From assembly GCA_017848965.1 (NCBI GenBank), contig JAFIHA010000027.1, positions 162,493-226,492 of the forward strand: DNA of 64,000 nt, in the 5' to 3' direction. The stretch comes from Dechloromonas aromatica (nom. nud.) (lineage in GTDB: Bacteria > Pseudomonadota > Gammaproteobacteria > Burkholderiales > Rhodocyclaceae). Position 1 is the stretch's first letter. Every line of letters starts with the position of its first letter. Positions 1-64,000 of this stretch are shown one piece after another. The notes under the pieces are model-generated. The model saw only the letters and a list, made by a program, of their open reading frames with translations. It made no database searches and had not been told where the DNA came from. Both the position numbers and the translations under genes were made by a program.

Positions 1-558
1 ATCACCATACATGGTGAGAAAACCAGCCAACACCAGCGGATCCAACTGCCGCTGAAAATCCGGATGAACCAGAATGGCCTTGATGCCATTGCTGAATACA
101 AGCTTTTTGCCGTCCCACCAGTAATACACCCCAGTGTTACCGCTGGCGTCCCTGGCAATCATCAGGGTCTGGGTAGTGTCATCCCATATGGCAAAGCTCC
201 AGTCCCCCATCAGATACTGAACACAGTCCAGCCCGTATTGACGATAGGCCTCAAGAATCAGCCGACTGTCCGGCAACGACTGGTGATTGACCAAACCCAG
301 CCGGGCGCAAAGTTCGCGGCGATTGTCCAGACGGACCCTGGCAGCCAGTATGTGCGGCCCATCTTGCAGTGGCAATTGCTCGCTTTCGTCCTCAGCCGTT
401 ACCTTGAGGAGTCGACCAGCCAAGGCCAATGAACCATGAATGAGCTGCCCGTGAGCATCTGGCCCCCAAGCAGCCATCGCGCGATCCATGCTTGCCAGCG
501 CTACGGCATCAGCTGGTGCTTGATTGGACTGGAAGATGCCGAAAAAGGCTCCGCTCAT
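1..558 (-). CDS. asparagine-synthetase-like enzyme (lasso-peptide cyclase type), N-terminal part
   Basis: The frame is open for 186 codons from an ATG at 558 to the window edge, so the C-terminal ATP-binding half is not visible. What is seen is a class II glutamine amidotransferase-like domain: an N-terminal strand (MSGAFFGIF), an RLDNRREL segment, GDWSFAIWD and a following ARDASG..YYW, as in AsnB-family proteins. Residue 2 is Ser, not the Cys nucleophile of true glutamine-dependent enzymes, so the glutaminase half is probably inactive. Lasso-peptide macrolactam synthetases (McjC type) also lack this Cys. The ATG overlaps the stop of the PqqD-like gene (ATGA), so the two are translationally coupled. 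Inference: ring-forming enzyme of a RiPP cluster. A different AsnB-like amide-forming enzyme is possible. Confidence 0.75.
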   Translation of the reverse strand, partial: MSGAFFGIFQSNQAPADAVALASMDRAMAAWGPDAHGQLIHGSLALAGRLLKVTAEDESEQLPLQDGPHILAARVRLDNRRELCARLGLVNHQSLPDSRLILEAYRQYGLDCVQYLMGDWSFAIWDDTTQTLMIARDASGNTGVYYWWDGKKLVFSNGIKAILVHPDFQRQLDPLVLAGFLTMYGD

Positions 559-827
559 GAAAAACTAACGATACCGTTGTCATTCATTCTTTGGAGAAAA
601 ATGTCCATATCTTTGGCAATGAGTTCCTGCGGGGCATCATATTCTTGGACCAGTGCCTGCAACAAATCCCCTCGGGTTTTCGGTTGTTCCAGCAATTTCC
701 AAATTCTTGCAGCCGTTTTTTCCATTCCGTAATAACAGCCACGCTCGATGCTCATCAGTACGACCTCCTGATCCAAGATGCTCTCCAGAAGCTCCGGGTT
801 GCGTGAAAGGACTGTGCTGTTTTCCAT
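555..827 (-). CDS. PqqD-family RiPP recognition element protein
   Basis: This 90-residue protein has the size and pattern of a stand-alone PqqD/RRE winged-helix domain: an N-terminal strand region, the LMSIERGCYYGMEKTAARIW segment typical of the family (strand, Gly-aromatic, then helix), and a C-terminal helix (DMDIFLQRMNDNGIV). Such proteins bind leader peptides and deliver them to the tailoring enzyme; in lasso clusters the discrete form is called B1. The ATG at 827 has a GGGG purine run 7-10 bases upstream. It is coupled by an ATGA overlap to the asparagine-synthetase-like gene, which supports a shared RiPP pathway. No maturation protease (B2) or transporter is visible because the window ends. 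Confidence 0.8.
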   Translation of the reverse strand: MENSTVLSRNPELLESILDQEVVLMSIERGCYYGMEKTAARIWKLLEQPKTRGDLLQALVQEYDAPQELIAKDMDIFLQRMNDNGIVSFS

Positions 828-851
828 GAATTACCCCATTTCACCAAACTG

Positions 852-992
852 TTAATCGTGCACTAAAAAATCAACGAACTGGCGCAACAATCGCTGGTAA
901 GTATGGGCGCAATATTGGCAGGTGACGCACCGGGCACTCGGGTCGCAAGCCATCAATCCGGCCCCCTGACCTGGCGCCGCCAATTGCCCCAT
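852..992 (-). CDS. small Cys-rich ORF, possible precursor or gene remnant
   Basis: A 46-codon ORF begins with ATG at 992 (GTG at 1004 is an alternative) and ends 24 bases before the PqqD-like gene. The product contains four Cys within about 13 residues (ACDPSARCVTCQYC) and a hydrophobic tail ending FVDFLVHD. There is no strong ribosome-binding site, and no classical lasso core (Gly1 with Asp/Glu at 7-9 after a Thr at -2) could be picked out. It may be a precursor peptide of another RiPP class, a decayed zinc-ribbon fragment of a mobile-element protein, or chance. Position just upstream of the RRE gene is the only reason to list it. Confidence 0.2.
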   Translation of the reverse strand: MGQLAAPGQGAGLMACDPSARCVTCQYCAHTYQRLLRQFVDFLVHD

Positions 993-1030
993 TTTTCGCA
1001 ACACCTACCCAGTTGCTCAGACTGCCTTTA

Positions 1031-1074
1031 GGACTTGACTCTTGAGACCATCTAGCCTTTCTTTTTTCAAGTCC
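1031..1074. repeat. 8-bp inverted repeat downstream of glmS
   Basis: GGACTTGA at 1031-1038 is the exact reverse complement of TCAAGTCC at 1067-1074, with 28 bases between them. It lies just past the glmS stop, in the interval where Tn7-type elements insert and where a glmS terminator would be expected. There is no strong U-run, so it is not a convincing terminator; it could be a junction remnant of the accessory segment. Confidence 0.3.
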
Positions 1075-1078
1075 CGCC

Positions 1079-2902
1079 TTATTCGACGGTGACCGATTTG
1101 GCCAGATTCCGTGGCTTGTCGACATCCGTCCCCTTGACCAGCGCGGCATGGTAGGAAAGCAGTTGCAGAGGAATGACATGCAGGACGGGCGAAAGCTGTC
1201 CGTAGTGCTCCGGCAGATGCAGGATATGCACGCCGTCGCTCTCGGCGATTTCCGAGCCGGCATCGGCAAAGACATACAGTTCTCCGCCACGGGCGCGCAC
1301 TTCCTGCAGGTTGGATTTCAGCTTCTCCAGCAGTTCGTCGTTGGGAGCAACGGAAATCACCGGCATCTCGGCATCGACCAGGGCCAGCGGGCCATGCTTG
1401 AGTTCGCCGGCCGGATAGGCTTCGGCGTGGATGTAGGAGATTTCCTTGAGCTTGAGGGCACCTTCCAGGGCGATCGGGTAATGCCGGCCACGGCCCAGGA
1501 ACAGCGCATCCTTCTTGTTGGCGAATCGTGCCGCCCAGGCTGCGATTTCCGGCTCCAGCGTCAGCACCTTGCCGACGGCGACCGGCAGATGGCGCAGTTG
1601 TTCGAGATGGCAGCTTTCATCCTCGCTGCTCAAGCGGCCTTTGACCTTGGCCAGGACAAGGGTCAGCAGGAATAGCGCAACCAGTTGCGTGGAGAAGGCC
1701 TTGGTCGAGGCGACACCGATTTCCGGGCCGGCACGGGTGATGAAGCGCAGCGCGGATTCGCGAACGATGGCAGATTCCGGAACATTGCAGATTGCCAGCG
1801 TGTTCTGCTGGCCCTGGCTCTTCGCATACTGCAGCGCGGCCAGCGTATCGGCGGTTTCACCGGACTGGGAGATGGCGACGACGAGTTGCCGCGGATTCGG
1901 CACCGAGGTCCGGTAGCGGTATTCGCTGGCGATCTCGACGGTACACGGGATGCCGGCGAGGCCTTCCAGCCAGTAGCGGGCAGTCATGCCCGAATGAGAG
2001 CTGGTGCCACAGGCGAGGATCAGCACGGAATCGATACCGGCCAGGAGTTCCCCGGCTGCGGCCCCGAAAATGCCGGGCTGGATGGTCTTGCTGCCGCCGA
2101 TCATTTCCAGGGTATTGGCCAGCGCTTCCGGTTGCTCGAAGATTTCCTTCTGCATGAAATGCTGGTAATGGCCGAGCTCAACGGCGGCGGCGGAGAGTTC
2201 GGAAACTGTGATCGGCCGGACGACAGGCTGGCCGTCGCCACTGACGACCCGCACCGACTTGGCGGTCAGCTCGGCAACATCACCGTTTTCCAGGTAGATC
2301 ATGTTGCGCGTCACCTGCAGCAGCGCGGAGGCATCGGACGCCGCATAGTTGCCCGCGTCGGAAACCCCGAGCAGCAAGGGCGAGCCTTCGCGGGCGACGA
2401 TGACGCGCTCCGGGAAATCGAGATCGATGACGCCGATGGCATAGGCGCCGATCAGTCGCTGGCAGGCCTGCTGCACCGCCACAAAAAGGTCGGGTTCGGT
2501 GCGCAGGATAAACTCGATCAGGTGAGCAATGCTTTCGGTGTCGGTATCGGAAGTGAACACGTAACCCTGCCCGCTCAGTTCCTGGCGCAAGGCTTCGTGG
2601 TTCTCGATGATCCCGTTATGAACCACCGCGATTTTCCCGGAAACATGGGGATGCGCATTGCGTTCGGAAGGAACGCCATGGGTGGCCCAACGGGTATGGG
2701 AAATGCCGACCGAAGCGCTCAACTCGGCGGCCGCTTTTTCAAGTTCGGCAACCCGGCCCACCGAACGTACCCGGGCAATTTTGCCATCGGCGATGACTGC
2801 GAGCCCCGCGGAATCGTAACCGCGGTATTCCAACTTCTTGAGTCCTTCCACCAGAACCGAAACGATACAACTGCCAGCCGCCGCTACAACGATGCCACAC
2901 AT
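1079..2902 (-). CDS. glmS: glutamine--fructose-6-phosphate aminotransferase
   Basis: GlmS converts fructose-6-phosphate and glutamine to glucosamine-6-phosphate, the first step toward UDP-GlcNAc for peptidoglycan and lipid A. The 607-residue product starts MCGIVV, exposing the Cys nucleophile of the class II glutaminase domain (about residues 2-240). Two SIS sugar-isomerase domains follow, with the CGTSSHSG phosphate-binding loop and SQSGETADT, and the end is KSVTVE, as in the family. Length matches the usual 605-610 residues. glmU is not adjacent. Its 3' end is a classic attachment site for Tn7-like elements, and here low-GC accessory genes begin directly downstream. Confidence 0.98.
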
Positions 2903-3094
2903 CCTGCCATTTCCTTTCGAGTATTCCGATTATTCAACATGCGTCCAGCAAACCACTCCATCTTCCCCTCTGAAACCAGGCAGGAAAACATATTGCACCG
3001 CACCATATTCCATGACCGAAAGATATCACAACCTGCTCGCCAGCCTGCCGGAAAAGTGCCGTAAAACCAAGGCCATCAGCCGATTTTCGGGGAA

Positions 3095-3433
3095 TTAGCC
3101 AAGCTTTCTGCTGGCCAGCAACAAGCCGCTGGCGATTCCGATCGCATCGGCCAGAACATCCCAGACACTGGCGCTGCGTCCTGGCACAAACCACTGGACG
3201 ACTTCGATAGTGAGGCCAAAAGCAATCAGCATGGAAACGACAAATGGCCGTGAAATCCGCCAGAACGTGGAAAGGCCCACGGCCAGAACGAGAAAGGCAA
3301 AGACATGTTTGGCCTTGTCGTTGAAGCCATCGACCGCGGCGATCTCGCTCGGTATGACAGACAGCCAGCAAATCGCCAAAAAAGCAATGACGGTGGCACC
3401 TCGCCCTATCCTGTTGATGACTGTCATCTGCAT
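3095..3433 (-). CDS. VanZ-like membrane protein
   Basis: A 112-residue hydrophobic protein with about four membrane segments. The family features seen are an N-terminal segment, DKAKHVFAFLVLAVGLS, and the EVVQWFVPGRSASVWDVLADAIG segment, whose Glu, Gln and Asp pattern typifies VanZ-family proteins. VanZ itself gives low teicoplanin resistance, but most homologues have no known function. It lies between glmS and a metallo-hydrolase on the same strand and shares no obvious operon with them. Nothing in the sequence indicates antibiotic resistance. Confidence 0.8.
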   Translation of the reverse strand: MQMTVINRIGRGATVIAFLAICWLSVIPSEIAAVDGFNDKAKHVFAFLVLAVGLSTFWRISRPFVVSMLIAFGLTIEVVQWFVPGRSASVWDVLADAIGIASGLLLASRKLG

Positions 3434-3491
3434 GCAAATCTGCCCGAACGCGAATCGGGCATTCTAGCCGTTTCGCCCAACGAACTGACGG

Positions 3492-4895
3492 CTAGGGAAT
3501 GCGAACCTGCGTCTCCGGAAATCTTGCGTGCAGTTTTTCCATCAAGACCTCCTTGGCCCGGCGATCACCATGGACCAGACGGATTTCCGCCGGCTGGTGG
3601 CGCATACGCCCGACGAAGCGCAGCAGGTCGGCCTGGTCGGCGTGCGCGGAATACGCCGCGATGCGGTGAATGCCGGCGCGGATGCTGTGGCGCTCACCGT
3701 CGAGTTCGACATAGCCGCCGCGCGGTCCGTATTGCTGGATGGCGTGCCCGGGCGTTCCGGCCGCCTGATAGCCGACGAAGACGATGTCGTGCCGGGCGTC
3801 GCCGATCATGGCTTTCAGGTAATTGACGATGCGCCCGCCGGAGCACATCCCGCCAGCGGCGATGACGACCGCCGGGCGGGCGCTGCGCGCCAGGTAGGCG
3901 ACGGTTTGCAGATGCTCGTCGTGACCGTCCACCGTATAGAGCTGTTCGAAGGCCAGGGGGTGGCGACCGCTGGCGGTGCGGCGGCGGGCTTCGGCGTCCC
4001 ACAGGTGATGCAGGCGGATATGTGCCTGCGTCAGACGCGCCGCCAGCGGGGAATCGACGATGATCTCCAGCGCCGACCAGTCGGTTTCCGCCGGCTGCTT
4101 TTTCGCGCTGGCGATGACATGCTCCAGGTCGTAGAGGAGTTCCTGGGTACGCCCGATGCTGAAGGCGGGAATGAGGACGCTGCCCCGGTTACGCAGGGCG
4201 CGTTCGATGGTTTCCTGCAGTTGCCGGCGGCGCTGCTTCCGATCAACGTGCAAGCGATCGCCGTAGGTGCTTTCGAGGACCAGCAGATCGGCCCGCCATG
4301 GCGAACGGGGTGCCGGCAGAAGCGCGCTGTGGGGAGCGCCGAGATCGCCGGAAAAGACGATACGCCAGTCGCCTTTGTCGGAACCCGTTGCCAGTTCGCC
4401 GCTGAGGCGGACTTCGACGAAGGCTGAACCGAGAATATGCCCGGCCGGGTGCAGCTTGATCTGCCAACCGGGAAGCAAGGCATGCCAGTGCTTGTAGGGC
4501 AGCGCCACCAACTGGCCGGCGATTTGCTCCAGTATCCGCCGGATCAGGCGTTGGTCCGACGTCACGCCGACCTTCATCGCATCCTCCAGCATCAGCGGCA
4601 GCAGTTCGGCACTCGCCTCGCTGCACAGGATGGGGCCGCGAAATCCGGCCGCCAGCAGGTAGGGCAAACGGCCGAGATGATCGATGTGCACATGGGTGAT
4701 GACGATGGCCCGGATGTGGTCTACGGGAAAGTCGATTGCCGGCGTGCCGGCCGAACCGCCCTCGGCGGACACCTCGGCCCCCTGAAACAGCCCGCAGTCG
4801 ACGAGAATGGCCGTGCCATCCCGGGCGCGCAGTTCGTGGCAGGAACCGGTGACGCCATCGACGGCACCGTGGTGCAGCAACGTGTAATCGTTCAT
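3492..4895 (-). CDS. beta-CASP metallo-beta-lactamase-fold hydrolase (RNA-processing type)
   Basis: This 467-residue protein has the metallo-beta-lactamase zinc motif THVHIDHLG (HxHxDH), further ligands in PAGHILGS and SGDLG, the STYGDR motif, a beta-CASP insertion, and a C-terminal RNA-specificity region with AAYSAHADQ. The family includes CPSF73-like endo/exonucleases and bacterial homologues whose substrates are usually unknown. I chose the ATG at 4895 because GGAG lies seven bases upstream; an in-frame ATG 13 codons earlier lacks a site. It follows the polyketide/amino-ketone cluster on the same strand with a 110-base gap and may be independent of it. Confidence 0.88.
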   Translation of the reverse strand: MNDYTLLHHGAVDGVTGSCHELRARDGTAILVDCGLFQGAEVSAEGGSAGTPAIDFPVDHIRAIVITHVHIDHLGRLPYLLAAGFRGPILCSEASAELLPLMLEDAMKVGVTSDQRLIRRILEQIAGQLVALPYKHWHALLPGWQIKLHPAGHILGSAFVEVRLSGELATGSDKGDWRIVFSGDLGAPHSALLPAPRSPWRADLLVLESTYGDRLHVDRKQRRRQLQETIERALRNRGSVLIPAFSIGRTQELLYDLEHVIASAKKQPAETDWSALEIIVDSPLAARLTQAHIRLHHLWDAEARRRTASGRHPLAFEQLYTVDGHDEHLQTVAYLARSARPAVVIAAGGMCSGGRIVNYLKAMIGDARHDIVFVGYQAAGTPGHAIQQYGPRGGYVELDGERHSIRAGIHRIAAYSAHADQADLLRFVGRMRHQPAEIRLVHGDRRAKEVLMEKLHARFPETQVRIP

Positions 4896-5005
4896 TGCGT
4901 TCTCCGGGGAAGAAAACGGCAATGATATTTGCATTTTTCATGCGGCGCGATTCGGCTGGCGAATTGCTGCCGCCCTCGGGCGAAGCGCAGACTACGGAGT
5001 ACTGC

Positions 5006-6292
5006 CTACGGCTTCACGCCTACCCGCAGCCGGGCGCTGCCCAGCGCTGCCAGCGCCCGCTCCAGTGACTCAGCGCCATGCCCATGGTGAATGCAGAAGA
5101 CCAGGCGTGCCTGGCACTCGTCGACCGCCGGGGAAACCAGCGGCAGTGCCTGGATTCCCTGGCCCGCCAAGTGCTCGGCGAACGCCAGGACCGTCCCGGA
5201 ATCGCCGAGGATGAGCGGAATCACCGCCTGCCCGGCACAGGCGCCGGTGGCGAAACCCTGGGCATGCACGCCGGCCAGAAACTGCCTGGCGTTTTGCCGC
5301 AGCAACGCCGGGCGCGCCGGTTCGCTGCCCAGGATGCGCAGCGCCTCGCGCGCGGCGGCGGCCATCGCCGGCGCCAGCCCAACGCTGTAAACGAAACCCG
5401 GGGCCGAATATTTCAGCAGGTCGATCAGCGCCCGGCTGCCGGCGATATAACCACCCGCCCCGGCCAGTGCATGCCCGAGGCTGCCCGACCAGAAATCGAC
5501 ATCGTCGCCGGCCAGCGCCCAGTGCTCGCGGCTGCCGCGGCCGCCTTCGCCGAGCACGCCCAGCGCATGGGCGTCATCGATCATCAGGAAGGTCCGGTAA
5601 CGCCGTTTCAGGGCGACCAGGCCCGGCAAGTCACAGATGTCGCCGGCGACCGGGGACAGTCCGTCAGCGACGATCAGCACCCGCTCGTAATCGCCGCGCA
5701 CTCCGGCGAGCAGTTTTTCCAGCGCCGGCAAGTCGTTGTGCGGAAAGGCCCGCCGCGTCGCGCCGGCCAGACGGACGCCCTCAAGTACGCTGAGATGACA
5801 GAACTGGTCATGGACGACAAGATCCCGCGGGCCGAACAGATGGCCGATCGTCGTTTCGTTGCCGGCATAACGGCTGACAAAAACCAGCGCATCGTCCACT
5901 GCGTAGATTTCCGCCAGCGCCGCTTCGAGTTCGCGCAGCAAGGGGCGCTCGCCGGCCACCAGACGACTGGCCGAGACCGAACTGCCGTATTGATCGACGG
6001 CCTGCTTGGCCGCTTCCCGGACGCGCGGGTCGCTGGCCAGGCCCAGATAGTCGTAGCTCGCGAAATCGCCTTCTCCCTGCCCCGGAGCAAGTGCCGGTTG
6101 GCTGGACTGTAGCGACGAGACGATCTGCCGATAGGCAGGAAAGGCATCGAAGCGACAGAACTGGTCGATATCCGGTGACGCAGCGGACGGACTTGGCGCG
6201 GACGTAACTTCGCCGGTTTCCCGGCGGGCGGCAAAGCGTTTGACGAGTTTCTCCCGAAGATCGCCGGCGAGAACGGACATGGGCTTTTTCAT
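5006..6292 (-). CDS. catalytically defective alpha-oxoamine synthase paralogue
   Basis: A 428-residue PLP-fold protein clearly paralogous to the gene immediately upstream (shared YLGL, GVRL.GATRRAFPHND, GRG, GLAPA blocks). Numbering from ATG 6292, the Schiff-base Lys position is His274 (SLGHALAGAGG against TLSKSFAGCGG in the partner), the PLP-stacking His is Tyr142 (SRYAGN against SGHATN), and the EGLYSMDGD motif has become DGLSPVAGD. Asp239 and His242 of the PLP pocket remain. It therefore cannot form an internal aldimine in the usual way. Inference: a non-catalytic partner subunit, as LCB1/SPTLC1 is to LCB2 in eukaryotic serine palmitoyltransferase. ATG 6292 lies four bases past the upstream stop; a TTG at 6313 is possible. 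Confidence 0.85.
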   Translation of the reverse strand: MKKPMSVLAGDLREKLVKRFAARRETGEVTSAPSPSAASPDIDQFCRFDAFPAYRQIVSSLQSSQPALAPGQGEGDFASYDYLGLASDPRVREAAKQAVDQYGSSVSASRLVAGERPLLRELEAALAEIYAVDDALVFVSRYAGNETTIGHLFGPRDLVVHDQFCHLSVLEGVRLAGATRRAFPHNDLPALEKLLAGVRGDYERVLIVADGLSPVAGDICDLPGLVALKRRYRTFLMIDDAHALGVLGEGGRGSREHWALAGDDVDFWSGSLGHALAGAGGYIAGSRALIDLLKYSAPGFVYSVGLAPAMAAAAREALRILGSEPARPALLRQNARQFLAGVHAQGFATGACAGQAVIPLILGDSGTVLAFAEHLAGQGIQALPLVSPAVDECQARLVFCIHHGHGAESLERALAALGSARLRVGVKP

Positions 6293-6296
6293 GGTT

Positions 6297-7592
6297 TCAG
6301 CGGCAACGGGCAATCTCGTCGAGTGTGTGATCGATCTGGGTCTGCGTATGGGCGTAACAGATGAAGAAACGCAGGCGCGCCAGCCTCTCCTCTACCGCCG
6401 GATGGATGATCGGTTGCACGCTGATTCCTTGCCGAGCAAGTTTCTTTGAGAGACTGACCGCCTTCAGCGAACTGCCAGTAATCAGAGGAACGACGCAGTA
6501 GCCCTCGGAGAGTCCGGTATTCATGCCACGGAGTCGAGCCTGTTCGAGAAAATAGTGGCCCGCCGCACGTAACTGCTCCAGCCGCCAGGGCTCATCGAGC
6601 ATGATCCGGATGACCGCCGATGATGCTGCCGCCAGCGCCGGCGCCAGACCGACGCTGGCATTGTAGCCCGGTGCCGCGTAGCGGATCAGGTCGACCAGCG
6701 CCTGCTCGCCAGCGATGAAACCGCCGCAGCCGGCGAACGATTTGCTCAGGGTACCCATCCAGATGTCGACGTCACCAGCCGGCACGCCGCAGTGTTCGTG
6801 AATACCCCGACCGCTGCTACCCAGCACACCGAGCGAATGCGCCTCGTCGACCATCAGGAAGGCGCGGTGCCGCCGCTTGATTTCGACAAAGCTCGCCAAT
6901 GCCGGCGAATCGCCGTCCATGCTGTAGAGCCCTTCGATCACCACGAGCACCCGCTCAAAGTTGCCCCGGATTTCGGTAAGCAGGCGATCCAGCGCGGCGG
7001 GATCGTTATGGGGAAAGGCGCGGCGCGTCGCTCCCGAAAGACGGACACCTTCGATCACGCTGTTATGGACCAACTGGTCGTGAATGATCAAATCCTTCGG
7101 TCCGAACAGGAAACCGATGGTATTGACGTTGGTGGCGTGGCCGCTGGCGAAGGTCACCGCGTCATCGACGCCGTACAGGCCGGCGATCGCGGTTTCCAGT
7201 TCGCGCACCACGGCCACCTCGCCGGCCACCCGGGGCGCGGCCGCCAGCGAGGTACCGTAACGGTCGATCGCCGCCTTGACTGCGGCACTGACGCGGGAAT
7301 CGCCGGAAAGGCCGAGGTAGTTGTAGCTCGAAAAATTGAGCATGCTCCGTCCGCCAACCGTCGTCGTCGCGCCTGCCACGCCCTCATGGCAAATGAAGTA
7401 AGGGTCGTCGATCCGCAACTTTTCCGCTGCAAGACGAAACAATGCGATTTTGGTATAGCCGGGAAACTTGTCGATCCGATAGAACTTTTCCGGTACGTCG
7501 AGTCCGCCATCAGCCACCATCGGCCTTTCGCCCGTATTTTTGGCCAAATGGATGGCTGTCTCCTTGCTGCGCCCCGCCGAGAAAATTGCCAT
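6297..7592 (-). CDS. alpha-oxoamine synthase, PLP-dependent (serine palmitoyltransferase/AONS-like)
   Basis: Alpha-oxoamine synthases condense an acyl thioester with an amino acid, losing CO2, to give an alpha-amino ketone. The 431-residue product has all key residues: the SGHATN stacking His152, EGLYSMDGD at 220-228, DEAHSLG with Asp249 and His252, and the PLP lysine Lys284 in GTLSKSFAGCGG. It starts three bases after the polyketide synthase stop, so the acyl donor is probably the polyketide on that enzyme's carrier domain, and the reaction would release the chain. The amino-acid substrate cannot be read from sequence. It is followed closely by a paralogue without the lysine. A BioF role in biotin synthesis is unlikely: there are no other bio genes. 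Confidence 0.9.
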   Translation of the reverse strand: MAIFSAGRSKETAIHLAKNTGERPMVADGGLDVPEKFYRIDKFPGYTKIALFRLAAEKLRIDDPYFICHEGVAGATTTVGGRSMLNFSSYNYLGLSGDSRVSAAVKAAIDRYGTSLAAAPRVAGEVAVVRELETAIAGLYGVDDAVTFASGHATNVNTIGFLFGPKDLIIHDQLVHNSVIEGVRLSGATRRAFPHNDPAALDRLLTEIRGNFERVLVVIEGLYSMDGDSPALASFVEIKRRHRAFLMVDEAHSLGVLGSSGRGIHEHCGVPAGDVDIWMGTLSKSFAGCGGFIAGEQALVDLIRYAAPGYNASVGLAPALAAASSAVIRIMLDEPWRLEQLRAAGHYFLEQARLRGMNTGLSEGYCVVPLITGSSLKAVSLSKKLARQGISVQPIIHPAVEERLARLRFFICYAHTQTQIDHTLDEIARCR

Positions 7593-7595
7593 GGG

Positions 7596-10500
7596 TCAGG
7601 CTTTCCCCTGCAAATCATTGACCACCGACTCCAGGATTTCCGGTGCAATATCCTGCGCATGCTGCGCCGCCATGCCGGCCGCCGTGCTGGCAAGATCGTT
7701 GACCTCGCCACCACCGCCGAGACGCTCGACGATGCGCTCGGTGACGCGATCGACGGTCGGCCCCTCGTTCAGCATCATCGCCGGCACCTGGACGCCGAAG
7801 CGCTTTTCCAGACCGAGGGCGAGTTCGACGCCCATCAGCGAATCGAGGCCGAGGTCGTGCAGCGAACGGCCGGCGTCGATCCGCTCGGGGTTGATCGCCA
7901 GCGTCTGCGCGACTTCCTGGGTGACCAGCGAACGCACCAGTTGCCTGACCTCATCCGGCGACTTGCCTTCGATCAGGCTGCGGAAGTCCTCGAGGTTCTC
8001 CGGACCGCTCGCCGCTTCGTCACCGTTGCGCCAGAGCGCGGCGAAACGCGGGCTGTGACTGGACGGCAGCAGGCGCGCCAGCGTCGGCCAGTGGAAATCG
8101 GCCAGCGCCAGATTGGGGCTGCCGGCGGCGAGCACTTCGCCGAGCATGGCGAGCGCCGTTTCCACCGCCAGCGGCGCCGCACCGAGACGGCTGGCGAGGC
8201 TGTCCTTGACCGCCTGGTTGCGGGTCAGGTAACCGGCATCGCCGATCGGCCCCCAGCCGACGCAGGTCGCCGGCAGGCCGCTGCGGCGACGCTGCACGGC
8301 CAGCGCCTCGAGCCAGGTGTTGGCGGCGACGTAGGAAGCCTGCCCCGGGTTGCCGATGCTGGTGGTGATAGAGGAGTAGAGGACGAAATGCTCGAGCGGG
8401 CAGTCGCGCGTCAGTTCGTGCAGATGCCAGGCGCCCTTGATCTTCGGTTCGAGGACGCGGGCGACACGCTGGGCGTCGAGGTTGCCGAGCAGTGCATCGT
8501 CGATCACCATCGCCGCGTGGAAGATCCCCTTCAGCGGCGGCAGGTCGGCCAGACCGGCCAGCATTTGCGCTACCGCGGCACGGTCGGCGACGTCGCAGGC
8601 GACGATGCGGACACCGGCACCAAGCGCTTCCAGTTCCTGGCGAACGACTTCGGCCCCCGGCGTCTCGGCGCCGCGCCGGCTGACCAGGACGAGCTGGCCT
8701 GCGCCATGGCTGGCCAGCCAGCGGGCGGTTTCAAGACCGAAACCGCCGACGCCGCCGGTCAGCAGGTAGCTGCCGGCAGGATCGAACTGCGCCACATGGC
8801 GCTGCGCAAACTGCGGCTGGGCATCGACCCGGGCGTCCTCGAAGGAGACGACGACCTTGCCGATCTGCCGTGCCTGCTGCATGTAGCGGAAGGCATCGAC
8901 CACCTGTTCCGCCGGGAAGACGCGTGCCGGCAGCGGCGTCAGTACGCCCTCGCCGAACAGCGCCATGACTTCGCCGAACAGGCGGGCGGCGAGCGCCGGG
9001 CGAGCGATCAGCAACTGGTCGGCGTCGATGCCGAAATAGCTGATGTTGTCCTTGAACGGGCGCAGGCCGATCGGCGTGTTCTCGAAGAAATCGCGCTTGC
9101 CGAGTTCGAGGAAGCGCCCGAAGGGACGCAGGATCTGCAGGTTGCGGCGGATCGCTTCGCCGGCCAGCGAGTTGAGGACGACATCGACGCCCTCGCCGCC
9201 GGTCAGCGCCAGGATGTCCTCGGCGAAAGCCAGGCTGCGTGAATCGAGCACATGGTCGGCGCCGAGCAGTTCGACGAAGAGGCGCTTCTCGTCGCTGCCA
9301 GCGGTGGCGAAGACCTCCGCGCCGAGATGGCGGGCCAGTTGCACGGCAGCGATGCCGACGCCACCGGCGGCGCCATGGATCAGCACACGTTCGCCGGGTT
9401 GCAGGCGGGCCAGCTCCTTGAGCGCGTAATAGACGGTGAAGAAGACGGTCGGTACCGTCGCCGCGGCGGCGAAGGACCAGCCGTCGGGAATCGGCATCAG
9501 CGCATCCTCGCGGGAGATGACATGGCTGGCGAAGCAGGCCGAACCGAAGCCCATCACGGGATCGCCGGGCCTGAAGCCGGTGACTTCGCTGCCGACCCGG
9601 CTGACCACGCCGGCAAACTCCAGGCCCAGACTGGCGCCGGCGAAGCCGTGCTCGACCGCCTCGTCGGGCAGGAGGCCCATGACGTACATGATGTCGCGGA
9701 AATTGAGGCCGGTCGCCCGCGGGCGGACCTCGATCTCCTTGGCGCCGAGCGTCGCGGCCGGCGTCTGCAGCCAGAGCAGGTTGCGCAACTGGCCGGGAAC
9801 GCGGAAATCGAGGCGGTAGCGGGATTCGCTTTCGGCAGCGGCCGGCGGCGCGGCGACCTGTGTCGCGCGCATGCGCAGCACCTGGCGCCCCGACGAACGC
9901 AGGATGATCTCGCTTTCGCCATCGGGCTGCGTCAGTTCGGCGCCCAGCGCGGCGACATCGCCAGTCAGCGGGCAATCGATCAGTTGCAGCTTGAGTCCGG
10001 GCATCTCGTTCATGACCACCCGCGCCAGTCCCCAGACGGCGGCCAGCGCCGCTTGTACCGGCAATTCGTCGGCCAGCCCGTCGACCGGCGCCCCACCGCC
10101 GAGCAACAGGTGCAGTTGCGGCGCCGGGCTACGCGCGGCAAGCTGATGGACCAGTTCGAAGAAGGCCAGCGTCGGTCCCGTATCGTCGGCTGCAACAGCG
10201 GCCGGCAGCCAGACAATGTGCGCCGGGCTGGCGGTGGCCGGCAGTTCGCTGGCAATTTCCACGTTCTTGCCGCTGGCGGCCAGTGCGGCCTGCAACGCGA
10301 CAACGCCGGTGGCAGCCGGATCGGCAGCGAGCAGCAGCCAGTGTTCGGCGACGGCTGGCGGCGATTCCGGCGCTGGCTCGCCTGCGCGCGCGCCGCCTTC
10401 GGCCAGCAACAGGTAGCTGCCGGCAGCGAGGTCGGCGGCGGCCGGTTCGTACCAGAGCCGGCAGGTGGCAAAACCGCTGCCTTCGAGCAGTGTCTGCCAG

Positions 10501-13500
10501 GCGCCGGCCCCGGGCAGCTGGCGGCCCGCAGCGAGCAGGCCGGCGGCCGGATCGGCCGCCCGTTCGCTGATGGCAAGCAGGCCGCCCTCGGCCAGCACGC
10601 CCTGCAGCATGTCCAGCAGCGCGCGCGGGTTGGCGCTGGCCGACAAGGCATGGCGCAACAGGATGAGGTCGAAATCACCGCCCTGTAAGGCCGCGGCGTC
10701 GAGACGCGCGGCCTCGGCATCGAGCGCGGCGACCTGCACCCAGTCGCGCTCCAGGTAATCGCGGCTCAGGCGGTCGCGGATTTCCGGGTCGGCCTGGGCG
10801 ATCCAGTATTCGATGCCGGTGGCGTCGATGGCACCGGCGATCTGGCGCGGAATCGTCGTCGCGCCGGCGGCGATTTCCAGAACGCGCAGGCGGCGCGCCG
10901 GGTCGCGTCGGCGCATCGCCTCGACGACCAGGGTTTCGCAGGCGACGCGGCTGGCCAGGTAACTCAGCGAATCGTCGTGCAGGGTTTCCCATTGCGGGCT
11001 GCGCGCGAGCGCGGCAGCAAGCGCACCGGCATCGCCACGCCCGGCCAGGACATCGGCCAGCCGGCTGCCGGCGACGGCAAGCAGGATCAGCTCGGCCAGG
11101 CTGTCCGGGTACTCGGCAAGCAGAGTGCGCCAGATTTCGGCTGGTGCCGGCAAGGCATCGGCATCGAGTTCGGGAACGCCGTCATCGATCTGCAGCAGTT
11201 CCTGACTTTCCAGCAGAGTCCGTGTCCAGGCGAACAGGGCCCGCTGCGCATCGCTGGCAAAGCCCTCGCCGGCAAGGAAGCGCCCGGCATCCTCCGGGGC
11301 CTCGCGCAGCAGCCCGGCCATCGCCTGCAGCGCGTAGGCGGTGACCAGCGCGTCGAGCAGCGGCAGGGCTTCGCCGATAGCCGACTGGCGCTGCAGGCGC
11401 GGCTCCTGGGCAAGCAGCGCCCGGTCGAGGATGGCCGCCCAGTCGGCGCCGCCAGGGAAAGCTGCCTGGCGGGTTGCCGACGGATGCGCCGCCAGAGTCG
11501 GCACGATTTCCCAGGCCGCCGGTGCCGTCCGCCCTTCCCGGCGCAGTGCCGCCGAACGGAAGCGGCAGCCGGCAAGGCGGGCGACGCACTGGCCGGCGGC
11601 GTCGAACAGTTCGAAATCGACAAGCACCGAACGCAGGCTGCGCTTGCGCAAGTAAGTACGGAATGCGACGACCGGTCCAGCGCCGAGGCGCAGTTGCAGG
11701 CGACCAATCTTGACCGGTAGCGAGGGAACACCGTTGCCGGACTCAATTTCCGAACGTTGAAAATCGAGCAGCGACTGGAAGCAGACATCAAGCCGAGCGG
11801 GGGGCAGCAGCCAGGCGTCGGTTTCGCCGCTGGCGACGAACTCGCCGCTCAACCGGGTATCGTCGTGGCAGGCACGAGCCAGGCCACGGAAATCGCCGCC
11901 ATAGTCGAGGCCGAGTTCACTGGCCAGCCGGTAGTGGGTGTCGTGATCGATTTCGGCAACCGGGTCGATGGCGAGCAGCGGACGCGTCGTCAGCGCCACG
12001 CTCATCGTACCGAGCAGGCGGCCGGCGGCGTGCAGCGACCATTCGTCCTCGCTCAGCCGTTGCCGGCTGCGGATCTGGAAACTGCCGTCGCGCTGGTTGA
12101 GGTCGAAGCGGATGCAGCGTCCATGGGCTTCGTCGAAGACCACCGGCGAAATGATGTCGAGCTGTTCGACCTCGATGCTGTCGCCGCCGTAGAACTGCTG
12201 CGACGCGGCCAGCGCCATCTCGACGTAGGCGGCGCCGGGCAGGACGACGGCACCGCCGACGCGGTGGTCGGCCAGCCAGCGGTCCACGCGCGGATCGAGC
12301 AGGTTCTCCCAGGCCGCCGGGGCGTCCTTGAGCACCCAGCCGAGCAGCGGATGAACGCGGTCGCGCTCGATCAGTCGGTAGCCCTCGGTCGAACTCTCCA
12401 GCCAGAAACGTTCGCGCTGCCAGGGATAGAGGGGCAGATCGACAAAACGCCCGGCCACCGGGAAAACGGCCTCCAGGCGGCGGACACCGCCGAGCACTTG
12501 CAAGCGCAGGACAAGTTCCTCAACTCGGTCCACGCCATCGTCGTTCTTGCGTAGCGAAGGCAGCAGGCGGCCCTGAACCTTGGCCGCCGCCAGGCATTCC
12601 TTGAGGTAGCGCTGGAGGATGGCGTTGGGGGAAATCTCGACGAAGACGTTGGCGCCGGCAGCGGCCATGGCCGTGATGGCGTCGGCAAAGCGCACCGGCT
12701 GCCGGATGTTGTCCCACCAATAAACGGCATCGAGCGGTTTGACGCAGGCCTGCCCGGTCACCGTCGAGAAGAACTGCGTTCCCGAAACCAGCGGCTGCGG
12801 CGCGAAACCTGCCAGCGAGGCAAACAGCATCTCGCGCGTCGGCTCCATTGCCGCGCTGTGGAAGGCGTAATCGAGGTCGAGCAGTCGGAAGGCGGCGCCG
12901 CGCGCGCGCAACAACGGCGACAATTGTTCGAGCGCGGCGAGCGGGCCGGATACGGTAAGGTTCTGCGGACTGTTGATGCCGGCAACTTCGATGCTGTCCA
13001 GGCCGTGCTCGGCGAGCAAGGCACGCAGGCTTTCCTCGCCGATGGCGACGGCGGCCATCCGGCCGGCGCCGCGGGTCAGCGCCTGGGCGGCGCTGCGGGC
13101 GCAGATGACGCGCACCGCTTCGTCGCGGCTCAAGGCGCCGGCCGCCCAGGCGGCGGCGATTTCGCCGACGCTGTGGCCGGCAGTGCAATCGGCGACGATG
13201 CCCTGCTCGCGCAACAACACGGTCAAGGCGTACTGCAGTGCGAACAGCGTCGGCTGCGCGACCCCGGTGTCGTCGAGACGAGCCGATTCGGCACCGGCCT
13301 GCAATTCGCCGAGCAAGGAAATTCCCGACTGCGCCTGCACCGGCGCTTCCAGTTCCTCGATCAGTTGCCGGAAGCGCGGGCTTTCGGCAAGCAGCATCTG
13401 CCCCATGCCGACCCACTGCGAACCGTTACCGGCATAGATGAAGGCCAACTTGCCGGCCACCGCTGGCGCTTCGTCGACCACGACACCGGCGGCTTCGCCG

Positions 13501-15041
13501 CTTCCAGCGTAGCGCTGGAGAAGCTGTACGGCCGCTTGCCGGTCGTCAATATGTACGGCCAGACGGTGTTCGAGCCAGTCGCGGCGGTGCGCGGCGCACC
13601 AGGCGAGATCGTAGCTATCGACCGGCTCGGCGAGGCGCGCCGCGTAAGCAGCGGCCAGCGCACGCAGGGCGGGCACGCTGCGCGCGGAAAGGACGAGCGG
13701 CAAACCCGTTCCTGCTGGTGCGTTGGTGGCAGCGGCGTTTGGCCGGAACTCTTCGAGCAGCACGTGGGCATTGGCACCGCCGAAACCGAAGGAATTGACG
13801 CCGACCATGAGCGGCTTGCGGGCAGCGCGTTCGGCGAGCGAATACGGTGCATCGACTGCGTGCAGGTGCCAGCCAGCGAAGTCGATCTTCGGATTGGGCG
13901 TTTCCAGGTGCAGCGACGGCGGCACTTCCCGGTGCTTGAGCACGAGCAGCGCCTTGACCAGCCCTGCCATGCCGGAAGCCGGCTCGAGGTGGCCGACGTT
14001 GGTCTTCACCGAACCGATCGGCAACGGATCGGCGGCGGCCCGCGCCTGGCCGTAGACGGCGCCGATGGCGGCGGTCTCGATCGGATCGCCGATCGCGGTG
14101 CCGGTACCGTGGGCTTCCAGATAATCGACGGCAGCAGGGTCGAGGTCGTGACGGGCCAGCACCTGGCGCATCAGTTCGACCTGGCCGTCGATGCTGGGAA
14201 TGGTCAACCCGGTCTTGCGACTGCCGTCGGCATTGACGCCGGAGCCACGGATCACGGCGTGAATCCGGTCGCCGTCGGCGATTGCCTGGGACAGCGGCTT
14301 GAGCAGCAGGAGTGCCCCGCCCTCGCCGCGGACATAGCCATCGCCGCTGGCGTCGAAGGTCTTGCAGCGGCCACCGGCGGAGAGCATCGAGGCCTTGGTG
14401 AAGCCGATGAAGGGATGCGGATGCAGCAGGATGCTGACGCCGCCGGCCAGAGCCAGCGACGCCTCGCCGGTACGCAAGGCGGTGCAGGCGTGATGCAGCG
14501 CGACCAGCGACGAGGAGCAGGCGGTATCGACCGCCAGCGACGGCCCATGCAGGTCGAAGACGTAGGAAAGCCGGTTGGCGGCGATACTGAGCGTGTTGCC
14601 GGTCATCGAATGGGCGCCGAGGACGGCGACATCGTCCATCGAACGGCTGGCGTAATCATTGCTGGAAATCCCGACATAGACCGCGCAATCGCTGCCGGCC
14701 AGCTGACTGGCCGGGGTACCCGCGTTCTCCATCGCTTCCCAGGCCAGTTCGAGCAACAGGCGTTGCTGCGGGTCGAGGCTATTTGCCTCGCGCGGTGAGA
14801 TGCCGAAAAAGGCGGCATCGAATTCATCGATCCGGGAAAGCACACCAGCGGCAAAAGTGATGCTGCGCCCCGGCTCGCTGCGCTGCGGATGCTGCAGCCG
14901 TTCGGTTGCCCAGCGGGATGCGGGAACCTCGGTAACCAGGTCACGGCGGCCGGCAAGCGCCTGCCAGAACTCCGTTTCGTTGGACATATCCCCTGGGAAA
15001 CGGAAGGCGACCCCGACGATCGCAATGTTGTCGTTGTTCAT
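7596..15041 (-). CDS. highly reducing iterative type I polyketide synthase, no thioesterase
   Basis: A single 2481-residue protein. Order: ketosynthase (about 5-430; Cys175 in DTACSSS, His311 in EAHGTGT, His351 in NVGHLEPASG), acyltransferase (about 530-840; Ser624 in GHSVGE, YAFH at 725-728), dehydratase (from about 897; His926 in the HxxxGxxxxP motif and a later LDVCF Asp), a methyltransferase-like region with a degraded SAM motif (VLEIAAGATT, about 1400), a structural half-ketoreductase, enoylreductase (IHGAAGGVGIAAVQLA), ketoreductase (TGGVGGFG; Ser-Tyr-Asn in YSSI..SYVAAN), and one acyl carrier domain (GLDSLMG, Ser2401). One module with a full reducing set implies iterative use and a saturated chain. 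There is no release domain; the downstream oxoamine synthase genes probably perform release. No phosphopantetheinyl transferase gene is nearby. Confidence 0.95.
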   Translation of the reverse strand: MNNDNIAIVGVAFRFPGDMSNETEFWQALAGRRDLVTEVPASRWATERLQHPQRSEPGRSITFAAGVLSRIDEFDAAFFGISPREANSLDPQQRLLLELAWEAMENAGTPASQLAGSDCAVYVGISSNDYASRSMDDVAVLGAHSMTGNTLSIAANRLSYVFDLHGPSLAVDTACSSSLVALHHACTALRTGEASLALAGGVSILLHPHPFIGFTKASMLSAGGRCKTFDASGDGYVRGEGGALLLLKPLSQAIADGDRIHAVIRGSGVNADGSRKTGLTIPSIDGQVELMRQVLARHDLDPAAVDYLEAHGTGTAIGDPIETAAIGAVYGQARAAADPLPIGSVKTNVGHLEPASGMAGLVKALLVLKHREVPPSLHLETPNPKIDFAGWHLHAVDAPYSLAERAARKPLMVGVNSFGFGGANAHVLLEEFRPNAAATNAPAGTGLPLVLSARSVPALRALAAAYAARLAEPVDSYDLAWCAAHRRDWLEHRLAVHIDDRQAAVQLLQRYAGSGEAAGVVVDEAPAVAGKLAFIYAGNGSQWVGMGQMLLAESPRFRQLIEELEAPVQAQSGISLLGELQAGAESARLDDTGVAQPTLFALQYALTVLLREQGIVADCTAGHSVGEIAAAWAAGALSRDEAVRVICARSAAQALTRGAGRMAAVAIGEESLRALLAEHGLDSIEVAGINSPQNLTVSGPLAALEQLSPLLRARGAAFRLLDLDYAFHSAAMEPTREMLFASLAGFAPQPLVSGTQFFSTVTGQACVKPLDAVYWWDNIRQPVRFADAITAMAAAGANVFVEISPNAILQRYLKECLAAAKVQGRLLPSLRKNDDGVDRVEELVLRLQVLGGVRRLEAVFPVAGRFVDLPLYPWQRERFWLESSTEGYRLIERDRVHPLLGWVLKDAPAAWENLLDPRVDRWLADHRVGGAVVLPGAAYVEMALAASQQFYGGDSIEVEQLDIISPVVFDEAHGRCIRFDLNQRDGSFQIRSRQRLSEDEWSLHAAGRLLGTMSVALTTRPLLAIDPVAEIDHDTHYRLASELGLDYGGDFRGLARACHDDTRLSGEFVASGETDAWLLPPARLDVCFQSLLDFQRSEIESGNGVPSLPVKIGRLQLRLGAGPVVAFRTYLRKRSLRSVLVDFELFDAAGQCVARLAGCRFRSAALRREGRTAPAAWEIVPTLAAHPSATRQAAFPGGADWAAILDRALLAQEPRLQRQSAIGEALPLLDALVTAYALQAMAGLLREAPEDAGRFLAGEGFASDAQRALFAWTRTLLESQELLQIDDGVPELDADALPAPAEIWRTLLAEYPDSLAELILLAVAGSRLADVLAGRGDAGALAAALARSPQWETLHDDSLSYLASRVACETLVVEAMRRRDPARRLRVLEIAAGATTIPRQIAGAIDATGIEYWIAQADPEIRDRLSRDYLERDWVQVAALDAEAARLDAAALQGGDFDLILLRHALSASANPRALLDMLQGVLAEGGLLAISERAADPAAGLLAAGRQLPGAGAWQTLLEGSGFATCRLWYEPAAADLAAGSYLLLAEGGARAGEPAPESPPAVAEHWLLLAADPAATGVVALQAALAASGKNVEIASELPATASPAHIVWLPAAVAADDTGPTLAFFELVHQLAARSPAPQLHLLLGGGAPVDGLADELPVQAALAAVWGLARVVMNEMPGLKLQLIDCPLTGDVAALGAELTQPDGESEIILRSSGRQVLRMRATQVAAPPAAAESESRYRLDFRVPGQLRNLLWLQTPAATLGAKEIEVRPRATGLNFRDIMYVMGLLPDEAVEHGFAGASLGLEFAGVVSRVGSEVTGFRPGDPVMGFGSACFASHVISREDALMPIPDGWSFAAAATVPTVFFTVYYALKELARLQPGERVLIHGAAGGVGIAAVQLARHLGAEVFATAGSDEKRLFVELLGADHVLDSRSLAFAEDILALTGGEGVDVVLNSLAGEAIRRNLQILRPFGRFLELGKRDFFENTPIGLRPFKDNISYFGIDADQLLIARPALAARLFGEVMALFGEGVLTPLPARVFPAEQVVDAFRYMQQARQIGKVVVSFEDARVDAQPQFAQRHVAQFDPAGSYLLTGGVGGFGLETARWLASHGAGQLVLVSRRGAETPGAEVVRQELEALGAGVRIVACDVADRAAVAQMLAGLADLPPLKGIFHAAMVIDDALLGNLDAQRVARVLEPKIKGAWHLHELTRDCPLEHFVLYSSITTSIGNPGQASYVAANTWLEALAVQRRRSGLPATCVGWGPIGDAGYLTRNQAVKDSLASRLGAAPLAVETALAMLGEVLAAGSPNLALADFHWPTLARLLPSSHSPRFAALWRNGDEAASGPENLEDFRSLIEGKSPDEVRQLVRSLVTQEVAQTLAINPERIDAGRSLHDLGLDSLMGVELALGLEKRFGVQVPAMMLNEGPTVDRVTERIVERLGGGGEVNDLASTAAGMAAQHAQDIAPEILESVVNDLQGKA

Positions 15042-15156
15042 GTGCTTTTTCTCTTATATCGCGAGCGAGCGCCAAAACCCGCCTCCTCGACGAGGCAAGC
15101 TTTGAGCTTTGCGGTAATAGTACCCGCTCAAGCGCCCCGCTTCCAACGAAACGCCT

Positions 15157-15927
15157 TCAAGTCAGACGCCGCCGCACCATTTCAAACAGGCAGACGGCCG
15201 CTGCCGCGCCGACATTGAGCGATTCGACGGCGCCCGGCATCGGAATCCGGATGCGCAGCCCGGCGCGCTCGATCAGCGCCGGGCTGACGCCTCGTCCTTC
15301 GGCACCGAACACCCAGGCGAGCGGCCCGGCCCATTGCGCGGCGTAGAGCGAAGTGGCCCGCTCGAGCGTGGTCGCCAGCGTCGTTCCCCGGTAGACGTCC
15401 ATGAAATCGGCGAGGTCCCGGTCTTCATGGATGCTCAGGACAAAATGCGCGCCCTGCCCGGCACGCAGGACTTTCGGCGACCAGGCGGCGGCACAGCCGG
15501 CGGACAGCAGCACCTGGCCGACGCCGGCGGCAGCGGCGCTGCGCAGCAGGCTGCCGAGGTTGCCGGGGTCCTGGACGCCATCGAGGAGGACGGCATCAGC
15601 GTCGGGATCGGGAGCCACCGCTGGCTGCGGCGTGTCGACGACGGCGAGCAGGCCGCTCGGCGTATCGACGATACCCAGTTCGCGCATCAAGGCGTCGCCG
15701 ATCACCGTGCAGTCTCGGCCAGCGAGCCAGTCGGCGATCTCGCCGCCGCTCAGCGCCGATTCGGCGACCACCAGATCGCTCAACGGGCCGCGCTGCGCTT
15801 CCCAGGCCTGCGCCAGATGCAGGCCGTCGAGCAGCGTCCGTCCCCTCTTCTTGCGCTCGCGACCGGATTCGGCCAGCCGCTTGAGCTGCTTGTAGTAGGC
15901 GTTGTCGCGTGACTGGATCAGCTTCAC
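15157..15927 (-). CDS. TrmH/SpoU-family RNA 2'-O-methyltransferase
   Basis: The 256-residue product has an N-terminal substrate-binding domain and the SPOUT knot motifs: [13 protein letters not shown] (motif 1), [10 protein letters not shown] (motif 2) and [18 protein letters not shown] (motif 3). It likely methylates a ribose 2'-OH in rRNA or tRNA with SAM; the target cannot be told from sequence. It overlaps the rnhB stop by four bases (ATGA), so it is the last gene of the lpx-rnhB run. The polyketide cluster begins 115 bases downstream. Confidence 0.9.
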
Positions 15928-16514
15928 AGCAGCGACAACTGACGGGCGACCGGGGCGAAGCTCCGGCGATGCACCGGCGACGCGCCATGCGCTTCGAGGG
16001 CGGCGAAATGCGCCGGCGTCGGATAGCCCATGTGGCGGTCGAAACCATAGTGCGGGTACTGCTCGTGCAGGACGAGCATGCCGGCGTCGCGGACAGTCTT
16101 GGCGAGGATGGAGGCGGCGGCGATCGAAGCGATCTTGCCGTCGCCCTTGACCACGGCCTCGGCAGGCATCGGCAGGCGCGGACAGCGGTTGCCGTCGATC
16201 AGCGCCCGTTCCGGCGCCACGGCGAGCCCGGCGACGGCGCGTTGCATGGCGAGCAGGCTGGCGTGCAGGATGTTGAGGCGGTCGATTTCCTCGACGCTGG
16301 CTTCGGCCACCGCCCAGGCCAGCGCCTTCTCGCGGATTTCGACGGCCAGCGCCGCGCGCCGCCGTTCGGAGAGCTTCTTCGAATCGTTGAGACCAAGGAT
16401 CGGCCTGGCCGGGTCGAGGATCACCGCGGCCGCGACGACCGGCCCGGCGAGCGGTCCGCGCCCGGCTTCATCGACGCCGCAGACGAGACCTTCGGGAACG
16501 ATCAGTTCAGGCAT
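15924..16514 (-). CDS. rnhB: ribonuclease HII
   Basis: RNase HII cuts RNA in RNA-DNA hybrids and initiates removal of single ribonucleotides from DNA. The 196-residue product begins MPELIVPEG and carries the first catalytic acids in [14 protein letters not shown], with [12 protein letters not shown] and the later SILAKTVRD. The ATG at 16514 lies inside the last codons of lpxB (13-base overlap) and gives the usual family length; a longer open frame upstream has no family similarity. The lpxB-rnhB-spoU order is common in proteobacteria. Confidence 0.96.
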
Positions 16515-17650
16515 TCGATCACCGCCTGCGCCGCCTTCTCGGCGGTGTTCTGGCGCAACTGCAGGTGGAGGTCGGTGAACGCCGCTTCGATCGCCGTTGC
16601 TGCCTCTTCGTCTTCGTAAAGCTTGTTCAGCGCTTCGGCGAGGTTGTCCGGAGTCGCCTCGTCCTGCAGAATTTCCGGCACCACGAAACGGCCGCAAAGG
16701 ACGTTGGGCAGGCCGACGTAAGGCAGGTAGGCCATGCGCTTCATCAGCCAGTAGGAGAATTTGGCGATCTTGTAGGTGATCACCATCGGCCGCTTGATCA
16801 GCGCCGCTTCCAGGGTCGCCGTACCGCTGGCGACGAGGGCGACATCGGCGGCGCCGACGGCGTCCTGGGCGTGGCCGAAGAGCAGGCGGAAGGGAATGTC
16901 CGCCGCCTGGCAGCGATGGATGGCGGCTTCGAACTGCAGCCGGGTCTCGCGGGTGGCCAGCGGCACGACGAAGACGGCGTCGGGCTGGTAGCGCTCGCGG
17001 ATCAGACGCGCCGTCTGCACGAAGGTGTCGGCCATGGCGCCCAGCTCGCCCTGACGGCTGCCGGGCAGCAGCGCGAAGATCGGCAGGGCACGCGGCAGGG
17101 CCAGTTTTTCGCGGACCGCCTGGCGGCTGGTTTCCAGAGGAATGCTGTCGGCCAGCGGGTGGCCGACGGAACTGACAGGGATCCCCGCCTGGTGATAGAG
17201 CGGCGGCTCCATCGGAAACAGCGCGAGCACCCGGCAGACGGCCCGAGCGATCTTCTTGATCCGCTTGCCCCGCCAGGCCCAGATCGAGGGACTGACGTAA
17301 TGGATGGTGGGAATCCCGGCCGACTTGAGGCCCGCTTCGAGGTCGAGGTTGAAATCGGGCGCGTCGATGCCGATGAAGATGTCCGGCCGCTGCTCAAGCA
17401 GGCGCTTCTTCAGTTTGCGGCGGATGCCGGCGATTTCCCGGTAGTGTTTGAGCGCATCCCAGTAGCCCATGACCGATAGCTTGCCCATCGGCCACCAGCA
17501 GTCCATCCCCTGCCCCTGCATGCGCGGACCGCCGATGCCGTAGAAGACGGCATCGGGCAGGCGGCTTTTCAACGCGGCGATCAGGTGGGCGCCCAGAAGG
17601 TCGCCGGAAGCCTCGCCGGCCACCAGGGCGATACGAACCACGGCCGTCAT
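16502..17650 (-). CDS. lpxB: lipid-A-disaccharide synthase
   Basis: LpxB joins UDP-diacylglucosamine and lipid X to form the tetraacyl disaccharide-1-phosphate of lipid A at the inner membrane. The 382-residue product has [15 protein letters not shown] at the N-terminus, [12 protein letters not shown], the LLPGSRQGE motif and GTATLEAAL, all diagnostic of the GT19 family. ATG 17650 starts one base after the lpxA stop. It sits in the standard lpxD-fabZ-lpxA-lpxB operon. Confidence 0.97.
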
Positions 17651-17651
17651 G

Positions 17652-18422
17652 TCAGCGAATGATGCCGCGGCGGGATTGCGCAAAGAAGTCGACGAACAGT
17701 TGCAATTCCGGATGCGTCCCGGCCTCGTCGACCAGCTTGGCCTTCGCTTCCTCAAGCAGCAGACCGGACTTGTAGATCGTCCGGTAGGCGCGTTTGAGCG
17801 CCATGATGGCGTCCGGACCGAAGCCGCGCCGCTTCAGGCCTTCGACGTTGATACCGTAGGGCTGGGCGGTGTTGCCGGCGGCCATCAGGTAGGGCGGGAC
17901 GTCCTGCAGGATGACGGAACTGACCGCGGTCATGACGTGGGCGCCGATGTGGCAGAACTGATGCACCCCGGTGAAACCACCGAGAATGGCCCAGTCACCG
18001 ACGACGACATGGCCGGCGAGCGAGGCGTTGTTGGCGAAGGTGCACTTGTTGCCGACCTGGCAGTCGTGCGCGATATGCACGTAGGCCATGATCCAGTTGT
18101 CGTCACCGATGCGGGTGACGCCGGCATCCTGAACGGTGCCGACGTTGAAGGTGCAGCTCTCGCGGATCGTGTTGCGGTCGCCGATCTCGAGACGGGTCGG
18201 CTCGCCGGCGTATTTCTTGTCCTGCGGCACTTCGCCCAGCGAGCAGAACTGGAAGATGCGGTTGTCGCAACCGATGCGGGTGTGGCCGGTGATCACGACA
18301 TGCGGTCCGACAACGGTGTTGTCACCGATCTCGACGTGCGGCCCGATGATCGAATAGGCGCCGATTTCGACATTGGCGCCGAGGCGTGCGCCCGGATCGA
18401 CGATGGCGGTCGGATGGATCAT
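17652..18422 (-). CDS. lpxA: UDP-N-acetylglucosamine acyltransferase
   Basis: LpxA transfers a 3-hydroxyacyl chain from ACP to UDP-GlcNAc, the first lipid A step. The 256-residue protein is a left-handed beta-helix of hexapeptide repeats, with the catalytic His in [12 protein letters not shown], the [10 protein letters not shown] segment, and the C-terminal helical domain (GLKRRGF..., RAYRTIY). Length and start match the family. It starts one base after fabZ ends. Confidence 0.98.
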
Positions 18423-18423
18423 G

Positions 18424-18858
18424 TCAGAGGTCCCGCTTGGCGCACATCAGCTTGGCCGAGGCGGCGAGCTGGCCATCGACCCGGGCTTCAGCGACGTACT
18501 TCCAGATGCCGCGCATCTGGCGCTCGATCTCGACATGCAGGTCGAGACGGTCGCCCGGCATCACCGGCCGCTTGAAACGCGCGTCGTCGATGCCGGCAAA
18601 ATAGAACACGGTATCCGGCGACGGCTTTTCTTCCATGGTCTTGAACGACAGGATGCCGGCCGCCTGGGCCAGCGCTTCCATGATCAGCACGCCGGGCATG
18701 ACCGGATGGTGCGGAAAGTGACCGACGAAAAAGGGTTCGTTGATGGTGACGTTCTTGTAGGCGTGGATGGACTTACCCGGGACGAGATCGACGACGCGAT
18801 CGACCAGCAGAAAGGGATAGCGGTGCGGGAGGTGCTCGAGAATCTGGTGAATATCCAT
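18424..18858 (-). CDS. fabZ: 3-hydroxyacyl-ACP dehydratase FabZ
   Basis: FabZ dehydrates 3-hydroxyacyl-ACP in fatty acid elongation and competes with LpxA for substrate, which explains its place between lpxD and lpxA. The 144-residue hot-dog protein has [12 protein letters not shown], the catalytic His in [13 protein letters not shown], and the acid residue in MEALAQAAG. Confidence 0.98.
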
Positions 18859-18863
18859 TTTTT

Positions 18864-19910
18864 TCAGTCCTTTATATTATTTTCTTTAAGTAGTCTCTCA
18901 AGTTCGGAAACTCGCTCCGCCAGTTTGGACAAACGTCGGATATGCGCCGCATTGCGCACCCAGTCGTCGTGGCTATCGAGCGGGAAGACCCCGGTATAGC
19001 GCCCGGCTTCCTTGATGCTCTTCATCACCAGGGTCCCCGCAGAAACCGTGGTTCCAGCCGCCAGCTCGAGGTGACCGGAAATCATGCCGGCACCACCGAC
19101 GACGCAGTGTTCGCCCAGGGTGGTACTGCCGGCAATCCCGACGCAACCAGCCAGGACGCTGTTCTCGCCAATCTGGCAGTTGTGGGCGATCTGCACCAGG
19201 TTATCGATCTTGCAGCCGTCGCCGATCAGCGTATCGTCGAGCGCACCGCGATCGATCGTGGTGTTGGCGCCAATCTCGACATCGTTGCCGATGCGCACTA
19301 CGCCGGTCTGCGGAATCTTGATCCAGCGTTTGCCTTCGGGCGCGAACCCGAAACCGTCAGCGCCGATCACCGTACCGGAATGGATGATCACCCGCTCACC
19401 GAGCTGGCAACCGTGATAGACCGTGACATTCGGATAGAGCACGCTGCCGCTGCCGATGCTGACCCCGTCGCCGATCACGCAACCGGCATGGACGACGACA
19501 TCCTCGCCCAGGGTCACACCGCGACCGATGCTGACCAGCGGCCCGATGGCGGCGCTGGCCGGCACGGCGGAATCGACCACCGCGCTGGCATGAACACCGG
19601 AAAACCCGGCTGCCAGGGGATTAAGCAACGAAGCCACGCGCGCGTAATAGGCATAGGGGTTGCCAGTGACGATGCGCGGCCCGGCAAAATCGGCAGCGGC
19701 GTCAGGCCCCAGGATCACCGCGGTGGCACGACAGGAACGCAATTGCGCCCGGTATTTCGGGTTGGCCAGAAAAGCGATCTCGCCTTCTCCCGCCGTCGCC
19801 AGCGTGGCGACGCGAAAAATGCGGATATCGCCCGCCCCAAGCAAGTCGCCGCCCAGTTGGGCGGCGATCTCGGCTAGCGTCAGCGAATGGGCTGCGGTAT
19901 CCGGCATCAC
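18864..19910 (-). CDS. lpxD: UDP-3-O-acylglucosamine N-acyltransferase
   Basis: LpxD adds the second 3-hydroxyacyl chain (N-linked) to UDP-3-O-acylglucosamine. The 348-residue protein has the N-terminal uridine-binding domain (AFLANPKY), a long hexapeptide-repeat helix, the catalytic His in [13 protein letters not shown], and a C-terminal helix. The start overlaps the skp stop by four bases; two consecutive ATG codons make the exact initiation site uncertain by one residue. Confidence 0.97.
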
Positions 19911-20413
19911 TTGCCGTCGGACAGCGCCTTGATGACGCGATCGGTGACGTCCAGACGCGGGCTGACCCAGACGACATCCTGCAGGATCAGGTCGTACTTG
20001 TCGGTATCGGCAATCTGCTTGATCGCCCGATTGGCCTTTTCGATGATCGCGGCGTTTTCCTCGTTCTGGCGCAGGTTGAGGTCCTCGCGGAACTCACGCT
20101 GGCGGCGCTGGAACTCACGCGACAGATCGCCCAACTCCTTTTCCTTGGCGCGGCGTTCCGATTCGCCCATCGTCACCCCGTTCTTTTCCAGGGATTCCTG
20201 CAGGCCCTGCAACTGCTTGGCCATGCGCTGCAATTCCTGGTCACGCCGGGAGAACTCGCTTTCCAGCTTCTTGGCGGCCTTCTGGGCGGCCGGCGCCTCC
20301 CGGAAGATGCGCTGGGTATCGACGTAACCCACCTTGAGTTCGGCGGCTCCAAGCCCACCAACGCTCAAGAGGGACATCAGGGAGGCGACTGCAAAGGTTC
20401 TGGCTTTCAACAT
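19907..20413 (-). CDS. skp: OmpH/Skp-family periplasmic chaperone
   Basis: Skp holds unfolded outer-membrane proteins in the periplasm and passes them to the BAM complex. The 168-residue precursor has a signal peptide ([13 protein letters not shown]..., cleavage near GLGAAE), a short strand ([12 protein letters not shown]), and a long charged coiled-coil region rich in Arg, Glu and Gln, then a C-terminal segment ([22 protein letters not shown]). It lies between bamA and lpxD, the usual place. Confidence 0.95.
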
Positions 20414-20425
20414 GAGACTCCTGGA

Positions 20426-22702
20426 TCAAAAAGTGGTACCCAACTGGAACTGGAAGGCTTCCTTTTCATCGTCATCCTTCTTGTTCAGCGGCGTACCGAT
20501 ACTGAATTTCAACGGTCCGATCGGCGACACCCAGGACGCCGTCACCCCGGTTGAATAACGCAACTCCCCGAGGTCGAACTTGTCGCCCGAAGCGTACACC
20601 TGGCCGGCATCAAAGAACAGACCGACGCGCGCGGTTCTCTCGAAACCCGGCAAGCTCCACAGCAGTTCGGCGTTACCGACGATCTTCCGGTTGCCACCGA
20701 GATGGTCATCGCCATCGAGGGTACCCGAAGTCCCCAGCGTGCTGGTCTTGAAACCGCGTACCGAGTTCACCCCACCGGCGTAGTAGTTCTTGAAGAAGGG
20801 CAAGTCCTTGCCACTATACCCGCCTGCATAGCCAAGATCGCCATTGAGCATCAGCGTGAAGCGCTTGGACAAGGGCAGGAAATGCTGGATCTGGTAATTG
20901 GCGCGGTAATAGGTCAAATCACCACCGGGCAGACCGACTTCCAGACTGGCGCGCTGGTAGGTGCCCTTGGTCGGAAAGAAGAAGCTGTTCTTCGTATCCT
21001 TGGCCCAGGTCAGGGTCAGCGGAATCGAGATGTTGGTCTTGCCGAAATCCGCGACATACTTCTTGTAGTAGCTCGGACTGCTGTCGTATACATCGATGCT
21101 CGTCGTATCCGCCGCAACGCCGAAGGAGAAGGATTGATACTCGTCGATCGGGAAACCGAAACGGATACCACCGCCGGTGGATTGCGACTTGTAGTAGGCA
21201 AGATCGGTTGAACTGGTATCGGTCGTCCGGTGATAGACGTCGAAGCCCTGACTGACACCATCCGGCGTGAAATAGGGATTGGTGTAGGAAACCGAATAGG
21301 TCCGGTTGGATTTCGAGGTATTGACCTGCAGACCGACGTTGTTGCCGCTACCCATGAAATTGTTCTGGGAAATCGCCCCGGAGAGGATGACTTTGTCGGA
21401 GCTCGAGGTACCTAGGCCGAGCATCAGGTTGCCGGTCGGCTTCTCGGTGACGTTCACATTGACGTCGAGCTGATCGGTCGTTCCCTGCACCGGGGGGGTC
21501 TCGACGGCAACTTCGGTGAAGAAACCAAGGCGGTCGATGCGCTCCTTCGAAGACTGGACCTTCTGCGCATCGTACCAGGCGCTCTCCATCTGCCGCATCT
21601 CGCGGCGCACGACTTCGTCGCGCGTCTTGGTATTGCCGGTGACGTTGATGCGGCGCACATAAACCCGCTTGCCGGGATCGACGAAGACGGTGAAGTCTAC
21701 GAGATGCTTCTCCCGGTTGATCTCGGGCGAAGCATTGACGTTGGCGAAGGCATAGCCTTCAGCACCCAGACGATCAACGATCGCCTTGGTCGATTCGTTG
21801 AGCTTTTCCCGCGAGAAGACATCACCGGGACGCACCGAAACCAGTTTGCGCAATTCCGTTTCGGGAATCGTGAAATCGCCGGCCAGTTTGACTGAGGCCA
21901 CCTTGTAGCGTTCGCCCTCGACAATGTTGAGGGTGATGTAGACGTCCTGCTTGTCGGGCGAAATCGAGACCTGGGTGGACTCGACGTTGAATTCCATGTA
22001 ACCGCGATCCAGGTAGAAGGAACGCAGTTTTTCGATGTCGGCGGAAAGCTTCTGGCGGGAATACTGGTCGTTCTTGTTATACCAGGTCAGCCAGCCCGGC
22101 GTGGTCAGTTCGAACAGCGACTGCAGTTCCTTCTCCGGGAAGGCCTTGGCGCCGACGATGTTGATCTGGCGAATCTTTGCGGCATCGCCTTCGACGATGG
22201 TGAAGTTGACGCCAACCCGATTGCGTTCAAGCGGCGTCACCGTCGTCGTGATCCGGGCAGCATACTTGCCGCGCGTCAGGTACTGCCGCTTGAGCTCCTG
22301 CTCCGCCTTGTCGAGCAAGGAACGGTCGAAGATGCGGCCAGTGGCGATACCGACTTCCTTGAGCGCCTTGATGATCGCGTCTTTTTCGAATTCCTTCATG
22401 CCGACGAAATCGAGCGAGGCGATCGCCGGCCGCTCCTGCAGGACGACGACCATGACATTGCCTTCGACGTCGATCCGCACATCCTTGAAGAAACCGGTGG
22501 CGAACAGTGACTTGATGGCCTGTGCCGCTTTTTCGTCGGTGAAGGTTTCGCCGACCTTGACCGGCAGATAACTGAACACCGTCCCCGCCTCGGTACGCTG
22601 GATACCCTCGACACGGATGTCCTTGACCACGAACGGGGAAAAGGCCAGCGCGGGCATGGCAAACAGACCGGCAATCAGGGCTGGCAACAGGGATTTTTTC
22701 AT
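20426..22702 (-). CDS. bamA: outer-membrane protein assembly factor BamA
   Basis: BamA inserts beta-barrel proteins into the outer membrane. The 758-residue precursor has a signal peptide (ALIAGLFAMPALAF), five POTRA domains (for example VKDIRVEGIQRTEAG, INIVGAKAFPEKEL, RINVTGNTKTRDEVV), and a C-terminal barrel with the VRGFKTSTLG loop motif. It ends in phenylalanine (QLGTTF), the BAM recognition signal. It follows rseP by two bases and precedes skp, which provides its substrates. Confidence 0.98.
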   Translation of the reverse strand: MKKSLLPALIAGLFAMPALAFSPFVVKDIRVEGIQRTEAGTVFSYLPVKVGETFTDEKAAQAIKSLFATGFFKDVRIDVEGNVMVVVLQERPAIASLDFVGMKEFEKDAIIKALKEVGIATGRIFDRSLLDKAEQELKRQYLTRGKYAARITTTVTPLERNRVGVNFTIVEGDAAKIRQINIVGAKAFPEKELQSLFELTTPGWLTWYNKNDQYSRQKLSADIEKLRSFYLDRGYMEFNVESTQVSISPDKQDVYITLNIVEGERYKVASVKLAGDFTIPETELRKLVSVRPGDVFSREKLNESTKAIVDRLGAEGYAFANVNASPEINREKHLVDFTVFVDPGKRVYVRRINVTGNTKTRDEVVRREMRQMESAWYDAQKVQSSKERIDRLGFFTEVAVETPPVQGTTDQLDVNVNVTEKPTGNLMLGLGTSSSDKVILSGAISQNNFMGSGNNVGLQVNTSKSNRTYSVSYTNPYFTPDGVSQGFDVYHRTTDTSSTDLAYYKSQSTGGGIRFGFPIDEYQSFSFGVAADTTSIDVYDSSPSYYKKYVADFGKTNISIPLTLTWAKDTKNSFFFPTKGTYQRASLEVGLPGGDLTYYRANYQIQHFLPLSKRFTLMLNGDLGYAGGYSGKDLPFFKNYYAGGVNSVRGFKTSTLGTSGTLDGDDHLGGNRKIVGNAELLWSLPGFERTARVGLFFDAGQVYASGDKFDLGELRYSTGVTASWVSPIGPLKFSIGTPLNKKDDDEKEAFQFQLGTTF

Positions 22703-22704
22703 CG

Positions 22705-24072
22705 TTAGCCGCCGAACAGGCGATTCAAGTCGTTAAAAAATGCGAAAGCCATCAAGCTGAACAAAATGGCGAGTCCGAACTGTTGTCCGATTGCCATTGC
22801 CCGCTCCGAGAGGGGCTTCCGCCTGACGACTTCGATCATATGATACATCAAATGCCCGCCATCCAGCACCGGGACGGGAAGCATGTTGAGCACCCCCAGG
22901 CTGATGCTGATCAGCGCCATGAAACGGACATAATAATCGATCCCGAGCTTCGCCGTCTGTCCGGCGTAATCGGCGATCGTCACCGGCCCCGACAGGTTTT
23001 TCCAGGAAACCTCGCCGGTCAGCATCTTGCCCATCATGCGCAGGCTGAAGATCGACTTGTCCCAGGTTTCGAAGATCGCCTTGCGCCCTGCGTCAATGAC
23101 GCCGTAACGGACGAAGGCACGCAGTTCGCGACGGCTTTCCGGGGTTTCGGCAACCGCCACGCCGATGCGGCCGATCCGCTGACCGCCTTCGGAAGCTTCG
23201 TCGGGAGTGACAGCAAGCTGCAAGCTGACGCCCTGCCGCTCGATGTCGAAACGCAGGCTGCGCCCTGCCGCTTCACGGACGGCAAGCACCAGCGCCTGCC
23301 AGTTGGCGAGCGGACGACCGTCGATCGCCAGCACGCGGTCGCCCTCCATCAAGCCGGCCCTGGCACCGGGTCCGCCATCGACCAGGCGGCCGATGACCGC
23401 CGGCAGGTCCGGACGATAGAAGCGCAAGCCGAGATGCACCAGCGGATCGCCCTCCCAACCCTCTTCCCGCACCGCATCGAGCGCCAGAACACGAGTGCGG
23501 GCGACGCCGTCGGCATCGACGACATCAAGTGCGATTTGCGCGCGCGACGCAGCTAGCTGCAGGAGTTGCCAGCGAAAATCGTCCCAGGTCGCCACCGTCT
23601 CGTCGTCGATGCGCATCACCTGATCGCCGCCCCGGATACCGGCGGCGGCGGCGGGCGTCGAGACAGCCGGCGCACCGAGGACGGGCAGCAGTTCGTTGGT
23701 GCCGTGCAGAAAAACCGCCCAGTACAGGAAGATGGCCAGCAGGAAATTGGCCAGCGGACCGGCAGCAACGATCAGGCTGCGCCGACCGACCCCCTGCCGG
23801 TTGAAGGCACGCGGCAGTTCTTCCGCCGCCACCTCGCCTTCCCGTTCGTCGAGCATCTTGACGTAGCCGCCCAGCGGCAGGGCGCTGACCGCCCACTCCG
23901 TGGCATCGCGCCCGAGACGCCGCTGCCAGAGAACGGGGCCGAAACCGATCGAGAAGCGCAAGACCTTGACGCCGCACCAGCGCGCGACGATGTAATGCCC
24001 GAATTCATGGACGACGATCAGGATGCCCAATGCCAGCGCGAAGGCGGCCAGAGTCAGCGGCAGATCGCTCAT
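22705..24072 (-). CDS. rseP: RIP metalloprotease RseP (site-2 protease)
   Basis: RseP cleaves membrane-bound anti-sigma factors such as RseA and remnant signal peptides. The 455-residue protein has the HEFGH zinc motif in the first membrane segment, two tandem PDZ domains (around residues 120-300), and the third zinc ligand in [11 protein letters not shown] near the C-terminus. Four membrane segments are expected. It overlaps dxr by four bases. Confidence 0.96.
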
Positions 24073-25256
24073 GCGAAACGCCCGTCGGCCACCATGACGC
24101 CCGCCAACTGCCGCGCCCGGGCGTCGGCGGCGATGACGTCGTCGAGGCTGCCCTCGGGACCGGCCGGCAAGGCGGCGAGGACAGCTTCGTTGAGGCGGGC
24201 AATGCCGAGGAAAGACAAGCGCCGATCAAGGAAAGCGGCCACCGCCACCTCATTCGCCGCATTGAGGATGGCCGGCGCCGTCCCACCTTCGCGCAGCACA
24301 TCGTAGGCGAGTTGCAGGCAGCGGAAACGCTCGAAATCGGGGGCGAAGAAGTCGAGTCGCCCGACCTTGAACAGATCGAGCGGCGCGACGCCGGCGGCGA
24401 TACGCTCCGGCCACGCCATGGCGCAGGAAATCGGCGTGCGCATGTCGGGGTTGCCGAGTTGAGCCAGCGTCGAACCGTCGACATACTGGACCGCAGAATG
24501 GATCACGCTCTGCGGATGGACGACGACCTGAATCATCTCCGGCGACGCATCGAACAACCAGCGCGCTTCGATGACCTCCAGCCCCTTGTTCATCATGGTC
24601 GCCGAATCGACCGAAATCTTGCGCCCCATCACCCAGTTGGGATGGGCGCAGGCTTGTTCCGGGGTCACGGCACCAAGGTCGGCCAGCGCCACGTCGCGGA
24701 ACGGACCGCCGGAAGCGGTGAGCAGGATGCGCTCGACGCCGACTGCCGCCAGGCCGCGCGTGAAATCGGCGGGCAGCGCCTGGAAAATCGCGTTGTGTTC
24801 GCTATCGACCGGCAGTAGGCTGGCGCCGTGTTGGCGGACGGCGTGCATGAAGAGTTCGCCGGCCATGACCAGCACCTCCTTGTTCGCCAGCATCACCCGC
24901 TTGCCGGCGCGTGCTGCCGCCAGCGTCGGCGCCAGGCCGGCGGCGCCGACGATCGCCGCCATCACCGCATCGACTTCCGGCAGCGAAGAAAGCTTGATCA
25001 GGGCATCCACCCCGTGTCGGACTTCGGTGGGCAAACCGGCATCGCGGCAACGGCCGGCGAGTTCGGCAGCCAGCGCCGCGTCGCGCATGACGGCGAAAGG
25101 CGGATGGAATTCCCGGCATTGCTCGAACAGGGCATCGACCTGGGTATGCGCGCAAAGCGCAAAAGCCCGGTAGCGGCTGGGGTGGCGACGAATGACGTCG
25201 AGGGTGCTGGTGCCGATCGAACCGGTCGATCCGAGGACGGTGATGTTCTGGGTCAT
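24069..25256 (-). CDS. dxr: 1-deoxy-D-xylulose 5-phosphate reductoisomerase
   Basis: Dxr makes MEP from DXP with NADPH in the non-mevalonate isoprenoid pathway; the adjacent uppS uses the pathway's product. The 395-residue protein has the nucleotide loop [24 protein letters not shown], the active-site SGGPFRD loop, [18 protein letters not shown] with its metal ligands, and [16 protein letters not shown]. It overlaps both neighbours by four bases. Confidence 0.98.
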
Positions 25257-26083
25257 CCGCGATAGATTACCAGCAACCAGACGAGCGCGATCAGCGGCAG
25301 CGTCGACGTCAGGCTGTCGATGCGATCGAGCACGCCACCATGCCCGGGCAACACGTTGCTGCTGTCCTTGATGCCGGCCTTGCGCTTGAGCAAGGACTCG
25401 AACAAGTCACCAACAATGCTGACTGCGGTCACCGCCAGCAGGGCGAGCCCCCAGAGCGGCAAGGCAACGACGCCGTCGAGAAAATAGTGGCCGAGCACCA
25501 AGCCATAGACGAGGACGCCAAGCACGGCACCCACGGCGCCTTCCCAGGTCTTGCCCGGGCTGATCGTCGGCGCCAGCTTGCGCCGCCCGAAACGACGGCC
25601 GGCAAAATAGGCGGCGATATCGGCCACCCAGGCAACGGCAAACGCCGCCAGCAACAGCAGCGGCGACGCCGCGCGCAACTGGACCATGGCCAGCCAGGTC
25701 GGCAACAGCACGACCGCGCCGACCAGCAGGCCGCTCCCCCCACGCAATGCCCACTTGCTGCGCAACCAGAAGGGCATCAGCAGCACCCAGAAAACCGCCG
25801 CGGCGCCGTACAGCAGGAGGACCCAGGCCTGCTCCGGCTGGAAGCCGGCCGCGCCGATGGCCGCTGGGTCGATCCAGGCGAGCGCTGCACAGGACGAGGT
25901 GAAACCGGCGCCGAGCGCAATCCGGGCACTACCGGACCAGCCCAGCAATGCCCCCCATTCCCAGGCACCGACACCGATGAAGAGAGCAATCAGGATCGCC
26001 CAGGCGGCCTGTGGCAACAGAAACATGCTGGGCAGCAGCAGACCGACCAGCACCAGCGCCGTGATCACCCGCGTCTTAAGCAT
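25253..26083 (-). CDS. cdsA: phosphatidate cytidylyltransferase (housekeeping copy)
   Basis: CdsA makes CDP-diacylglycerol from phosphatidate and CTP, feeding all phospholipids. The 276-residue protein is strongly hydrophobic, with about eight membrane segments, and ends with the family signature [20 protein letters not shown] followed by LDRIDS. The start at 26083 ([10 protein letters not shown]) gives the usual length; it overlaps the end of uppS by eight bases. A second, divergent member is encoded at 59329-60285. Confidence 0.96.
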
Positions 26084-26837
26084 TGCCGGTGTCGGTAAGC
26101 TGTTCGCTGGTCCGCCCGAAACGACGCTCGCGCTGCTGGTAGGAGGCAATCGCCTTGTCCAGTTCGCCAGCGTCGAAATCCGGCCACAGGGTCGGCGTGA
26201 AATAGAATTCGGTGTAAGCCAGTTGCCAGAGCAGGAAGTTACTGATGCGCTCCTCGCCGCCGGTACGGATGAAAAGATCCGGTTCGGGCGCGAAATGCAT
26301 CGCCAAGTAGGGCTCCAGATCGGCCTCGCTCCAGGTGCCGGCACGCGCCGGATCGGCCGCGGCAAGGCGGTTGAGCGCCTGCATGATGTCCCAGCGCCCA
26401 CCGTAATTGGCGGCGATCGTCAGATCGAGCGCGGTGTTGGTCGCCGTCTTGGCCTCGGCCTCGGCAACCAGCGATTGCAACAAGGGATCGAACCGGGAGA
26501 GGTCGCCGACGACACGCAGGCGGACGTTGTTGCGGTTCATCCGCTCAACCTCCTGTTGCAGCGCCTTGACGAACAACTGCATCAGCAGACTGACTTCGTC
26601 CTGCGGACGCCGCCAGTTTTCCGAAGAGAAGGCGAACACCGTCAGGTAACGAACCCCCCGGTCGAGACAGACGCGAACCATGTCGCGCAGGGCATCGACC
26701 CCCTTGACATGGCCTGCGACGCGGGGCAAAAAACGCTTTTTTGCCCAGCGCCCGTTACCATCCATGATCACCGCAAGGTGTTGCGGAACGACGGTGCTTT
26801 GCGGCAGGTCCCGCGTCGAACTGGAAAAAAACGCCAT
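26076..26837 (-). CDS. uppS: undecaprenyl diphosphate synthase
   Basis: UppS elongates farnesyl diphosphate with isopentenyl units to the C55 carrier lipid for peptidoglycan and O-antigen. The 253-residue cis-prenyltransferase has [16 protein letters not shown] (catalytic Asp), the [14 protein letters not shown] segment, and [21 protein letters not shown]. It lies between frr and cdsA as in most proteobacteria. Confidence 0.98.
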
Positions 26838-26849
26838 CCCGGGCGCGGC

Positions 26850-27407
26850 TCAGACCTGCATCAGCTCGGCCTCTTTGACGGCGAGCATCTTGTCGACTTC
26901 GGCGATGTACTTGTCGGTCAGCTTCTGGACATCGTCCTGCGCCTTGCGTTCGGCGTCCTCGGGGATTTCCCCCTTCTTCAGGGCGTCCTTGAGGTGGGTA
27001 TTGGCATCGCGACGCAGGTTGCGGATCGCCACCTTGGCGCCCTCGCCTTCGTGCTTGACGACCTTGATCATTTCCTTGCGCCGCTCTTCGGTCAGCGCCG
27101 GCATCGGCACGCGGATCAACTCGCCCTGCGAGGCCGGATTGAGGCCGAGGTCGGAATCGCGGATCGCCTTCTCGACCTTCTGCAGCATGTTCTTTTCCCA
27201 GGGCTGGACGCCGAGGGTACGGGCATCGACCAGAGTGATGTTGGCAACCTGATTCACCGGCACCGGCGAACCGTAGTAATCGACCATGACGTGGTCGAGC
27301 AGGCCGGTATGGGCACGGCCGGTACGAATCTTCAGCAGGTCGTTCTTGAGCGCTTCGAGCGACTTCTGCATTTTCGCTTCGGCGGTTTTCTTGAGTTCGG
27401 CAATCAT
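26850..27407 (-). CDS. frr: ribosome recycling factor
   Basis: RRF splits the post-termination ribosome together with EF-G. The 185-residue protein matches the family in length and in motifs: the [20 protein letters not shown] segment, [16 protein letters not shown], the [22 protein letters not shown] stretch and the C-terminal helix with the [11 protein letters not shown] pattern. It lies between pyrH and uppS. Confidence 0.98.
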
Positions 27408-27418
27408 CTGTCTCTCCC

Positions 27419-28135
27419 TCAGCAGTAAACCAGCGTGCCCTCATCCTCACCGCAGACCACGCGCTTGAGCGCGCCGGCCTTGAAGATGGAGAACACGTTG
27501 ATCGGCAGTTTCTGGTCGCGGCATAGTGCGAAGGCAGTCGCATCCATCACCGCGAGGTTTTGCGAGATCGCATCGTTGAAGCTGATCTTGTCGTAGCGCG
27601 TGGCCGAGGCGTCCTTTTTCGGGTCGGCGGTGTAGATGCCGTCGACCTTGGTCGCCTTGAGCACGATTTCCGCGCCAATTTCCGACCCGCGCAAGGCGGC
27701 GGCGGTGTCGGTCGTGAAGAAGGGGTTGCCGGTGCCCGCACCGAAAATCACCACCTTGCCTTCTTCGAGGTAGCGGATGGCCTTGCCGCGGATATAGGGC
27801 TCGACCACCTGCTCGATATTCAGGGCCGACTGCACACGCGCATTCAGGCCGACTTGACGCATCGCGTCGGACAGCGCCATGGCGTTCATCACCGTGGCCA
27901 GCATGCCCATGTAATCCGCAGTGGCTCTATCCATCCCGGTGGCCGTACCGGCCATGCCGCGGAAGATGTTGCCACCGCCGATCACGACGCCGATTTCCAC
28001 ACCCAGGTCAGCGACCGCCTTGATCTCGCCGCAGATTTCGCCGATCACCTTCGGATTGATACCGTAGGCGTCGCTGCCCATCAGGGCCTCACCGGAGAGT
28101 TTGAGGAGGATGCGCTTGTATTTGGGTGTGGTCAT
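27419..28135 (-). CDS. pyrH: uridylate kinase
   Basis: PyrH phosphorylates UMP to UDP. The 238-residue amino-acid-kinase-fold protein has the [15 protein letters not shown]-terminus, the IGGGNIFRG motif, [13 protein letters not shown]-type segment, the [20 protein letters not shown] nucleotide-binding loop and the [13 protein letters not shown] motif. It is the third gene of the rpsB-tsf-pyrH-frr operon. Confidence 0.98.
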
Positions 28136-28155
28136 CGGCTTTCCCTTGCGGAAGA

Positions 28156-29055
28156 TTACTTCTTGGCAGCCGCGGCAGCGGCCTGGGCGGCGACTTCGGC
28201 AGCGAAGTCGTCGACCTTCTTCTCGATGCCTTCGCCAACCATGAACAGCGTGAAGCTGGCCACCGAAGCGCCCTTCTGCTTCAGCAACTGCTCGATCGTC
28301 TGCTTGCCGTCTTCGGCCTTGACGAAGACCTGACCGAGCAAGGTTACGTCCTTCAGGTACTTCTGGACCGTACCTTCGGCGATCTTTTCGAGCATCGCTT
28401 CCGGCTTGCCGGCTTCGCGCGCCTTCTCGATGGCGACGCGGCGCTCGGTTTCCAGCAGCTCGGCGGAAACGCCGGAGGCATCGAGAGACTTCGGCTTGGA
28501 CGCGGCGATGTGCATCGCGATGTCCTTGCCCAGCTGCTCGTCACCGCCGACCAGGTCCACCAGCACACCGACCTTGGCGCCGCCGTGGATGTACGAAACC
28601 AGCTTGCCTTGCGCGGCGCAGCGGACGAAACGGCGGATCGTCATGTTCTCGCCGATCTTGCCGACCAGCGCAGCGCGGGTCGATTCGACGCTACCCTCGC
28701 CCATCGGCAGCGCCGACAGGGCGGCGACGTCGGCCGGATTCTGTTCGGCGACCAGCACGGCGCAGCCGTTGGCGAGCGCGATGAAGTCGTCGTTCTTGGC
28801 GACGAAGTCGGTTTCCGAATTGACTTCGACGATCGCGCCGGTCTTGCCGTCAGCGGAGATGCTGACCGCAACGATGCCTTCCGCGGCGATCCGGGTAGCG
28901 GCCTTGGAGGCCTTGTTGCCCAGCTTGACGCGGAGGATTTCTTCAGCCTTGACCATGTCGCCGTCGGCTTCGGTCAGCGCCTTCTTGCATTCCATCATCG
29001 GCGCGTCGGTCTTGCCGCGCAGTTCCGCGACCATGCTTGCGGTAATTGCCGCCAT
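28156..29055 (-). CDS. tsf: translation elongation factor Ts
   Basis: EF-Ts is the nucleotide exchange factor for EF-Tu. The 299-residue product starts [19 protein letters not shown], contains the [14 protein letters not shown] motif and the [14 protein letters not shown] motif of the core domain, and ends in an Ala/Lys-rich helix. I chose ATG 29055 because it follows a clear AGGAG site; the open frame extends further upstream without similarity. Confidence 0.98.
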
Positions 29056-29082
29056 ACTTGTTTCTCCTGAGCTTATGAGACA

Positions 29083-29103
29083 GGCGGAGCCTGAGGCTCC
29101 GCC
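29083..29103 (-). promoter_or_regulatory. rpsB-tsf intercistronic hairpin
   Basis: A perfect 9-bp stem (GGCGGAGCC / GGCTCCGCC) with a 3-base loop sits in the 61-base gap between rpsB and tsf. No U-run follows, so it is better read as a partial attenuator, mRNA-processing or stability element than as a full terminator. E. coli also has a transcription-attenuating element in this gap. Confidence 0.55.
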
Positions 29104-29116
29104 GTTACACCGATAT

Positions 29117-29860
29117 TTATTCGGCAGCTTCTTCGACTTCGACGAATTCGTCGTCGCCGCCGGCAACCACTTCCTGGATCGCCAGGCTGCGACCTTCGAG
29201 GATCGCGTCGGCAACGCCACGGGCGTAGAGCTGAATGGCGCGGGAAGAGTCGTCGTTACCCGGGATGACGTAGGAAACGCCTTCCGGGGAGTGGTTGGTA
29301 TCGACCACGCCGATGACCGGGATGCCGAGCTTTTCGGCTTCGGTGATGGCGATCTTGTGGTAACCGACGTCGATGACGAAGATGGCGTCCGGCAGGCCGC
29401 CCATGTCCTTGATGCCGCCGATGGACTTTTGCAGCTTTTCCAGTTCGCGACGGAAGGTCAGCGCTTCCTTCTTCGACATCTTTTCCAGGTCGCCGGCTTC
29501 GACAGCCAGTTCCATGTCCTTCAGGCGCTTGATCGAGGTCTTGACCGTCTTGAAGTTGGTCAGCATGCCGCCCAGCCAGCGCTGGTCAACACAAGGAGCA
29601 CCGGCGCGCGCCGCTTCTTCAGCGACGATTTCGCGGGCCTGACGCTTGGTACCGACAAACAGGATGTTGCCGCGATTGGCCGACAGCTTCTTCACGAAAG
29701 CCATGGCTTCGTTGTACTTGGCCAGGGTCTTTTCCAGGTTGACGATATGAATCTTGTTGCGGGCACCGAAGATGTACGGGGCCATCTTGGGGCACCAGAA
29801 ACGGGTCTGGTGGCCGAAGTGGACACCGGCTTCCAGCATTTCACGCATGGTAACGGACAT
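29117..29860 (-). CDS. rpsB: 30S ribosomal protein S2
   Basis: S2 binds the small subunit and is needed for S1 recruitment. The 247-residue protein begins [20 protein letters not shown] and carries [19 protein letters not shown] and the [17 protein letters not shown] segment, with an acidic C-terminus. It is the first gene of the operon. About 150 bases of untranslated leader are predicted between the promoter and the ATG, room for S2 autoregulation as known in other proteobacteria. Confidence 0.98.
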
Positions 29861-30017
29861 TGCAAAACTCCTTTAAGGGTTGAACCGCCACCCGCCGCAA
29901 ACGCCCGTCATTATTGGAATCTGACGAACACCCTTAATCGGCGGATGTGAGGATTTGACGACACGCACCACGCGCATCGCCGTCATTCCCGAGTCACAGA
30001 CCCGGAAAAACCGCAGG

Positions 30018-30044
30018 ATTATAGCAGCGAATTCGCCCGACCAA
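30018..30044 (-). promoter_or_regulatory. probable rpsB operon promoter
   Basis: On the minus strand a consensus TATAAT (30018-30023) is preceded by TG plus one base, giving an extended -10 element. TTGGTC at 30039-30044 could be a -35 with a short 15-base spacer. It lies about 160 bases upstream of the rpsB start and within 50 bases of the rfbD-like stop, where a strong operon promoter is expected. Confidence 0.65.
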
Positions 30045-30066
30045 AAGCCAGGCGAGACGGCATTTG

Positions 30067-30963
30067 TCATCTGGCGACGATTTGCGCCAGCATCCGTTGC
30101 AGGTAGGGTTGCCAGTCCGGCAGATGCAAATCGAAATCGGCGGCTAGCTTGCTGCAATCGAGACGGGAGTTGGCCGGACGCCGCGCCGGCGTTGGATATT
30201 CGGCGCTGGGGATCGCGCGGATGGCTTGCGCATCGAAACGCAGGCCGCCGGCACGACCGCCCGCCAACTCGACGATGCGCCGTGCAAAGCCGCACCAGCT
30301 CAGCGGATTCGCCGCTGCCAGGTGATAGAGGCGGCTCTCTCCATCGCCCAGCCGGCGGCCGAGATCCAGGCGCAGCAAGGCCGCTGCGGTGACGTCGGCG
30401 ATCAGCGCCGCCGGCGTCGGCGAACCGACCTGATCATCAACCACCGACAGGCTGTCGCGCTCGCGCGCCAGGCGCAGGACGGTGCGGACAAAATTGCCGC
30501 CATGCTCACCGAAGACCCAACTCGTGCGGAAAACCAATGAACGGGCGCCGCTGGCGCGTATCCCTTCCTCACCGGCCAGCTTGCTGCGGCCATAGACGCT
30601 CTGCGGCGCCACAGCGTCGGTTTCGACGTAGGGCGACGCCTTGTTGCCGTCATACACGTAATCGGTCGAATAGTGAATCAGCAGCGCACCGCTTGCCGCA
30701 GCACATTCAGCGAGGACGCGCGGCGCCTCGGCATTGATGGCATGCGCTGTGGCGGCATCCGATTCCGCCTTGTCCACGGCCGTGTACGCCGCCGCATTGA
30801 CGATCACCGCCGGCCGGGCAGCAGCAACCAATACCCGCAACGCGGCGGGATCGGAGAGGTCGCACTCGCCACGCCCGCAAGCGAGCAGCGGCGCCAGTGG
30901 TGCCAGCGCGCGTTGCAATTCCCAACCCAACTGACCATCCTTGCCCAGCAACAAGATTCCCAT
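30067..30963 (-). CDS. rfbD: dTDP-4-dehydrorhamnose reductase-like (RmlD)
   Basis: RmlD reduces dTDP-4-dehydrorhamnose to dTDP-L-rhamnose for cell-surface polysaccharides. The 298-residue Rossmann protein has LLLGKDGQLGWELQ, the STDYVYDG block and YGRSKLAGE with catalytic Tyr and Lys, then FRTSWVFGEHGGNFV. The other dTDP-rhamnose genes (rfbA, B, C) are not adjacent, so the substrate is inferred from family alone; a related 4-keto sugar is possible. It is divergent from map. Confidence 0.9.
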   Translation of the reverse strand: MGILLLGKDGQLGWELQRALAPLAPLLACGRGECDLSDPAALRVLVAAARPAVIVNAAAYTAVDKAESDAATAHAINAEAPRVLAECAAASGALLIHYSTDYVYDGNKASPYVETDAVAPQSVYGRSKLAGEEGIRASGARSLVFRTSWVFGEHGGNFVRTVLRLARERDSLSVVDDQVGSPTPAALIADVTAAALLRLDLGRRLGDGESRLYHLAAANPLSWCGFARRIVELAGGRAGGLRFDAQAIRAIPSAEYPTPARRPANSRLDCSKLAADFDLHLPDWQPYLQRMLAQIVAR

Positions 30964-31017
30964 GCCCCGCTTCCTCCGTCAAAACCCGCGCAGTATGCCA
31001 TTTTCGGCCGCCCAGCT

Positions 31018-31045
31018 TTGCGAAACGGGGGGCATCATTTATCCT
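31018..31045 (+). promoter_or_regulatory. possible map promoter
   Basis: TTGCGA (31018-31023) and TATCCT (31040-31045) are separated by 16 bases, 31 bases upstream of the map ATG, in the only gap between the divergent rfbD-like and map genes. The match is moderate. Confidence 0.35.
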
Positions 31046-31075
31046 TGCTCCTTTACCCCAGCCCCCAGAACAGCC

Positions 31076-31876
31076 ATGAGCATCACCCTGAAGACGCCCG
31101 AGGAAATCGAGAAAATGCGCGTCGCCGGCCGGCTGGCCGCAGAAGTTCTCGACTACATCGACGCTTTCGTCAAACCCGGCGTCACCACCGAGGAACTCGA
31201 CCGCCTCTGTCACGATTACATGGTCAAGGTCCAGGGCTGCATTCCCGCCCCGCTCAACTACGCACCTGCCGGTTACGACCCGTACCCGAAATCGATCTGC
31301 ACCTCGATCAACCAGCAGGTCTGCCACGGCGTGCCCAGCGAGCGGGTGTTGAAGAACGGCGACATCGTCAATCTCGACATCACGACGATCAAGGATGGCT
31401 ACCACGGCGATACCAGCCGCATGTTCATCGTCGGCGAAGGCTCGATCCAGGCCAAGCGCCTGTGCGAAATCACTTTTGAGTGCCTGTGGCTGGGAATTTC
31501 GGTGGTCCGCCCCGGCGCCCGCCTCGGCGACATCGGCGCGATCATCCAGAAACACGCCGAAAAGAATGGCTACTCGGTGGTCCGCGAGTTCTGCGGCCAC
31601 GGCATCGGCAGCAAGTTCCACGAAGACCCTCAGGTGGTGCATTACGGCAAGGCCGGCACCGGCATCGAACTGGTGCCCGGCATGACCTTCACCATCGAAC
31701 CGATGATCAACGCCGGCAAGGCGGCGATCCGCGAGATGCCCGACGGCTGGACCATCGTCACCAAGGACCGCAGCCTGTCGGCGCAATGGGAACACACCCT
31801 GCTGGTCACCGACAGCGGCTACGAAATCCTCACCCTGTCGGCCGGCTGCCGACCGAAACCCGCCTGGATCGCCTGA
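31076..31876 (+). CDS. map: type I methionine aminopeptidase
   Basis: Map removes the initiator Met from new proteins. The 266-residue pita-bread-fold protein shows the metal ligands in [16 protein letters not shown] (two Asp), [12 protein letters not shown] (His), FTIEPMI (Glu) and [11 protein letters not shown] (Glu), plus the substrate His in QVCHGVPSE. The ATG at 31076 is the family start; an upstream in-frame extension is not conserved. Its TGA overlaps the glnD ATG. Confidence 0.98.
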
Positions 31877-34434
31877 TGAGCCTCGACATCGCTGCGCTGC
31901 GCGCCGAGGTCCGGGCCCGCCAAGCCACACTGCAGGCCCGCTACGAAGCCGACAACGATGCCGAAGCCCTGCTCAAGCAACGTTGCGCCGATGTCGACGA
32001 CACCCTACGCCGCCTCTGGGAGAGCTTCGAATTTCCCGCCTCGATCGCCCTCGCCGCCGTCGGCGGCTACGGCCGGGGCGAACTCTACCCGGCCTCCGAC
32101 ATCGACCTGCTGATCCTGCTGCCGCAGGCGCCGAGCGCAAACACGGCGGAAAAACTGGAACGCCTGGTCGGCTGCTTCTGGGACATCGGGCTGGAAATCG
32201 GCCATAGCGTGCGCACCATCCCGGAATGCCTGGACGAGGCAACACGCGACATCACGGTGCAGACCGCGCTGCTCGAAGCCCGCCTGCTGACCGGCAGCGA
32301 AAAACTGTTCGCCACCTTCCGCAAGCGCCTGTTCGGCAACCTCGACCCGCTCGGCTTTTTCGAAGCCAAACGCCTCGAACAGCAGGACCGTTACCTGCGG
32401 CACAATGAAACGCCGTACAGCCTGGAACCCAACCTCAAGGAATCGCCGGGCGGGCTGCGCGACCAGCAGGTGATCTTCTGGATTGCCAAGGCGGCGGGTT
32501 TCGGCGACACCTGGGACGAACTCGGCAAGGGCGGCGTGATGTCACAGGAAGGCGTCGCCTTCGGCAAGCAGTTCGAGGATTTCCTGCGCCACCTGCGCAT
32601 CCGCCTGCATTTCATCGCCCGCCGCCGCGAAGATCGCCTGCTCTTCGACTACCAGTCCGCGCTCGCCGCCCGTTACGGCTTTCAGGACAGCGAATCGAAG
32701 CGCGCCTCCGAACAGCTGATGCAGGCCTATTACCGCAACGCCAAAGGACTGATGCTGCTCAACACCATCGTCCTTCAGAACATGGGCGCGGCGCTCGCCC
32801 CGGAAAACCTGCAGCGTCCGCAAGCCTACGACGCCAATTTCCAGATCGTCGGCAACCTGCTCGACATCTGTGACGAGAATCTCTTCGAACGTCAGCCGGG
32901 ACTGATCTTCGACGCCTTCCGCATCATGCAGGAGAACTCGGAACTGCAGGGCATGACGGCATCGACGCTGCGCGCCCTGTGGCTGGCCCGCGAGCGGATC
33001 GACGACGGCTTTCGCGCCGACCCTGCCAACCGCGCCATGTTCCTCGGTCTGCTGCAGGCCGAGCGCGGTGTCATCCACGAATTCCGGCGCATGAACCAGC
33101 TCGACATCCTCGGCGCCTACCTGCCGAACTTCGGGCGCATCGTCGGCCAGATGCAGCACGACCTGTTCCACGTCTACACCGTCGATCAGCACATCCTGCA
33201 GGTGCTGCGCAACCTGCGCCGCTTCACGATGAGCGAATTCGCCCACGAATACCCGCTCTGCTCGCGCACCATCAACGAGTTCGAAGAACCCTGGCTGCTC
33301 TACATCGCCGCCCTCTTCCACGATATTGCCAAGGGACGCGGCGGCGACCACTCGGAGAAAGGCACCGTCGATGCCCGCGAATTCTGCGACAACCACGGCC
33401 TGACGGAAACCGACACCGAACTGGTGGTCTGGCTGGTCCGCCACCACCTGGTGATGTCGCAGATCGCCCAGAAGGAAGACCTCGGCGACCCCGAGGTGAT
33501 CGGCCGTTTTGCCGCACTGGTCGGCGATGTCCGCCACCTGCAGGCGCTCTACCTGCTGACCCACGCCGATGTCCGCGGCACCAGCCCGAAGGTCTGGAAC
33601 CAGTGGAAAGGCAAGCTGCTCGCCGACCTCTACCAGCAGACACTGCACCACCTGGCGCATGACGAGCCCCCGGTCAGCCACGGCATCATCGCCGACCGTC
33701 AGGCCGAAGCGATGCGCCTGCTGCGCTTCTTCGCGCTCTCCGACACCGTGCATGAACGGCTCTGGAAGCAGCTCGACACCGTCTATTTCCTGCGCCACTC
33801 GGCCGAGGAAATCGCCTGGCACACGCGCTCGCTGCATTACCGTATCCACAACAACCAGCCGGTCGTCCGCGCCCGCCTCTGGCAGGAAGGCGTCGGCCTG
33901 CAGGTGATGGTGTACACCCGCGACCAGCGCGACCTCTTTGCGCGCCTGGTCGGCTTCTTCGCCCGTGCCGGCTACAGCATCGTAGACGCCAAGATCCACA
34001 CCACCGAGCACGGCTACGCGCTCGACAGCTTCATCCTGCTCGACGTCGAGCGGCGCGAACACAACCGGGAAATGCTCAGCTACATCGAGCACGAGCTGGA
34101 AGACCGCCTGACCCGCGAACTGCCGCCGGAAATCCCCTCGGCCGGCCGGCTGTCGCGCCAGGTCCGGCATTTCCCGATCAAGCCGGAAGTCAGCATCAGC
34201 GGCGACGAGAAGGGCAAGCACTTCATCCTCTCGCTGACCGCCGCCGACCGTCCCGGCTTGCTATACACGGTGGCCAGCACGCTCGCCGAACACGGCGCCA
34301 ACCTGCACACGGCGAAGATCGTCACCCTCGGCGAGCGCGCCGAGGACGTCTTCCTGATCAGCGGCGGCGACCTCTCGGACACCAACCGCCGCATCCGGCT
34401 GGAAACCGAACTGATGGAACGCCTGAAGGTGTGA
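31876..34434 (+). CDS. glnD: PII uridylyltransferase / uridylyl-removing enzyme
   Basis: GlnD senses glutamine and adds or removes UMP on PII proteins, setting nitrogen control. The 852-residue protein has the nucleotidyltransferase motif [16 protein letters not shown] near residue 75, a middle linker domain, an HD hydrolase domain ([17 protein letters not shown]), and two C-terminal ACT domains (around [19 protein letters not shown] and [17 protein letters not shown]) that bind glutamine. It is coupled to map by a one-base stop/start overlap (TGATG), an order seen in other betaproteobacteria. Confidence 0.97.
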
Positions 34435-34446
34435 GCCCGACGGGCC

Positions 34447-35217
34447 TCACACCGACATGCCGAGCGGCGGACACGCCGCCTCGCAACCGACCACCCGTTC
34501 GATGATCGCCTTGACCCGGCCCATCGCCTCCTGCAGCACGTGTTCCAGGCTGTCGAAGCGGATGCCGTTGGCGCTGCTGCCGCGCCCGGCGGCGTGGTTG
34601 GCGACGACGTTGATCGCCGCGTAAGGCACGCCCAACTCGCGGGCCAGCGCCGCTTCCGGCATGCCGGTCATGCCGACGACATCGGCGCCGTCGCGCTCCA
34701 GGCGGTTGATCTCGGCCGCGCTCTCGAGTCGCGGCCCCTGCGTCGCCGCGTAGACGGCGCCGACCGCGACGCCAATGCCGAGCGCCGCCGCCGCTTCGGC
34801 GATGCGCCGAGCGAGCGCCGCATCGTAGGGTTCGGTGAAATCGATATGGGTCACCGGGCTGCCGACGCCGTCGAAGAAGGTGGATTTACGACCCCAGGTG
34901 TAATCGATGATCTGGTCGGGCAGGACGATGTCGCCCGGCTGCAGGTCGGGACGGATGCTGCCGACCGAGGCCACGGAAATGATCCCACTGACCTGGTGGT
35001 GATGCAGGGCCCACAGGTTGGCGCGGTAATTGACCATATGCGGCGGAATGGTATGGCCGTAGCCGTGGCGCGGCAGAAAGACCGCCGGCCGGCCGCAGAT
35101 CTGGCCGAAGACCAGCGCGCCGGAAGCTTCGCCGTAAGGGGTGCGCACCACTTCGCGGTGCGAAACGTCGAGATTGGACAGCGTCGTCAGGCCGCTGCCG
35201 CCGATGATGGCCAGCAT
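34447..35217 (-). CDS. mtnP: methylthioadenosine/methylthioinosine phosphorylase
   Basis: A 256-residue purine-nucleoside-phosphorylase-family protein with IIGGSGL at the N-terminus, RHGYGHTIPPHMVNYRAN, SVGSIRPDLQPGDIV, TQGPRLESAAEI and VVGMTGMPEAALARELGV. It splits 5'-methylthioadenosine or methylthioinosine in polyamine-linked sulfur salvage. Proteobacterial members of this length are often annotated as MTI phosphorylases; the base preference cannot be fixed by eye. The ATG is two bases from the stop of the next gene, a methyltransferase in the same orientation. Confidence 0.9.
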   Translation of the reverse strand: MLAIIGGSGLTTLSNLDVSHREVVRTPYGEASGALVFGQICGRPAVFLPRHGYGHTIPPHMVNYRANLWALHHHQVSGIISVASVGSIRPDLQPGDIVLPDQIIDYTWGRKSTFFDGVGSPVTHIDFTEPYDAALARRIAEAAAALGIGVAVGAVYAATQGPRLESAAEINRLERDGADVVGMTGMPEAALARELGVPYAAINVVANHAAGRGSSANGIRFDSLEHVLQEAMGRVKAIIERVVGCEAACPPLGMSV

Positions 35218-35218
35218 G

Positions 35219-35908
35219 TCAGGAACTCCGGTAAGCCAGCAGCGAAGCCAGCACGGGCACGACGCCCTTGAGGGCGGCATGCGGTTTGAAGGAAGGGGCC
35301 GCGGCCTCCAGCTTACGGTACAGCGCATCCTCGCGCTGCGCCTGGAAAGGCAGGCCGGCCAGGGTTTTCTGGCGATGATACCCGAGCAGCGTGGCGCGAC
35401 CGATATCCTTGGCCTGCCAGGGAATCGCCGTCCGGTCGACGAGATGCAGCGCGCTCACCGAAGGCAGGTCGACCGCCAGCTCGGCCACCGCCCGATGCAC
35501 GCGTTCGCGGTAGGCGACGACCGCCTTGCCGCCGTCGCCGGCGCTCGCCCCGGTAACCTCCGCCGGCGCGCCCATCAGCCAGCAGACGACGCTCTCCGGC
35601 GCAAAGGCAAGGATCGCCGCCCGCTGCCCGGCACCCAGCGCCGTCACTTCCGCTTCGAGCAGCGCCAGCGACTGCTCCCCGGCACGTTGCCGGGCCAGCG
35701 CCAAGCAGGCGGGCTGGGCATCGACGACCAGCACATCCATTCCGCGCTGCACCAGCGCCAGCGTCGAAAAACCCGGCCCGCAGCCGATTTCCAGGACCCG
35801 GCGTCCCGGCGTCAGGGCCGCCATCCAGTCGTAGTCGCCGTGCCGGGCCAGTGTTTCGCCCTCGCTTTCCCAGTAGTCGAGAAAACTGTCGAGCTTGGCG
35901 CCGCTCAT
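35219..35908 (-). CDS. class I SAM-dependent methyltransferase
   Basis: The 229-residue product carries SAM motif I ([15 protein letters not shown]) near residue 38 and the acidic loop VLVVDAQPA. An N-terminal [18 protein letters not shown] and a C-terminal [19 protein letters not shown] are of unknown role. The substrate is unknown. It is translationally coupled to galU (ATGA overlap) and followed by mtnP. Confidence 0.8.
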
Positions 35909-36770
35909 CCCGGCTCGCCGTCGAGATAGGCGGCGAAATCGGCACCGACCTCGGGATGGCGCCGGCCGAAAGCGACCGTCGCCTTCAGGTAACCCAGTTT
36001 GGAGCCGCAATCGTAGCGCACACCGTCGTAACGATAGGCCAGCACCTGCTCCTCGTTGAGCAACGAGGCGATGCCATCGGTGAGCTGGATCTCGCCGCCC
36101 GCCCCGGGATTCACTCGTTCCAGATGGTCGAAGATGCGTGGCGTCAGGATGTAACGCCCGACCACGGCGAGCGTGGACGGCGCGACATCGGGCTTCGGCT
36201 TTTCGACGATGGCATTGACCTGCTCCAGTCGCTCAGCCACCGGGCGAGCATCGACGATGCCATAGCTGGCGGTATCGGCACGCGGCACATCCTGAACACC
36301 GAGCACCGAACAGCAGTAATAGTCGTATTTATCAACCATCTGCTTCATCACCGAGGGTTTCCCGTCGAGCAGATCGTCGGCAAGCAGGACCGCGAAGGGT
36401 TCATCACCGATCACCGGCCGCGCGCACAGCACCGCATGACCGAGCCCCAGCGCTTCCGCCTGACGGATGTAGATGCAATTGATTTCCTTGGGAATCATGT
36501 TGCGCACGAACTCCAGCATCTGCGTCTTGCCGCGCATCTCCAGCTCGTTTTCCAGCTCGTAGGCCTTGTCGAAGTGATCCTCGATCGCCCGCTTCGAGCG
36601 GCCGGTGACAAAGATCATGTCAGTGATTCCGGCGGCGACCGCTTCCTCGACCGCATACTGGATCAGCGGCTTGTCGACGATCGGCAGCATTTCCTTCGGA
36701 CTGGCCTTGGTCGCCGGCAGGAAACGCGTTCCCAGGCCAGCCACCGGAAAAACGGCTTTCCTGACTTTCT

Positions 36771-36774
<4 letters not shown>
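35905..36774 (-). CDS. galU: UTP--glucose-1-phosphate uridylyltransferase
   Basis: GalU makes UDP-glucose for surface polysaccharides. The 289-residue protein has the nucleotidyltransferase motif [20 protein letters not shown], the [16 protein letters not shown] segment, [11 protein letters not shown] and the LLADDLLDG metal motif. A site AAGGGAGT precedes the ATG. Its start is coupled to a 38-codon upstream ORF that repeats its first nine residues (see 36771-36887). Confidence 0.97.
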
Positions 36775-40616
<3,842 letters not shown>

Positions 40617-40620
<4 letters not shown>

Positions 40621-43600
40621 GCATCCCTCATCTTCAAGGCTTCTTCGATATCCACTTCCACCACGCGCGAGACGCCGCTTTCCTGCATGGTGACGCCGAC
40701 CAGCTGCTCGGCCATTTCCATCGCGATTTTATTATGGGAAATGAACAGGAACTGCGTTGCCCCTGACATTTTCTTGACCATGCTGCAGAAACGCTCGGTG
40801 TTGGAGTCGTCGAGCGGCGCATCGACTTCGTCGAGCAGGCAGAACGGCGCCGGGTTCAACTGGAACATCGAGAAGACCAGCGCGATCGCGGTCAATGCCT
40901 TCTCGCCGCCGGACAGCAGGTGGATGGTCGAGTTCTTCTTGCCCGGCGGCTGGGCGATCACCTGCACGCCGGCGTCGAGGATTTCCTCGCCGGTCATCAC
41001 CAGTTCGGCGCGGCCGCCGCCGAAGAGTTCCGGGAACAGCTGGCCGAAATGCCCATTGACCGTGTCGAAGGTGCTCTGCAGCAGGTCGCGCGTTTCGCGG
41101 TCGATGCGGCGGATGGCGTTTTCCAGCGTTTCCATCGCCTCGGTCAGGTCGGCGGCCTGCATGTCGAGGTAGCCCTTGCGCTCGCTCGCCGTCTCCAGTT
41201 CCTGCAGCGCCGCCAGGTTGACCGCGCCGAGTTCGGTGATGGCGTTGCCCAGGCGAGTGATCTCGCCCTGCAGCACCGGCGGCCGCGCCGCATTTCCCAA
41301 GGTTTCGAGCAGCGGCAGCAGCGCCGCTTCGTCGGCACCGGCTTCGAGGAGCTGCATCGCGAACTGCTCGGCGTTGAGCGATGCCGCCTGCTCCTTCAGC
41401 TTGAGGTCGCCGATCTTCGCGCGCAGCGGCTCCAGCCCCTGCTCGATCTTCAGCCGCTGCTCTTCCAGCGCGCGCAGCGCATTGGTCGCCGCTTCCAGCG
41501 CGTCGCGCTTCGCCGCCAGCTCCTGCTCGGCCTGCTGGCGGGCGGCCAGCGCCTGCTGCAACTGCTCCTCCATGACGTCGGCCGGCGCCGCCTCGACCTG
41601 CTCGGCACAGGCGGCGCGGTCGCGCTCGATGCGGCTCAGCTCGCGCTGGGCGACCGCCTGCTGGGCAAAGATGTCCTGCAGCTTGCTCTCGGCCTCGCGC
41701 GCCGAGAACTGCGCTTCGCGCAGCGCCCGGTCGAAATCGGCGTTCTTCTCGCGCTCGGCGCGCACGGCGCGTTCGCATTCGTCGAGCCGGGCCTGGGCGC
41801 CAGCGACCAGGACGCGGATGCGGTTGAGGCCGTCGCGGATTTCCTCGATCCGCTCGTCGGCGGCCATTTCGCGTTCGCGCTCGCCCTCTTCTTCTTCGGC
41901 CAGTTCGGCCAGTTGCTCGGCGATGCGTTCCTTCTGCTCGTTGTAGCGGGCCAGCGCCTGCGTCAGCTTGAGCACTTCCAGTTGCACGTGGTGCACGCGC
42001 TGCTGGCGGTCGGTGACGTACTGGCGCGTCTCGTCGATTTCTTCCTGCTTGTCGGCGTACTGCTCGTCGAGCAGCGCCGCCTGCTCGCGCAGGGTCTCGC
42101 CCTTTTCCTCGGCGAGCGCGATGCCCTCGGCCAGCGCATCGATCTCGCGCTGGCGTTCGAGCAGGCCGTGCTCGCCCTGGTCGGGCGCGAAGAAGGTGAC
42201 GCTGCTGCGCGTCAGCAGATCGCCGCCACGGGTGACGACGACGGCGCCGGGCGCCAGCGTCTCGCGCCGGGCCAACGCCTCGGCCAGCGTTTCGACGGTG
42301 GCGACGTTGCCCAGCCAGTCGGCGAGCGCGGCGCGGATGCGCGGATCGTCGCTGCGCACCTGGTCGAGCAAGGTCTTTTCCCCCTGCGCCAGGCCATCCG
42401 TGGAACCGTCGAGGATCACCGACAGCCGCGCCTGCGGCCGGTCATGCAGCCAGGCGTCGAGCTTGCCGGGATCGTCGCAGGCAATCGCCGACAGGCGTTC
42501 GCGCAGCACCGCTTCGACCGCCTCTTCCCAACCGGCCTCGACATGGATCTGCTGCCACAGCGCCGGCGCCTCGGCCAGGCCGTGGCGAGCCAGCCATTCC
42601 GGCAGCTTGCCGCTGCCGGCGGTCTTTGCCTGCATCTGTTCGAGCGCCGCGCGCCGCGCCTGGCCGGCGGCAAGCTCGCGCTCCAGGCGCTGCAGTTCGC
42701 CATGCACCGCCTTGCGTTTCGCTTCCAGTTGCGGCAGTTCCTCCTGCAGTTGCTGCAGGTGCTCCTGGTCGCCGGCCAGTTCCTCGCGCAGCAGTTCGAG
42801 TTCCTCTTCCTTCTCGGCCACTTCGAGTTCGTCCGGCGCCTCGCCGAAGGTCTCGTCGCGCAGCCGCTCGCGGCGCTGGACGATAGCCTGCAGCGAACGC
42901 TGGGCGTGCGCCTTGTTGGTCTGCTCGACTTCCAGCTTCTGCTCGCCGTTGGCGGTCCGTGTCTTGAGGCGCTGCAGTTAGTCGAGCGCCTGCGCGTGGT
43001 CCTCCTCGACCTGCGGCGCCAGGTTCATCTGGGCGTGCAGGCGCTCCTCGGCTTCGTCGACGCGCAAGCGGGTGACTTCCTGCTGCTCCTCCCATCTCTC
43101 GCGGTCCTCGGCCAGCTTTTCGGCGTTCTGCGTCCACCGCGCCAGCTCGTCCTCCAGTTGCACCAACCGCGCCTCGAGCTGGCTGCGCGACTCGCGACGG
43201 TGGCGAATTTCCGCCTCGAGCCGGGCGACTTCGGCGTTCGCCGCGTACATCCCGCTCTGCGCGTTGTGCAGCGCGTCGCCGGCGGCGAAGTGGGCTTCCC
43301 GCGTGGCTTCGGCCTGCGTCTCGGTCTCGCGCAGCGCGGCGCTCTGCGCTTCGAGTTCGGTCGTCGCCCGCTCGACGTCGAGCGCCAGCCGCTGGCGTTC
43401 GGCCTCGGCTTCGCGCTTCTTGAGCAGCCAGAGCAGTTGCTGTTTCTGCACCAGTTGTTCGTTGAGCGCGTGGTAACGCCGCGCCACTTCGGCCTGCGAT
43501 TCGAGCCTGGCAATCTGGTGGCCGAGTTCCTCGCGGATGTCCTCGACACGCAGCAGGTTCTCGCGCGTATCTTCCAGGCGGCCGTTCGTTTCCTTGCGCC

Positions 43601-44126
43601 GCTCCTTGTAGCGGGTGACGCCGGCGGCTTCTTCGAGGAAGACGCGCAGGTCGTCCGGCTTGGCCTCGATGATGCGCGAGATCATGCCCTGGCCGATGAT
43701 CGCGTAGGCGCGCGGCCCCAGCCCGGTGCCGAGGAAGAGATCGGTGATGTCCTTGCGCCGGACCTTCAGGTTGTTGATGAAGTAGTCCGACTGGCCGCTG
43801 CGCGTCAGCACCCGCTTGACCGACAGTTCGGCGTATTGCGACCACTGGCCCAGGGCCCGGCCGAGCGAGTTGTCGAAGATCAGTTCGACGGAAGCCCGCG
43901 ACACCGGCTTGCGGTTGGTCGAGCCGTTGAAGATGACGTCCATCATCGACTCGCCGCGCAGCTCGGAAGCCTTCGACTCGCCGAGCACCCAGCGCACCGC
44001 GTCCATGATGTTCGACTTGCCGCAGCCGTTCGGCCCGACGACGCCGACCAACTGCCCGGGCAGGGAAACCTGGGTAGGATCGACGAAGGATTTGAAGCCG
44101 GCGAGTTTGAGTTTGGTCAGGCGCAT
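40617..44126 (-). pseudogene. smc: chromosome segregation protein SMC, interrupted by an in-frame TAA
   Basis: The reading frame encodes a full SMC of 1169 codons: N-terminal Walker A head (GVVGPNGCGKSNIMDAVRW), coiled coil, hinge ([13 protein letters not shown]... to GGDLLTRSS), returning coiled coil, and C-terminal head ([19 protein letters not shown] and [11 protein letters not shown]). Codon 383, at 42978-42980, is TAA inside the first coiled coil (after HAQALD); the same frame continues cleanly with [13 protein letters not shown]. Both halves are well conserved, so this is a single nonsense change, one base from Glu, Gln or Lys codons. It is either a real recent loss or a base error. The first half alone cannot form an ATPase. 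Confidence 0.85.
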
Positions 44127-44198
44127 GCGCGGTCGAGCGGCGCGGCGGATGCCGCGGGGATGGGGGCGAATGATAGCATCGTCGCCCCGGCGCGCCGC

Positions 44199-45242
44199 TC
44201 AGAAGCGGCGGCCGATGGTGAAACTGCCGTATACCGGCCGCTCGCGCTGACCATCGAATTCGCGGCTGCGGAAATAGCGGGCGAAGGCGAATTTCCATTC
44301 GCCGTAGGTGAAGGCCATGCCGAAGCCGAGATCGGTGACGAACTTGCGCTTGTCCACATGGTGGCTGTCGCGGAAGGTGTTGCCGTCGAGCGTGATGTCG
44401 CGCAACACCCAGCGGCTGTCCAGGTTGATGAACAGGTGTCCGCCCCAGGCCTGCTCGCCGCCGCCGCGCGGCGCCGCGTTTTCGCCGGCCGGGCGCAGCG
44501 GCGCGCTGCCGAAATCGTCCGGCAGATGCCAGCCGAGCCGCCATTCGAAACCGGCGTTGGCATGCGTGCCGAAATTGCCCAGCGCGCCGCCCCAGTGCAG
44601 GATCAGGTCGTGATCGAGATCGCCGGCCAGCGGTGCGTAGTCGAACTTGCGCAGACGCTCGTGGATGAACTGGAACACCGGCTCGTTGTGCAACTGATTG
44701 TCCCAGCCGCGAAAGCGGCTGACGCCGATCAAGTGGTGCCAGGCGTCCTGGACCTCGTGACCTAACGCCGCCGGACCGACGACGCCGAGGCGCAGGTGGC
44801 TGGCGCGCAGGCTGTCGCCGTCGCGCGCGTTGTAGCCGACGCTGAAGAGCAAGGCCGCGGCGTAGGGCCGGTCGTCGGCGATCACCGTGCGCGGCAGCTT
44901 GTCGGCCGGGGTATACAAGGCCTGCTGCACGGCGACCACCATGTTGCGCTGCTCGTAGGCGCCCGGCTGCAGCCAGTCGAGATAGCGGTTGAGCGCGCGG
45001 GCCGGCGGCGACAGACAGGGATCGCCCACATAATCGGCAATGTTCGGCGACACCGCGGTCAGTTGCAGGCCGTTGCTGTAGCCTTGGTCCTGGCCGCGCC
45101 CACCGAACAGGTCGTTATCGACGCGCAGCGCCAGCGACCAGTTGCGCCGCTCCGGGCATTCGTCGGCGGCCGCTGGCATGACCGTCAGCAACGCCGGAAG
45201 CAGCAGCAGAAAACGCGGCAGTGGAGGAATCGACGACGGCAT
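44199..45242 (-). CDS. lpxR: LpxR-family lipid A 3'-O-deacylase
   Basis: LpxR removes the 3'-acyloxyacyl chain from lipid A in the outer membrane, altering surface charge and immune recognition. The 347-residue precursor has a signal peptide (RFLLLLPALLTVMPAAA), then LALRVDNDLFGGRGQDQGYSNGL containing the Asn-Asp and Ser positions of the active site, RPYAAALLFSVGY, and EVQDAWHHLIG with the expected Gln and His. It ends in phenylalanine (TIGRRF), as for a barrel protein. The start at 45242 was chosen by the signal peptide; the frame is open far upstream by chance. Confidence 0.88.
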   Translation of the reverse strand: MPSSIPPLPRFLLLLPALLTVMPAAADECPERRNWSLALRVDNDLFGGRGQDQGYSNGLQLTAVSPNIADYVGDPCLSPPARALNRYLDWLQPGAYEQRNMVVAVQQALYTPADKLPRTVIADDRPYAAALLFSVGYNARDGDSLRASHLRLGVVGPAALGHEVQDAWHHLIGVSRFRGWDNQLHNEPVFQFIHERLRKFDYAPLAGDLDHDLILHWGGALGNFGTHANAGFEWRLGWHLPDDFGSAPLRPAGENAAPRGGGEQAWGGHLFINLDSRWVLRDITLDGNTFRDSHHVDKRKFVTDLGFGMAFTYGEWKFAFARYFRSREFDGQRERPVYGSFTIGRRF

Positions 45243-45383
45243 CGGAAGGTCCGGTGAAGGAACGCCCCGATGATAACCGCCCTTTTGCGCCGCATGCCAC
45301 CAGCCGCCGGGCAACGCAGCGGAACGACCCCGGGTCGTCCGGTTTGGGCGATAATCGCGCCTTTCGACAGCTCCTGTAAGCCA

Positions 45384-46571
45384 GTGAATCCCCACCTCGC
45401 CCAACTCCAGCCTTACCCATTCGAAAAGCTGCGCGCGCTGTTCGCCGGTGTCACCCCCGACCCGCAATACCGGGAAATCAAGCTGTCGATCGGCGAGCCG
45501 CAGCACGCGACGCCGCAGTTCATCATGGACGCGCTGCACGCCAACCTGCGCGGCCTCGCCAACTACCCGACGACGCAGGGCATCCCGGCGCTGCGCCAGG
45601 CGATCGCCGCCTGGTGCGGCCGCCGCTACGACATCGCGCTCGATCCGGAAAGCGAAATCCTGCCGGTCAATGGCTCGCGCGAAGCGCTGTTCTCCTTCGC
45701 CCAGGCCCTGATCGACCCGAGCCGGGGCAGCCCGATCGTCGTCAGCCCCAATCCCTTCTACCAGATCTATGAAGGCGCGGCCTACCTGGCCGGCGCCGAG
45801 CCGCGCTTCCTGAACAACCTGCCCGAGAACGGCTTCGCCTTCGACTACGACCAGTTGACGCCCGCCGAATGGGCGCGCGTGCAGCTGTTTTACGTTTGCT
45901 CGCCGGGCAACCCGACCGGCAAGGTATTGTCGCTCGCCGACTGGAAGACGCTGTTCGCCTTGTCCGACAAGTACGGTTTCGTCATCGCCTCCGACGAATG
46001 CTATTCGGAAATTTATTTCGACGAAGCCAACCCGCCGATTGGCGGCCTGCAGGCGGCGAAGCTGCTCGGCCGCAATTTCGACCGGCTGGTGATGTTCTCC
46101 AGCCTGTCGAAACGTTCCAACGTGCCCGGCATGCGTTCCGGCTTCGTCGCCGGCGATGCGAAGCTGCTCAAGGCTTTCCTGCTGTATCGCACCTACCACG
46201 GCTGCGCCATGGCGCCCCCGGTGCAGGCCGCCTCGGTCGCCGCCTGGAACGACGAGGCGCACGTGCTCGACAACCGCAACCAGTACCGCGAGAAATTCGC
46301 CGCCTGCACGCCGCTGATCGCCTCGGCGCTCGGCACCGCCATGCCGGACGCAAGTTTTTATCTTTGGGCGAAAACGCCAATTGCCGATAGCGAATTCGCC
46401 CGCGGCCTGCTCGAACACTATAATGTCGTAGTCCTGCCCGGCTGTTTCCTTGCCCGCGATTCCCAGGGCGTCAACCCGGGTGCCGGTTTCGTCCGCATCG
46501 CCCTGGTCGCCGGCCTGGAGGAATGCCTGGAAGCCAGCCGCCGCATCGTTCAATTCACACAACAACTGTAA
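45384..46571 (+). CDS. dapC: succinyldiaminopimelate transaminase
   Basis: DapC aminates N-succinyl-2-amino-6-ketopimelate in lysine and peptidoglycan precursor synthesis. The 395-residue fold-type I aminotransferase begins at a GTG (MNPHLAQLQPYPFEKL). Visible features are IGEPQHATPQ, SPNPFYQIYEG, CSPGNPTGKVLS, ASDECYSEIYFDE and the PLP lysine in SSLSKRSNVPGMRSGF. The GTG start gives the family length and follows a CTCCTGTAAG region with no strong site. dapD follows after 18 bases. Confidence 0.93.
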   Translation: MNPHLAQLQPYPFEKLRALFAGVTPDPQYREIKLSIGEPQHATPQFIMDALHANLRGLANYPTTQGIPALRQAIAAWCGRRYDIALDPESEILPVNGSREALFSFAQALIDPSRGSPIVVSPNPFYQIYEGAAYLAGAEPRFLNNLPENGFAFDYDQLTPAEWARVQLFYVCSPGNPTGKVLSLADWKTLFALSDKYGFVIASDECYSEIYFDEANPPIGGLQAAKLLGRNFDRLVMFSSLSKRSNVPGMRSGFVAGDAKLLKAFLLYRTYHGCAMAPPVQAASVAAWNDEAHVLDNRNQYREKFAACTPLIASALGTAMPDASFYLWAKTPIADSEFARGLLEHYNVVVLPGCFLARDSQGVNPGAGFVRIALVAGLEECLEASRRIVQFTQQL

Positions 46572-46589
46572 CCAAGAGAGACCCGCCAA

Positions 46590-47405
46590 ATGACTCATCC
46601 CCTGCAAGCCACCATTGACGAACTCTGGGAAAAGCGTACCGAGCTGACTACCCAATCGACCGACGCGATCAAGATCATCGAATCCGTGATCGGCGATCTC
46701 GACAGCGGCAAACTGCGCGTCGCCGAGAAGGTGGATGGCGAATGGGTGGTCAGCCAGTGGGCCAAGAAGGCCGTGCTGCTCTCCTTCCGCACCCGCGACA
46801 ATCGCGTCCAGCAGGCCGGCGACGTCAATTTCTACGACAAGGTCGATACCAAGTTCCAGGGCTGGAGCGAGGAGCAGTTCAAGGCCGGCGGCTTCCGCGT
46901 CGTGCCCGGTGCCTTCGCGCGCAAGGGTTCGCACATTGCGAAGAACGTCGTGTTGATGCCTTCCTTCGTCAATATCGGCGCTTTCGTCGATGAAGGCACG
47001 ATGGTCGACACCTGGGCCACCGTCGGTTCCTGCGCGCAGATCGGCAAGAACGTGCACCTCTCCGGCGGCGTCGGCATCGGCGGCGTGCTCGAACCGATCC
47101 AGGCCGGCCCGGTGATCATCGAAGACAACTGCTTCATCGGCGCCCGCTCGGAAGTCGTCGAAGGCGTCGTCGTCGGCGAGAACTCGGTGATTTCGATGGG
47201 CGTGTACATCGGCCAGAGCACGCCGATCTACGACCGCGAGACCGGTGAAATCAGCTACGGCAAGATCCCGCCGGGCTCGGTCGTGATCTCCGGCTCGCTA
47301 CCCAAGGACAACGGTCGCTACAGCCTGTACGCGGCGATCATCGTCAAGAAGGTCGACGCCCAGACGCGCTCGAAGACCAGCATCAACGAACTGTTGCGCG
47401 CCTAA
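46590..47405 (+). CDS. dapD: tetrahydrodipicolinate N-succinyltransferase
   Basis: DapD transfers succinyl from CoA to tetrahydrodipicolinate. The 271-residue hexapeptide-repeat protein carries [18 protein letters not shown], the catalytic-region Asp/Glu in [36 protein letters not shown] and the C-terminal [20 protein letters not shown]. It is preceded by AGAGAGA and lies between dapC and pilU. Confidence 0.98.
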
Positions 47406-47432
47406 TTACCCTTTCGCGAAAGAGGTCTTGCC

Positions 47433-50643
<3,211 letters not shown>

Positions 50644-50666
50644 GCGGAGATGAAAGGAGTCTGCTG

Positions 50667-51239
50667 ATGCCAACTTGCTGGATCATTGCCGGCCCCGATG
50701 GCGCCGGCAAGACTACCTTTGCCTTGAAATATCTCCCCTTGGTCGCCAAGTGCTCGCGATTTGTTAATGCCGATCTGATCGCAGCAGGCTTGTCACCACT
50801 CGCACCTGAGCAGGAATTGGTCAGTGCCAGTCGAATTTTCCTCAGCGAGATTGAACAGAACATTACCGCTGGCTCAGACTTTGCCTTTGAAACCACGCTT
50901 TCCGGACGTTGCTATCTGAGGCTGATACAACGCCTGCGAGCAACCGGATGGCAGGTGGAACTGATCTATCTCGCTTTACCCAATCTGGAAGTATCACGCC
51001 AGCGTGTCGCAGAACGAGTCGCTCACGGTGGGCATAACATTCCTGGCAAAGCAATTGAGCGCCGTTTTTCGCGTAGCTTGGGTAACCTCTTCAACGAGTT
51101 TTCTGCTGCCGTGGATAACTGCCGCTGCTTTCTGAACGATGGACCCAGTCCGCAACTCGTTTTTGAACAACGCGGCGATTTCCGCTATATCGTTAACCAA
51201 GTGCTTTACCAACACCTACTCCAAGAGACCAAGCGATGA
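50667..51239 (+). CDS. zeta-toxin-like P-loop kinase
   Basis: The 190-residue product has a Walker A loop near the start ([17 protein letters not shown]), [12 protein letters not shown], the [10 protein letters not shown] segment with conserved Glu and Thr, [28 protein letters not shown] and a following Arg pair. This matches small chromosomal zeta-toxin-family kinases; the classical zeta toxin phosphorylates UDP-GlcNAc, but the substrate here is unproven. A GAAAGGAG site precedes the ATG. Base composition is clearly less GC-rich than flanking genes, which suggests acquisition. It is coupled to a 65-residue partner by an ATGA overlap. Confidence 0.85.
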
Positions 51240-51433
51240 CCATCGTTCCATCACAGCCTTCCGATCAAGCCAAGGCAATACTGGAATCGCTGCGCCTGGC
51301 AGTTCACGAAACGCTTGAACGCAAGCAACGTCTCGGTCAGTACGCAGTCATCTGGGAAGATGGCGAGTTACGCCTCATCGGCGCCGAGTCGGATCACGCC
51401 GCCCCCAAGGCAATGGCTCATAGCAATCGCTGA
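51236..51433 (+). CDS. small partner of the zeta-like kinase (putative antitoxin)
   Basis: A 65-residue protein with an N-terminal helix ([29 protein letters not shown]) and a short basic/polar tail. The [16 protein letters not shown] block resembles small proteins found next to zeta-like kinases. The start overlaps the kinase stop (ATGA). An antitoxin role is inferred from coupling and size only; the order toxin then antitoxin is reversed from the classical epsilon-zeta operon. Confidence 0.6.
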
Positions 51434-51436
51434 CCC

Positions 51437-52309
51437 TTGCCAGAAAAACTCTACGAACTCCCCAGCCCGTTCGAGATCGAGACCGGCACAGTGCTGATGC
51501 TCGAACCGGCCTGGGCGCGGGCCGGCGAACTGCGCTCCCAGTTGCTCGACGAAAGCTACCCGAAGCCCTTCGTCATCGACGACGGCAAGTCGCGCTACCT
51601 CTACTTCAACGTCCGCCTGATGCAGAGCGAGATGACGCTGAAGGCACCGCACGACCTGGCGTTACGCTACACGCAGAAGATGATGGGCTTCCTGCTCTTT
51701 CATCCGCGGCCCAAGCGCATCGCGCTGATCGGCCTGGGCGGCGGCTCGATCGTCAAGTTCTGCCACCGCCGCCTGCCCGGCGTGCGCATCACCGCGGTCG
51801 AACTCGACCCCGACGTGATCGCGCTGCGCGATGCCTTCTTCGTGCCGCCGGACGACGAACGCCTGCAGATCATCGAAGGCGACGGCGCCGAATTCATCGA
51901 GCACACCGAAAAAGGCATCGACGCGCTGCTGGTCGACGCCTTCGACCACACCGGCTTCGCCCCGGCGCTGGCCAACCGCGAGTTCTTCGAGAACGCCTTC
52001 GCCAAACTCTCCGGTGACGGCGTGCTGGTGGTCAACCTGGCCGGCGACAAGGAGACCTACGCCGGGCTGATCGGCGAGGTGATGCATGTTTTCGACGACC
52101 AGGTGATCGTCATCTCGGTACCCGATGATGGCAACCACATCCTCTACGCGTTCAAGGAAAAGTACTTCGAACCGCGCTGGCGCTGGCTGCACAACCACGC
52201 CAAGGAGTTGCGCGCGCGCCTCGGCCTCGATTTCCCGGCCTTCACGCAGAAGATGGAACGCTCGGCCAAGCTCGGCTTCGCCAGGCGCGAGGCGATCCGC
52301 GGCCGGTAA
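51437..52309 (+). CDS. spermidine-synthase-like (polyamine aminopropyltransferase fold) protein
   Basis: The 290-residue product carries the family core: YLYFN strand, IALIGLGGGSIVKFCHRRLP (motif I), ITAVELDPDVIALRDAFF, and a later LLVDAFDHTG where true spermidine synthases have the catalytic Asp. Such short proteobacterial homologues are often not true spermidine synthases. No ATG lies near the start; a TTG at 51437, three bases after the small partner gene, gives the longest form. The original start may have been lost when the low-GC pair inserted upstream. Confidence 0.8.
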   Translation: MPEKLYELPSPFEIETGTVLMLEPAWARAGELRSQLLDESYPKPFVIDDGKSRYLYFNVRLMQSEMTLKAPHDLALRYTQKMMGFLLFHPRPKRIALIGLGGGSIVKFCHRRLPGVRITAVELDPDVIALRDAFFVPPDDERLQIIEGDGAEFIEHTEKGIDALLVDAFDHTGFAPALANREFFENAFAKLSGDGVLVVNLAGDKETYAGLIGEVMHVFDDQVIVISVPDDGNHILYAFKEKYFEPRWRWLHNHAKELRARLGLDFPAFTQKMERSAKLGFARREAIRGR

Positions 52310-52386
52310 GGCGGTTCGTCGCCGCCACATCGGCGCTGGCATGCCGTTTGCAAATACTCCGCATCAATGACAGCGGAGCACGCCAA

Positions 52387-53007
52387 ATGATCGTCACCGG
52401 CATCAATTCCCTTTCCAGCGCCTGGCAATCCGGAAAAATCGCCGACGCCGGGCGGCAAATCGCTGCCGCCACCCCGGCAACGCTTGCCGAAAAAGTCAGC
52501 ATCTCCAGCGCCGCCCGCGCGCTGCTCGCCGGTGATGCCGAGGTCGAAGCACGGCTGAGCCAGATCAAAAACAAACCTGCCGTTGAACGAAGCGCCGCCG
52601 ACACCGAATACCTGCTGGCCAACGACAAGCGCCTGGCCGAAATCCGCGCCAAGGACCCGCAAACCCTGACCGCCGATGAAATCGATTACACGCAGAAGGC
52701 CGGCGGCTTCGTGAATACCATGGCCAATCTGTCGCCAGCCGAGAAGGCGCTCTACGACGAGATGGTCGCCGCCGGCAACTACGACGCCGTCGCCGGCATG
52801 AACCTGATCGCACTGGCCCGCCAGGGGATGGGTGGCCAGCAGGTGACGCTGCCCGACGGCAGCAGCTTCGACCCGACGACCACCGAAATCAGTCCGGAAA
52901 ACATCCGCAAGCTGTTCACGGAGATGTTTGTCGATAGCGACGGCTCAAGCGCCAAACGTCTCGCAGCGCTGGCCGGTTACCTTGAGCAGCGCCCGGCGAG
53001 TGCCTGA
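52387..53007 (+). CDS. protein of unknown function
   Basis: I do not recognise this 206-residue protein. It is soluble, with no signal peptide or membrane segment. Visible features are VSISSAARALLAGDAEVEARL near residue 47, a charged helical middle (KRLAEIRAKDPQTLTADEIDYTQKAGGF), LSPAEKALYDEMVAAGNYDAV, and a helical C-terminus. A GGAG site lies 11 bases upstream of ATG 52387. It ends against the convergent pepD gene with no gap. GC and codon use match the host. Confidence 0.75.
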   Translation: MIVTGINSLSSAWQSGKIADAGRQIAAATPATLAEKVSISSAARALLAGDAEVEARLSQIKNKPAVERSAADTEYLLANDKRLAEIRAKDPQTLTADEIDYTQKAGGFVNTMANLSPAEKALYDEMVAAGNYDAVAGMNLIALARQGMGGQQVTLPDGSSFDPTTTEISPENIRKLFTEMFVDSDGSSAKRLAALAGYLEQRPASA

Positions 53008-54465
53008 TCAGGCAGCGGCGATTTCGCCGAGGATCGCCCGCAGCAACTGCCAGCAGCGCTCCACCGACGCCACCTCGACCCGCTCGCCGGGCGCGTGCGC
53101 ACCGTGGATGGTGGGGCCGAAAGAAACGATGTCGAGGCCCAGGTATCTGGCGCCGATCAGCCCGCATTCGAGGCCGGCGTGGATCACCTGGACCTTGGAG
53201 TCGCTGCCGAAATCGCGTTTGAACACCGCCTGGCAGGTGCGCAGCAGCGCCGACTCCGGGTTCGGCCGCCAGCCCGGATACTGGCCGGATTTTTCGGCGG
53301 CGGTGCCGGACAGCGCAAAGAGGCTGACGATCTCGTCGGCGAGCGCGTCGGCGGCGCGGTCGACCAGCGAGCGGACCATGAAATTGCAATAGCCGGCAGC
53401 CGGCGTCAGCTCGACGATGCCGAGGTTGTTCGAGGTTTCGACGACGCCCGCCACCTGCTGGCTGACGCGTTTGACGCCATGCGGTGCGGCGTGCAGCGAG
53501 GCGAGCCAGGTGAATTGTTCCTCGCCGGCCATCACCGCGTCGGCCGTCGCCGTTTCCGCGCCCAGCGTAACGCCGTCGTCGACACCACGCAGCAGTTCGC
53601 TCAGTGCCGCTTGCTGCGTCACCAGCCAGGCATCGAGCCCTGCGGCGTCAGGCAATGCAAGCACGGCGAAGGCCTCGCGCGGCAGCGCGTTGCGCGCCGA
53701 ACCGCCGTGCAGCGAGACCAGCCGGTAAGGCATGACGCCGGCCAGGTCGTGCAGGACACCGACCAGCAGCTTGATCGCGTTGCCGCGTTCCTCGTGGATA
53801 TCGACGCCGGAATGGCCGCCGCGCAAGCCGCGCAGCGCGATCCGGCGCACCGTCCAGCCGGCTGGCAAGGGTTCGGGATCGCCGGCGCGACGGACGTCGA
53901 CGTCGAGCCCACCGGCGCAGCCGAGGTAGAACTCGCCCCAGGCCTCGGTATCGAGGTTGAGCATCAGCGACGCGTCGAGCAGCCCTGGTTCGAGGCCGCG
54001 GGCGCCACCCATGCCGGCTTCCTCATCGACCGTGAGCAGCGCCTCCAGCGGGCCGTGGCGCAGCGTTTCGTCTTCCAGCGCAGCAAGGATCAGCGCCACG
54101 CCAATGCCGTTGTCGGCGCCCAGCGTCGTCTGTCCGGCGACCAGCCAGCCGTCGCGCAGTTCGGGAACGATCGGGTCGCGGGAAAAGTCATGGGCGCTGT
54201 CGGCATTCTTCTGGCAGACCATGTCCAGGTGGGCCTGCAGGACGACGGTTGGGGCGTGCTCGCAGCCCGGCGTCGCCGCTTTCTTCAGGATCAGGTTGCC
54301 AGCACGATCCACCTTGGTCTCCAGCGATTTCTCCCGCGCCCAGGCCAACAGCCTGTCGTGCAGCGCGGCTTCGGCCTTGGAAGCGCGCGGCGTCGCGCAG
54401 AGCGTGGCGAAATGCCGCCAGACGGCAAGCGGCTGCAGGCGGGAGAAAAGTTCGGGCGGCGACAT
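53008..54465 (-). CDS. pepD: aminoacyl-histidine dipeptidase (PepD)
   Basis: PepD cleaves dipeptides such as carnosine-type Xaa-His. The 485-residue M20C protein has the zinc ligands in VLQAHLDMVCQK, TLGADNGIGVALILA, LLTVDEEAGMGGARGL and the late SFGPTIHGAHAPGERV. The start at 54465 (MSPPELFSRLQPL) gives the family length. It is convergent with the unknown gene at 52387 and divergent from the lipid operon. Confidence 0.95.
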   Translation of the reverse strand: MSPPELFSRLQPLAVWRHFATLCATPRASKAEAALHDRLLAWAREKSLETKVDRAGNLILKKAATPGCEHAPTVVLQAHLDMVCQKNADSAHDFSRDPIVPELRDGWLVAGQTTLGADNGIGVALILAALEDETLRHGPLEALLTVDEEAGMGGARGLEPGLLDASLMLNLDTEAWGEFYLGCAGGLDVDVRRAGDPEPLPAGWTVRRIALRGLRGGHSGVDIHEERGNAIKLLVGVLHDLAGVMPYRLVSLHGGSARNALPREAFAVLALPDAAGLDAWLVTQQAALSELLRGVDDGVTLGAETATADAVMAGEEQFTWLASLHAAPHGVKRVSQQVAGVVETSNNLGIVELTPAAGYCNFMVRSLVDRAADALADEIVSLFALSGTAAEKSGQYPGWRPNPESALLRTCQAVFKRDFGSDSKVQVIHAGLECGLIGARYLGLDIVSFGPTIHGAHAPGERVEVASVERCWQLLRAILGEIAAA

Positions 54466-54595
54466 GGGCAAAAATCCGGGCAAAAGTGGCAGCTTAACCA
54501 ATGCCCGGCTGGCGGTGAAGTACGGACGATTAACGAAAAACCATTGTCCTATGCCTTTGACGTACAATCCCGGCGCACTAGCCGGACCTCTTCCG

Positions 54596-55207
54596 ATGAT
54601 CTCGATCTACCAGCTCAAGCCCGCCTTCCAGAACCTGCTGCGCCCGCTCGCCACCCGCCTGGCGCAACTCGGCGTCACCGCCAACGCCGTCACCGTGGCG
54701 GCGATGCTGCTGTCGCTGCTGCTCGGCGGCGTCCTCTACCTGTTCGGCGCGAGCGCACCGCAGCTCTTCCTGCTGCTGCCGGCCTGGATGTTCCTGCGCA
54801 TGGCGCTCAACGCGCTGGACGGCATGCTGGCTCGCGAGTTCGGCCAGCAATCGCCGCTCGGCGCCTACCTCAACGAATTAAGCGACGTCGTCTCCGACGC
54901 CGCGCTCTACCTGCCTTTCGTCCTCGTCCCACCGTTCGGCTGGGCGAGCATCGGCGCCGTCGTCTTCCTCGCCGCGCTCTCCGAGATGGCCGGCGCGCTC
55001 GGCCCGATGGTCGGCGCCCCGCGCCAGTACGACGGCCCGCTCGGCAAGAGCGACCGTGCCTTCCTGTTCGGCTGCCTGGGCTTCTGGCTCGGCCTCGCCG
55101 GCAGCCTGCCGGCAGCCGTTTTCTGGCTGATGCCGCTGGCTGCCGCCGGCATCGCGCTGAACATCGTCAACCGCATCCGCAGCGGCATCGCCGCCATCAC
55201 CCCATGA
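54596..55207 (+). CDS. CDP-alcohol phosphatidyltransferase-family protein, atypical motif
   Basis: These integral-membrane enzymes transfer a phosphatidyl group from CDP-diacylglycerol to an alcohol. The 203-residue protein has about six membrane segments. The family motif DxxDGxxAR...GxxxDxxxD is recognisable as NALDGMLARE...GAYLNELSDVVSD: the second and last Asp remain, but the first and third motif Asp are Asn. An in-frame ATG at 54551 could add 15 residues. First gene of a coupled lipid operon; it overlaps the next by four bases. Acceptor alcohol unknown. Confidence 0.85.
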   Translation: MISIYQLKPAFQNLLRPLATRLAQLGVTANAVTVAAMLLSLLLGGVLYLFGASAPQLFLLLPAWMFLRMALNALDGMLAREFGQQSPLGAYLNELSDVVSDAALYLPFVLVPPFGWASIGAVVFLAALSEMAGALGPMVGAPRQYDGPLGKSDRAFLFGCLGFWLGLAGSLPAAVFWLMPLAAAGIALNIVNRIRSGIAAITP

Positions 55208-56955
55208 CCCGAATCGCCGAAAACCACCACTTTCCCTGCAGCGACGGCAGCGCCCTCTTTTACCGCCGCTGGCCCGCCGTCGCGCCGCAACGACGCGGCG
55301 CCGTCGTCCTCTTCCATCGCGGCCACGAACACGGCGGGCGCATGGCCCACCTGGTCGACGAACTCGACCTGCCCGATTTCGACTTCTACGCCTGGGATGC
55401 CCGCGGCCACGGCAACTCGCCGGGGCCGCGCGGCGATTCGCCGAGCTTCGGGCAATCGGTACGCGACGTGCAGACCTTCATCGAACACATCCGCGATACC
55501 TGGGGCGTGGACGAGCGCGACATGGCGGTGCTGGCGCAAAGCGTCGGCGCCGTGCTGATCAGCACCTGGGCCCACGACTACGCGCCGCGCGTGCGCTGCC
55601 TGGTGCTCGCCTCGCCGGCGTTCAAGGTCAAGCTCTACGTCCCCTTCGCCCGCCCCGGTCTGCGCCTGCTGCGCGCGCTGCGCGGCAATTTCTTCGTCAA
55701 CAGCTACGTCAAGTCGAAGTTCCTGACCCACGATCCGGCGCGCCAGGCGTCCTACGACAGCGACCCGCAGATCTCGCGGCCGATCTCGGTCAACATCCTG
55801 CTCGCCCTCTACGAGGCGGCGGAGCGCGTCGTCGCCGACGCGCAGGCGATCACCGTGCCGACCCAGCTCCTCGTCTCCGGCGCCGACTGGGTCGTGCATC
55901 ACGCGCCGCAACACGAGTTCTTCGAGCGCCTGGGGACAACAGCCAAGGAGAAGCACGTCCTCGACGGCTTCTACCACGACACCTTCGGCGAGAAGGATCG
56001 CCACGTCGCGACCGCGCTGGCGCGCAGCTTCATCCTGCGCCAGTTCTCGCAACCCTGGTCGCGCCCCGACCTGCGCCAGGCGCACCGCCAGGGGCCGACC
56101 TTCGACGAGGCGCAGGCGCTTGCCCGCCCGCTCTCCCTGTTCAGCCCGCGCGGCCTGTACTGGGCCTTCTACCGCCTCGGCATGAAGCTCGGCGGCCTGC
56201 TCTCCGCCGGCGTCGCGCTCGGTCACCGCACCGGCTTCGATTCCGGCAGCACCCTCGACTACGTCTACCGCAACACGCCGACCGGCCGCGGCCCGCTCGG
56301 CCGGCTGATCGACCGCAACTACCTCGACGCCATCGGCTGGCGCGGCATCCGCCAGCGCAAACTCAACATCGAGGAACTGCTGCGCACGGCGCTCAGCCGC
56401 CTGCAGGCGGAGGGCCAGCCGCTGCGCATCCTCGACATCGCCGCCGGCCACGGCCGCTACGTGCTGGAAGCGCTGGCCGACGCGCCGCGCCCGGAATCCG
56501 TCTTGCTGCGCGATTTCAGCCCGCTCAACGTGGACCAGGGCAGCGCCCTGATCGCCGCCAAGGGCCTGAGCGACATCGCCCGCTTCGAGCGCGGCGACGC
56601 CTTCGACCGCGCCTCGGTGGCGGCGGTGACGCCGGCGCCGACGCTCGGCATCGTCTCCGGACTCTACGAGCTGTTCCCCGACAACGATCGGGTCGCTGCC
56701 TCGCTGGCCGGCATGGCCGACGCCATCGCGCCGGGCGGCTACCTGATCTACACCGGCCAGCCCTGGCATCCGCAGCTCGAACTGATCGCCCGCGCGCTGA
56801 CCAGCCACCGCGACGGCGAGGCCTGGGTGATGCGCCGCCGCACCCAGGCGGAAATGGACCAGTTGGTCAGCGACACCGGCTTCGAGAAGATCGAGCAGCG
56901 CATCGACGCCTGGGGCATCTTCACCGTCTCGCTGGCCCGCCGCCGCCCGGCATGA
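55204..56955 (+). CDS. alpha/beta-hydrolase fused to a class I methyltransferase
   Basis: A 583-residue two-domain protein. The N-terminal half is an alpha/beta hydrolase of the monoacylglycerol-lipase type: VVLFHRGHEHGGRM oxyanion region, AWDARGHGNSPG, nucleophile Ser in LAQSVGAVL, and the late Asp/His around SGADWVVHH and GFYHDTFGEKDR. The C-terminal half has SAM motif I ILDIAAGHGRYVLEAL and the LLRDFSPLNVDQG acidic loop. Fusion of the two suggests a lipid substrate hydrolysed or transacylated and then methylated. Coupled on both sides by ATGA overlaps. Confidence 0.88.
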   Translation: MTRIAENHHFPCSDGSALFYRRWPAVAPQRRGAVVLFHRGHEHGGRMAHLVDELDLPDFDFYAWDARGHGNSPGPRGDSPSFGQSVRDVQTFIEHIRDTWGVDERDMAVLAQSVGAVLISTWAHDYAPRVRCLVLASPAFKVKLYVPFARPGLRLLRALRGNFFVNSYVKSKFLTHDPARQASYDSDPQISRPISVNILLALYEAAERVVADAQAITVPTQLLVSGADWVVHHAPQHEFFERLGTTAKEKHVLDGFYHDTFGEKDRHVATALARSFILRQFSQPWSRPDLRQAHRQGPTFDEAQALARPLSLFSPRGLYWAFYRLGMKLGGLLSAGVALGHRTGFDSGSTLDYVYRNTPTGRGPLGRLIDRNYLDAIGWRGIRQRKLNIEELLRTALSRLQAEGQPLRILDIAAGHGRYVLEALADAPRPESVLLRDFSPLNVDQGSALIAAKGLSDIARFERGDAFDRASVAAVTPAPTLGIVSGLYELFPDNDRVAASLAGMADAIAPGGYLIYTGQPWHPQLELIARALTSHRDGEAWVMRRRTQAEMDQLVSDTGFEKIEQRIDAWGIFTVSLARRRPA

Positions 56956-58268
56956 ACGGCAAGCCGCCATTGCCCTGGAAGCGCAGCCTGCTCTGGCTGC
57001 TCTTCCTCGGCCCCTTCTTCTTTCTCAGCTACGGCCAGGCGAACCAGCTGGCGGCCAGCCGCGAGGCGGTGGCCAGCCTGTATTTCGCCTGGGAGCGGCA
57101 GCTACCCTTTCTGCCCTGGACCATCGTTCCCTATTGGTCGATCGACCTCCTCTACGGGCTTTCCTTCCTCTGCTGCCGCGACGCCCGCGCCGTCGACCGG
57201 CACGGCCAGCGCCTGCTCGCCGCGCAAGTGATCGCCGTCGCCTGCTTTCTCGCCTTCCCGCTGCGTTTCGCCTTCGCCCGCCCAGCGACCGACGGCCTGG
57301 CGGGCGCCATGTTCACCGCCCTGAGCGCCTTCGACCAGCCGTACAACCAGGCGCCGTCGCTGCATATCGCCCTGCTCGTCCTGATCTGGTTCCAGTTCGC
57401 GAAGTTGCCGCTGGCCCGCCCCTGGCGCCTGCTGGTGCACGGCTGGGCGCTGCTCATCGGGATTTCCGTGCTGACCACCTGGCAGCACCATTTCATCGAC
57501 GTCCCGACCGGCGCCGCGCTCGGCCTCTTCTGCCTCTGGCTGCTGCCGGAAGGCGGTCTGCGCTCGCCGCTGCGGCGCGCCGCCGATGCCGGCCACTTGC
57601 GGCTGGCAGCGCTCTATGCCGGCGCTGCGGTGGCCCTGCTGGCGAGCGCCATCGGCCTCGGCGGTCTGGCGCTGATCCTCGCCTGGCCGGCGCTGTCGCT
57701 GCTGCTGGTCGGCTGGAACTACGCCTGGGCGGGCAGCGCCGGCTTCCAGAAGCAGGCCGGCGGCCACAGCCTCGCCGCGCGCTGGCTGTTCGCGCCCTAC
57801 CAGTTCGCCGCCTGGCTCAATTCGCGCTGGTGGACGCGGCGCCACCCCGCCCCGGTGCATATCGCCGGCGCCGTCTGGCTCGGCCGCATGCCCGACGCGA
57901 CCGCCTATGCCGACGGCGGGTTCGGCGCCCTGGTCGACCTCAGCGCGGAACTGCCGGCGCCGCGCCTTGCCACGCCGCATCACGTCCATCCCTGCCTCGA
58001 CCTGGTACCGGCGGCGCCGGAACTCCTGCGCGCGGCGGCCCGCGAGATTGCCCAGCGGGTGGCCGACGGCCCGGTGCTGGTCGCCTGCGCCCTCGGCTAT
58101 TCGCGCAGCGCGGCGGCGGTCGCCGCCTGGCTGCAACTGAGCGGCCTGGCTGCCGACACCGAAGAGGCGATCCGCCTGATCCGCGAGCAGCGCCCGCAGA
58201 TCGTGCTCGACGACGGCTGGCGGGCAAGCCTGGCGCAAGTCGATGCCGCCGGGAGCGAACCCGCATGA
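56952..58268 (+). CDS. PAP2-type phosphatase fused to a dual-specificity phosphatase
   Basis: A 438-residue membrane protein. The N-terminal part has several membrane segments with PAP2 motifs (APSLHIALL and the TTWQHHFIDVPTG His-Asp motif). The C-terminal cytosolic part has the cysteine-phosphatase loop ACALGYSRSAAAV (CxxGxxRS). Both activities could act on lipid phosphates, for example a phosphatidyl-alcohol phosphate made by the first gene, in the way PTPMT1 follows PGP synthase in mitochondria. That role is inferred. Coupled at both ends. Confidence 0.9.
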   Translation: MNGKPPLPWKRSLLWLLFLGPFFFLSYGQANQLAASREAVASLYFAWERQLPFLPWTIVPYWSIDLLYGLSFLCCRDARAVDRHGQRLLAAQVIAVACFLAFPLRFAFARPATDGLAGAMFTALSAFDQPYNQAPSLHIALLVLIWFQFAKLPLARPWRLLVHGWALLIGISVLTTWQHHFIDVPTGAALGLFCLWLLPEGGLRSPLRRAADAGHLRLAALYAGAAVALLASAIGLGGLALILAWPALSLLLVGWNYAWAGSAGFQKQAGGHSLAARWLFAPYQFAAWLNSRWWTRRHPAPVHIAGAVWLGRMPDATAYADGGFGALVDLSAELPAPRLATPHHVHPCLDLVPAAPELLRAAAREIAQRVADGPVLVACALGYSRSAAAVAAWLQLSGLAADTEEAIRLIREQRPQIVLDDGWRASLAQVDAAGSEPA

Positions 58269-58702
58269 GCCCGGCAGACCGCCAGCTCGCCGCGATCGGC
58301 TGCGCCATCTGCGCCGCCGCCAGCCGCATCGACGCCTGGAGCCGGCCACTGGCGCTGCTCGCGCTGGCCGGCCTGCTGCTGCCCCAGGTCACGGCGGCGA
58401 GTGCCGCGGCACTCGCCGCCAGCGTCCTGCTCGGCCTGCTGCAGGGCTATTGGGCGCTGCGCCTCGCTTTCGACCGACCGCTCTTCGCCCACTGGGCCGA
58501 GGCGGCCGACCAAGATGCGACAAGCGCGCTCGCCGCCTTCGACGCCGCGCTGACCGGCCTCGGCTGGCCGGTCGCCGACGCCGGACGGCCCCTCGCCCCA
58601 CGCGTCGCCGGCGCCCGAACCCTGCTCCTCCGCCAAGGCCAGGCATTTGCGGCACAATTGCTCGCTGCCAGCAGCGCCGTGCTTCTCCTGTCACTTCACT
58701 GA
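58265..58702 (+). CDS. small hydrophobic protein of unknown function
   Basis: A 145-residue Ala/Leu-rich protein with two adjacent membrane segments (SRPLALLALAGLLLPQVTA and ALAASVLLGLLQGYWALRL), a soluble middle containing DATSALAAFDAALTGLGWPV, and a hydrophobic C-terminus (LLAASSAVLLLSLH). Its ATG overlaps the preceding stop (ATGA), and the acyltransferase gene starts six bases after it ends, so it belongs to the lipid operon. No family recognised. Confidence 0.75.
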   Translation: MSPADRQLAAIGCAICAAASRIDAWSRPLALLALAGLLLPQVTAASAAALAASVLLGLLQGYWALRLAFDRPLFAHWAEAADQDATSALAAFDAALTGLGWPVADAGRPLAPRVAGARTLLLRQGQAFAAQLLAASSAVLLLSLH

Positions 58703-58708
58703 ACGAGC

Positions 58709-59329
58709 ATGTCTCTCGAACGCTTCCTCGCCGCCGCGCTGTGTCAGTTCGCCAAGTCCGTCACCGGCGTGCGCGCCGTCTGGCTGGACAACGCGCCCTC
58801 GCCTGCGGCCCGCGTCTATTTCGCCAACCATCGCAGCCACGGCGATTTCCTGCTGATCTGGGCCTGCCTGCCGGGGGCGCTACGCGCGCTGACCCGCCCG
58901 GTGGCCGGCGCCGACTACTGGCTGCGCGGCCGCCTGCGCCGCTACCTGATCCAGCGGGTGTTCCGCGGCGTGCTGATCGACCGCCGACCGGGGCCGCACG
59001 ACGATCCCCTGGCGACCATGCTGGCGCCGCTGGCCGCTGGCGAATCGCTGATCCTCTTCCCGGAAGGCACGCGCAACCTGGGCGACGGCCTGTTGCCGTT
59101 CAAGAGCGGCATCCACCATCTGGCGCTGGCCAGGCCGGAGGTCGAATTCGTCCCGGTGTGGATCGAGAACCTCGGCCGCGCCATGCCCAAGGGATCGCTG
59201 ATTCCGGTCCCGCTGCTGTGCTCACTGAGCTTCGGTCCGCCGCTCCGGCTGCAGGCCGGCGAGACCCGCCGCGCCTTCCTGTCGCGTTGCCGCGACGCCC
59301 TGCTGGCGCTGGCGCCGGCCAGCGAGTGA
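58709..59329 (+). CDS. lysophospholipid acyltransferase (PlsC-like)
   Basis: The 206-residue protein has the acyltransferase motif I NHRSHGDF (NHx4D) near residue 40, a middle Arg-containing FRGVLIDRR block, and motif III LFPEGTRN, then VPVWIEN. It should acylate a lysophospholipid or glycerol-phosphate lipid, providing phosphatidate for the adjacent CdsA-like enzyme. Its TGA overlaps the next ATG by one base (TGATG form). The housekeeping plsC is not in the window. Confidence 0.88.
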   Translation: MSLERFLAAALCQFAKSVTGVRAVWLDNAPSPAARVYFANHRSHGDFLLIWACLPGALRALTRPVAGADYWLRGRLRRYLIQRVFRGVLIDRRPGPHDDPLATMLAPLAAGESLILFPEGTRNLGDGLLPFKSGIHHLALARPEVEFVPVWIENLGRAMPKGSLIPVPLLCSLSFGPPLRLQAGETRRAFLSRCRDALLALAPASE

Positions 59330-60285
59330 TGACCATGACCGACCTCGATCCGACCTCGACGCTACGCCTGATCTTCGCCGGCGTCGCCGCTTTCCTCCTG
59401 CTCGCCAGCACCGTCGGCGGCGCCCTGGCCTGGCGCGGCCCGCTCGCCGGCAGCGCGCTGATCGCCAACCTGAACGCCCGCATCAACGCCTGGTGGGTGA
59501 TGGTGGGCGTCCTCGCCATCGCTTTCTGGCTCGACCGCGGCGGCGTCATCCTGCTGTTCGCCTTCATCTCCTTCCAGGCGCTGCGCGAGTTCATCTCGGT
59601 CACCTACACGCGCAGCGGCGATCACGGCGCCCTGGTCTGGAGCTTCTTCTTCTTCCTGCCGCTGCAGTACGCGCTGATCGCCGTCGACTGGTACGGTTTG
59701 TTCTCGATCCTGATCCCGGTCTATGCCTTCCTGCTGCTGCCCATTTCGGCGACGCTCGGCGCCGATACCAAACGCTTCTTCGAGCGCGCGGCCAAGGTGC
59801 AGTGGGGGCTGATGATCTGCGTCTATTGCGTGTCGCACGTGCCGGCGCTGCTGACGCTGGAGATTCCCGACTTCGCCGGACGCAACCTGCAGTTGATCGC
59901 CTTCCTGGTCCTCACCGTGCAATCGAGCGACGTCTTCCAGTACATCTGGGGCAAGCTGCTCGGCCGCCATCCGCTGGCCCCCGGCATCTCGCCGTCGAAG
60001 ACGGTCGAGGGGCTGCTCGGCGGCGTCCTCACCTCGACCGCGCTCGGCGCCGCGCTCTGGTGGATCACCCCGTTCGCGCCCTGGCAGGCGGCGCTGGTCG
60101 CGCTCTGCATCAACCTCTTCGGCTTTTTCGGCGGCCTCGTGCTGTCGGCGATCAAGCGCGACCGCGGCCTCAAGGACTGGGGATCGATGATCGAAGGGCA
60201 CGGCGGCATGCTCGACCGCGTCGACTCGATCAGCTTCTCGGCGCCGGTCTTCTTCCACATCGTCCGCTACTGGTGGGTGCCCTGA
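59329..60285 (+). CDS. second phosphatidate cytidylyltransferase (CdsA paralogue)
   Basis: The 318-residue protein has about eight membrane segments and the CdsA signature SAIKRDRGLKDWGSMIEGHGG followed by LDRVDSISFSAP. It is longer than and divergent from the housekeeping CdsA at 25253-26083, with a different N-terminus (TSTLRLIFAGVAAFLLLA). It lies last in a coupled operon with an acyltransferase, a phosphatase and a phosphatidyltransferase, so it probably makes a dedicated CDP-lipid for that pathway. ATG 59329 overlaps the previous stop; a second ATG lies two codons in. Confidence 0.9.
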   Translation: MTMTDLDPTSTLRLIFAGVAAFLLLASTVGGALAWRGPLAGSALIANLNARINAWWVMVGVLAIAFWLDRGGVILLFAFISFQALREFISVTYTRSGDHGALVWSFFFFLPLQYALIAVDWYGLFSILIPVYAFLLLPISATLGADTKRFFERAAKVQWGLMICVYCVSHVPALLTLEIPDFAGRNLQLIAFLVLTVQSSDVFQYIWGKLLGRHPLAPGISPSKTVEGLLGGVLTSTALGAALWWITPFAPWQAALVALCINLFGFFGGLVLSAIKRDRGLKDWGSMIEGHGGMLDRVDSISFSAPVFFHIVRYWWVP

Positions 60286-60335
60286 AGCCTTCGGTTAGAA
60301 TCCAGCGATTCACCAACCCTCCATCACCACCAAGC

Positions 60336-61043
60336 ATGCGCATCGCCGATCCCTCAGAAGACACCCTGGTCAACGAAGTCAAGCTGATGCTCGACACCCT
60401 GCCGCTCGATGGCGCCCGCGTCCTCGAACTGGGCTGCGGCCGGGCCGAGAAGACCCGTGCCCTGGCCGAAACCGGCAGGGTCGACGAAATCGTCGCCCTC
60501 GAGGTGGATACCATCCAGCACGAGAAAAATCTCGCCATCACCGACCTGCCCAAGGTCCGTTTCGTGCATGCCGGCGCCGAGGCAATCCCCGCCCCGGATG
60601 CCAGCTTCGACATCGTGCTGATGCTCAAGTCGCTGCACCATGTACCGGTTGAGCTGATGGACCAGGCGCTGGCCGAAGTCGCCCGCGTCCTCAAACCGGG
60701 CGGCCGAGCCTGGATTTCCGAGCCGGTCTACGCAGGCGACATGAATTCCGTGCTCAGCTTGTTCCACGATGAAAAAATCGTCCGCGAAGCCGCTTTCGCG
60801 GCTGTCTGCCGCGCCGTCGAGCAAGGCCCGCTGGTGCTCGACCGCCAGATATTCTTCCAGACGCGCAGCCAGTTCGACGATTTCGCGCATTTCGAGCAAC
60901 GCATGATCCGCGTCACCCATCTCGACCACGTGCTGTCGCCCGAACTCTACGCGGCGGTCAAGGCCCGATTCGAATCCTTCATGACCCCGGAAGGCGTCAC
61001 TTTCCGCCCGCCGCAGCGCGTCGACCTGCTGGTCAAGCGCTGA
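60336..61043 (+). CDS. class I SAM-dependent methyltransferase
   Basis: The 235-residue protein has SAM motif I VLELGCGRAEKTRAL, the acidic VALEVD loop, FDIVLMLKSLHHVP and LKPGGRAWISEPVY, as in UbiE-like enzymes. It is separated by 50 bases from the CdsA paralogue and may be part of the same transcription unit, which ends at the hairpin at 61062. The substrate is unknown; a lipid is suggested only by context. Confidence 0.85.
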   Translation: MRIADPSEDTLVNEVKLMLDTLPLDGARVLELGCGRAEKTRALAETGRVDEIVALEVDTIQHEKNLAITDLPKVRFVHAGAEAIPAPDASFDIVLMLKSLHHVPVELMDQALAEVARVLKPGGRAWISEPVYAGDMNSVLSLFHDEKIVREAAFAAVCRAVEQGPLVLDRQIFFQTRSQFDDFAHFEQRMIRVTHLDHVLSPELYAAVKARFESFMTPEGVTFRPPQRVDLLVKR

Positions 61044-61061
61044 ATCCGGACGCGCCAACGG

Positions 61062-61096
61062 AAAAAGCCCGTGCATCTTGCGATGTACGGGCTTTT
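61062..61096. terminator. bidirectional Rho-independent terminator
   Basis: A 10-bp stem (AAAAGCCCGT / ACGGGCTTTT) with an interior extension (CAT/ATG) has A/T runs on both sides. It stands between the plus-strand methyltransferase and the minus-strand tRNA-His and can end transcription from both. Confidence 0.85.
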
Positions 61097-61102
61097 GAAT
61101 TC

Positions 61103-61179
61103 TGGGGCGACTGATGGGGCTCGAACCCACGACAACCGGAATCACAATCCGGGACTCTACCAACTGAGCTACAGCCGCC
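61103..61179 (-). tRNA. tRNA-His (anticodon GTG)
   Basis: The minus strand folds as a cloverleaf: acceptor stem starting with the extra G(-1) opposite C73 that is unique to tRNA-His, D arm GCTCAGTTGGTAGAGT, anticodon loop TTGTGAT with GTG, T arm with GGTTCGAGCC, and an encoded CCA at 61103-61105. The ends leave it 7 bases from the terminator. Confidence 0.96.
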
Positions 61180-61196
61180 GCTGCAGGAAGGCGCGC

Positions 61197-61225
61197 ATTG
61201 TAAGGCCTGTCGCCGTGGCTGTCTA
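61197..61225 (-). promoter_or_regulatory. tRNA-His promoter
   Basis: On the minus strand TAGACA (61220-61225) and TACAAT (61197-61202) are separated by exactly 17 bases, and the -10 lies 17 bases from the tRNA 5' end. Both boxes differ from consensus at one position. Confidence 0.7.
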
Positions 61226-61292
61226 CAGGCATTTGCAAATCTTGCGCAGCGGCGATTCGACGTACTTGGCGCAATGCGTGGGCGGCTGGCCG

Positions 61293-61301
61293 TGATATGA
61301 T
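61293..61301 (+). promoter_or_regulatory. possible tig promoter (extended -10)
   Basis: TGATATGAT gives an extended -10 (TATGAT at 61296-61301) 42 bases upstream of the tig ATG. No good -35 box is seen at the expected distance. Confidence 0.4.
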
Positions 61302-61343
61302 TACCAGCTTTATTTTTTGGCGCCTCAAGCACAAGGAAAATTC

Positions 61344-62651
61344 ATGGAAGCTACTACCGCACAAGCCAACGAACTCGAACGTCGCATCGACCTCTCCATC
61401 GCCATCGCCGATGTCGAGAAGGAAATGGAGCCGCGTCTGAAGCGCATGGGCCGCAACATGAAGGTGCCGGGTTTCCGTCCGGGCAAGGTGCCGTTCGCCA
61501 TGGTCAAGCAGCAGTACGGCGACCAGGCCCGCCATGAAGTGCTGTCCGAGCAACTGGACCGCGCCTTCGGCACCGCGGTGACCGAGCAGAAGCTGCTGGT
61601 CGCCGGCTATCCGCGCCTCGAACCGAAGACCACCGAAAGCACCACGCACATCGAATTCACCGCCGTCTTCGAGGTCTATCCCGAGTTCGTCCCGGGCGAC
61701 CTGTCGGCCGCTGAAATCGAACGCCCGACGCTGGAAGTCGGCGCCGCCGAAATCGAAAAGACCCTCGACATCCTGCGCAAGCAGCGCGTCCGTTACGACA
61801 ATGCCGAGCGTGGCGCCGAGAAGGAAGACCGCGTCGTCATCGACTTCACCGGCAAGAAGGACGGCGTCGCCTTCGCTGGCGGCTCGGCCACCGACTATCC
61901 CTTCGTCCTCGGCCAGGGCATGATGCTGCCCGACTTTGAAACCGCCGTCGAAGGCTGCAAGGCCGGCGAAAGCAAGACTTTCGACCTGACCTTCCCCGAG
62001 GATTACCACGCCAAGGATCTGGCCGGCCAGACCGTGCAGTTCGAAATCACCGTCAAGCAGGTCCAGGCTCCGCGCCTGCCGGAAATCGATGCCGACTTCG
62101 CCAAGCAGATGGGCGTTGCCGACGGCGACGTCGAAAAGATGCGCGCCGAAGTCGAAGCCAACCTGAAGCGTGAAGTGAAGCGCCGCATCGAAGCCCGCCT
62201 CAAGGACCAGGTCATGGAAGCCCTGATCAAGGCCAATCCGATCGCGATCCCGAACGCCCTGGTCGATATGGAAATCCAGCGCCTCATGCAGGCCGCCCGC
62301 CAGGACATGGAACAGCGTGGCATGAAGGCGAAGGACATGCCGCTGCAGCCGGAATGGTTCGCCGAGAACGCCAAGCGTCGCGTCACGCTTGGCCTGATCC
62401 TTGCTGAAGTGGTGAAGACGGAGAACCTCCAGGCGAAACCGGAACAGGTTCGCGCCATGGTCGAAGACATGGCCGCCAGCTACGAACAGCCGGAAGAAGT
62501 GATCCGTTGGTACTATGCTCAACCGCAGCGCCTGAGCGATGTCGAGGGCGTTGCCATCGAAAACAACGTGGTCGAATGGGTCCTCGGCAAGGCCAAGGTC
62601 ACCGACAAGGCCGTGGCTTTCGATGAACTGATGAGCCAGCAACAGCAGTAA
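61344..62651 (+). CDS. tig: trigger factor
   Basis: Trigger factor binds the ribosome exit and folds nascent chains. The 435-residue protein has the ribosome-binding loop [10 protein letters not shown] near residue 42, the central FKBP-type domain ([33 protein letters not shown]), and the long helical C-terminal chaperone domain. ATG 61344 follows an AAGGAAAA site. The tig-clpP-clpX order is standard. Confidence 0.98.
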
Positions 62652-62706
62652 GCCGTATTCGTCAGAAAACCGACAGACGTATCAAACGCGACAGACAAGG
62701 GCCAAC

Positions 62707-63336
62707 ATGATGATCGACAACGCAAGCAACTGGGATCCGCAGGCCTTGGGCCTGGTCCCGATGGTGGTGGAGCAGAGCGGACGCGGCGAACGCGCGTACG
62801 ACATCTATTCGCGCCTGCTGAAGGAGCGGGTGATTTTCCTTGTTGGCCCGGTCAACGACGCCAGCGCCAACCTGGTGGTCGCCCAGCTCCTGTTCCTGGA
62901 AGCCGAGAACCCGGACAAGGACATCTATTTCTACATCAACTCGCCGGGTGGCTCGGTCACCGCCGGCATGTCGATCTACGACACCATGCAGTTCATCAAG
63001 CCTGACGTGTCGACGCTGTGCATCGGCCAGGCGGCTTCGATGGGTGCCTTCCTGTTGTGCGCCGGCACCAAGGGCAAGCGTTTCGCGCTGCCCAACTCGC
63101 GCGTGATGATCCACCAGCCGCTCGGCGGCTTCCAGGGCCAGGCCTCGGACATCGCCATCCACGCCCGGGAAATCCTGTCGATCAAGGACAAGCTGAACCG
63201 CATCATGGCCGAGCATACCGGCCAGCCGCTGGAACGGATCGAAAAGGATACCGACCGCGACAATTTCCTTTCCTCGGCCGAGGCAATGGAATATGGTTTG
63301 ATTGACAAGGTGCTGACCCGCCGCGACGCGGTTTGA
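62707..63336 (+). CDS. clpP: ATP-dependent Clp protease proteolytic subunit
   Basis: ClpP forms the double-ring protease chamber. The 209-residue protein has [11 protein letters not shown], the catalytic Ser in [11 protein letters not shown], the catalytic His in [10 protein letters not shown] and the Asp in [10 protein letters not shown]. The N-terminus ([25 protein letters not shown]) is typical. clpX follows after 14 bases. Confidence 0.98.
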
Positions 63337-63350
63337 TCAAGGAGAGAGGG

Positions 63351-64000
63351 ATGTCGAAGGACGGCCAGGAAAAACTGCTCTATTGCTCGTTTTGCGGCAA
63401 GAGCCAGCATGAAGTCAAGAAACTGATCGCCGGCCCGTCGGTGTTCATCTGCGACGAGTGCATCGCCCTGTGCAATGACATCGTCCGCGACGAACTGCCG
63501 GAGGAATCGGCCAAGGCCGGTCGTTCCGACCTGCCGACGCCGCGCGAGATCAGCGCCATCCTCGATCAGTACGTGATCGGCCAGGAAGTCGCCAAGCGCA
63601 TCCTGGCGGTCGCCGTCTACAACCACTACAAGCGCCTGCGCCACACGTCGAAGAATACCGGCGACGTCGAGCTGTCGAAGAGCAACATCCTGCTGATCGG
63701 GCCGACCGGCTCGGGCAAGACGCTGCTCGCCCAGACCCTGGCGCGCATGCTCAACGTCCCCTTCGTGATGGCCGACGCCACCACGCTGACCGAAGCCGGA
63801 TATGTCGGCGAGGACGTCGAGAACATCATCCAGAAGCTCTTGCAGAAGTGCGACTACGATGTCGAGAAGGCCCAGCAGGGCATCGTCTACATCGACGAAA
63901 TCGACAAGATTTCGCGCAAGTCGGACAACCCGTCGATCACCCGCGATGTCTCGGGCGAAGGCGTGCAGCAAGCCCTGCTCAAGCTGATCGAAGGCACTAC
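63351..64000 (+). CDS. clpX: ATP-dependent Clp protease ATPase subunit ClpX, 5' part
   Basis: ClpX unfolds substrates for ClpP. The first 216 codons are present. They encode the N-terminal C4 zinc-binding domain (CSFCGKSQ...CDECIALC), Walker A ([18 protein letters not shown]), [14 protein letters not shown] and Walker B ([11 protein letters not shown]). The gene runs off the window. A strong AAGGAGAGAGGG site precedes ATG 63351. Confidence 0.98.

Follow-up and report, generated by a model that had tools for sequence, protein, structure and literature searches.

The locus examined here, from Dechloromonas aromatica, raises the question of why a polyketide synthase (PKS) gene should be followed by genes for two paralogous alpha-oxoamine synthases (AOS1 and AOS2), only one of which keeps the PLP lysine, and of whether the pathway they belong to is new. 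The sequence-only reading of the locus had proposed a new pathway, which the precedents PfSgaAB, rkp and wcb, as reported, rule out (PMC12134224, PMC3557214, PMC4881576, PMC3908369). The PKS-AOS sphingoid pathway is a known, common bacterial type. What is novel is the AOS pair, whose two members show reciprocal losses; the inactive paralogue had been noticed in that reading but was given no role there.

We analysed a 64 kb stretch of DNA (the window), the relevant features of which are collected in Table 1. The coordinates agree with the earlier description of a PKS followed by two oxoamine synthase paralogues with gaps of 3 bases (PKS to AOS1) and 4 bases (AOS1 to AOS2), the latter counted from the ATG at 6292. 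The ORF finder began AOS2 at a TTG (6313), and we favour the ATG because it fits both the gene spacing and the genus relatives in the alignment. Upstream of the PKS lies a gene for a SpoU-type rRNA methyltransferase (15157-15927), and past AOS2 come beta-CASP and VanZ-like genes and one that we take, from its sequence, to be glmS-like. Scans for promoters and terminators did no better than chance. The beta-CASP protein (window 3492-4934), which adjoins AOS2, has matches at E 1e-100 in 4 of the 76 genomes of the genus, this one included; its best NCBIfam matches, a type VII CRISPR-associated protein and ribonuclease aCPSF1, are both below cut-off.

Table 1. Features of the PKS-AOS locus; nucleotide positions refer to the window, amino acid (aa) positions to the PKS.
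Feature	Position	Strand	Description
PKS	7596..15041	minus	2481 aa, monomodular reducing type I, without thioesterase match
AOS1	6297..7592	minus	431 aa, alpha-oxoamine synthase of SgaB/RkpG type, PLP lysine K284; putative catalytic subunit
AOS2	5006..6292	minus	428 aa from ATG 6292, His at lysine position; putative non-catalytic subunit
AOS1 codon 284	6741..6743	minus	PLP lysine
AOS2 codon at lysine position	5471..5473	minus	His, residue 274 from ATG 6292
AOS1 residues 117-123, degenerate interface loop (SmSPT Ala79-Asn85)	7224..7244	minus	S117A, S119A, R120P; AOS2 has S, S, R
AOS1 residues 311-314, second interface segment (SmSPT Met271-Ala274)	6651..6662	minus	Y312A in AOS1; Y in AOS2
AOS2 residues 7-24	6221..6274	minus	N-terminal motif conserved in genus relatives
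PKS domains	aa: KS 4-380, AT 534-848, DH 897-1164, ER 1767-2065, KR 2090-2267, ACP 2373-2437		Pfam
PKS degenerate MT-like stretch	aa 1385-1499		weak Pfam match

Pfam bears out the full reducing domain set with a single carrier domain that had been claimed for the PKS, and thioesterase is absent from the 20 Pfam families listed for it. By eye, the catalytic motifs are intact, like those of most of the 19 relatives in an alignment of 20 synthases. The glycine-rich motif that we take to be the mark of a methyltransferase is missing, again by eye, from the MT-like stretch of all 20; with the motif thus degenerate, active C-methylation by the PKS is thought unlikely. The enzyme is 63% identical to the closest genus PKS, and its end branch in the PKS tree is 0.54, versus a median of 0.39. 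Behind the ACP is a C-terminal tail of 44 residues (2438-2481; window 7596-7730), which is roughly 45 residues long in all 20 aligned synthases and carries a Gln-His pair at the same spot in 17 of them, as judged by eye. A role in docking to the AOS is possible for this tail.

PfSgaAB of Pseudomonas fluorescens MYb115 is reported to make C24, C26 and C28 sphinganines (PMC12134224, 2025). According to that report, PfSgaB condenses serine with acyl-CoA, the recombinant protein is active alone and a dimer by size, there are 6,101 homologous PKS-AOS clusters, and phosphoglycerol sphingolipids are formed. PfSgaAB resembles our locus in that an AOS gene comes after that of a monomodular PKS, iterative there and presumably here, and a sphinganine-type product is expected here. 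The two differ in that the Pseudomonas cluster holds one AOS and the SDR SgaC, whereas the present one has two reciprocally decayed AOS and no adjoining SDR was found. Two SDR references were unmatched in the 64 kb window, and the genome as a whole has 12 SDR-like matches, the best at 32% identity (E 5e-19). Our sequence comparison used other Pseudomonas members (L135, L145 and L078) rather than MYb115 itself. The earlier proposal of an iterative PKS whose product an AOS releases as an amino ketone is thus supported by homology to the PfSgaAB system, for which this was shown experimentally (PMC12134224), while its novelty is not.

The PKS-AOS pair is also shared with the Sinorhizobium rkpA-rkpG-rkpH genes (rkp-1) and the Burkholderia wcbR clusters. 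rkpA and rkpGHIJ are reported to make and move a lipophilic carrier or anchor for the capsule (PMC3557214), rkp-1 is likewise tied to a capsule lipid carrier (PMC4881576), and in the capsule clusters of Burkholderia, among others, the PKS gene is reported to be wcbR/rkpA (PMC3908369). Unlike these capsule-tied clusters, the present genome gave no match to two capsule-export markers. The Sinorhizobium meliloti record that we used has consecutive genes for a PKS (by Pfam domains), an AOS and an SDR; it gives products only, the names rkpA, rkpG and rkpH being ours, and is labelled pSymB though it is 3.7 Mb long and rkp-1 is chromosomal in the literature. In the fungal fumonisin-type FUM1/FUM8 pathway, too, an AOS offloads a reducing PKS.

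Clusters were compared across relatives, and separation of the PKS and oxoamine synthase genes, which the sequence-only reading had named as evidence that would count against it, is not the rule. In 64 of the 80 named loci, no more than 600 bases separate the AOS match from a PKS upstream of it, and the number rises to 74 when up to 2.5 kb is allowed. Of the other six, three have a PKS match further upstream (3.5-5.7 kb) whose aligned part stops short, and three lack one at E 1e-30; at E 1e-8, some PKS match is present in the retrieved stretch of 79 loci. The order set of 20 loci has a PKS within 600 bases upstream in 19, and the last one begins at a contig end. In 41 of the 80 named PKS-AOS loci (L091-L170), the retrieved stretch also holds an LTA synthase family-like gene (Pfam Sulfatase domain), whose product could be the transferase that makes the phosphoglycerol sphingolipids described in PMC12134224.

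Both AOS1 and AOS2 match bioF, serine palmitoyltransferase (SPT) and glycine C-acetyltransferase models below the model cut-offs (for AOS1, E 7e-91 against bioF and 8e-81 against SPT), and both match solved SPT and KBL structures. They are ∼46% identical to each other, and AOS1 is 66% identical to the closest genus AOS. At E 1e-5 the genome holds three AOS; the third, located elsewhere, shares 34% identity with AOS1. The PLP lysine, K284 in AOS1, is replaced by histidine in AOS2. Lysine occupies this position in 128 of 128 other members of the alignment (two far rows, L003 and L021, were removed before this count and also carry it) and in 56 of 56 further loci from class and phylum searches (57 read, with the window's own set aside). 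The active/inactive pair claimed earlier is thus seen in the residues themselves, from which activity and inactivity are predicted. As judged by sequence, a pair in place of the single lysine-bearing AOS is a departure within the SgaAB/RkpA-RkpG family, with AOS1 retaining the lysine feature.

The active site of bacterial SPT is reported to lie at the dimer interface and to include residues from both chains (PMC6148460); in the Sphingobacterium multivorum enzyme (SmSPT), the Gly80-Asn85 loop and the Met271 region are placed at that interface (PMC10196870). From the latter description we compiled a trans set (Ala79, Gly80-Asn85 and Met271-Ala274) and a cis set (Ala26-Pro30, Asn52, Tyr54, Phe114, His138, Ile183-Met186, Asp210, Ala212, His213, Thr241, Ser243, Lys244, Gly250 and Phe338). 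The trans label is our reading of the wording of PMC10196870 on two hydrophobic cores, together with the position of SPTLC1 Cys133, which is said to face the SPTLC2 lysine across the interface. Ala26-Pro30 could not be mapped in the pairwise alignment and so dropped out of the cis set. Columns at least 90% conserved in the 128 relatives were scored, which left 8 trans (interface) and 14 cis (lysine-side) columns.

AOS1 has lost four of the eight trans columns (S117A, S119A, R120P and Y312A) and none of the 14 cis columns. AOS2 has lost none of the trans columns and seven of the cis columns (H152Y, Y223S, S224P, M225V, T281S, S283G and K284H). In conserved columns elsewhere, AOS1 has lost 12 of 127 and AOS2 28 of 127. 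Fisher P values were 0.003 for the two-by-two table, 0.005 for the AOS1 trans losses and 0.022 for the AOS2 cis losses, all of them descriptive, as the sets are small and were fixed after the deviations had been seen. Across 12 variants of the analysis (four reference sets by three thresholds), P ranged from 0.0006 to 0.029. The 128 other members show a mean loss of 0.12 in either set; trans losses number none in 120 of them and one in six, and the remaining two, the far AOS relatives L055 and L053, lose three and six of the eight interface positions yet keep the lysine. R120 is present in all 128 and absent from AOS1. Because of this loss, a homodimer of AOS1 would be expected to have altered sites. 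AOS2 further lacks R408, and the stretch ahead of residue 85 is shortened.

These complementary losses are what speaks for a single composite active site in a physical heterodimer. On balance, we lean toward an obligate AOS1-AOS2 heterodimer that would offload a sphingoid base made by an iterative PKS. The PKS would work repeatedly on its single carrier domain to give a long saturated acyl chain, which an AOS, and not a thioesterase, would release by joining the acyl thioester to an amino acid, by homology serine, with loss of CO2, yielding a 3-ketosphinganine-type base. Following tandem duplication of the AOS gene in this lineage, the copies would have decayed in complementary fashion and now form a heterodimer with one complete active site, to which AOS1 would supply the PLP lysine and the lysine-side residues, and AOS2 the loop and segment reaching across the interface and probably an N-terminal element docking on the PKS. 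We infer from the sequences the heterodimer, the serine substrate, the saturation and length of the chain and the docking role.

Several features bear on whether AOS2 is a working protein. Of 17 N-terminal columns that are unanimous in six genus rows, AOS2 keeps 11 and AOS1 none. AlphaFold2 places a low-confidence helix at AOS2 residues 7-25 (block means 39-54), and the motif is a possible PKS docking element. The AOS2 model has a mean pLDDT of 83.5 and scores low at residues 1-12, 20-39, 62-72 and 301-303. The reading frame is intact over 428 codons, and in a rough simulation of neutral drift from AOS1, stop-free runs numbered 10, 3 and 1 of 200 at 75, 66 and 50% identity. Third-position GC is 0.77 for AOS2, compared to 0.74 for AOS1 and 0.82 for the PKS. 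Together, the intact frame, GC content, simulation and pLDDT favour a retained protein, though they are no measure of selection and AOS2 is seen in one genome only.

Where did the second copy come from? In a tree without distant rows, AOS2, AOS1 and seven genus AOS form one group (96/93), which returns (98/95) when distant rows are included and plasmid rows left out. A sister grouping of AOS1 and AOS2 reaches only 87/40 and 90/62 in these two trees, respectively. With distant rows and three plasmid rows, AOS2 falls outside the family core. Trees without AOS1 put AOS2 near the genus but weakly (55/5 with seven genus AOS; 97/94 in a 12-row set). None of the trees contains eukaryotic rows. In the tree without distant rows, the end branches of AOS2 (2.74, the longest in the close family) and AOS1 (1.13) stand against a median of 0.27. 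The long end branches and the placement in the genus group suggest that the gene was duplicated in tandem in this lineage and that both copies then changed fast; in two of the three trees that include AOS1, the duplication falls within the genus group. The idea that AOS2 is an ancient or foreign branch, as one tree would have it, was rejected given its place inside the genus group in the other two.

An initial contig scan with AOS2 as query gave no match. AOS matches were found in 8 of 75 other genus genomes, 17 of 296 family genomes and 25 of 398 order genomes, one per genome, at thresholds (E 1e-60, as for the genus, or 1e-70) too strict to catch a second copy that had diverged further. At E 1e-50, searches of the class (369 genomes) and the phylum (398), both counts including this genome, gave two or three matches in some genomes, many of them other AOS types, and among the matches listed a tandem AOS pair occurs in this genome only. 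A gene spread among relatives was rejected, as no such second copy turned up in these searches. AOS2 is most likely a very divergent duplicate, specific to its lineage in so far as the genomes searched hold no second case. We also considered a conserved insertion site, but the beta-CASP neighbour is too patchy for the site to be traced by it.

A reader might prefer to see here an ordinary SgaAB/RkpAG-type pathway in which an AOS1 homodimer works and AOS2 is a functionless, decaying duplicate. We consider this unlikely but worth taking seriously: at the thresholds used, no genome of the genus, family and order sets other than this one has more than a single AOS match, all AOS aligned from these other genomes carry the lysine, recombinant PfSgaB is reported to be an active dimer without a partner (PMC12134224), and AOS2 has the longest end branch of the close family. 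It is hard to reconcile, however, with an AOS2 that keeps every interface column and 11 of the 17 N-terminal columns while losing half of the lysine-side ones, with the intact AOS2 frame, or with the altered sites expected in an AOS1 homodimer without R120. Alternatively, the altered loop may have changed the amino acid or acyl specificity of AOS1, leaving AOS2 as a regulatory pseudoenzyme or scaffold. S117A, S119A and R120P do sit where HSAN1 changes in SPTLC1 (Cys133; SmSPT Ala79) are reported to alter the amino acid used (PMC6148460, PMC10196870), and AOS1, by its end branch, is itself fast-evolving. Such a change would leave unexplained why AOS2 retains exactly those positions that AOS1 has lost, and we regard it as rather improbable.

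A third possibility concerns the product, which could serve a capsular polysaccharide as its lipid anchor, a role suggested for the rkp/wcb clusters (PMC3557214, PMC4881576). The genomic setting of the relatives fits this. Three genes recur close to the AOS in all eight genus loci, coding for an ABC ATPase (PF00005), an ABC-2 permease (PF01061) and a protein without Pfam match that we read as KpsE-like; some of these loci also have Poly_export proteins and a mannose-phosphate guanylyltransferase nearby. When only loci of 19 kb or more are counted, one or more capsule-type references are matched in 17/17 of the order set and 28/58 of the named loci, although the ATPase and export references may match other systems too; the KpsE-like protein alone is matched in 16 of the 17 and 13 of the 58, respectively. 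The KpsE-like protein and PF05159 (Capsule_synth) are both present in 4/4 tested genus relatives with the pair, yet both are unmatched in the present genome, where a gap is possible as the assembly has 68 contigs. In three genus genomes without the pair, the KpsE-like protein was found in none and PF05159 weakly in one. The 64 kb window matches nothing in the capsule-type reference set besides the PKS. An anchor role here is thus very improbable. By these named markers, the ones searched genome-wide in the 68 contigs, this lineage seems to have uncoupled the pair from polysaccharide export, which suggests PKS-made sphingoid synthesis freed from the export linked to it in genus relatives.

The obligate heterodimer that we favour has a counterpart in eukaryotic SPT (SPTLC1/SPTLC2), where likewise one subunit has the PLP lysine and the other does not, and where an active site at the interface is expected. 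The present pair differs in sharing an operon with a PKS, and AOS2 groups with AOS of its own genus in two of the three trees that include AOS1. A 2018 review describes the SPT heterodimer as unique among AOS family members, the rest being homodimers (PMC6148460), and we found no bacterial heterodimeric AOS among the open-licence papers listed, judged mostly on titles and the beginnings of abstracts. We give about even chances that the division into a catalytic and a dead subunit arose here independently and recently, through duplication and reciprocal loss, with the dead subunit holding the PKS-docking element. A recent bacterial counterpart with single-copy sisters in its genus would show how catalytic and dead subunits become mutually needed. 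As the proteins here look soluble and are bacterial, they might also serve as a simple system for studying what SPTLC1, the subunit mutated in HSAN1, contributes.

Elsewhere in the window, we noted a lasso-peptide-like cluster, at positions 1-827 (minus strand) and, in locus L228, at 9416-12820. It includes a PqqD-like protein (NCBIfam lasso_PqqD_Bac, 56.6 bits, under the cut-off of 80), a GATase_7-domain protein that by eye is asparagine synthase-like and, also by eye, a 66-aa ORF that is a candidate precursor and an HPr-kinase-like ORF. A 952-aa ORF (window 44199-47057, minus strand) matches the outer membrane protein LpxR over its C-terminal third (PF09982, E 3e-97).
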